A stretch of DNA of 28,125 nt, taken from a virus. The notes below the pieces were generated by a model. That model ran no database searches. It worked only from the letters and a program-made list of their open reading frames with translations, and was not told the DNA's origin. How positions within the stretch are numbered: position 1 is the stretch's first letter; each line of letters opens with the position of its first letter. Where the stretch lies: positions 1 to 28,125 of the IMG/VR virus record IMGVR_UViG_3300027906_000107, one strand, 5' to 3'. Shown piece by piece: positions 1 to 28,125 of this stretch. Made by a program: the position numbers and the translations under genes.

Positions 1-102
1 ATTAGAATAAAATCTCCAGCTGGTAATAATCAGAATAGTAATGCTGCAGAAGGTGGAAGTAGTGGTACTGACAAAGGTCATGTCAGATTATATTGGATGT
101 AG
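1..102 (+). CDS. Tail fibre/virion protein, C-terminal end only (partial)
   Basis: Frame 1 is open from the window edge to a TAG at 100-102 and encodes 33 residues ending GTDKGHVRLYWM. The stretch is rich in Gly, Asn and Ser, as is common at the distal end of phage fibre or appendage proteins. It lies directly upstream of a tail-assembly-chaperone-like gene and a run of fibre-like genes, which supports a tail appendage role. The stop codon overlaps the AGGAGG ribosome binding site of the next gene (101-106), so the two are translationally close. Start and domain content lie outside the window, so the function is inferred from context only. Confidence 0.55.
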   Translation: MRIKSPAGNNQNSNAAEGGSSGTDKGHVRLYWM

Positions 103-113
103 GAGGAATTACA

Positions 114-389
114 ATGAAAGTAAAAGTAGTAACACATGATGCAATTACAGGTAAAACTGTAGAAAAAGAAGAAGACATAACTCCTAAAACTTATCCAGAG
201 CAAGAGCTTAAGGTATTAAGATATGCAAGAAATGAATTATTAGCAGAAACAGATTATATGGTGTTAGCAGATACAGCAACAATAAGTGATGCTTGGAAAA
301 AATATAGGCAAGAATTAAGAGATATAACTAAAACATTTAAAAGCATGGGAGACAAAGATTTTAAGTTTCCAACAAAGCCAAAGGAGTAG
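114..389 (+). CDS. Tail-assembly-chaperone-like small protein, copy 1
   Basis: A 91-aa protein. The central pattern (ARNELLAETDYMVLAD, then WKKYRQELRDI) resembles phage tail assembly chaperones of the tail_APC type, in which a [R]NxLLxxTDW segment is followed by WxxYRQxLRD. Such proteins usually sit beside tail fibre genes and help fold or assemble the fibre. I chose ATG 114 over an in-frame TTG at 93 because AGGAGG (101-106) is correctly spaced from 114. A paralogue lies at 2812-3099, and the last 20 or so codons are nearly identical between the two. The tail ends in a Lys/Pro-rich segment (FKFPTKPKE). Family assignment is by remembered motif, not by a search. Confidence 0.6.
   Translation: MKVKVVTHDAITGKTVEKEEDITPKTYPEQELKVLRYARNELLAETDYMVLADTATISDAWKKYRQELRDITKTFKSMGDKDFKFPTKPKE
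318..379 (+). repeat. 62-bp direct repeat, copy 1
   Basis: This block in the 3' end of the first chaperone-like gene matches 3031-3092 at 60 of 62 positions. It starts AGAGATATAACTAAAACATT and ends in AACAAAGCC. The mismatches are C/T and G/A in the middle. The upstream halves of the two genes are much more diverged at DNA level, so this is a local island of near-identity on both sides of the fibre genes. Confidence 0.9.
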
Positions 390-392
390 GAC

Positions 393-857
393 ATGCCATA
401 TATAGGGAAAGAGCCATTACATGGTGAATATATTAAATTAGATGCGATCACTACAAGTGCTACTGCGACTTACAATCTTTTGAGAAGTAGTGCAGCTTAT
501 AGTCCAGGAACAGCCGAGCAGTGTATCGTTAGTCTTAACGGAGTAACACAAGCTCCAGGAGATGCTTATACCATAAGTGGTAGTACAATAACATTTAGTG
601 AAGCATTGACAAGTAGTGATGTTATTAATTATATATTAGTAATGGGTAATAACTTAGATACTGGTACACCTTCTGCTGGATCTGTTCAAGGAACACACTT
701 AGCTAATACATTATTTAGAGATCCATTGAGAATAAATGATGCATCTATTGATGGTAATATCACAATAGCAAGCACAGAGAGAGCCATGGCAGCTGGAGAT
801 ATTTCAGTGGCTAATGGTGTAACATTAACAGTTAACGGAGTATTGACCATTGTCTAG
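393..857 (+). CDS. Tail fibre/tip-like protein
   Basis: A 154-aa protein starting MPYIGKEPLHGEY. It reads as a beta-rich, Ser/Thr/Gly-rich virion appendage protein: a segment QCIVSLNGVTQAPGDAYTI followed by ITFSEALTSSDVINYILVMG is typical of short beta-sandwich modules found in marine phage fibre proteins. The C-terminus (VANGVTLTVNGVLTIV) looks like a beta-stranded end shared by many phage fibre fragments. A GGAG ribosome site precedes ATG 393, three bases after the chaperone-like gene. It overlaps the next gene by 8 nt. No enzymatic motif is visible. The role in host recognition is inferred from composition and neighbours. Confidence 0.55.
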   Translation: MPYIGKEPLHGEYIKLDAITTSATATYNLLRSSAAYSPGTAEQCIVSLNGVTQAPGDAYTISGSTITFSEALTSSDVINYILVMGNNLDTGTPSAGSVQGTHLANTLFRDPLRINDASIDGNITIASTERAMAAGDISVANGVTLTVNGVLTIV

Positions 858-1563
858 TAAATTATATGTGGACTCGATAGAGCCAAAAACAACAGGTGGT
901 AGTATTACATTTCCTGAATCCTCTACTTTTAGTGGTACGAGTACTTTTAGTGGTACATCAAACTTTACTGGAACAGTTACAGGTGCTGGATCAGTTGTAA
1001 AAATATCTAGTGGAGCTCCAGCAGCTAGCACAAGTCATTTTGATATATCATTACCAACTACTGCTGGTCAGTATTCAAGATTATTATGGAATATTCGTGG
1101 TGTCAGAATGTCAACAGCACATGGTTTTGGATTAAGATTTCAAACACAAGGTGGAAGTGTAAGAGGAGGTGCAGATAGAACTGGTGGAGATTACTTTAAC
1201 TATAACCTTGAAGAGCAACAAGGGTCAGCAGTAACTGGAGAAGATAATCCAAGTACAAACGCAATCAGAGCTTTTTATTATAATATGCCTCTGACTGATG
1301 ATCCAGCTAAATATTGGAATGATTATGAGTATGTAATTAGTAATAATGAAACTGCAACTCTATGTACTAGAGCAAGATGGTTAGGAACTGGTGGATCTGA
1401 TTACAGTGGAACAAATTATTTCATGTGGCGACAAGGACATGGTGGTGTTCAAACAGCCGAAGTTAATGATTTAATGAGGATATTCATGTGTGATTATGCC
1501 CAAACTACATTTACAGCTACGATGACACATGAAGGTTGGGAATTATATGGGGTGTTAAAATGA
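850..1563 (+). CDS. Tail fibre-like protein (TTG start)
   Basis: A 237-aa protein. The only sensible start is TTG 850, overlapping the previous stop by 8 nt, giving MSSKLYVDSIEPKTTGG. This N-terminus follows the (S)xLxVDxI...G pattern shared by the neighbouring fibre-like genes and probably is a short attachment or trimerisation segment. Residues about 23-45 are a low-complexity Ser/Thr/Phe/Gly stretch with tandem STFSGT units. The remainder (about 55-237) is a globular domain rich in Gly, Tyr, Asn and Trp, including GTNYFMWRQGHGGVQ near the end, compatible with a receptor-binding head. It ends at TGA 1561-1563 inside an ATGA overlap with the next gene. Confidence 0.55.
   Translation: MSSKLYVDSIEPKTTGGSITFPESSTFSGTSTFSGTSNFTGTVTGAGSVVKISSGAPAASTSHFDISLPTTAGQYSRLLWNIRGVRMSTAHGFGLRFQTQGGSVRGGADRTGGDYFNYNLEEQQGSAVTGEDNPSTNAIRAFYYNMPLTDDPAKYWNDYEYVISNNETATLCTRARWLGTGGSDYSGTNYFMWRQGHGGVQTAEVNDLMRIFMCDYAQTTFTATMTHEGWELYGVLK
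925..960 (+). repeat. 18-bp tandem duplication in fibre gene
   Basis: ACTTTTAGTGGTACGAGT at 925-942 is followed by ACTTTTAGTGGTACATCA at 943-960, encoding TFSGTS twice. A weaker third unit (NFTGT) follows. This looks like local slippage within the low-complexity linker between the N-terminal attachment segment and the distal domain. Confidence 0.8.
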
Positions 1564-2165
1564 GTGGAATAATAACAGCAACAAATTTACAAACGAGTAA
1601 TATAAAGAGTGCTACTGGTAATGCAGGGGCTACAATAGCTAGTAATGGAGACATGACTATGTCTGCAAGCAGAAAGCTATATGCTCCAGGACATATTGTA
1701 CAAGTACAAAGTGATATATTAACAACATATTGGGCAAGTGGCACGAGTACAACTGCATGGGTAGATACTCCTTTAGAAGTAACAATTACACCTTCATCTA
1801 CTTCATCTAAAATAATGATTACTGGAATGATTAATTTTAGTGGTGAAGCTGGAAGTCATGTTGACTTTAAAGTAGTTAGAGGTGGATCAGATATATTACT
1901 AACAACTTCAACTCTAGGCAATAGACAGGCATCACATATACATTATTATTGTGGAAGTAATGATGATGTTTATCAGATTATTCCAGGTCGTATAGAATTA
2001 TTAGATTCACCATCTAGTACAAGTGCATTAACTTATACATTAAGAGCTGCTACTCCCCATAGTGCTGGTTATGCTGCATTGTTAAATCAAGTAGCTACAG
2101 ATGCAGATCAAGCATATAATGCATATACAGTTTCAACTTTAACTTGCTGGGAGGTCGCTGGGTAA
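1560..2165 (+). CDS. Tail fibre-like protein
   Basis: A 201-aa protein starting MSGIITATNLQTSNI. I chose ATG 1560 (ATGA overlap with the previous stop) over an upstream in-frame start at 1536. The N-terminal 35 residues follow a pattern shared with the next gene: I(L)xxxNxQSxxx..N(A)GATIAS.G. The rest resembles beta-sandwich fibre heads of marine phages: TYWASGTSTTAWVDTPLEVT, then TPSSTSSKIMITGMINFSG, and an end rich in aromatic and Thr residues (TVSTLTCWEVAG). This is the common 'statistically ordered beta-strand, then CWE-x-stop' style of such proteins. It ends in TAATG, overlapping the next start by one base. Confidence 0.55.
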   Translation: MSGIITATNLQTSNIKSATGNAGATIASNGDMTMSASRKLYAPGHIVQVQSDILTTYWASGTSTTAWVDTPLEVTITPSSTSSKIMITGMINFSGEAGSHVDFKVVRGGSDILLTTSTLGNRQASHIHYYCGSNDDVYQIIPGRIELLDSPSSTSALTYTLRAATPHSAGYAALLNQVATDADQAYNAYTVSTLTCWEVAG

Positions 2166-2803
2166 TGACAAGTATATTAAAAGTAAATAACATACAGAGT
2201 AGTGCAAGTAATGCTGCAGCTACTATTGCAAGTAGTGGTGCAGTAACCTTTCCTCAGGCTGTTACATTCAGTGGTACAGTTACAGGAGATAATGGTACAA
2301 CATTAACTAAAACAGCTGACATAGAGCCTTCTGGAAGTACAACTGCTACATTTACAAGTATACCTTCTGGGGTAAAGCATATTGCTGTAACTGGAACTGA
2401 CTTGTCTATGTCAAGTGGTAGTGGTGTTCCAAATACTTACTATCTTTTACAAATAGGAACTGGAGGTGGTGTTAATACTACTGGTTATTATGGTGCAAGT
2501 TGTCAGCAAAATTCAGCTGGAACTGATGGTGTTGCTGTAAACACACAAGCTTGGGGTGGTAATGGATGGGTGTTATCTCATGCAACCTCTGCTAGTACAA
2601 CCTTATATATTAAAGCTGATTTAAGATTAATAGATAGTGATGCAAATGTATGGGGATATAACATGATAAGTGCTATAAATGGTACTGGTATTCATTGGGG
2701 ATCTGGAACTCATACTTTAAGTGGTGCATTAGATACATTAAGAGTATTAACGAAAAGTGGTTACACTTATGATGCTGGTAAAATTTCAATACAATATGAG
2801 TAG
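2165..2803 (+). CDS. Tail fibre-like protein
   Basis: A 212-aa protein starting MTSILKVNNIQSSASNAAAT. ATG 2165 is preferred to TTG 2144 because GGGAGG (2149-2154) is spaced for it and it shares a TAATG junction with the preceding stop. The N-terminal segment parallels the previous gene (KVNNIQ...NAAATIASSG) and the linker (VTFSGTVTG) parallels the gene at 850. The distal part contains hydrophobic strands alternating with Gly/Ser/Asn loops (for example KHIAVTGTDLSMSSGSGVPN), consistent with a beta-structured receptor-binding head. No catalytic motif is seen. Confidence 0.55.
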   Translation: MTSILKVNNIQSSASNAAATIASSGAVTFPQAVTFSGTVTGDNGTTLTKTADIEPSGSTTATFTSIPSGVKHIAVTGTDLSMSSGSGVPNTYYLLQIGTGGGVNTTGYYGASCQQNSAGTDGVAVNTQAWGGNGWVLSHATSASTTLYIKADLRLIDSDANVWGYNMISAINGTGIHWGSGTHTLSGALDTLRVLTKSGYTYDAGKISIQYE

Positions 2804-2811
2804 GAGAAAAC

Positions 2812-3099
2812 ATGGCTAAAGTAACAGAAGTAAATGTTGTTACAGGAAAACAAACAACAAGGGATATGACTGAATCTGAAGAAAAAGCTATTTCGGATGC
2901 AGTTCCTAGCGAATCAGCTCAATTAAGTATATTAAGACATGAAAGAAATATATTATTGAAAGAAACAGATTATATGGGATTATCAGATATAGCTATGTCT
3001 GCGAAATGGAAAACATATCGTCAAGAACTTAGAGATATAACTAAAACATTTAAAAGTATGGAAGACAAAGATTTTAAGTTTCCAACAAAGCCTGAGTAG
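2812..3099 (+). CDS. Tail-assembly-chaperone-like small protein, copy 2
   Basis: A 95-aa protein that is paralogous to the product at 114-389. The ETDYMGLSDI and WKTYRQELRDITKTF segments match the chaperone-like pattern and the C-terminal FKFPTKPE is nearly identical. The N-terminal 35 residues (MAKVTEVNVVTGKQTTRDMTESEEKAI) differ from copy 1, so the variable end may confer fibre specificity. A TAGGAG ribosome site precedes ATG 2812. The position after three consecutive fibre-like genes suggests it serves one of them or the next one. Assignment rests on the motif and the context. Confidence 0.6.
   Translation: MAKVTEVNVVTGKQTTRDMTESEEKAISDAVPSESAQLSILRHERNILLKETDYMGLSDIAMSAKWKTYRQELRDITKTFKSMEDKDFKFPTKPE
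3031..3092 (+). repeat. 62-bp direct repeat, copy 2
   Basis: Matches 318-379 at 60 of 62 bases, same orientation, about 2.7 kb downstream. It lies in the 3' end of the second chaperone-like gene, so the two copies bracket the fibre genes at 393-2803. Confidence 0.9.
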
Positions 3100-3108
3100 G
3101 AGATTAGT

Positions 3109-3717
3109 ATGGCACTTACAAAATTAAACTTCGGTGGGAAACAGCAAGCTCTTATCGCTGCTAATATACCCACAGTTACAGGAACTCAGATGCCTGCTGG
3201 TACTATTATTAAAACAGAGACTAAACCATTTTCAGCTTTTGGTAATATAGATATACCTACTGCTGGAACTTATGTAGATATAGCTGCAACTGAACAAACT
3301 TTTACTCGTTCAATCTCAACAAGTAAAATATTAGTTGTATATAATTTAAAAGCAAATGGGTATCAATATACTTATTTAAGATTAAATAGAAAAATTGGAA
3401 GTGGAAGTTATGCTGTAGTAGGCTCTGGAGCTAGTGGTACTCAAAATGGTAGAACTTCAGTAAGGCAAGTATTAGGAGAATTATATAATAATATATCTGT
3501 AAGTGCTATGGGATATGGTGTTCATTCCGATATATATCAGTATTTAGATACTTCTGCTTTAGGTTTAACAGACTCAGCAGATGCTATTTCTTATAAAATA
3601 TCTGCTACATCAAATGCAAATGGAAATGACCTTTATCTAAATATAGACGGATATGATAATGCTATTGCTAATAGTACAACTGAATCATCAGTTACTTTCT
3701 ACGAGATTAAGGTCTAA
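3109..3717 (+). CDS. Tail fibre/spike-like protein
   Basis: A 202-aa protein starting MALTKLNFGGKQQALIAANIP, preceded by AGGAG. The opening (ALTKLNFGG...ALIAANIPT) is a typical N-terminal attachment segment of marine phage short fibre proteins. The sequence PAGTIIKTETKPFS, then IDIPTAGTYVDIAATEQTFT, continues as a beta-rich body, and the end (SSVTFYEIKV) is a common last strand in such receptor-binding domains. It follows the second chaperone-like gene by 9 nt. It ends in TAATG with the next start. No enzymatic residues are recognisable. Confidence 0.6.
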   Translation: MALTKLNFGGKQQALIAANIPTVTGTQMPAGTIIKTETKPFSAFGNIDIPTAGTYVDIAATEQTFTRSISTSKILVVYNLKANGYQYTYLRLNRKIGSGSYAVVGSGASGTQNGRTSVRQVLGELYNNISVSAMGYGVHSDIYQYLDTSALGLTDSADAISYKISATSNANGNDLYLNIDGYDNAIANSTTESSVTFYEIKV

Positions 3718-3911
3718 TGAAGATGTCAATGAAACCTGAACTACAAGTACAGATGGAGCTTGATGCCCACGAAAAGGAGTGTGCCCTGAGATACGAACAA
3801 GTAAACGAAAAGTTAGCTGCATTAGATAAACGTATGTGGCGTATAGAAGCGATGTCTATGATTGGTACATTAGGTGTCGTGGCATTAGTAATAACAATTA
3901 TTATGAAATGA
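3717..3911 (+). CDS. Small coiled-coil protein with C-terminal membrane segment
   Basis: A 64-aa protein. Residues about 8-42 are charged and heptad-like (QMELDAHEKECALRYEQVNE), and residues about 47-63 form a single hydrophobic helix (MIGTLGVVALVITIIM) at the extreme C-terminus. This tail-anchored layout resembles XhlA-like haemolysin/holin-associated phage proteins, which support membrane permeabilisation. It sits at the border between fibre and lysis genes, overlapping the previous stop by one base (TAATG), with AAGG just upstream. Lysis involvement is inference; it could equally be an anchor for another membrane protein. Confidence 0.5.
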   Translation: MKMSMKPELQVQMELDAHEKECALRYEQVNEKLAALDKRMWRIEAMSMIGTLGVVALVITIIMK

Positions 3912-3923
3912 GGTTTAAATCAT

Positions 3924-4061
3924 ATGGAAAAGCTTTCAAAGTTAATTGAAAAATTTTTAAGAAAATTTATTACGTTTAGAGAATCGCCAGCATTTCTAAC
4001 TGGTAAAGGGAAAAAGAAAAATGGAATTAGTATTTGCTCTGATAACGTATCTAGGAGCTAA
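3924..4061 (+). CDS. Hypothetical small basic protein (45 aa)
   Basis: This ORF opens at ATG 3924 (MEKLSKLIEKFLRKFITFRE) and stops at TAA 4059-4061, filling what would otherwise be a 110-bp gap. ATGAGG at 3908-3913 is a plausible ribosome site about 10 nt upstream. The first 20 residues form a strongly amphipathic, basic helix and residues 27-33 are a Lys-rich patch (GKGKKKN). It overlaps the next gene by 41 nt, which is longer than most overlaps here and lowers confidence. If translated it could be a membrane-active peptide, but no family is recognised. Confidence 0.35.
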   Translation: MEKLSKLIEKFLRKFITFRESPAFLTGKGKKKNGISICSDNVSRS

Positions 4062-4221
4062 TAAGATAGATGAAAGCTATTTTAAGAATATAGATAGCTG
4101 TTTCTATTTTGCAGAAAGAATAAATAGGAATATGCCAGTACCAACTGCCGAGGACGAGTTAAGATATACTGCTGTTTGTCAACCAAAAAAGGTGAATAAA
4201 GATAACAAAAAGGTGTATTAA
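4021..4221 (+). CDS. Conserved-looking small phage protein of unknown function
   Basis: A 66-aa protein starting MELVFALITYLGANKIDESY. A short hydrophobic N-terminus is followed by a CxxFA-type segment (SCFYFAERINRN) and a terminal VCQPKKVNKDNKKVY. A similar layout (hydrophobic start, one mid Cys, aromatic-rich helix, late Cys-x-P) is found in small hypothetical proteins next to lysis genes in marine phages, as far as I recall; no function is known. The two Cys could pair if the protein reaches the periplasm. It ends in TAATG, sharing a base with the next start. Confidence 0.5.
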   Translation: MELVFALITYLGANKIDESYFKNIDSCFYFAERINRNMPVPTAEDELRYTAVCQPKKVNKDNKKVY

Positions 4222-4985
4222 TGATTGATCCAATAACGATAAGTGCTGCTGTCGGCATAGCTAGTTCTGCTTTTAAGACTATTAAAGAAGGATTTGCAAT
4301 AGGCAAAGATGTAGAGGGCATGACTAAGGATATTAGTCGATGGATGGGTGCAGTATCAGATGTTGATAATGCCGAGAAGATGGCTAAGAATCCTCCATTA
4401 TTCAAGAAATTATTTTCTGCTGGATCAGTAGAGGAAGAAGCTATGGCTGCTTATATTGCTAAAAAGAAACTTGCTGAACAAAGACAAGAGCTAAAAACAT
4501 GGCTTAATATGACTCAAGGTCCAGGAGCATATGATGATTTATTAGCTATGGAAGGTCGTATAAGAAAACAGAGACAAGAAGCAATATACAAACAACAACA
4601 GATGAGACAAAAGATACTTGAATGGATTGGTATATTTCTTATAATAGCCTTAGTAGGTGGATTGTTACTATTTGTAGCCGTTACATGGTCAAAAAAAGCT
4701 CATGCTGGAGATTATAAATATACACCAAAGACGTATACTAAACAACAACAGATTCATCAAGGTCTAATTACTAAAAAGAAATACACTACTTGCAGACTTA
4801 AAAAGATACTCAAGTCAAGACATACAGGTAAACAAGCTTGTATTTATCTAGGTGGAAATAAAACATATACTCTTATGTATGAAGATGTTTGTCCTAAAAG
4901 TTATAAATGTGTTTATAATCCACATAGTAAAGAACCTAATATAGATGATGTTATATCTAGTTTGAAAAATGCAGTCAAAAAATAA
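4221..4985 (+). CDS. Membrane protein with cytoplasmic helical domain and Cys-rich C-terminal domain
   Basis: A 254-aa protein, not assigned to a named family. Residues 1-30 form a hydrophobic/amphipathic helix (ITISAAVGIASSAFKTI), 35-130 are helical and charged with a WMGAVSDVDNAEK segment and an EEEAMAAYIAKKKLAEQRQE helix, and 136-155 form a clear membrane helix (IGIFLIIALVGGLLLFVAV). A basic, Cys-containing domain of about 95 residues follows (Cys191, 207, 224, 230), preceded by an AHAGDY segment reminiscent of a processing site. The N-terminal 160 residues resemble an uncharacterised protein common in marine podoviruses and cyanophages, near tail and lysis genes. The Cys-rich tail looks like an added periplasmic domain. 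The last 17 nt overlap the next gene. Confidence 0.5.
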   Translation: MIDPITISAAVGIASSAFKTIKEGFAIGKDVEGMTKDISRWMGAVSDVDNAEKMAKNPPLFKKLFSAGSVEEEAMAAYIAKKKLAEQRQELKTWLNMTQGPGAYDDLLAMEGRIRKQRQEAIYKQQQMRQKILEWIGIFLIIALVGGLLLFVAVTWSKKAHAGDYKYTPKTYTKQQQIHQGLITKKKYTTCRLKKILKSRHTGKQACIYLGGNKTYTLMYEDVCPKSYKCVYNPHSKEPNIDDVISSLKNAVKK

Positions 4986-5253
4986 ATCAGTATATAAAAG
5001 TAATGGATATCAGCTTGTCATAAAGGATATAGAAGGTGCTTTGTATAATAAAGGTAAGCTTGTATTTAAAGGAAATAGTAAATATGCTCTATCTTTCTTC
5101 CTGAGATATTGTGAAGATGGAGAGCTTAAAGATAAACTCAAAGCGAGGTTTGATAAATATGAAATTAGTAAACCACTTAAAGAAGATAAAAAAGAAAATA
5201 AACCAGTTGTTACAGAAACTAATAAACCAAATAAAAGAAATAAGAAAGTATAA
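4969..5253 (+). CDS. Hypothetical lysine-rich protein
   Basis: A 94-aa protein starting MQSKNKSVYKSNGYQLVIKD. The first 65 residues look globular, with beta-strand-like segments (ALYNKGKLVFKGNSKYALSF) and a helix; the last 25 residues are Lys/Asn/Pro-rich and disordered. The start overlaps the previous gene by 17 nt and has no strong ribosome site, so translation may be coupled. No homologue is recognised. Position between the membrane protein and the holin suggests a lysis-region accessory role, but this is only context. Confidence 0.45.
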   Translation: MQSKNKSVYKSNGYQLVIKDIEGALYNKGKLVFKGNSKYALSFFLRYCEDGELKDKLKARFDKYEISKPLKEDKKENKPVVTETNKPNKRNKKV

Positions 5254-5295
5254 GATATGTAAATGTGATTGTGATTGTAAAAAATAGGAGGACAT

Positions 5296-5691
5296 ATGTT
5301 AACAGCATTAATAGGACCAGTAAGTAATCTTCTAGGTAAGTTCATAGAAGATAAAGATATGAAGAATAAGTTGGCTCATGAAGTAGCTACTATGGCAGAG
5401 ACACATGCTCAAGAGTTAGCCAAAGGACAACTAGCAATTAATAAAGAAGAAGCTAAACATAAGAATATATTTGTCGCTGGTTGGAGACCATTCATCGGCT
5501 GGACGTGTGGTATTGCTTTGTGTTGGCACTTTGTACTTGCTCCTGTAACTATATTTGTATGTGCCTATCTCAATGTAGTAATACCAGAGCTACCTACATT
5601 CGATATGGGAAGTCTTATGACAGTACTCATGGGTATGTTGGGTTTGGGTGGACTTAGAAGTTTTGAGAAATATAAAGGATTAACGAAATGA
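5296..5691 (+). CDS. Holin, 3-TM family
   Basis: A 131-aa protein. Residues 20-55 are a charged helix, followed by VAGWRPFIGW at about 60-69, the hallmark of the 3-TM holin family (GTA_holin_3TM). Hydrophobic segments follow at roughly 66-90 and 105-120 (MTVLMGMLGLGGLRSFEKY ends the domain, also family-typical). Such proteins permeabilise the inner membrane so that endolysin reaches the cell wall. AGGAGG sits just before ATG 5296. A small gene and the lysozyme follow immediately, giving a holin-x-endolysin order. It overlaps the next start through ATGA (5688-5691). Confidence 0.8.
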   Translation: MLTALIGPVSNLLGKFIEDKDMKNKLAHEVATMAETHAQELAKGQLAINKEEAKHKNIFVAGWRPFIGWTCGIALCWHFVLAPVTIFVCAYLNVVIPELPTFDMGSLMTVLMGMLGLGGLRSFEKYKGLTK

Positions 5692-5888
5692 TAGAATTAA
5701 TAGTATTAGGAGTATCGAGTTTATTCTTTTACGAAAATGCAGATTACTTTTCAGTTGCTAAAAAACAATATGAAGAAGGTTATCATTTAGAGTATGTAGG
5801 GATAACAGAAGCTAACGATGAAGTTATATCTATACCTGTTAAAGCACCTAATAAAAAAGAATATATTATGTTTAGAATGAAATATTAA
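5688..5888 (+). CDS. Small hypothetical protein in the lysis operon
   Basis: A 66-aa protein (MIELIVLGVSSLFFYENADY start) overlapping the holin by 4 nt. The first 14 residues are hydrophobic but too short for an ideal membrane helix; the rest is acidic/aromatic with a HLEYVGITEANDEVISIPV segment. Between holin and endolysin one may expect a lysis regulator or spanin component, but there is no lipobox and no long coiled coil, so a spanin call is not supported. Function unknown. Confidence 0.45.
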   Translation: MIELIVLGVSSLFFYENADYFSVAKKQYEEGYHLEYVGITEANDEVISIPVKAPNKKEYIMFRMKY

Positions 5889-5899
5889 GAGAGGGATAT

Positions 5900-6316
5900 A
5901 TGAGCAGATTAATAGAGACATTAAGAAGACAAGAAGGTGTTAAGAATACACTATATAAATGCACTTCAGATAAGTGGACAATAGGTGTAGGAAGAAACTT
6001 AGAAGATGTAGGTTTATCTGATGAAGAAATAGACTACCTATTAGAGAACGATATTGAGAGGACAGAAGAATTATTAGACGAATACATGGATTGGTGGAGA
6101 GACTTAGACAGTATAAGACAAGAAGCCATGGTTAACTTTGTATTCAATGTAGGAATAGGTACTGCTCAGAAGTTTAAGAAGGCGATGACTGCATTAGAAG
6201 AACAAGATTACGACACTGCTGCTGATGAAATGATGGACTCAAATTGGAGTAAACAAGTAGGTCAAAGAGCAGTTGAAGTAACCGAAATGATTAGAACAGG
6301 TGAATATCAAGACTGA
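5900..6316 (+). CDS. Endolysin: GH24 (T4-type) lysozyme with Asp-to-Cys substitution
   Basis: A 138-aa muramidase-type enzyme that cleaves peptidoglycan at lysis. Alignment by eye to T4 lysozyme: RRQEGVKNTLYKCT matches the T4 segment RIDEGLRLKIYKDT, giving catalytic Glu12 (T4 Glu11) and Thr27 (T4 Thr26) in WTIGVG. The T4 Asp20 position is Cys21 (codon TGC, 5960-5962). The C-terminal SNWSKQVGQRA...IRTGEY also matches the family (T4 SRWYNQTPNRA...FRTG). There is no signal peptide, so export depends on the holin. It is shorter than T4 lysozyme (164 aa). GAGGGATATATG provides the start. Engineered T4 lysozyme with Cys at position 20 is known to stay active, so the substitution need not inactivate it. 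Confidence 0.85.
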   Translation: MSRLIETLRRQEGVKNTLYKCTSDKWTIGVGRNLEDVGLSDEEIDYLLENDIERTEELLDEYMDWWRDLDSIRQEAMVNFVFNVGIGTAQKFKKAMTALEEQDYDTAADEMMDSNWSKQVGQRAVEVTEMIRTGEYQD

Positions 6317-6320
6317 CATA

Positions 6321-6340
6321 TAACACGACCTTTAAGGGGG
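6321..6340 (+). promoter_or_regulatory. Phage (T7-like RNA polymerase) promoter candidate upstream of ribonucleotide reductase
   Basis: TAACACGACCTTTAAGGGGG. It matches 15 of 20 positions, without gaps, with the element at 17466. TAACACGAC differs in one base from the T7 consensus TAATACGAC, and a G-run stands where T7 initiates with GGG, though two bases closer. It lies in the only gap of the lysis-RNR region, 31 nt before the RNR start. Two copies only, so the consensus is provisional. Predicted start is near G6336-6337. Confidence 0.7.
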
Positions 6341-6362
6341 TTGCCCATCATTATCTTAAAGG
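6329..6362 (+). promoter_or_regulatory. Inverted repeat overlapping promoter and RNR ribosome binding site
   Basis: CCTTTAAG (6329-6336) pairs perfectly with CTTAAAGG (6355-6362) across an 18-nt loop containing GGG-TTG-CCC. The right arm includes the AAAGG of the RNR ribosome binding site. A transcript reading through from the lysis genes would sequester that site, whereas one starting at the promoter near 6336 would lack the left arm. Confidence 0.5.
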
Positions 6363-6370
6363 AGTAAAAT

Positions 6371-8113
6371 ATGTTAAGAAATAGATTGTACGAAGGTCCA
6401 GATATGCCGATCTCAAAGGAAATAGATGAGATGAAATATCGTCAGAAAGGTGAATCATTTGATGAAAAGATAAAAAGAATAGCTCACACTTTAAGTGATA
6501 ATGATGAGCATAAATTTAACCTAGAAGATGTTTTAGGTAATATGAGATTCCTTCCAGCAGGTAGAGTTCAATCAGCAATAGGCTCGAATAGAATTACTAC
6601 TGCTTATAATTGTTTTGTATCTGGTGAAATAGAAGATAGCATGGATTGTATCATGCAAAGGGCTGGAGAAGCAGCAGAGACTATGCGTAGAGGAGGAGGA
6701 ATTGGATACGACTTTAGTAAACTTAGACCAAGGGGTGATACTATTAAGTCTCTTGACAGTAAGTCTAGTGGTCCTATTTCATTTATGCAGGTCTTTGATG
6801 CTATATGTCAAACCATCGCTTCTAGTGGTCATAGACGAGGAGCACAAATGGGTGTACTTAGAGTTGACCACCCTGATATATTGGATTTTATTCGTGCTAA
6901 ACGTAATAATGATAAGCTCACTGGTTTTAATGTATCAGTCGGAATTACAGATGCCTTTATGGAAGCTTTGGACAATGATACTGACTACGATCTTTACTTT
7001 AATGGTGATCATCGTGGCACTCTGTCGGCTAGAGAAGTTTGGGATGAGATAATGCAATCCACTTGGGATTGGGCAGAACCTGGAGTTTTATTTATTGATA
7101 GAATTAAAGAGATGAATAACCTATGGTATTGTGAAGAGATCAACGCAACTAATCCTTGTGGTGAACAACCTTTGCCAGCTTATGGTGCTTGTCTTCTTGG
7201 ATCATTTAATCTGACTAAGTACTTGGAAACAAAGGGAAAATCTTGTTCATTTGATTTTAATCAATTCAAAAAAGATATACCTGAAGTTGTAAGAGCTATG
7301 GATAATGTCGTTGATAGAACTATTTATCCTCTGAAGGCTCAAGAAGATGAAGCCAAGAATAAAAGAAGAATGGGTCTAGGTGTTACAGGTCTGGCTAATG
7401 CTGGAGAAATACTTGGATATCCATATGCTTCAAAAGAATTTATGACATGGGCAGAAAAGGTCTTTGCTTGCTTAAGAGACCATTGTTATAAAGCATCTGC
7501 CATGTTAGCTAAAGAAAAAGGTGAGTTCCCACTATTTAGAAAAGAATATCTTAAGTCTAATTATATAAGAGCTTTGCCTGCTTCTATTCAATCGCTTATA
7601 AGACAGCATGGAATTCGTAATAGTCATCTGACTTCTATTGCTCCTACTGGAACTATAAGTATTATAGCAGATAATGTTAGTGGAGGAATTGAACCTGTAT
7701 TTAATCACCATTTTGACAGAACTATACAAACATTTGAAGGACCAAAAGTTGAGTCCGTAAAAGATTATGCCTACTCAAAGGGAGTGGAAGGTCGTACTGC
7801 CAATGATATTAAAGTTACAGAGCATTTAGAGGTATTATTACTTGCTCAACATTATATTGACAGTGCTTGTTCTAAAACTTGTAATGTAGGAGATGATGTC
7901 TCTTATGAAGACTTTAAAAAGGTTTATGTTGATGCCTGGAAAGGTGGTGCGAAGGGTTGCACAACATTCAGGATTAGTGGTAAGCGATTCGGAATCTTTA
8001 ACGAAACCATGGAAGAAGAAAAGAAGGATACAGATGAGATTAAGGAAACTGAAGAAGAAAAAGTAGAAGCTTGTTTCATTGATCCACAGACAGGTGTACG
8101 AGAGTGTGCTTAA
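6371..8113 (+). CDS. nrdJ: Ribonucleotide reductase, class II (adenosylcobalamin-dependent)
   Basis: A 580-aa enzyme converting ribonucleotides to deoxyribonucleotides for phage DNA synthesis. Seen motifs: Cys81 in AYNCFVSG (first redox Cys), Asn261-Pro-Cys263-Gly-Glu265 (radical-site triad), Cys274 in YGACLLGSFNL (second redox Cys), SIAPTGTIS at 422-430, and C-terminal Cys568 and Cys579 (last but one residue), suited to reduction by thioredoxin or glutaredoxin. RGAQMGVLRVDHPDI (156-170) and the NPCGEQPLP form are typical of B12-dependent NrdJ. There is no ATP-cone domain at the N-terminus and no radical-subunit (NrdB) gene alongside, both consistent with class II. Start ATG 6371 follows AAAGGAG. 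It lies between endolysin and tail genes behind a private promoter candidate. The host or its environment must supply cobalamin. Confidence 0.92.
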   Translation: MLRNRLYEGPDMPISKEIDEMKYRQKGESFDEKIKRIAHTLSDNDEHKFNLEDVLGNMRFLPAGRVQSAIGSNRITTAYNCFVSGEIEDSMDCIMQRAGEAAETMRRGGGIGYDFSKLRPRGDTIKSLDSKSSGPISFMQVFDAICQTIASSGHRRGAQMGVLRVDHPDILDFIRAKRNNDKLTGFNVSVGITDAFMEALDNDTDYDLYFNGDHRGTLSAREVWDEIMQSTWDWAEPGVLFIDRIKEMNNLWYCEEINATNPCGEQPLPAYGACLLGSFNLTKYLETKGKSCSFDFNQFKKDIPEVVRAMDNVVDRTIYPLKAQEDEAKNKRRMGLGVTGLANAGEILGYPYASKEFMTWAEKVFACLRDHCYKASAMLAKEKGEFPLFRKEYLKSNYIRALPASIQSLIRQHGIRNSHLTSIAPTGTISIIADNVSGGIEPVFNHHFDRTIQTFEGPKVESVKDYAYSKGVEGRTANDIKVTEHLEVLLLAQHYIDSACSKTCNVGDDVSYEDFKKVYVDAWKGGAKGCTTFRISGKRFGIFNETMEEEKKDTDEIKETEEEKVEACFIDPQTGVRECA

Positions 8114-8134
8114 AAAGAATTAAGGGAGAATTAG

Positions 8135-11100
8135 ATGGCAGATAATGTGATTGATGTTACAGAAGTAGCCAAAATGGGTGTTATTAAAGACACCTCTCCT
8201 GTGGCTCTTGCCCCTAATATATTTACCGATGTTAGAAATGTTAGGTTTAAAGATAATGCTATTCGTAAAATGGAAGGTGAGTTATTACTTAATGATATAG
8301 CTACTGATTTATCTAATCCATTATCATTTGGAGAAGTAAGATATTTTGCTGTTTGGGAGAATCCTAATAGACAGCCTACTGGTTGTTATTATATTTGGGT
8401 TGTAGATTTATTAAGTAATAATGTTACTGTCGGTCAAAAGATTTATATACAAGATCATACAGGTACTAAAAGAGATATCACACCTTCAGGGTTAACGAAT
8501 GGTTTTCAATTTACAACTACTGGATGGCAACATACTCTATTCTCTGGTGGTTTTGCTTTTATTATTAATAATGGTTTAGATAAACCTCATTATATATTAG
8601 ACACTCCTGGGAATACAGATATTGCCAATATTGTTCTTGCAGAGCTTCCTGGGTGGGATAGCTACTATGCTGAACAAGAACCAATTAGTGCTACTTGGGA
8701 AACTGGTTTTAGAACTACATTTGATCTTGGTCAGAAAGTAGATTTCGCATTAAATAGTATTGAGGTAACAGTAGCTACTGCTGCTAGGACTGCAGAAGCA
8801 GGTAGTCCAGCAGGAACTAACACAACAAATACAACAACATTTGTTCCAGGAACTTTACCAGCATATGGAAGCTTACCTTCAGTAAATTCTACTAAGTTTC
8901 AAATATATACTGATACATCTACTAATACAACAGTATTACATATAGGTGGTTTGGTAGACGGAAATCTCGTTAAAGCATTTATTAAGTCTAGAAATGTAGT
9001 TACAGTAACTGCAGGTGTTGTAGAATCTTTCGGTGATTTATTAGTAGCTGGAAACCTTACAGAGAAAGATGGTAGTAATACTGTAAGAAGATTGTCAGGT
9101 GTTGTAAGAACATCTGATGTTGCAGTTGCAGGCTCTATTCCGAATAACTGGAATCCATTTGAATCTGGGGTAAATACATCAGATGAGTTTACTCTTGCAG
9201 AAACAAGTGTTATAAAAGATATGAAACCATTACAAGGTAATATGTATATATTTAGTAATGATAGTATTCATATGATGAAGCTTACAGGCAATATTAATTT
9301 ACCAGTAGCATTTACCTCAGTAACAGACGAATATGGTTGTTTGACTAATGGTGGTGTTATAGAGTATGATGGAAAACTATTTGTTATAGGTCGAAATGAT
9401 ATTTATTTATTTGCTGGAAATCCAGGAGATATACAATCATTGGCTGACCAAAGGGTAAGAAGATATTTCTTTGATAATCTTAATCCAACTTACGAACAAC
9501 AGCTATTTACTATTCTAAATCATAGAGAAAATGAAATATGGATTTGTTATCCTACTCTCGCTTCACTCGGTGGGGAATGTGATGAAGCTCTTATATGGAA
9601 CTATAGAGATAATACTTGGACTATGAGAGATCTTAATAGTGTTACTTCAGGAGATGTTGGACCAGTCAAAGGTGGAGGAACTCCTACTGCTACATTAAAG
9701 ATTACAGGTAACTCTGGTAACTTCGGTTATACTAACAGAGGTAAGAAAGAAGTACAGAGAGCCATAGTCAATGGTTATGCTGCCAAACAACACAGAGGTG
9801 TTAAAGAGAAACAAACTATTACTGTTGGTTCATTCAGTAACTTTACTGCTACTGGAGAGATAACTCTTACAGTTAATTTTCCTGATGGAACAAATGCTTA
9901 TTCATTATTAAATGGAACATATAGTGTTACACTTATAAGAGATGAAATTAAAAGTCTTATAGATAATAATAGTTCTTGGACTACTGCAGATAGCTCGACT
10001 AATGCAGTCATATGTACAGCACCAGCTGTAGGTCCACAAGATGCTTATAGTATTACAATAGTGAGTAGTGGAACATTACCTACAGGTGTTACCAATGGTT
10101 CTTTTACTGTCGGTGAAACTAGACCTGGACTCGCTGCATCTACAAGTGAAGATGTATTGGTACTTACTCCACCCACAAACTTTGGTACTGCATTAAATGT
10201 TACTCTGACTGCAGGTTCAGGTAACTCAAATACATTTGATATTGATAGTGGTGTTGGATATAGTACTACTCCTCATATTACTCCTAATGAAATTGCTACA
10301 TTAGTTTATAATGCATGGCAAGCTGGAGGTAATTCAGCTAACCAAGCAATATGGACATTGGCAAATCCTGGAGGAAGTAGTCCTAACTTAGATTTTACTG
10401 CAGTGGATAGACAAGCTGTTACAGGTACATTCTCTTATACAATAACACAAGGAACAACTCGAACTGGATATACAGGTGGACAAACACTTATTAGTAATGC
10501 AAGTGGCTCTGCCACAACCGAAGGTGTAACTCCTTTATTCGCCAGAGGAACTAGAGTAACAGTAACACTTAATGGTGGTACAGTTGTATTTGATAAACAC
10601 TATGGTGAAGGTCCAGGGAGAATATTAGATAGTACATTTGTAAAAGCAGCTAATGATAATCATTTCGGATCTGTTACAGGATACGGAAGTACAACACTAG
10701 CTAATGTTAGGAATGATACCAATGATGCTGCATATAGAGCTTTATTCTATGATGCAGATAATCCTGATGCTTCTAAACCTAATGGTCTTTCAGTTGATAT
10801 GACATTACATACTACAACAAATAATAGTGGTTCAACCAATATTGACTTGGCAGGCACAAATGTGTTGTTAGATATTTTAACAGAACTTAATACAAATGGG
10901 CTAATCAATATAACTAATGATAGTACAACAGATCCAACTACACTAACAATAACACCTAGTCAGTTCTCAAGTGATGCTAGTTATGTATTAACGTACAACC
11001 CATTCAGTGGAGAAACAGTAGCTGCCAAAGCTGCTCCTTCAGCTTCGAGTATCCACTCAGCTACAGAAGGAAATACAGTGGCAGGATCTACACCTTCACA

Positions 11101-11677
11101 AGCAACTACAGCCACAACTATATCAACTACATTTGATATCGTAAGACCTTGGCAAAGTACAGATATTAACCCAAGTAAAATATTTCCTATATTTGCACAA
11201 AGTGGTTATAGTAGTGGAACATTATTTAATAGAATAAGAGTAGCAGATTTAACCTATGAATTTGCTGGAACTGATTATGTCTCTTATTTTGAAAAAGAAC
11301 AAATGAATATCAGTCCTACATTCGACACTGAACAGATTGATAAAATATCTCTGTGGGCAGATGGAGGAACAGTAACAACAGTCGGTGGTGATCCTCAAAG
11401 AGCAACCCTAAGGGTGAGAGCTAGAGGAACTAATTATTCTGGTGAGAATCCTTATCTAACTACTGCTGAAGATAATACACAAACTAATGCCAAGAGAAAT
11501 AAATTAGTTGTGAATGATTTTACAGTTGCATCTTCACATAAAATGGATACTAGAATAAAAGGAAGATTCATTAATTACAGAGTAGATGATGCTAATGCAA
11601 ACAACACTGCTGGAAATGATAAGGCTTGGAATGTATCTGGATTACAGATGACTGTAGCTAAAGGAGGAGTTAAGTAA
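8135..11677 (+). CDS. Tail tubular protein B-like (T7 gp12-type nozzle) with large insertion
   Basis: A 1180-aa virion protein. The N-terminus (PVALAPNIFTDVRNVRFKDN, about 22-41) and residues about 360-500 (VIEYDGKLFVIGRNDIYLF; NHRENEIWICYP; ALIWNYRDNTWTMRD) match the propeller-like core of T7-type tail tubular protein B. The C-terminus (KGRFINYRVDD, then AWNVSGLQMTVAKGG) matches its last strands. T7 gp12 is 794 aa; the excess is an insertion at about 515-1010, rich in Ser/Thr/Gly/Asn, with at least two similar beta modules that each carry an EI-containing helix, a Trp, and a GT..TG-T-G end. These may decorate the tail surface. AAGGGAGAA precedes ATG 8135. The stop overlaps the next start (TAATG). 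Confidence 0.8.
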   Translation: MADNVIDVTEVAKMGVIKDTSPVALAPNIFTDVRNVRFKDNAIRKMEGELLLNDIATDLSNPLSFGEVRYFAVWENPNRQPTGCYYIWVVDLLSNNVTVGQKIYIQDHTGTKRDITPSGLTNGFQFTTTGWQHTLFSGGFAFIINNGLDKPHYILDTPGNTDIANIVLAELPGWDSYYAEQEPISATWETGFRTTFDLGQKVDFALNSIEVTVATAARTAEAGSPAGTNTTNTTTFVPGTLPAYGSLPSVNSTKFQIYTDTSTNTTVLHIGGLVDGNLVKAFIKSRNVVTVTAGVVESFGDLLVAGNLTEKDGSNTVRRLSGVVRTSDVAVAGSIPNNWNPFESGVNTSDEFTLAETSVIKDMKPLQGNMYIFSNDSIHMMKLTGNINLPVAFTSVTDEYGCLTNGGVIEYDGKLFVIGRNDIYLFAGNPGDIQSLADQRVRRYFFDNLNPTYEQQLFTILNHRENEIWICYPTLASLGGECDEALIWNYRDNTWTMRDLNSVTSGDVGPVKGGGTPTATLKITGNSGNFGYTNRGKKEVQRAIVNGYAAKQHRGVKEKQTITVGSFSNFTATGEITLTVNFPDGTNAYSLLNGTYSVTLIRDEIKSLIDNNSSWTTADSSTNAVICTAPAVGPQDAYSITIVSSGTLPTGVTNGSFTVGETRPGLAASTSEDVLVLTPPTNFGTALNVTLTAGSGNSNTFDIDSGVGYSTTPHITPNEIATLVYNAWQAGGNSANQAIWTLANPGGSSPNLDFTAVDRQAVTGTFSYTITQGTTRTGYTGGQTLISNASGSATTEGVTPLFARGTRVTVTLNGGTVVFDKHYGEGPGRILDSTFVKAANDNHFGSVTGYGSTTLANVRNDTNDAAYRALFYDADNPDASKPNGLSVDMTLHTTTNNSGSTNIDLAGTNVLLDILTELNTNGLINITNDSTTDPTTLTITPSQFSSDASYVLTYNPFSGETVAAKAAPSASSIHSATEGNTVAGSTPSQATTATTISTTFDIVRPWQSTDINPSKIFPIFAQSGYSSGTLFNRIRVADLTYEFAGTDYVSYFEKEQMNISPTFDTEQIDKISLWADGGTVTTVGGDPQRATLRVRARGTNYSGENPYLTTAEDNTQTNAKRNKLVVNDFTVASSHKMDTRIKGRFINYRVDDANANNTAGNDKAWNVSGLQMTVAKGGVK

Positions 11678-11844
11678 TGGCTATTAATAATCCTCCTATT
11701 ACAGAGAATGCAACTCTTAATCTTACTTTGTTTGAATTAGTACAAGAAGTTAATCTTCTTCAACAACAGCATTTAAAGTTACTACAGGATATAAGAGATG
11801 CTGCTGATTTAGCAGATTTAAAAGTAAGGATAGATCAAAAATGA
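11677..11844 (+). CDS. Small coiled-coil protein (55 aa)
   Basis: Starts at ATG 11677 (MAINNPPITENATLNLTLFE) and ends at TGA 11842-11844. AAGGAGG (11661-11667) is well placed, the start overlaps the previous stop by one base (TAATG) and the stop overlaps the next start (ATGA). These junctions make it almost certainly translated despite its size. Residues about 15-52 are Leu-rich with heptad spacing (LVQEVNLLQQQHLKLLQDI), predicting a coiled coil. Function unknown; a minor virion or assembly factor is likely from position between tail tube and virion genes. Confidence 0.75.
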   Translation: MAINNPPITENATLNLTLFELVQEVNLLQQQHLKLLQDIRDAADLADLKVRIDQK

Positions 11845-12317
11845 TAAAGAAACTTGAGGAAAATAATGTATTCGAAGCCATTCAGCTTATGGATATAGCG
11901 ACAAAACAGAAATTTAGTCATAGTATAGTGGTTAAAAGGAATGAAGCACAATGGATTTCATTTTTAATTAGTATAATAAGAGAACAAAAGAAAGGAGATC
12001 CTAATTATCTTGCAATAGGTGAATACCAGAAAGATGAGTTAAGAGGTTTCATGTTAGCAAATACTTTTATTAATCATTATAATGATGAACCAATAATGGA
12101 TGTCAAAGATTGTATAGTAGACTTTGAAAAGAGTACTCCGTATACAGTCATAAGGCTCTATGACTATATGATAGAACATACTCGTAAGCATAATGGGAAA
12201 AGGTGGAGAGCAGATTCTATTAGAAATCAAGAAGATACTTTAAAGTATACTAAGTTATTACAACATAAATACAATGCAGAATTATTTTATGCTGCACACG
12301 GAAATATAGGAGAGTAA
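11841..12317 (+). CDS. GNAT-like acetyltransferase domain protein
   Basis: A 158-aa protein with the general pattern of the GNAT fold: strand and helix N-terminus (FEAIQLMDIA), a beta hairpin with YLAIGEYQKDELRGFMLAN (about 54-72), a strand DVKDCIVDFE, a helix, and a C-terminal KLLQHKYNAELFYAAHG segment corresponding to the 'K-yGFe' region. A clear Q/RxxGxG/A acetyl-CoA loop is not seen, so it may be a degenerate or structural member. Similar GNAT-like proteins occur beside tail tube genes in T7-like marine phages. ATGA overlap with the preceding gene. Substrate unknown. Confidence 0.5.
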   Translation: MIKKLEENNVFEAIQLMDIATKQKFSHSIVVKRNEAQWISFLISIIREQKKGDPNYLAIGEYQKDELRGFMLANTFINHYNDEPIMDVKDCIVDFEKSTPYTVIRLYDYMIEHTRKHNGKRWRADSIRNQEDTLKYTKLLQHKYNAELFYAAHGNIGE

Positions 12318-12318
12318 T

Positions 12319-12858
12319 ATGGGTGGAGGTGGAGGCAGAACTTCAACTGCAACTGCAGGGATAGATCCAAAACAATATCCTGAAGTAATGGAAATGCTAA
12401 AGGCATCTAGAGACAGAACAAGAGAACAATTAAGTGGTAAAAGAGATATTGTAGCTCCTTTAACACAACAACAGCGAAGTGCTTTAGGTTCTCAGGAAGC
12501 ATTAGCATATGATGCTCTTCATGGTAGGGGAATCTATGATGACAGTGAAATTAGAAAAAATGCTGCCAAGAATACCTTTGGATCTATGCAAAATCAATCA
12601 TCAGCTGGAAAATCTTTAGGCTCAGCTAGGTCTGATATGGCAGCATATAGAGCTTTGCATGATTTAACTGATAAACAGCATGACAAGAGAATAGCCCAAG
12701 CTAGGGCAGGTCTAACCATGTTAGGTGATGTAGGATCTACCTACCACAAAGCACATCAGCAAGGATTAGACTCTCAAGGAATGGCTTTAGATCAATTCTT
12801 TAATAGAATAAATCAAGGTGCTCAGAAAACAACAACAACCACAGGGGGAGGTAAGTAA
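12319..12858 (+). CDS. Virion-associated protein candidate (gp14-like position)
   Basis: A 179-aa protein beginning with a Gly run (MGGGGGRTSTATAG) and ending TTTTTGGGK. The body is helical, Ala/Gln/Arg-rich and hydrophilic (for example ARSDMAAYRALHDLTDKQHD). Gly-rich, Ala/Gln-rich helical proteins in this position, after tail tube B and before transglycosylase and giant ejection proteins, are often internal virion proteins of podoviruses, by synteny with T7 gp14. There is no direct sequence recognition. The ribosome site GGAG (12309-12312) precedes ATG 12319 and the stop overlaps the next start (TAATG). Confidence 0.45.
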   Translation: MGGGGGRTSTATAGIDPKQYPEVMEMLKASRDRTREQLSGKRDIVAPLTQQQRSALGSQEALAYDALHGRGIYDDSEIRKNAAKNTFGSMQNQSSAGKSLGSARSDMAAYRALHDLTDKQHDKRIAQARAGLTMLGDVGSTYHKAHQQGLDSQGMALDQFFNRINQGAQKTTTTTGGGK

Positions 12859-13778
12859 TGTATCCCAATGAAGAAAAAGATACGCTAATAAAGTTAGCAG
12901 AAATGTATAAGGGAAATCCTAATCCTACAGGTAATCCTACACAAGCACCCTCTGCACCTCAATTAGAAAAAGGTATGGGTGGTCAGATGATGGATATGGC
13001 TAAACAGAGAGCTATGACAGGTACTTTAGATAAAGGTCAAGAAGGCTTAATGGAAGGATTAGGAGCATTAACTGCTGGACCAACTACTGCACAAACTGCT
13101 GGATTAAATGCGTTAGTTCCAGCAACTGGTGGTCTATCTCCAGGAGCAGCACAAGCTGTTATGGGTAATACATCATTGGCAGGTACGACAGGTGCTCAGT
13201 TAGCTAGTGGAGCAGCAGGATCTGGTGCTATGGCAGGTATGGCTACAGCTATGCCATATGTAGGTGCTGGAATACTTGCTGGAAAAGCTCTAGGACTATT
13301 TAATAGTGGTGGTCATGTTGGTCCATTGTCTCCTCAATATAATGCCGAAGGAACTACTGGTTTTGAAGGTATAACAGGAGGAATGCCTAGTCTTATGAAA
13401 ATATTATTTGAACATAGAGCAAGAAATGAAGGAATAGATGGCGATATAAGAGCTGCCCAAGAAGCACAACGAAAACGAAATGAAATGTATGATGAATGGG
13501 ATTATCAGATGTATGGCAACCCAGGTTGGGGTGGAGGCTATCATAATACAGGATCTAGTGGTCCTATACCACCAACACCAATGCCAAGACCACTTCTAGG
13601 TGATATGAATGAACTTCAAGGTCCAATGGTAGATCCATGGGCAGGCTCTAAAGTACGACCAGCGATTGATGGTGGTATGCCTGTTCAACCTATGCCAATG
13701 CCTATGCCAAGACCTCGTCAGATAGATATGGACATGGAAACACTTAGGAATGAATATATAAAATCATTAGGAGAATAA
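12858..13778 (+). CDS. Virion protein candidate with hydrophobic Ala/Gly centre and Pro/Met tail
   Basis: A 306-aa protein. Residues about 60-150 are Ala/Gly/Thr-rich and hydrophobic, with a possible membrane-interacting segment (MAGMATAMPYVGAGILAGKA, about 124-143) leading into LFNSGGHVGPLS, a GG-x-V motif that recurs in phage tape-measure and ejection proteins. The C-terminal third is Pro/Met/Arg low-complexity (PTPMPRP, QPMPMPMPRPR). It is preceded by GGGGGAGGTAAG. Likely ejected or internal virion component by composition and context. No homologue is identified. Confidence 0.45.
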   Translation: MYPNEEKDTLIKLAEMYKGNPNPTGNPTQAPSAPQLEKGMGGQMMDMAKQRAMTGTLDKGQEGLMEGLGALTAGPTTAQTAGLNALVPATGGLSPGAAQAVMGNTSLAGTTGAQLASGAAGSGAMAGMATAMPYVGAGILAGKALGLFNSGGHVGPLSPQYNAEGTTGFEGITGGMPSLMKILFEHRARNEGIDGDIRAAQEAQRKRNEMYDEWDYQMYGNPGWGGGYHNTGSSGPIPPTPMPRPLLGDMNELQGPMVDPWAGSKVRPAIDGGMPVQPMPMPMPRPRQIDMDMETLRNEYIKSLGE

Positions 13779-13779
13779 T

Positions 13780-14814
13780 ATGGCAATACCATATCAACCA
13801 TCTTACCAAATACAACCGACACATGGTTTTAGATATGGAGCACAACCTCATGCAAATAATGTAGCTCCAACTTATGAAGTTCCAGCTTATGAAGCTCCTC
13901 CTTCAATCGATTCTTCTCCTACAAAAAATAAAACATTAGATAATAACAAAAGTGTAGTAAGTAACTTTGAAGGTAACGAAGATAGAGATAATAGTGCACT
14001 TTCAAATCAGTTGTCGTTAGATGCAGCACAAAGTGTGCAACCTAGAAATTACGATGCAGAAGAAAAGGGCATATTTAATCAAGGTCAAGTATATAGTCCT
14101 GAATTTTCATTAGGTGCTCTTATGCCTTTAGGAATGGGCAGTGGACCAGTATCCCCTACCACTGGATTTGGAAGTAAGGGTTCAATTAGTGGAAATACAG
14201 GTGGTATATTCGATGAGAAAGGTCGTAGCTATGATTCTATTACTGGTGCTTATAATCCTGAGTTTGCAAATGCAGCTTCATTTAGAAGCTATATGATGAC
14301 TGATCCATTAGGAACTAAAGAGAATCCGTTACCTAATATTCTAGGCGATAGAGATAATGCCTTTAAGTATGAAAGAGATAAAACAGGAAAGAGAACTAAC
14401 ACCTCAGCTTCTGGTTTTGAATTTGCTATGGCGAATAGTCCTTTAAATGAAGGTGGATTAACGGAAGCTGAAAAGAATCTTATAGCTAAGAAGGTAGGTG
14501 TTGATCAGGGTATAGCTGAGAGTTCATTAGAAAACGATGGTCCTACAATAAAGGCTATTAGAGGAGAGGGATATATTGATGGAGTAGCACCTAAAGGTTC
14601 TCAGTTTAGTAGTACAGGAAAATTTTCCACTGAAAAACGAAATCTTAATGATTTAGTAGGTAGCACTACAAATAACTCAAGTTATAATAGTGATGAAGAT
14701 AGTAGTTATGAGACTAGTGGATATTCAAGCAGTATAGATACAGGTGGTTTTAGCAAAGGTGGTCGTGTAGGTTATCTTAGTCAAGGTGGTCTTGTACAGG
14801 CTGGAGGTAAATAA
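13780..14814 (+). CDS. Virion protein candidate, disordered with C-terminal GG motif
   Basis: A 344-aa protein starting MAIPYQPSYQIQPTHGFRYG. Highly hydrophilic and Ser/Asn/Gly/Tyr-rich, with few hydrophobic core segments, suggesting a mostly extended protein. The end (FSKGGRVGYLSQGGLVQAGG) carries the GGxVxxxxxGG motif frequent in phage tape-measure and minor virion proteins. The next gene begins with the motif that normally follows it. GGAG precedes ATG 13780, and GGAGGTAAATAATAATG forms the junction to the next gene. Function not recognised; virion location inferred. Confidence 0.45.
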   Translation: MAIPYQPSYQIQPTHGFRYGAQPHANNVAPTYEVPAYEAPPSIDSSPTKNKTLDNNKSVVSNFEGNEDRDNSALSNQLSLDAAQSVQPRNYDAEEKGIFNQGQVYSPEFSLGALMPLGMGSGPVSPTTGFGSKGSISGNTGGIFDEKGRSYDSITGAYNPEFANAASFRSYMMTDPLGTKENPLPNILGDRDNAFKYERDKTGKRTNTSASGFEFAMANSPLNEGGLTEAEKNLIAKKVGVDQGIAESSLENDGPTIKAIRGEGYIDGVAPKGSQFSSTGKFSTEKRNLNDLVGSTTNNSSYNSDEDSSYETSGYSSSIDTGGFSKGGRVGYLSQGGLVQAGGK

Positions 14815-14816
14815 TA

Positions 14817-17447
14817 ATGTATAGTGATAAATTAAAAAAGTTTATATCAAAAGATAGATGGGGTAACTCATTAACATATGAGTTCGATGTTCCACCTATG
14901 GAAGATGCTATCCCACCAGCATTTCAACCTGGACCTAAAGGAACGGATACAGTTCCAGCATGGTTAACTCCAGGAGAGAATGTTGTTAATGCAGAAGCTT
15001 CTAGAAAGTTTCAGCCAATGATAGATAAGATGAATGAATATGGTAGACAAGTTCAGCAATCACAGGGTGGACCAATTCCTACTTATGAGTCAGATGGGGA
15101 TAAAATAGAAGGTAAGCCAGCAGGTAAAGATATTAGTATGAAAACAGTTACAGATAAGAAAGTTTATGAAACACCTGAAGGGTATAAAATGTCTGAACAA
15201 AGAATTACTGTCGGTGATAATACTCATGGATATGGTCATGTACCTAGTATATATGAGGGTATGATTTATGAGCCTAGAGATGTAAAAAGAATGGTATACG
15301 AGGGAACAGTACCTCCTCCTGATATGAGATTTAATACTCGATCTGAGGCAGACCATTATGCAAAACTTAATAGTCAAAATTTATTAAACTTCAGAGATGA
15401 TGCTGCTTATGCTTATCCTATGTATAATAATACAGGTGGTGTTGTTATTGATGATGCCTTATTAGATGCTCTTATGAAGGTAGAATCAGGTGGAGATGTA
15501 AATGCAGAATCAGAGGCAGGGGCTATTGGTCCATATCAAATTATGGATGCAACAGCACAACAGCCTGGATATGGAGTAACTCCAATAGCATTAGCAGATA
15601 GAACTGATCCTACTAAATCTAGAGAATTTGCTAGACAGTATCTTCAGGGTATCGCAAGAAAACACCCTGAATTTAATAGAGACCAAGTGTTACAAGCCTA
15701 TCATTCAGGTGCTGGTAATGTCCTTAAATCAATAGGTGGTGTAGAAGACCTAGGACCACGAGGTCAAGCTTATGCTGGAAAGGTAAATAATGCTATGAAA
15801 AAAGCTGATAGTGGATGGTCATTCCCTAGTTTTATTTCAACAGCTTCAGCATCTACACTAGATAATGAGAATAAGGAAGTACCTGAAGAAAGTAGTTGGT
15901 TAGATTCAGTAAAGAAAAAGTTTGATGAAACATTTCCTTCAATAGCTAATGATCCTACAATACAAAAAGCAAGAATTAAAACTGAAAGAAAGGAAGCTAA
16001 AGAAGATGCAACTATTGCTAAAAAAGGTACTCTCTTTTTAGACGGATTAGACGATGCTGAAGAAGAATTAAATGAATTTAAAAAAGAAGTAAAGAAAAAG
16101 GGTTTTAATGTAACACAACTTGATGTTGATAAATTAAAAGACTTAACAAAGAAAAGAGATGATCTTAAACTTATCTATGATGAAAAAGCTAAAAAGCTTG
16201 AAGAAGTTAATAAGCCTACTGATTTTGAAAAAGCTGCTAAAGAAAAAATAGATACGATATTAGGTACAAAAGTAGCTAAAGATGTAGTTGAAGCTACAAG
16301 CATAGTAGGGGATGACCCTAGTGGTGGAACTGAAGTTGCTGAGATGGCTAAGCAAGATGAAAATACTTTAATGAATAAAGGATTAGCATTAGGTAAAGAA
16401 GCCTTAAGTACAGTTGGTGGTTGGTTTGAATCAATGTTTAAGGAAATGTTTAGTGGACCTGAGTTAGCTCGTATGGCAGTAATATATGCTGGATCTAGAG
16501 CTATGGGATATAGTCATGGTGGTTCTTTAAATTATTCTATGAAAAATTATCTCACAAGAGTAGATAGTGCTCTCGCCCAGCGAAAGAAGGATGGTGCTAG
16601 TAAAAGGTTTATTGATAATTATGAATCTGGCTCGATTCAAAAGTGGATAGAGTCTGGTGATATGAATGATCTTAAATCTAGAGGAACTAAATCACCTATT
16701 AAAATGAGTGGTAAGGGTTATCTCAGAGGTTATGGACAAGTTACTTTATTTGATAATAAAGACGGAGTTCAATTAGCTCAGGTAGGAGGTAAATATATTG
16801 AAGTATCTAAACTACCAATAGAACAATGGGATGATAAGACTCATGGTGATGTTGCAGTTTCTAATAGATTTAATGACATTGAGAAAAACTTTTTATCTGA
16901 TTTAAATGAAGGATTAGATAAAGATGATGATGAGTTTGTACCAAGAGAACTTACTGGTGCAAGAGTAAATAAAATCTATAGAGATATATTAAGAAGAAAT
17001 GGTGTATCACTAAATGAAGCTCCTCAAACAGAAATAGCAATGCAAGAAGCTATTAAAGATTATTATACTGCTATAAAACAATGGAAGAAAGATGGTAAAC
17101 CTGAAAAAGGAAAACCTCAATCTGTAGAAGCATTTATTAATAGAAAAATATTTACACCACTTACAGGTGTTCCTCAAGCTGCTATTGCTGGTGCTTCTGT
17201 TTCTAACCTTAATAAGCTTTCTAATATGATAAGAGACGATATGGATAATAAAAATCCACAATCTACTAAGTATAGAGAGGAGTTTAAAGATAGTTGGCAA
17301 GCAGTATTAGATGCTTATAGAAAATTACCTAAAGAAGAACAAGACAAATATGTTAGACAAGGAGCAGATACTGAAGGACATACTGCATTTACGCTTTTCT
17401 TTCAAGATAAAGGTATAGATGGTATTGAAGCAATATTAAAAGGCTAA
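14817..17447 (+). CDS. Virion protein with lytic transglycosylase (SLT) domain
   Basis: An 876-aa protein, probably ejected to open the cell wall at infection. Residues 38-76 contain GTDTVPAWLTPGENVVNAEA, a motif common in phage tape-measure/minor virion proteins. Residues about 210-328 are an SLT lytic transglycosylase: catalytic Glu223 in MKVESGG, GAIGPYQIM (235-243) and AYHSGAGNV (294-302). It cleaves the glycan strand between MurNAc and GlcNAc. A charged helical region follows (about 380-470), then FSGPELARMAVIYAGSRAMG (about 543-562) and a helical C-terminus. In T7 the transglycosylase is the N-terminus of the 1318-aa gp16; here it is a separate, earlier gene. Start ATG 14817 lies two bases after the previous stop. 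Confidence 0.8.
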   Translation: MYSDKLKKFISKDRWGNSLTYEFDVPPMEDAIPPAFQPGPKGTDTVPAWLTPGENVVNAEASRKFQPMIDKMNEYGRQVQQSQGGPIPTYESDGDKIEGKPAGKDISMKTVTDKKVYETPEGYKMSEQRITVGDNTHGYGHVPSIYEGMIYEPRDVKRMVYEGTVPPPDMRFNTRSEADHYAKLNSQNLLNFRDDAAYAYPMYNNTGGVVIDDALLDALMKVESGGDVNAESEAGAIGPYQIMDATAQQPGYGVTPIALADRTDPTKSREFARQYLQGIARKHPEFNRDQVLQAYHSGAGNVLKSIGGVEDLGPRGQAYAGKVNNAMKKADSGWSFPSFISTASASTLDNENKEVPEESSWLDSVKKKFDETFPSIANDPTIQKARIKTERKEAKEDATIAKKGTLFLDGLDDAEEELNEFKKEVKKKGFNVTQLDVDKLKDLTKKRDDLKLIYDEKAKKLEEVNKPTDFEKAAKEKIDTILGTKVAKDVVEATSIVGDDPSGGTEVAEMAKQDENTLMNKGLALGKEALSTVGGWFESMFKEMFSGPELARMAVIYAGSRAMGYSHGGSLNYSMKNYLTRVDSALAQRKKDGASKRFIDNYESGSIQKWIESGDMNDLKSRGTKSPIKMSGKGYLRGYGQVTLFDNKDGVQLAQVGGKYIEVSKLPIEQWDDKTHGDVAVSNRFNDIEKNFLSDLNEGLDKDDDEFVPRELTGARVNKIYRDILRRNGVSLNEAPQTEIAMQEAIKDYYTAIKQWKKDGKPEKGKPQSVEAFINRKIFTPLTGVPQAAIAGASVSNLNKLSNMIRDDMDNKNPQSTKYREEFKDSWQAVLDAYRKLPKEEQDKYVRQGADTEGHTAFTLFFQDKGIDGIEAILKG

Positions 17448-17451
17448 ATTG

Positions 17452-17499
17452 ATCCCTAGAGATTCTAACACACCCTTATAGGGGAGAATCCCTAGGGAT
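17452..17499 (+). terminator. Long inverted repeat cradling a phage promoter (terminator or processing hairpin)
   Basis: ATCCCTAGAGATTCT (17452-17466) and AGAATCCCTAGGGAT (17485-17499) are inverted repeats, 14 of 15 bases pairing. The 18-nt loop (17467-17484) is almost exactly the promoter candidate core. Read-through RNA from the transglycosylase operon would fold into this hairpin, followed by an AU-rich run (CTTTATTTAT), so termination or RNase III-type cleavage is possible. RNA started at the promoter would lack the left arm. Confidence 0.65.
17466..17487 (+). promoter_or_regulatory. Phage (T7-like RNA polymerase) promoter candidate upstream of the ejection/RNA polymerase operon
   Basis: The core is TAACACACCCTTATAGGGGA followed by GA. 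TATAGGGGAGA closely resembles the T7 -4 to +6 region (TATAGGGAGA) and TAACAC resembles TAATAC; with one gap it aligns along the whole T7 consensus. It shares TAACAC, CCTT and AGGGG at the same spacing with 6321-6340. It lies in the only gap (17448-17521) between the transglycosylase gene and the nuclease-ejection gene. Predicted start is near G17481. Confidence 0.75.
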
Positions 17500-17521
17500 A
17501 CTTTATTTATAGGAGACTTAA

Positions 17522-20500
17522 ATGGCAGACATAACAACAGATGATGGTAGACAATTTAATCTAATAGATGCCGATACTATTACAGATGGATCTACTAATT
17601 ATCGTATAGAAGGCTATAATGCTCCTGAAGTATCTAAAGTACTTCCTGATGAAGAAAAAGGATTACGATTTATAAGAGGTCAATTAGGTGGTGATGAAAC
17701 TACTAATGCAGTAAAAAGGATTATTGAATCTGGTGGATTTAATAAAATAGAAGATTCAGGCTATACTGATTCCTATGGTCGTAAACGAATAAGAATTAAA
17801 AATGAATTTGGTCAAGACTTAACTAATACCTTATATGAGTCAGGTGCTATTGATATTAATTTATTTACAGATAAAGAGGGAATAGATGCTGTAGATAGAG
17901 GTCGATTACAAAAGGAATTAACTGGTAAAAGAGTACATGAAGAAATAGTTAATGACGAATTAAGTGGTATTAAGACTAAACCAGTTACATTTAAAGATAT
18001 AGCAAGTAACGAAAAAGATTATGCTAATGCAGTAATGGAAGTTGTAGCTGAACAACGAGGTCTTGATTTAACTAATGATGATGATATAAGAAAGGCAATA
18101 GAAATAACTCAATCAGGAGTTTATGATACTCGTAGTGTTCCCTTCGATGGTGTTGCTTTTAGAAAGCTTGATAGAACAGTAGAGAATGTAGCTAAGAATC
18201 AATTTGGTGCTGCGTGGAATCAAGGTTGGCAGGGAATGTCTACTGGTTTAGCAGGCTTTTCCGAATTGTTTGGTGTTGGTTTAGGTAGTGATACAATAAA
18301 AAACTGGGGAGCAGATAAAGTTGATATTGCTAAAAGAGATTTATTAGAATTACCAGAATTAAAGAACATAGACTATAGAGATGTAGATGGTTTATGGGAT
18401 GGTATTCAATTTATGACTAACAACTTAGCTATGTCTGCACCTTATCTTATTACATTAATAGGTGGTACAGCATTAGCTCCATTTACAGGAGGAGCATCTG
18501 CTTATTTGGCATATGGTTCTGTTGGTGGTTCTTATGCAGGTCAGGTTTGGAATGATATTAAAGGTCCAAAAGGTAGACCTGAAGCAGCTGGTTCTTTATT
18601 AGCTGGAATAGGAATGGCTACCCTTGATAGATTAGGTCTTATGGGTATATTAAAGCCTTCTCAAATATTACATAAACAAGGTCGATTAGAAGTAGCTAAA
18701 GAATTAAGAAGATTAAACCCTAAACTGGGTTATAGTGAAGCATTAGACAAAATAAGAGATGCAACCAAAGCAGAATTAAAAGAAGTTATTAAGGGTATAG
18801 GTAACTTTTCAGCAGCACATATAAATAATAGTCAGGTTCTTCGTGGATTACTTAAGGCTTCTGGAAGAGGTTTTGCTGCCGAGAGTATAACTGAAGCAGC
18901 ACAAGAGGGATTAGGTTACTTATCATCTAAAACTATGTCTGAGGGTGGTCTCAAAGAAAACTTTAATCCTAATGAATTTCAAAATCTATTATTACAATCA
19001 GCTGTTGCTGGTGGTTCTCTTGGTTTTGGATTTGGTGGAGCTGGATCGCTAATAGATTATGGTGATAGATTCGCTATGAAGAAAGGTCTTGAGAGAGGTA
19101 AAGTAGATAAGCTTAGCGAAGAAGAGAGGGCTGCTCAGGAACTAGGGTATCAAGGAAAAATAGATGATTTTAAAGAAGAATTAAGATCAGACACAGAAAA
19201 TATTAAACCTTCTTCAGGTGGAAGTAGGACAGCTAATATGGCTAAAGATGGTCAGATATCTGAGGGTGGTATATGGAATAAGATTAAAAATGTACCAACT
19301 TATTTTCCTAGGGTATATAGAGCATCTTCAATGATAGCATATCCTGTTGATTTACTTCGAAGATCAGAATCAGTAAGAAAACTAGCAGCATTAGTTGGTA
19401 TGACTACTGGAAAAATGTATTCAGGAATTGATGTTCAAGGTGCTGAATCTCAAACTAGATCTTATTTAAAAGAAGTTATAAATCCTAAAAGAGTATTTAA
19501 AAGATTTGGGTTAAGAGATAGTGTTAGTAATTCCCAAAAGATATCTGATATGATAAGAAGATATATGAATGGAGATACTGATGGTATGTCAGATAAAGAG
19601 ATATCAGCAATCCAAGCTACAATATTAGAGCTAAATGAATTTTCGGATAAGGAATATCTACTTAAGAATAATACTTATAAATCACAAGGTAAAAATAGAA
19701 AGGACTTAGATAAATTAAGTAATTACTGGTTAACTCATCAGAATTGGGATTGGTCAAAGGTAAGACAAAATAGAACTGAATGGTATTCTTGGATGAGAAA
19801 GCATACAAAGATGGATACAAAAGAATTAGATCAGTTGTATGATAAGATATCTAATAACGAAGATGCTACAGATTTTTCTGTTGTAGAAGGTGTTGAATAC
19901 GTTCCTGGAAAGATTAAAGGTTCTACAGATAATTTATCTTCCCTACCTGGATTTGAAAAATTTGCTAATACTAATATATTACAAAATATGCTTACTCTTG
20001 CAGATCAAACTTCTAAATATGTTGCATATACAGATTACTTTGGAGCTGGAGGTAAATACATTGATAAGCTTTTAGAAGATATGTTAAATAAAGATAACTT
20101 AACTAAAGAAGAAGTTGAGCATGTTGCCTTACATACTAAAAATATTATTGATGCAGGTACAGGTAACTATAAAAGAATTAAGAGCAGGAAGTTAGCTGCA
20201 GTACAAAGGTCAGCTACTTTCTTTGCTACATTAATCGGATTACCTCTTTCAGCTATAAGCTCTTTTCCAGAATTTGTAATGATGATCTATCAGGCAAAAG
20301 ATTTTGCAGAAGTTAGAGCTGGAATATTGAGTAGTATCAAAGAAATGAAATCTATTTTCAAAAAGATAGTTACTATGAAAGTACACCCTGCAATAGCTGA
20401 TGTTCCCTTAGGTAATATCGATACAGAATCACAAGTTAGATTAACCAGAGGTGGCTTATTTAATGATGATGCTGCTATAGCTACACGATATGGGTTAGGC

Positions 20501-21481
20501 GAATCTGATATCAGTAAAGCTTGGTGGCAAAAGCAATTCTTTAAATGGACAGGTATAGCTGGAGTAACACAATTACAAAGAGCAATGGCAGCATCTTTAG
20601 TTACTAATTTTGTTGGAGATAGAATAAAAATATTATCTGCAAAGCCTAAAGGAGTTGATTACAATCAAGATCAATTAGATATTTATAGACAGCTAGTTGG
20701 ACTAGGTGTTGATGTAGATAAACTCATAACCCTCTATCGTAAGTATAATAGTCCTATAATGTTTGATTATTTATTTAATGAAGATATAGTTAGAAAACAA
20801 AATAAGTTAGAGGCTGATGCAGATAGAGACTTAAGAGATATAGAAAATGAAATGAATAATGCAACTTGGCATTTTGTAAATGATAGAATACAAAATCCAC
20901 AAGCATTTAATAGACCTTTATTTTATCAAGATCCACATTTTCAAATGTTTGTACAATTTAATGGATTTATATCTACCTTTACTTCTAATGTTGTTCCTAA
21001 GCTTTGGAATGATTACATTAGGAAAGGTAGTCCACGAATGAAGTATAATACATTTGCATTAATAGTTACTATGATGGCAGTCGGTGGTGCATCTCAATGG
21101 TTAAAAGACTTTATTAAGTTTGGGGGTAGTACTCCTTATTTATCTGATGCACAGTTACTTCAAAGAGCAATACAATCATCTGGTTTATTAGGTACAGGTG
21201 AAAGATTATTACAAGGAGCTTTACCTCTTTATAGAAGTAGAGATGAAAATTTTCTTGATAGACTATTCGGTGAAACAGTAGGTGGTGCTCCAACAATTAG
21301 AGCATTAGGTTCTGGAATAAAAGCAATAGGCTCTTTAGGTGAAGGAGATACTGATAGAGCAGTTGGTCATGCTACTAAACTATTACCTGGAATAGGTCCA
21401 ATAACACCTGTAAGAAATATAATAAATGATGCGATACATGGAAAACCAATAGATCCGTATCCATTTGTAAAGGAGAATTAA
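17522..21481 (+). CDS. Giant ejection-type virion protein with N-terminal SNase-like domain
   Basis: A 1319-aa protein. Residues about 1-125 look like a staphylococcal nuclease (thermonuclease) domain: DADT (16-19), YRIEGYNAPE (27-36) and YGRKRIRI (85-92). By alignment to S. aureus nuclease, Asp18=Asp21, Arg28=Arg35, Glu36=Glu43 and Arg87=Arg87 are kept, while Asp40 is Asn33. The remainder resembles T7 gp16-like ejection proteins in size and in having scattered hydrophobic helices (about 300-340, 896-924, 1174-1195) within a helical chain, suited to forming a trans-envelope channel. AGGAG precedes ATG 17522; it is first in the operon behind the 17466 promoter candidate and is followed one base later by the RNA polymerase-like gene. 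The nuclease could act on host DNA at entry or be purely structural. Confidence 0.7.
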   Translation: MADITTDDGRQFNLIDADTITDGSTNYRIEGYNAPEVSKVLPDEEKGLRFIRGQLGGDETTNAVKRIIESGGFNKIEDSGYTDSYGRKRIRIKNEFGQDLTNTLYESGAIDINLFTDKEGIDAVDRGRLQKELTGKRVHEEIVNDELSGIKTKPVTFKDIASNEKDYANAVMEVVAEQRGLDLTNDDDIRKAIEITQSGVYDTRSVPFDGVAFRKLDRTVENVAKNQFGAAWNQGWQGMSTGLAGFSELFGVGLGSDTIKNWGADKVDIAKRDLLELPELKNIDYRDVDGLWDGIQFMTNNLAMSAPYLITLIGGTALAPFTGGASAYLAYGSVGGSYAGQVWNDIKGPKGRPEAAGSLLAGIGMATLDRLGLMGILKPSQILHKQGRLEVAKELRRLNPKLGYSEALDKIRDATKAELKEVIKGIGNFSAAHINNSQVLRGLLKASGRGFAAESITEAAQEGLGYLSSKTMSEGGLKENFNPNEFQNLLLQSAVAGGSLGFGFGGAGSLIDYGDRFAMKKGLERGKVDKLSEEERAAQELGYQGKIDDFKEELRSDTENIKPSSGGSRTANMAKDGQISEGGIWNKIKNVPTYFPRVYRASSMIAYPVDLLRRSESVRKLAALVGMTTGKMYSGIDVQGAESQTRSYLKEVINPKRVFKRFGLRDSVSNSQKISDMIRRYMNGDTDGMSDKEISAIQATILELNEFSDKEYLLKNNTYKSQGKNRKDLDKLSNYWLTHQNWDWSKVRQNRTEWYSWMRKHTKMDTKELDQLYDKISNNEDATDFSVVEGVEYVPGKIKGSTDNLSSLPGFEKFANTNILQNMLTLADQTSKYVAYTDYFGAGGKYIDKLLEDMLNKDNLTKEEVEHVALHTKNIIDAGTGNYKRIKSRKLAAVQRSATFFATLIGLPLSAISSFPEFVMMIYQAKDFAEVRAGILSSIKEMKSIFKKIVTMKVHPAIADVPLGNIDTESQVRLTRGGLFNDDAAIATRYGLGESDISKAWWQKQFFKWTGIAGVTQLQRAMAASLVTNFVGDRIKILSAKPKGVDYNQDQLDIYRQLVGLGVDVDKLITLYRKYNSPIMFDYLFNEDIVRKQNKLEADADRDLRDIENEMNNATWHFVNDRIQNPQAFNRPLFYQDPHFQMFVQFNGFISTFTSNVVPKLWNDYIRKGSPRMKYNTFALIVTMMAVGGASQWLKDFIKFGGSTPYLSDAQLLQRAIQSSGLLGTGERLLQGALPLYRSRDENFLDRLFGETVGGAPTIRALGSGIKAIGSLGEGDTDRAVGHATKLLPGIGPITPVRNIINDAIHGKPIDPYPFVKEN

Positions 21482-21482
21482 T

Positions 21483-24400
21483 ATGGGAAAATTAACAGCT
21501 AGTAGAGATTTTTATGCTAGGAAACAAGAGCGAATAGCTGATGCACAGAAAAAACTTCAAGGTAAAAAAATAGCTGGTGATACTACTACTACTAGTGGAG
21601 CTACTAATGTAGCCGATGTTGCCGACAACCTCGCTGAAATAAAAATAAAGACACCTACTGAACAAATACAAGATCGAATACCTGTAGTAGAAGAAGGATC
21701 TACTGTACCACTCGGAACATATGAAGGTAGAGCAGAGATATTAGGTAAGATAGGCGAAGAGATTGATCCTGTTGCAACCCAAAAGAAAGCATTAGAATCA
21801 ATAGGAGGAACTACAGTTGTAGAATCAGATGCTAAAGGCACGGATTTATATGGTGATGTTAGTACTGTTCCTGGACAAAAGAAAGTAGACTTATATAAAG
21901 AACAGTTAGCAGATGAAGCTCAAATGAGAATACCTCAAGATGAGCAAAGTGCAAAGCTCCTTGGTGAAATGGTAGATATAATTGCTTCAGAGGATTATGG
22001 AAGAAAACAAACATCAGAAGATGAAGAAACACCTCAGAGTTTATTTGGTGATATGTTAGATTTTGCTGCTAAAACAGTACAAACTGATCAAACAAAATTT
22101 AATTTATTTGGTAAGTTAGTAGATACCAGTACAGCTGGAAGCGAAGTAGATATTAATCCAATGAGTTTCTTACAAAAAAATTCAGATGAAATAAGTTATG
22201 CTCTTAAAGGAGTAGATAAACTTGATATGCTAGAAGATAGATCAGATATTAATTCTGGTATAAGACCTGAAGTAGGTCGTGCTGCCCTTATCGCTACTAT
22301 ATTAGAGTTAACTCATAGATTAAATCAACAAGCATCAGAAACTGATAAAGAGTTAAATGAAAGACAATATGAAAATGCAATGGATAGAATTAATATTGGT
22401 AAAGCTATTGGTTCAAGAATGGAAAGGCTATTATATCCAAGTGCAGATATTGATCCTAATAAACCATATACAGGTGAGAGTGAAGGCTTTGGTTATAAAT
22501 ATAGAACAACAGAAAGAGAAAGATCATTAGTAGGTCAAGCCTTTGCTCAAGGATTTGCTGATAGTCCTAATTTTAGTTTTATGGAATCACATTTTGTTAA
22601 GGCTAAAGGGGAAGATAAAGGTAAATGGACTTTTAGACCAGATAGAAAAGGAGATCAACAGCTATGGGCAATAAGAAGAGCCTTAAGAGATGTTTTAGGT
22701 TTAAAAGATTATACTAAACCTGTCTCTCTTGTACCTACTACTAAGGAAGGAAGACTAATAGGAGAAGGAGCATTTGACCAGAAGCAAATAACTTCTCAGG
22801 TATTACCAAATGAATTACCTCCGATAGCAAAGAAAGCTATCCAAAAGTTAGGTAGAGTAGGTCATACTACATCACCTCATAAGATACTTTTAATGTCAGG
22901 TATGTTAAATTCTAATAACCCTTTCTTGATGAAAGTAAGGAAGGCTGATACTGCTTATTATCAAAAGAAAAAGAAAGAATTCCTAGATGAATATACAGCT
23001 AGAGCAGCAAATGATCCTGATTTTATACCTCAAGAGTTAGGAGACTTTGATACATTTGAACAGGCAGCTAATAAGCAAACCATAGAGATAATGGAAAGAC
23101 ATAAAGAGATGCGACAGTATACTGTGATAGATGCTATAAATAGAATGGATCGTTCTTTCTTTTATGGTTATACTGCGATTAATAATTCTTCTCGACTTAT
23201 GATAACTAATCAAGAGTTAAATTATCAAGCAGATAAGGTAGCTAGATTTTTAGTTGATGGAGCTAAACCAGTTATCTTTAAGAAGAATACTAATTCAGAT
23301 TTAGAAATGTCGTCAGAGGGTTTTATGGGGGTTATTGCGAGGTGTGTAATACCTGAAGCTGGAAAGATGCCACCTGAAAGACAAGTAGCTTTATTATTAC
23401 AGGATTTAAGCGATCCTGCAGGTAGTAAATACTTAAAACTCGGTAGAGAATTACTAGAGTATACTCAAAATAATAGTGGTTATATAGGAGCTGTAAGAGG
23501 TACTAAGCAAGCGAAAGATTACGCAGCTACCTATGAAGGTCTTAGGTCGGTAACTCCTTTAGAGCTTAGTCCAGAGTTAACTGAATACCTTCAAGATATG
23601 GGTAAAGATGAATTCTATTTTGCGATGGATGCATTACACGAATTAGCAAGATGGGATGCCACACCTACTGGGGCTGAATTTAAAACTAGAGTTAAAGCTG
23701 AGGCAGATGGTAATGCCAATGGAGCTACTATATTAGCAACCCAGATGGGTGTTAAAAATATTATGGAAAAAGGAGGAGTATTATATAGTAAAAAGAGAAT
23801 AAAATACTTAGCCCAAGGTCTTTCTCATTCTGAAATAGAAGAAATTGAAAAGGATATTAGAGATGATGTATATACTCATATGCAAGCATTACCTGAAATA
23901 TCTAAAGATCCTAAAAAATGGGATATGATTCTTCAACAAATAAAAAAGGCTGGCAAAGTAAAAGAGTTAATGAAACAGCCTATTATGACTTCTATTTATG
24001 GTAAAGACCCTAGATTTCATAGTGATACTGCAAGAAAATTTATTGTAGATAATCCAGAATATTTTGCTTCATTTGATAGTCAAGCTCAAGCTGAAAAAGA
24101 ACTAACAAAGATGTTAGAACACGCATTAGTAACAGGGTTAGGAGGTGCATTAGAACACGCAGCAATAGCAAAAAGATTAGGAAGAGCATTTAACTTTGCT
24201 AATAGAATAGCAATGGTTGAAGGTCCAAATGGATTTATGAGTCAAGCTGGAGGTTACGAGTATATTGAGGATACTCCAGAGCCAACTGCCTTTGATTTTG
24301 TTATAGAAGGTATGACAGATGAAAATACTGGTCAAATAATAAGACGAAAGATGGATATAACCACTATGCAGAGGGTTGCTAGTGCTCAGGCAAGGGCAGG

Positions 24401-25160
24401 TGGAGTTAAGCTTGATACAGGTTTTAAGAGTATTACTGATAGTGGAAGTAAACTTAGAAATCAAATTGCAGTTAATAGTACTCAAAATATAGATGCCTCT
24501 GTAGCCCAACAAACAACTGTAGATATTCTTACTGAAGATAAAGATGCAACCTTTATGCAGATATATGATGCATTTATGGGTGATGCTGCTTCATTTGGAA
24601 AGATTAGAAAACAAGCTAATAAAAACTTTGACGAAATAAATTCGTCATATGAATTAGTTCAAAAAGAAATTGAATCATTTGAAAGATTAATTAAAGAAAT
24701 AGGTGAAGATGTAGGGAAAAAGAAAGCAAGAGGGGAAATGTATGATATTGGATTGGAAGGTGATTATAGGTCTTTAGGAGACTTTGTATTAAATCCAAGT
24801 AGAATTATTATGAGGGATATGCCTGAGAATACTCCAGCTCAACAAGATGCAAAAGAAAAAGCTTTAAGAGATGTTAAATCTCTAAAATTAAGGGGTATTG
24901 CTAGAGACTTCGGAATTTCTTTACCAGCAGGTAAAAGAGAAGTCCGAGGTAAGGATATGAAGGCATATGATTTTAACGAACAAAAGAAGATATTAATACC
25001 CCCTGATTTATATTTAGAATTTATTAAATACGCATTTAAAGCTTTAAATATTGAAAGTGATTTGAGAAATTTCTTATCCACTATAAGGAAAAGAAAATCT
25101 GATTTATACTTTAATGAAATACTTCCAGAAAAGAGATGGGCTGGTATGCAGTACTCCTAG
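21483..25160 (+). CDS. Second single-subunit RNA polymerase, candidate virion (N4 vRNAP-like) enzyme
   Basis: A 1225-aa protein with single-subunit RNA polymerase motifs in the right order. T/DxxGR-like: NNSSRLMITNQELNYQADKV (567-586), Arg571, aligning with the same region of the phage's other polymerase. Motif A: ADGNANGATILATQMG, Asp742 (T7 Asp537). Motif B: KQPIMTSIYG, Lys831 and Tyr839 (T7 KRSVMTLAYG, Lys631, Tyr639). Motif C: FMQIYDAF, Asp1029 (T7 HDSF, Asp812), with NIDASVAQQTTV upstream matching the pre-motif-C helix; His is replaced by Tyr1028. Residues 1-200 are hydrophilic and probably disordered. The N4 virion polymerase is about 3500 aa with a roughly 1100-aa catalytic core; this protein is close to that core. 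Position at the end of the ejection-protein operon suggests packaging and injection. RNA polymerase fold is well supported by eye; virion location is inferred. Confidence 0.8.
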   Translation: MGKLTASRDFYARKQERIADAQKKLQGKKIAGDTTTTSGATNVADVADNLAEIKIKTPTEQIQDRIPVVEEGSTVPLGTYEGRAEILGKIGEEIDPVATQKKALESIGGTTVVESDAKGTDLYGDVSTVPGQKKVDLYKEQLADEAQMRIPQDEQSAKLLGEMVDIIASEDYGRKQTSEDEETPQSLFGDMLDFAAKTVQTDQTKFNLFGKLVDTSTAGSEVDINPMSFLQKNSDEISYALKGVDKLDMLEDRSDINSGIRPEVGRAALIATILELTHRLNQQASETDKELNERQYENAMDRINIGKAIGSRMERLLYPSADIDPNKPYTGESEGFGYKYRTTERERSLVGQAFAQGFADSPNFSFMESHFVKAKGEDKGKWTFRPDRKGDQQLWAIRRALRDVLGLKDYTKPVSLVPTTKEGRLIGEGAFDQKQITSQVLPNELPPIAKKAIQKLGRVGHTTSPHKILLMSGMLNSNNPFLMKVRKADTAYYQKKKKEFLDEYTARAANDPDFIPQELGDFDTFEQAANKQTIEIMERHKEMRQYTVIDAINRMDRSFFYGYTAINNSSRLMITNQELNYQADKVARFLVDGAKPVIFKKNTNSDLEMSSEGFMGVIARCVIPEAGKMPPERQVALLLQDLSDPAGSKYLKLGRELLEYTQNNSGYIGAVRGTKQAKDYAATYEGLRSVTPLELSPELTEYLQDMGKDEFYFAMDALHELARWDATPTGAEFKTRVKAEADGNANGATILATQMGVKNIMEKGGVLYSKKRIKYLAQGLSHSEIEEIEKDIRDDVYTHMQALPEISKDPKKWDMILQQIKKAGKVKELMKQPIMTSIYGKDPRFHSDTARKFIVDNPEYFASFDSQAQAEKELTKMLEHALVTGLGGALEHAAIAKRLGRAFNFANRIAMVEGPNGFMSQAGGYEYIEDTPEPTAFDFVIEGMTDENTGQIIRRKMDITTMQRVASAQARAGGVKLDTGFKSITDSGSKLRNQIAVNSTQNIDASVAQQTTVDILTEDKDATFMQIYDAFMGDAASFGKIRKQANKNFDEINSSYELVQKEIESFERLIKEIGEDVGKKKARGEMYDIGLEGDYRSLGDFVLNPSRIIMRDMPENTPAQQDAKEKALRDVKSLKLRGIARDFGISLPAGKREVRGKDMKAYDFNEQKKILIPPDLYLEFIKYAFKALNIESDLRNFLSTIRKRKSDLYFNEILPEKRWAGMQYS

Positions 25161-25166
25161 AGTACT
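25150..25166. terminator. Hairpin at convergent gene ends, candidate bidirectional terminator
   Basis: AGTACTC-CTA-GAGTACT is a perfect 7-bp inverted repeat with a 3-nt loop. The stem can be extended by GGGCT (25138-25142) with AGCCC (25167-25171) across a 7-nt bulge. It contains CTAG (25157-25160), which provides the stop codons of both converging genes. No T-tract follows on either side, so an intrinsic terminator is possible but not proven. Confidence 0.5.
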
Positions 25167-25405
25167 AGCCCATTAGCCTTAGCTGCTTGCATAGCTTTAG
25201 ATCTCTGTTTATCAGCCATGTGTCTAGCTTTGCTTTCACTCATGCCTTCTGAAACATATCCAGCCATATTTTGAGCATGAACCATATCTAACATAGCTCT
25301 ATTAAACCCTTCTTTCTCTATTAAATCTTCAGATATACCGAATTCAGTGAATTCAAGGTCTTTAAAGTTTTGTCCTGTCTGTGCTAACCAATTTTTATCT
25401 GCCAT
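25157..25405 (-). CDS. Small hypothetical protein downstream of the RNA polymerase
   Basis: An 82-aa helical, Met/Ala/Lys-rich protein (MADKNWLAQTGQNFKDLEF start; KARHMADKQRSKAMQAAKA near the end). The ribosome site AAGGAGG overlaps the polymerase stop codon (TAAGGAGG on the minus strand), so it is co-transcribed and likely well translated right after the polymerase. Its stop overlaps the stop of the convergent plus-strand gene within CTAG. No family is recognised. By position it could be an early host-takeover or polymerase-modulating protein, which is inference only. Confidence 0.65.
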   Translation of the reverse strand: MADKNWLAQTGQNFKDLEFTEFGISEDLIEKEGFNRAMLDMVHAQNMAGYVSEGMSESKARHMADKQRSKAMQAAKANGLVL

Positions 25406-25415
25406 AGTAACCTCC

Positions 25416-27533
25416 TTAGCAAAAGAAGTAATCCGATTTGGATACTTCGGTTATATTTAATCCTCCTATGAGTGGTTGAACCCCACTATATCCTCTTCCG
25501 AAGGGTATACTCTCATAAAAGTTTTCTTTATCATACATCTCTATGAATACTTCTCTGGCTTTCACCATAAGATCTTCTATATCAGTTGCATGACCATTAA
25601 ATGAATCGTGTACTGCTGCGAAATCATTATCCCATTTAGATACTACCAGAGCTAAGTGAGCAGCATCTTTACTGTGAACGAAGTTAGGACTAATCCCACA
25701 CATAAACCCTCGTCTATCTGGTATATCTGTCTTCTCTCTTATCACATGCTTAAATCTTATCTCACCTTCTGGTGTATTAAATCCATAACAATCTATCTTA
25801 GCAGGTCTAGTTCTGTAACATTCGTATATTACAGGGAAGCCTGATTCTGTCTCCCATTCAATTCCTCTACCTCTATCTGTACCATAAGTACGATACCAAT
25901 TAAGTATCTCTTGATCGGCAAGTCGCTGTAGGTATCGCATAGTATCTAAAGGTCCAGGGCATACATCTTGTATTGCTCGTATAACTTGATGAGCTAACTC
26001 ATCGCAATCCCATGTATTAATATTATAATCACTGGTATAACCATACTGATAACAATCGCTATACATAGACTCAGACATTTTCTTTTGTCCACAGCTATAA
26101 GCTCTAGTCATAGCTCCTCTCTTAGCGATACCCTTCCTTATATGCTTCATTGGTATATTTCTTTCTGCAAACCAATCAGGCATCCTCTCACATACTCTTT
26201 TAGCTACTCTTACATAGAAATCATTTGGTATTTCAGTAGGTATAAGACCAACTAATTCTCCAGTTAACCTATCCTTAGACATAGCACCTAAATGTTGCCA
26301 ACCATTATTAGCACCATCAATAGGCACAGGTAATTGAATCCTGTAATCGTCTTTATCCCTCCAAAACTTAAACCACTCTATACAACAAGCAAGGAAAGCT
26401 ATTTTCTTTTCGGCATCTTCAGATATGATCTTCATCTCACCTAGCTCAAGTATACTATCCATATTCTTTTGAGTCCACATAGCTCTGTCTTCTAGTGTCA
26501 TTTTATCTACAGATATACTATCTAATTCTTCTTTCTCAAGAGCCTCTTTATAATCAGTAGTTACCCATTCAGGTATCTGGTCAATAGGGTATGACTGATT
26601 AAATGAACATGAAGTATGTACTGCTAACCAGAAGTTCGCTGTCTCATCGAAGGGTTTACCTTTGGCGAATAGTAATTGACTACGAGCTATATCAGCACCT
26701 TGAAAGTTAAAGAATGGCTCACTATAGTATAGTCTACCTCTATAGTCTGCATCGACATAGAAACTAAATTCTTTATCTAACCATTTCTCTGCAGCAGCCA
26801 TGACCTCTTTAATCTCTCTATTCTTTGAAGCCTGTCTTTGATACATCTTATCATTCTCTTTCTTATCATCACCATCGTATATTTCATGCTTAACAAACAT
26901 AGCCCAATGATTATTAATAGCTTCATGTACATCTTTATTAACTATAAATCTAGTGGACTGTAAGTTATTAATAGCTTTTACGAATGGCTTATCAAGACAC
27001 TTAAGGAACTTATATTCTTTAGACTTATCCCAAGTCTTAATAATAGGTCTACCATTATTCTGAAACAGAGTAGTTACTAAGGGAATAGGTGTAGCACTGA
27101 TACAGGTAGTCTTACCTGAAAATGCATCTAACTCACCCCATTTATCTGTAGCATGAATTGTAACTGGCTTTCTACTTCTCATATGACCTACTGATATTGT
27201 TATATAACCACACATAACAAAACCTTCAATGACTAAATCACCTACTCTCACATGGTCTCTGAAGTTTACATTATTACTATCCCACCCCTCAACTATATAC
27301 TTGCCTATAGCCATTGAAGCTTGAGTAATAGCTGTCTCGCCTTCTACTTTATTTCGTTTAAAACATCTCTGTATAACTTTTCTTGCATGATTTATTATAT
27401 CATCAATTAAAAAGTCTAGCATATCGACCCCATCGGAGTCAATCATACGCATTAGTTGGAGGTTACGTCTAGGCTTTACACCTAAATCTTCACCTCTTAT
27501 TTTCTCTAGTAAATATTTTCTTATGTCTTGCAT
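25416..27533 (-). CDS. T7-like single-subunit RNA polymerase
   Basis: A 705-aa DNA-directed RNA polymerase that would transcribe phage genes from phage-specific promoters. Motifs: DYRGRLYY with Arg267 (T7 Arg425), motif A PIDGANNGWQHLGAM with Asp406 (T7 Asp537), motif B AKRGAMTRAYSCG with Lys471 and Tyr479 (T7 Lys631, Tyr639), motif C AVHDSF with Asp643 (T7 Asp812). ESGFPVIYECYRTRP (563-577) and the following residues correspond to the promoter specificity loop. The chain ends DYFFC, comparable to the T7 C-terminal FAFA foot. T7 RNAP is 883 aa; about 158 residues are missing before the DxxGR motif, so the N-terminal domain is much reduced, nearer the combined size of the two N4 RNAPII subunits. 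Tyr479 is followed by Ser rather than the usual Gly. AGAGAGGA precedes ATG 27533; a sigma70 promoter lies just upstream. Confidence 0.93.
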   Translation of the reverse strand: MQDIRKYLLEKIRGEDLGVKPRRNLQLMRMIDSDGVDMLDFLIDDIINHARKVIQRCFKRNKVEGETAITQASMAIGKYIVEGWDSNNVNFRDHVRVGDLVIEGFVMCGYITISVGHMRSRKPVTIHATDKWGELDAFSGKTTCISATPIPLVTTLFQNNGRPIIKTWDKSKEYKFLKCLDKPFVKAINNLQSTRFIVNKDVHEAINNHWAMFVKHEIYDGDDKKENDKMYQRQASKNREIKEVMAAAEKWLDKEFSFYVDADYRGRLYYSEPFFNFQGADIARSQLLFAKGKPFDETANFWLAVHTSCSFNQSYPIDQIPEWVTTDYKEALEKEELDSISVDKMTLEDRAMWTQKNMDSILELGEMKIISEDAEKKIAFLACCIEWFKFWRDKDDYRIQLPVPIDGANNGWQHLGAMSKDRLTGELVGLIPTEIPNDFYVRVAKRVCERMPDWFAERNIPMKHIRKGIAKRGAMTRAYSCGQKKMSESMYSDCYQYGYTSDYNINTWDCDELAHQVIRAIQDVCPGPLDTMRYLQRLADQEILNWYRTYGTDRGRGIEWETESGFPVIYECYRTRPAKIDCYGFNTPEGEIRFKHVIREKTDIPDRRGFMCGISPNFVHSKDAAHLALVVSKWDNDFAAVHDSFNGHATDIEDLMVKAREVFIEMYDKENFYESIPFGRGYSGVQPLIGGLNITEVSKSDYFFC

Positions 27534-27560
27534 ATAGTCCTCTCTTTCTTTTGAAAACGC

Positions 27561-27589
27561 ATTATAACATATTTTAATTTATTTCGCAA
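27561..27589 (-). promoter_or_regulatory. Host sigma70-type early promoter for the RNA polymerase gene
   Basis: On the minus strand: TTGCGA (27589-27584), a 17-nt spacer, and TATAAT (27566-27561), with TGT giving an extended -10 (TGTTATAAT). The -35 lies inside the last codons of the dCMP deaminase gene (CTT GCG AAA TAA). The -10 is 27 nt from the polymerase ATG at 27533, leaving a leader of about 20 nt. The perfect -10, ideal spacing and location before the phage polymerase fit an early promoter read by host RNA polymerase. Confidence 0.85.
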
Positions 27590-28004
27590 GTACTTTTATA
27601 TTTATTTTTTCATTAAGGATTTTGAATCCTTCCATATCTTTCTCATACATTCGTCCAACCACAACATGGCTGATGCCAGACTGTAGGATAAGCTTAGCAC
27701 ACTCGATGCAAGGCGACATCGTACAGTAAAGGGTAGCACCCTCGCCATTGGTACTAGACTTAGCGAGCTTACATATAGCATTAGCTTCAGCATGAATAAC
27801 AGTACGTAGTGTAGCACCAGTTGTAGGACTCTTGCAACTATTATCAAACCCAGAAGGAGTACCATTCCAACCCATTGAAATGATATTACCATCCTTGACA
27901 ATAACTGCTCCAACTTTCGTATCAACATCATATGACATCTCCCCTACTCGTTTAGCGATATCCATATATAGGTTATCGTATCTCTTTTTCTTTCTCTCGT
28001 TCAT
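27579..28004 (-). CDS. dCMP deaminase (deoxycytidylate deaminase)
   Basis: A 141-aa zinc enzyme converting dCMP to dUMP, feeding dTTP synthesis, fitting an AT-rich phage. Zinc/catalytic motifs: HAEANA (His71, Glu73) and SPCIECAK (Cys99, Cys102). GWNGTPSGFDNSC (45-57) is the substrate-binding signature of dCMP deaminases. I prefer ATG 28004 (MNERKKKRYDNLY) over ATG 28022, since AAAGGA stands 9 nt before 28004 and nothing comparable precedes 28022. It lies upstream of the RNA polymerase on the same strand and its last codons contain the polymerase -35 box. It complements the ribonucleotide reductase encoded on the other strand. Confidence 0.9.
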   Translation of the reverse strand: MNERKKKRYDNLYMDIAKRVGEMSYDVDTKVGAVIVKDGNIISMGWNGTPSGFDNSCKSPTTGATLRTVIHAEANAICKLAKSSTNGEGATLYCTMSPCIECAKLILQSGISHVVVGRMYEKDMEGFKILNEKINIKVLAK

Positions 28005-28119
28005 TACCCTGATTCCTTTCATAAATCATTAGGGCTTCGTGGAGTGGTGGTATTCGACCTCCACCCTTTGAAGCATTATTCTGTATCTTTATCAGTTGTC
28101 TTCTTATCTTCTTGGACAT
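27973..28119 (-). CDS. Small hypothetical basic protein, possibly partial
   Basis: On the minus strand ATG 28119 opens a 48-aa frame (MSKKIRRQLIKIQNNASKGG, then RIPPLHEALMIYERNQ) ending at TAA 27975-27973. It overlaps the dCMP deaminase start by about 32 nt. The frame is open to the window edge (28125), so a more upstream start is possible and the N-terminus cannot be fixed. Lys/Arg-rich ends and a plausible helical middle; no family recognised. Codon choice is similar to its neighbours, and otherwise this 120-bp stretch would be non-coding. Confidence 0.4.
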   Translation of the reverse strand: MSKKIRRQLIKIQNNASKGGGRIPPLHEALMIYERNQGNEREKEKEIR

Positions 28120-28125
28120 TATCTT

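Follow-up and report, generated by a model that had tools for sequence, protein, structure and literature searches.

Between a block of structural genes and a pair of genes for virion proteins, a T7-type promoter motif sits inside the arms of an inverted repeat (positions 17452–17499), which raises the question of what a stem around a promoter does at such a junction. The stretch analysed here in full, referred to as the window, is a 28-kb phage record of 28,125 nucleotides with open ends, and all coordinates are those of the window. An earlier note on this DNA proposed that transcripts arriving from upstream would carry both arms and fold, and be terminated or cleaved, that transcripts starting at the promoter would carry the right arm only, and that the arrangement might insulate the downstream operon from read-through or, alternatively, expose the promoter by cruciform extrusion. 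Judged from sequence comparison, the element is probably a composite terminator-promoter, which would end the transcript of the ribonucleotide reductase (RNR) and structural genes and begin a new one, encoding an ejection protein and a giant RNA polymerase of virion type.

The gene junction, its hairpin and its promoter

The plus strand of the window carries RNR, tail and internal virion genes, and the minus strand carries genes for a T7-type RNA polymerase and a dCMP deaminase. The gene upstream of the element (14817–17447, plus strand), the last of the first late transcription unit, encodes an 876-aa virion protein with a transglycosylase SLT domain (PF01464, E = 8.3e-15; phrog_2013, phrog_342). 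The second late unit begins with the gene for a 1319-aa virion protein of ejection type (17522–21481, plus strand; phrog_6958, E = 3.2e-25, and alignment), followed by that for a 1225-aa protein (21483–25160, plus strand), which was assigned as a putative giant single-subunit RNA polymerase of virion type because of its PHROGs match (phrog_414, E = 4.7e-8), its conserved motifs (DGNANG, KQPIMTSIYG and IYDAF) and a fold search. A structure model of its residues 560–1130 (mean pLDDT 72.5) gave mitochondrial, T7 and N4 mini-vRNAP polymerases as best fold matches (E = 2e-8 to 1e-5, TM ~0.45), and PDB sequence searches with the protein returned nothing significant. Of the "nuclease/vRNAP operon" named in the earlier note, the polymerase part is thus borne out, and the nuclease part comes down to an SNase-like pattern at the N-terminus of the 1319-aa protein, seen by eye and without a Pfam hit. 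The placement of the 1225-aa polymerase gene resembles that of the N4 vRNAP gene, and the phage has a separate 705-aa T7-type RNA polymerase (25416–27533, minus strand; PF00940, E = 2.5e-52; phrog_414, E = 1.5e-99), a candidate reader of the promoter.

The 74-nt gap between the stop of the upstream gene at 17447 and the start codon at 17522 contains the whole hairpin and the promoter. An inverted-repeat search returned exactly the pairing given in the earlier note, with the left arm ATCCCTAGAGATTCT (17452–17466) and the right arm AGAATCCCTAGGGAT (17485–17499), 18 nt apart, paired at 14 of 15 positions (93% complementary). The loop AACACACCCTTATAGGGG (17467–17484) holds the core of the promoter, and the stem is followed by a T-rich tail, ACTTTATTTAT (17500–17510), and by the ribosome binding site region AGGAGA (17511–17516) ahead of the ATG at 17522. 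RNA folding, which the earlier note had suggested as a check, confirmed that the arms fold (−23.2 kcal/mol, z = −3.75), with one of 200 shuffles folding equally well, and the nested-stem score of the element was 30, whereas 700 other positions in the window averaged 12.0 (sd 2.5) and did not exceed 21; together with the arm permutations described below, these values led us to reject a chance origin. The minus-strand fold of the window element is slightly better than the plus-strand fold. A simple terminator scan, which takes loops of 3–8 nt only, did not list the hairpin, an Rfam search gave no match, and a DNA-level search of the phage collection gave none either.

The promoter motif ACACACCCTTATAGGGGAGA (17468–17487, plus strand) is a 20-mer that occurs once in the window, against 0 expected, and is the sole strong copy there. 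TATA followed by GGGG is the layout of T7-family promoters, and the transcription start was for this reason placed at 17481, which would make the right arm positions ~+5 to +19 of the nested-promoter RNA. The earlier note equated the loop with the promoter core; the core does lie in the loop, and the full promoter is slightly longer, its initially transcribed AGA falling in the right arm. With up to 2 mismatches, the core motif matched 24 of 35 related-phage records, and a reversed control pattern matched nearly none; copies occur on both strands, mostly directly before genes, and include the variants CCCTTATAGGGG, CCCTTTAAGGGG, CCCTTAAAGGGG and CCCTTATACGGGG. A recurrent conserved motif before genes, a TATA-GGG start and genomes with a T7-type RNA polymerase are thus found together, as for T7-family promoters, and on these sequence grounds the ACACACCCTTATAGGGGAGA-type motif is taken to be the promoter of this phage clade, presumably read by one of the two candidate phage polymerases (705 aa or 1225 aa). 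In records spanning both regions, the structural strand has just two clear promoters, the nested one and a copy before the RNR gene (ACGACCTTTAAGGGGG, 6325–6340, plus strand; inferred start 6336) that begins the first late unit.

Conservation of the arms among related phages

Counting the window, 16 contigs carry this element at the equivalent gene junction; they represent 14 distinct elements, and the downstream protein of the relatives carrying it is 46–64% identical. Promoter and arms are kept in all 14 distinct elements, each with a stable RNA hairpin (about −22 to −28 kcal/mol) and nested-stem scores of 25–34.5. Pairing between cognate arms averages −21.9 kcal/mol, compared with −15.5 kcal/mol for arms swapped between phages, and 0 of 100,000 arm permutations matched the cognate total, a count that overstates independence since the 14 elements share ancestry. 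Two-sided changes occur at outer pairs −1, 4, 5, 6, 7 and 8 (for example A-T to T-A at pair 4, G-C to A-T at pair 5 and T-A to A-T at pair −1), and the arms of the distinct elements stay matched across stems of differing length. These compensatory changes, which the earlier note had proposed to look for in related genomes, are direct evidence at the sequence level for conserved pairing of the arms.

Relatives that keep the promoter and lose the arms, which would have counted against the proposal, were also searched for, and relatives at this junction hold both. About 25 further motif copies found across the clade have no such arms (nested-stem score 9.5–19, background mean 12); the arms were for this reason assigned a function separate from that of the promoter, and the idea that they are part of the promoter was rejected. 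At the junction of some more distant relatives (L044, L021 and L030) stands a plain hairpin with a T-tract and no promoter; other distant relatives have neither terminator nor promoter there. Because plain terminators occupy the junction in those three phages, the nested element looks like a terminator with a promoter in its loop.

Termination and cleavage as possible functions of the hairpin

In the proposed mechanism, a polymerase from the RNR promoter (~6336) would cross the structural genes and make RNA with both arms, which would fold a 14-bp hairpin directly before the T-rich stretch, so that much of transcription would stop. A polymerase starting in the loop (~17481) would make RNA with the right arm only, in which the terminator could not fold, and transcription would continue through the genes for the ejection protein and the virion RNA polymerase. 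In this way the element would keep two late units apart and allow their levels to be set independently. A hairpin with a U-rich stretch is a termination site for T7-family polymerases (PMC11347151), and in six of the 14 distinct elements (L015, L017, L028, L004, L006 and L009; the L028 element is identical in L032) a T6–T10 tract stands straight after the right arm (T scores 5.0–6.4). Stem and tract in these six have, by sequence, the textbook anatomy of a canonical intrinsic terminator, and resemble class I intrinsic terminators such as Tphi, in which the T-tract directly follows the stem (PMC11347151). Tphi of T7 and T3, in contrast, is a plain hairpin, and in T3 (Tphi, 22352–22390) the promoter phi11 comes just after it (22395–22417), outside the loop; here the loop is ~15–20 nt long and contains the promoter. 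The conserved promoter and arms, the compensatory changes and the six canonical terminators together lend sequence support to the suggestion that the downstream operon is insulated from read-through.

The strongest competing explanation, above all in the window with its weaker tail, is that the hairpin serves as an RNase III processing site, at which read-through RNA would be cut in the stem, upstream messages would gain a protected 3′ end, and promoter-started RNA would stay uncut. Stem-loops that enclose a T7-family promoter have been recorded before: in the T3 annotation, promoter phi6.5 (17160–17182) lies within stem_loop R6.5 (17135–17206) and phi13 (25457–25479) within stem_loop R13 (25443–25480), and T7 phi6.5 and phi13 have the same geometry. 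The window element shares this arrangement, with a T7-family promoter between stem-loop arms at a gene junction, both arms in read-through RNA and the right arm alone in promoter-started RNA, and stems of the window type, which have a single internal mismatch and a weak T tail, would fit RNase III. The T3 and T7 stem-loops, however, are annotated RNase III recognition sites without a T-tract (T scores 0.2–2.0 for T3 R13, T7 R13 and T7 R6.5), whereas T6–T10 directly follows the stem in six of the 14 elements here, a feature that cleavage does not need; many compensatory changes in the arms also set the present elements apart, and plain terminators occupy this junction in some distant relatives. 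Processing by RNase III is on this evidence a serious but distinctly less probable account of the element, and at the hairpin itself termination is favoured over cleavage by a fair margin.

With a T score of ~2.1, the tail of the window is a weak one by the standard of intrinsic terminators; it belongs to a set of eight elements, the window and seven relatives, whose weak tails read ACTTTATTT or ACCTTATTT (T score 1.5–2.3). A window-like tail, GGGGTATCTTTATTTATA, also follows a strong hairpin at the convergent junction of G010, the strong convergent-junction hairpins in G010 and G011 end in GGGGTATCTTTATTT, and in L030 the plain hairpin occupying this gene junction continues into CTTACTTTATTTTTA, again window-like. 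These sequences suggest that a tail of the window type can still belong to terminators, and termination may work with it as well. Three elements (L003, L007 and L008) have a left flank that is rich in T when read on the minus strand, and their hairpins could serve leftward transcripts.

If termination is the function, the same bases would end one transcript and start the next in a compact, evolutionarily maintained arrangement that stops only RNAs begun elsewhere, an element of ~50 bases both closing one operon and opening another. The layout known from T3, a promoter within an RNase III site, would be extended to a promoter within a terminator, giving a simple rule for finding operon boundaries in uncultured phages and an insulator part that could be taken over directly into circuits built on T7-type polymerases. 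A literature search that covered mainly freely accessible papers, and is therefore weak as evidence of novelty, found no paper describing a promoter in a phage terminator loop.

DNA-level and translational alternatives, and the RNR promoter

The inverted repeat might instead act as DNA, either by cruciform extrusion or as an N4-like hairpin read by the virion RNA polymerase, so that the promoter is exposed or formed. As in N4, whose vRNAP uses hairpin promoters, a virion-type polymerase is encoded just downstream, with a model that matches N4 mini-vRNAP among other single-subunit polymerases, and the promoter core CCCT-TAT-AGGG is itself a small palindrome that most copies keep with other loop bases (CCCTTTAAGGG, CCCTTAAAGGG). 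Unlike at N4 promoters, a hairpin is not found at every copy, as the outer arms are absent elsewhere and the inner palindrome, not strictly kept, is broken in some copies (CCCTTATAGGAAAA, CCCTTATACGGGG); in addition, the T-tracts of the six canonical elements are one-sided and oriented for RNA made on the plus strand. Action as DNA is on these grounds improbable, and the cruciform exposure of the promoter raised in the earlier note is unlikely for the same reasons.

The hairpin might also mask the ribosome binding site of the downstream gene in read-through RNA. Such a design is plausible at the RNR promoter, whose start codon is spanned by a right arm, but at 17452–17499 it is more improbable still and was rejected: the stem stops short of the Shine-Dalgarno sequence, and across 15 loci the computed accessibility of that sequence did not differ consistently between read-through RNA and RNA from the own promoter.

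The RNR promoter (start ~6336) also lies between inverted-repeat arms, TGACATAT (6314–6321) and ATATGTTA (6369–6376), and the layout, with the right arm spanning the start codon of RNR, is kept in most close relatives. The arms are AGCATAT/ATATGCT in G003 (L182) and AGCATAA/TTATGCT in G010 (L171), and are long and AT-rich in G007 (L112) and G004 (L166); two compensatory changes were found among close relatives, and the repeat is broken in L185. With moderate support, this repeat could follow the same start-dependent logic at the level of translation. A tentative generalization is that both late promoters sit between inverted-repeat arms so that the origin of an RNA would decide whether it is silenced or used: read-through RNA would have its RNR start codon hidden at the first site and would be terminated at the second, and RNA from the site's own promoter would escape at either, lacking the left arm.

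Several further features were observed in the window and its relatives. In RNA from the nested promoter, the right arm (17485–17499) of window-type elements can fold by itself into a small 5′ hairpin, AUCCCUAGGGAU (−5 to −9 kcal/mol), which is possibly a 5′ stabiliser. At the convergent junction between the virion and polymerase operons, relatives carry a strong bidirectional terminator of highly similar form, ATACCCCACAAGG...CCTGTGGGGTAT with T-tracts (G010 ~4853, G011 36370–36413, G006 14457–14497, G004 23701–23741 and G007 11368–11407); the window has none, and a small minus-strand ORF (25157–25405) overlaps the end of the operon there. Near the start of the window, a stretch is duplicated (214–389 and 2930–3102) as 64- and 96-nt pieces that are 83–89% identical and lie in two small ORFs.

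Follow-up and report, generated by a model that had tools for sequence, protein, structure and literature searches.

The virion RNA polymerase (vRNAP) of phage N4 is carried in the phage particle and injected with the DNA, and its catalytic core, the "mini-vRNAP," corresponds to residues 998 to 2103. How the N4 N-terminal and C-terminal domains (NTD and CTD) contribute to membrane anchoring and autoinhibition is being investigated. vRNAPs have been described as large and as unique to the Schitoviridae (PMC12633501, PMC7650795). The Alteromonas phages R22Y and PT11-V19, called schitovirus and reported with two RNA polymerase genes (PMC11705849), have a vRNAP of 2,083 aa, shorter than usual and encoded last in the late operon. 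Putative vRNAPs have also been proposed for StenR_269 and the Zobellviridae based on size, lack of cysteine, and helical content (PMC10747016).

Here, we analyzed a 28,125-nucleotide stretch of viral DNA (IMG/VR record IMGVR_UViG_3300027906_000107, positions 1 to 28,125; the window). A preliminary description of the window had proposed that an open reading frame at positions 21483 to 25160 (plus strand, ATG start, 1225 aa) encodes a second RNA polymerase, a compact counterpart of the N4 vRNAP. We refer to this protein and its relatives as family V.

A single-subunit RNA polymerase that closes the ejection operon

The open reading frame at 21483 to 25160 encodes a single-subunit RNA polymerase, on the basis of family profiles, a controlled profile-profile comparison, residue conservation, and the predicted fold. 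In PHROGs, residues 706 to 1070 matched phrog_414, "RNA polymerase" (E value = 4.7e-8). There was no hmmscan match in Pfam (RNA_pol, 11.9 bits versus a cutoff of 22), sequence searches of the PDB gave no match for the 1225-aa protein, and the whole-protein profile found no RNA polymerase among PDB sequences; the polymerase identity thus rests on PHROGs, the profile-profile work, and the predicted fold. The preliminary description had considered the gene hidden unless its motifs were inspected, which holds for Pfam and general annotation but not for PHROGs. An AlphaFold2 model of residues 250 to 1225 (pLDDT 78, pTM 0.77), searched with Foldseek, had a palm/fingers fold of the right-hand type and placed Asp1029, the aspartate of motif C, in a beta turn between two strands. 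The model matched yeast mitochondrial Rpo41 (E value = 2.2e-15) and T7 RNA polymerase (E value = 1.1e-13) and, in BFVD, several Schitoviridae vRNAPs (best E value = 3.6e-15). The N4 mini-vRNAP was absent among the best 50 PDB matches listed, so N4 is not favored over T7 by structure alone.

Every catalytic residue and motif that had been read from the sequence was present at its assigned number, in the order typical of single-subunit RNA polymerases. Arg571 (codon at 23193 to 23195, plus strand) is the equivalent of T7 Arg425 and of the N4 GR motif; it opens a conserved R...LNYQ..K..R block that aligned with vGRMQM..YNPQSAKLVR in N4 and with RGRVYAVSMFNPQGND in T7. Asp742 (23706 to 23708, plus strand) lies in motif A, EADGNANG, which aligned with motif A of both N4 (EADGVTNG) and T7. 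Motif B, KQPIMTSIY from Lys831 to Tyr839 (23973 to 23999, plus strand) followed by Gly840, has the counterpart KGPLMTSIYG in the pVco-5 vRNAP. Asp1029 (24567 to 24569, plus strand) lies in motif C, QIYDAF, which reads HDA in a sister subclade and FDG in N4. We then evaluated conservation across about 30 homologues that are 15 to 44% identical to the 1225-aa protein. Asp742, Gly840, and Asp1029 were present in 30/30 aligned homologues, and Arg571 and Tyr839 were each present in 29/30, the Arg571 gap being an incomplete contig and the Tyr839 exception a Phe. At the Lys831 position, 18 of the 22 full-length or nearly full-length alignment rows had Lys and 4 had Arg. Retention of the catalytic residues down to 15% identity suggests that the active site is still under selection.

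The gene lies directly downstream of a block of virion proteins on the same strand. This ejection block starts with three Cys-free proteins of 179, 306, and 344 aa (12319 to 14814, plus strand), with no significant family match in PHROGs, and continues with an 876-aa virion protein carrying an SLT transglycosylase domain (14817 to 17447, plus strand; PF01464, E value = 8.3e-15; phrog_2013/342) and a 1319-aa ejection/virion protein (17522 to 21481, plus strand; phrog_6958, virion structural protein, E value = 3.2e-25). The stop of the last lies 1 base before the polymerase ATG, and its relatives are also found upstream of the family V gene in other contigs. On the minus strand, an 82-aa open reading frame (25157 to 25405), for which our search gave no match, overlaps the end of the polymerase gene by 4 bases, and it is followed by the gene for a 705-aa T7-like RNA polymerase (25416 to 27533, minus strand; PF00940, E value = 2.5e-52). 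The family V gene is thus the final gene of the ejection operon and convergent with the 705-aa polymerase gene, the same placement as that of N4 gp50 and other Schitoviridae vRNAP genes, which likewise close the late operon and converge with the other operon. A truncated gene or frameshift artifact was ruled out: the open reading frame is intact, and full-length relatives span approximately 1156 to 1329 aa.

The two polymerases of the window also differed in cysteine content. Thirty members of family V contained one Cys in 34,949 aa, and that single Cys sits in the window copy. Likewise, no Cys was found in any of the eight Schitoviridae vRNAPs counted or in the 876-aa and 1319-aa neighbors. 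The T7-like enzyme, encoded in the other operon, is in contrast Cys rich (16 in the window copy and 14 to 16 per protein among the 705-aa polymerases).

Family V compared with N4-type and T7-type polymerases

Next, we compared family V with both groups of polymerases using profiles. A hidden Markov model built from eight Schitoviridae vRNAP cores selected the window protein from 748 open reading frames (E value = 3.6e-10) and gave E values as low as 1e-16 for its relatives, whereas a T7-type model gave 0.0035. By hhalign, family V matched N4 at 99.3% (E value = 3.6e-20) and T7 at 93.3% (E value = 2.8e-7), with controls at ≤2.6%; a first comparison between families, made with narrow alignments, had reached 2.8% (E value = 0.016) with the motifs in register, a weakness that wider core alignments fixed. 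A V profile built without Roseobacter phage CRP-7 ranked two Schitoviridae vRNAPs first among the open reading frames of 19 phage loci, and one relative (L019) matched phrog_2206, "virion RNA polymerase" (E value = 3.9e-11). These results indicate that, by sequence profile, family V is closer to the N4 vRNAPs than to T7-type RNA polymerases. An unrooted tree separated V, N4, and T7-type sequences into three groups, a topology that leaves V-N4 sisterhood unproved. Together with the shared gene position and the lack of cysteine, the profile results bear out the reading of the protein as a compact N4-type polymerase.

Family V shares with Schitoviridae gp50 the R...LNPQ..K..R block, motif A as E.DG..NG, motif B as K.P....YG, the replacement of the motif C His, and the depletion of cysteine. 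It differs from gp50 in length (1225 versus about 3500 aa, or roughly one-third), leaving no room for the N4 NTD (residues 1 to 906) or the autoinhibitory CTD (PMC12633501). It differs also in its partner, a one-chain T7-like polymerase rather than the two-subunit RNAPII of N4; the three-polymerase set of the Schitoviridae (a vRNAP of ~3500 aa plus two-subunit RNAPII) is replaced here by one compact enzyme and one 705-aa chain. With T7-type polymerases (those of the Autographiviridae and the 705-aa neighbor), family V has in common the single-subunit fold and the order of motifs A, B, and C, but it has no DxRGR, and by profile it lies farther from them than from the N4 vRNAPs. The R22Y/PT11-V19 vRNAP, larger than V, was not detectably close to the family (V profile, E value = 1; N4 profile, E value = 1.1e-7). 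The StenR_269 and Zobellviridae candidates resemble V as large Cys-free proteins of a podovirus late operon. That the Zobellviridae carry a V-type vRNAP is unsupported, as the V profile gave nothing significant in VpV262, PA11, CRP-4, and SIO1.

Distribution of family V and a cultured relative

Relatives were gathered by scanning with the neighboring T7-like polymerase and later with the alignment. Family V was present in all 33 IMG/VR contigs that extended far enough past the 705-aa polymerase gene and in nine further loci, each of which also had that polymerase, such that the pairing of the two enzymes was constant. Scanning viral contigs with single-sequence patterns failed twice to bring up relatives, tblastn retrieved nothing from 50,697 phage records, and a pattern scan of 84,980 bacterial and archaeal genomes found no relative.

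Synteny led to a cultured relative, Roseobacter phage CRP-7, which has a host in culture and whose paper names one RNA polymerase only (PMC6918029). Its gp33 (QBQ72826.1), annotated as hypothetical, occupies the same locus and has 1235 aa and no Cys; it is recognizable by profile (hhalign, 94.8%, E value = 4.9e-8), with at best 18% identity. CRP-7 gp33 has DA in place of DG in motif A and Arg at the Lys831 position.

The window stops short of the portal and capsid genes, and we therefore used the related contig G001 for these. Its portal falls in the same PHROG as the N4 portal (phrog_1216), while its capsid protein belongs to phrog_1328 and that of N4 to phrog_1357.

Possible role as an injected polymerase

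We consider it probable that family V is a natural "mini-vRNAP," a catalytically competent enzyme that is packaged, ejected, and used for transcribing early genes before the T7-like polymerase takes over. Under this explanation, a polymerase pared down to approximately the N4 catalytic core in size would be made late, as the last product of the ejection operon, and would be packaged alongside the 1319-aa and SLT proteins. It would then enter the cell by ejection, either before the DNA or along with it, and would transcribe the early genes, including that of the 705-aa polymerase, which would in turn transcribe the middle and late genes. Counted against this explanation were the negative searches for N4-type early hairpins and repeated promoter-like sequences, the one Cys of the window copy, the lack of an RNA polymerase match among PDB sequences for the whole-protein profile, a predicted structure that does not single out N4 over T7, Arg at the Lys831 position in some relatives, and the motif A DA of CRP-7 gp33. 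N4-type hairpins (short stem, 3-nt loop) were neither in excess nor shared in seven early regions from CRP-7 and related contigs. Nor did early regions from this set yield a recurring promoter-like sequence, and counts of the T7-like ACTATAG showed nothing clear.

The same promoter searches would fit an active second polymerase that is made during infection, stays out of the particle, and transcribes a late gene class, an enzyme that could also be encoded in a late operon. We regard this as unlikely, because the near-total lack of Cys is common to ejected proteins and N4 vRNAPs, unlike the cytoplasmic 705-aa polymerase, and because the gene adjoins ejection proteins as in N4 and is related in sequence to known packaged polymerases. 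A structural ejection protein derived from an RNA polymerase but no longer able to polymerize would account for the strong divergence from known RNA polymerases and for the loss of the motif A Gly and the motif B Lys-to-Arg change in CRP-7 gp33, but the conservation of both catalytic aspartates, Arg571, and Tyr839 in homologues as distant as 15% identity makes it very improbable. Scarcely credible, finally, is that the palm fold serves another polymerase activity, such as priming or DNA synthesis. The palm also occurs in family A DNA polymerases, and the position of T7 His784, a ribose-selecting residue, is Gln in the 1225-aa protein; N4-type vRNAPs, however, differ from one another at this position (Gly in N4, Gln in pVco-5), and the 1225-aa protein retains Tyr839, which corresponds to the T7 Tyr639 type. 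Moreover, the named structure and profile matches are RNA polymerases, and phages of this group already encode their own DNA polymerase and primase.

If family V is indeed an injected mini-vRNAP, phages with both polymerases may transcribe their own genes without the host enzyme, and early transcription in cultured CRP-7 is predicted to be independent of host RNA polymerase. There is perhaps an even chance that these phages form a widespread group outside the Schitoviridae with two single-subunit polymerases of their own, a natural, full-length mini-vRNAP injected for the early genes and a T7-like enzyme for all others, such that the host polymerase is unneeded and the N4 NTD and CTD are dispensable for packaging, ejection, and control. 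A vRNAP of one-third size, in phages whose capsid protein falls in another family and that carry a T7-like polymerase, would uncouple the catalytic core from the NTD and CTD of N4, and it would offer a smaller enzyme for asking how a folded polymerase traverses a phage tail. Our results also suggest that "hypothetical" genes closing ejection operons deserve a check for polymerases, for which cysteine depletion may serve as a cheap pointer.

Gene context and polymerase identity

The 1225-aa ORF (21483-25160, + strand, ATG start) begins 1 base past the stop of a 1319-aa ORF and is the final gene of a same-strand block, in agreement with the preliminary description, which placed it at the end of the ejection-protein operon; the residues and motifs quoted there were all found at the quoted numbers. 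The block also encodes three proteins of 179-344 aa that lack cysteine, an 876-aa protein carrying an SLT transglycosylase domain (PF01464, E value = 8.3e-15), and, directly upstream, the 1319-aa protein, which matched the virion structural protein family phrog_6958 (E value = 3.2e-25). Convergent with it is a minus-strand block carrying a 705-aa T7-like RNA polymerase (705-aa RNAP; 25416-27533, −; PF00940, E value = 2.5e-52), just upstream of which lies a 147-aa dCMP deaminase (27579-28022, −; phrog_174, E value = 1.5e-51). A ribonucleotide reductase (6371-8113, +) is placed within the structural/late operon.

Pfam gave no match for the 1225-aa protein (11.9 bits, below the cut-off of 22), nor did PDB sequence searches. 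The proposal that it is an RNA polymerase was borne out by a PHROGs profile search, in which residues 706-1070 matched phrog_414, "RNA polymerase" (E value = 4.7e-8). Scanning IMG/VR with the 705-aa RNAP yielded 45 contigs; homologues of the 1225-aa protein (together, family V) adjoined the 705-aa-type RNAP in 28 of these by tblastn, and by profile search were present in all 33 contigs extending more than ~1.9 kb beyond the RNAP gene. Relatives were 15-44% identical to the window copy, with D742, G840, and D1029 kept in 30/30 aligned sequences and R571 and Y839 in 29/30. Of the 22 alignment rows listed, 18 had Lys and 4 had Arg at position 831; Arg occurred in one subclade (L013, L022, and L036) and in gp33 of the cultured Roseobacter phage CRP-7 (QBQ72826.1), whose motif A reads DA, not DG. 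The most divergent member on a viral contig (L111:3910-7896, +; 1329 aa, V profile E value = 1.4e-20) lacks cysteine, adjoins a T7-like RNAP, and is helpful for broadening the family.

An AlphaFold2 model of residues 250-1225, built from family V relatives (pLDDT 78.1, pTM 0.77), placed Asp1029 (model residue 780) between two beta strands, a strand before motif A, and motif B within a helix. The model matched known RNAPs by Foldseek, both in the PDB (yeast mitochondrial RNAP, E value = 2.2e-15; T7 RNAP, 1.1e-13) and in BFVD (phage RNAPs, including Schitoviridae virion RNA polymerases [vRNAPs]; best E value = 3.6e-15). The profile, conservation, model, and Foldseek results thus leave the polymerase reading standing, the Asp742-Asp1029 distance excepted, and we regard it as nearly certain.

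Affinity with N4-type and T7-type enzymes

On the predicted model, the structural search does not discriminate between the N4 and T7 types, and N4 mini-vRNAP was absent from the 50 PDB matches listed. We compared profiles of eight Schitoviridae vRNAP cores (N4) and six T7-type enzymes on 748 ORFs from the window and its relatives. The N4 profile matched the window ORF at an E value of 3.6e-10 and relatives down to 1.1e-16, and the T7 profile matched the window ORF at 0.0035 only. By hhalign, family V scored 99.3% with N4 (E value = 3.6e-20) versus 93.3% with T7 (2.8e-7), 94.8% with CRP-7 gp33 (4.9e-8), and ≤2.6% with four control proteins. When a V profile built without CRP-7 was run on the ORFs of 19 phage loci, the top two matches were both vRNAPs, one from Vibrio phage pVco-5 (4.3e-7) and the other from Pseudoalteromonas phage pYD6-A (8.7e-6), followed by CRP-7 gp33 (0.0081). 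One relative matched phrog_2206, "virion RNA polymerase" (E value = 3.9e-11).

The motifs point the same way: the Arg block of the 1225-aa protein (R...LNYQADKVAR) resembles that of N4 (R...YNPQSAKLVR), whereas T7 has DxRGR...FNPQGND; motif A (EADGNANG) resembles EADGVTNG of N4; motif B (KQPIMTSIYG) resembles KGPLMTSIYG of the pVco-5 vRNAP; and motif C has YD in the 1225-aa protein, FD in N4, and HD in T7. The core tree separated family V (93/86), the N4 vRNAPs (99/99), and the T7-type enzymes (100/100); as this tree is unrooted, an ancestor shared by family V and the N4 vRNAPs but not by T7 is likely rather than proved.

Probable packaging and proposed mode of action

In the window, as in its relatives, the family V gene closes the ejection operon and converges on the other operon; the vRNAP genes of N4, R7L, pYD6-A, LUZ7, pVco-5, and D491 are placed in the same way. 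N4 vRNAP has been termed cysteine-free (PMC8515928), and we counted no cysteine in 8/8 Schitoviridae vRNAPs (3095-3616 aa; two incomplete at the sequence edge). Family V has 1 Cys per 34,949 residues across 30 proteins, the sole one in the window copy; neighboring 1319-aa-type proteins have 0 or 1 apiece, and the 705-aa RNAPs of the same genomes have 14-16. This scarcity is an indirect but quantitative sign of a virion, ejected protein. The portal of a related 57.8-kb contig (G001) shares phrog_1216 with the N4 portal; its capsid protein belongs to phrog_1328, versus phrog_1357 in N4. Because of operon position, cysteine scarcity, and this portal, we consider it likely that the 1225-aa protein is packaged and ejected. 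Vibrio phage Phriendly (L058:11437-14196, −) and Pseudomonas phage BroderSalsa (L059:10793-13912, +) carry a 1319-aa-protein relative at the structural block end, and profile search found no family V polymerase in either.

After its ejection, N4 vRNAP remains membrane-bound and uses hairpin promoters to transcribe early genes (PMC4496689, PMC12633501); it comprises an NTD (1-906), an RNAP domain (998-2103), and a transcription-inhibiting CTD (PMC12633501), and the 1225-aa protein roughly equals the RNAP domain by itself in size. The compact polymerase would be packaged late, be ejected along with the SLT and 1319-aa proteins, and transcribe early genes, yielding the 705-aa RNAP, which would take on middle and late transcription. 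This order is likely, our direct observations being of identity, pairing, and position only; early transcription by the 1225-aa protein is itself probable. Neither N4-like hairpins (stem ≥ 6, 3-nt loop) nor repeated motifs exceeded shuffles in the early regions, so promoter recognition may differ from that of N4, or the motifs may be too degenerate. The CRP-7 early region has a Hammerhead_II ribozyme (Rfam; L067:570-633, +; 50.1 bits, gathering 37, E value = 1.5e-7) directly upstream of gp02 and overlapping its start.

Relation to described virion polymerases

Published accounts describe vRNAPs as large enzymes that are unique to Schitoviridae (PMC12633501, PMC7650795). One of 2,083 aa was reported from Alteromonas phage R22Y (PMC11705849); that of its relative V19 showed no detectable closeness to family V. 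vRNAPs of StenR_269 and Zobellviridae were proposed in 2023 from size, Cys absence, and helical content (PMC10747016), and the V profile had no significant match in VpV262, PA11, CRP-4, or SIO1. An iterated N4-vRNAP HMM search of IMG/VR returned 3,786 "N4-vRNAP-associated" proteins, with 287 contigs carrying only that hallmark gene (PMC10654107); family V members may be among these proteins. We found no description of a compact vRNAP in the literature searched; CRP-7 gp33 is annotated as hypothetical, and the CRP-7 paper names a single RNAP, ORF30 (PMC6918029). We conclude that the compact enzyme is a new variant of an already known kind, the vRNAP. The adenosylcobalamin-dependent reductase of CRP-7 (L048:25553-28171, −) is annotated as two pieces, gp44 and gp46, and the ORF between them, gp45, may represent an intron, an intein, or a homing gene.
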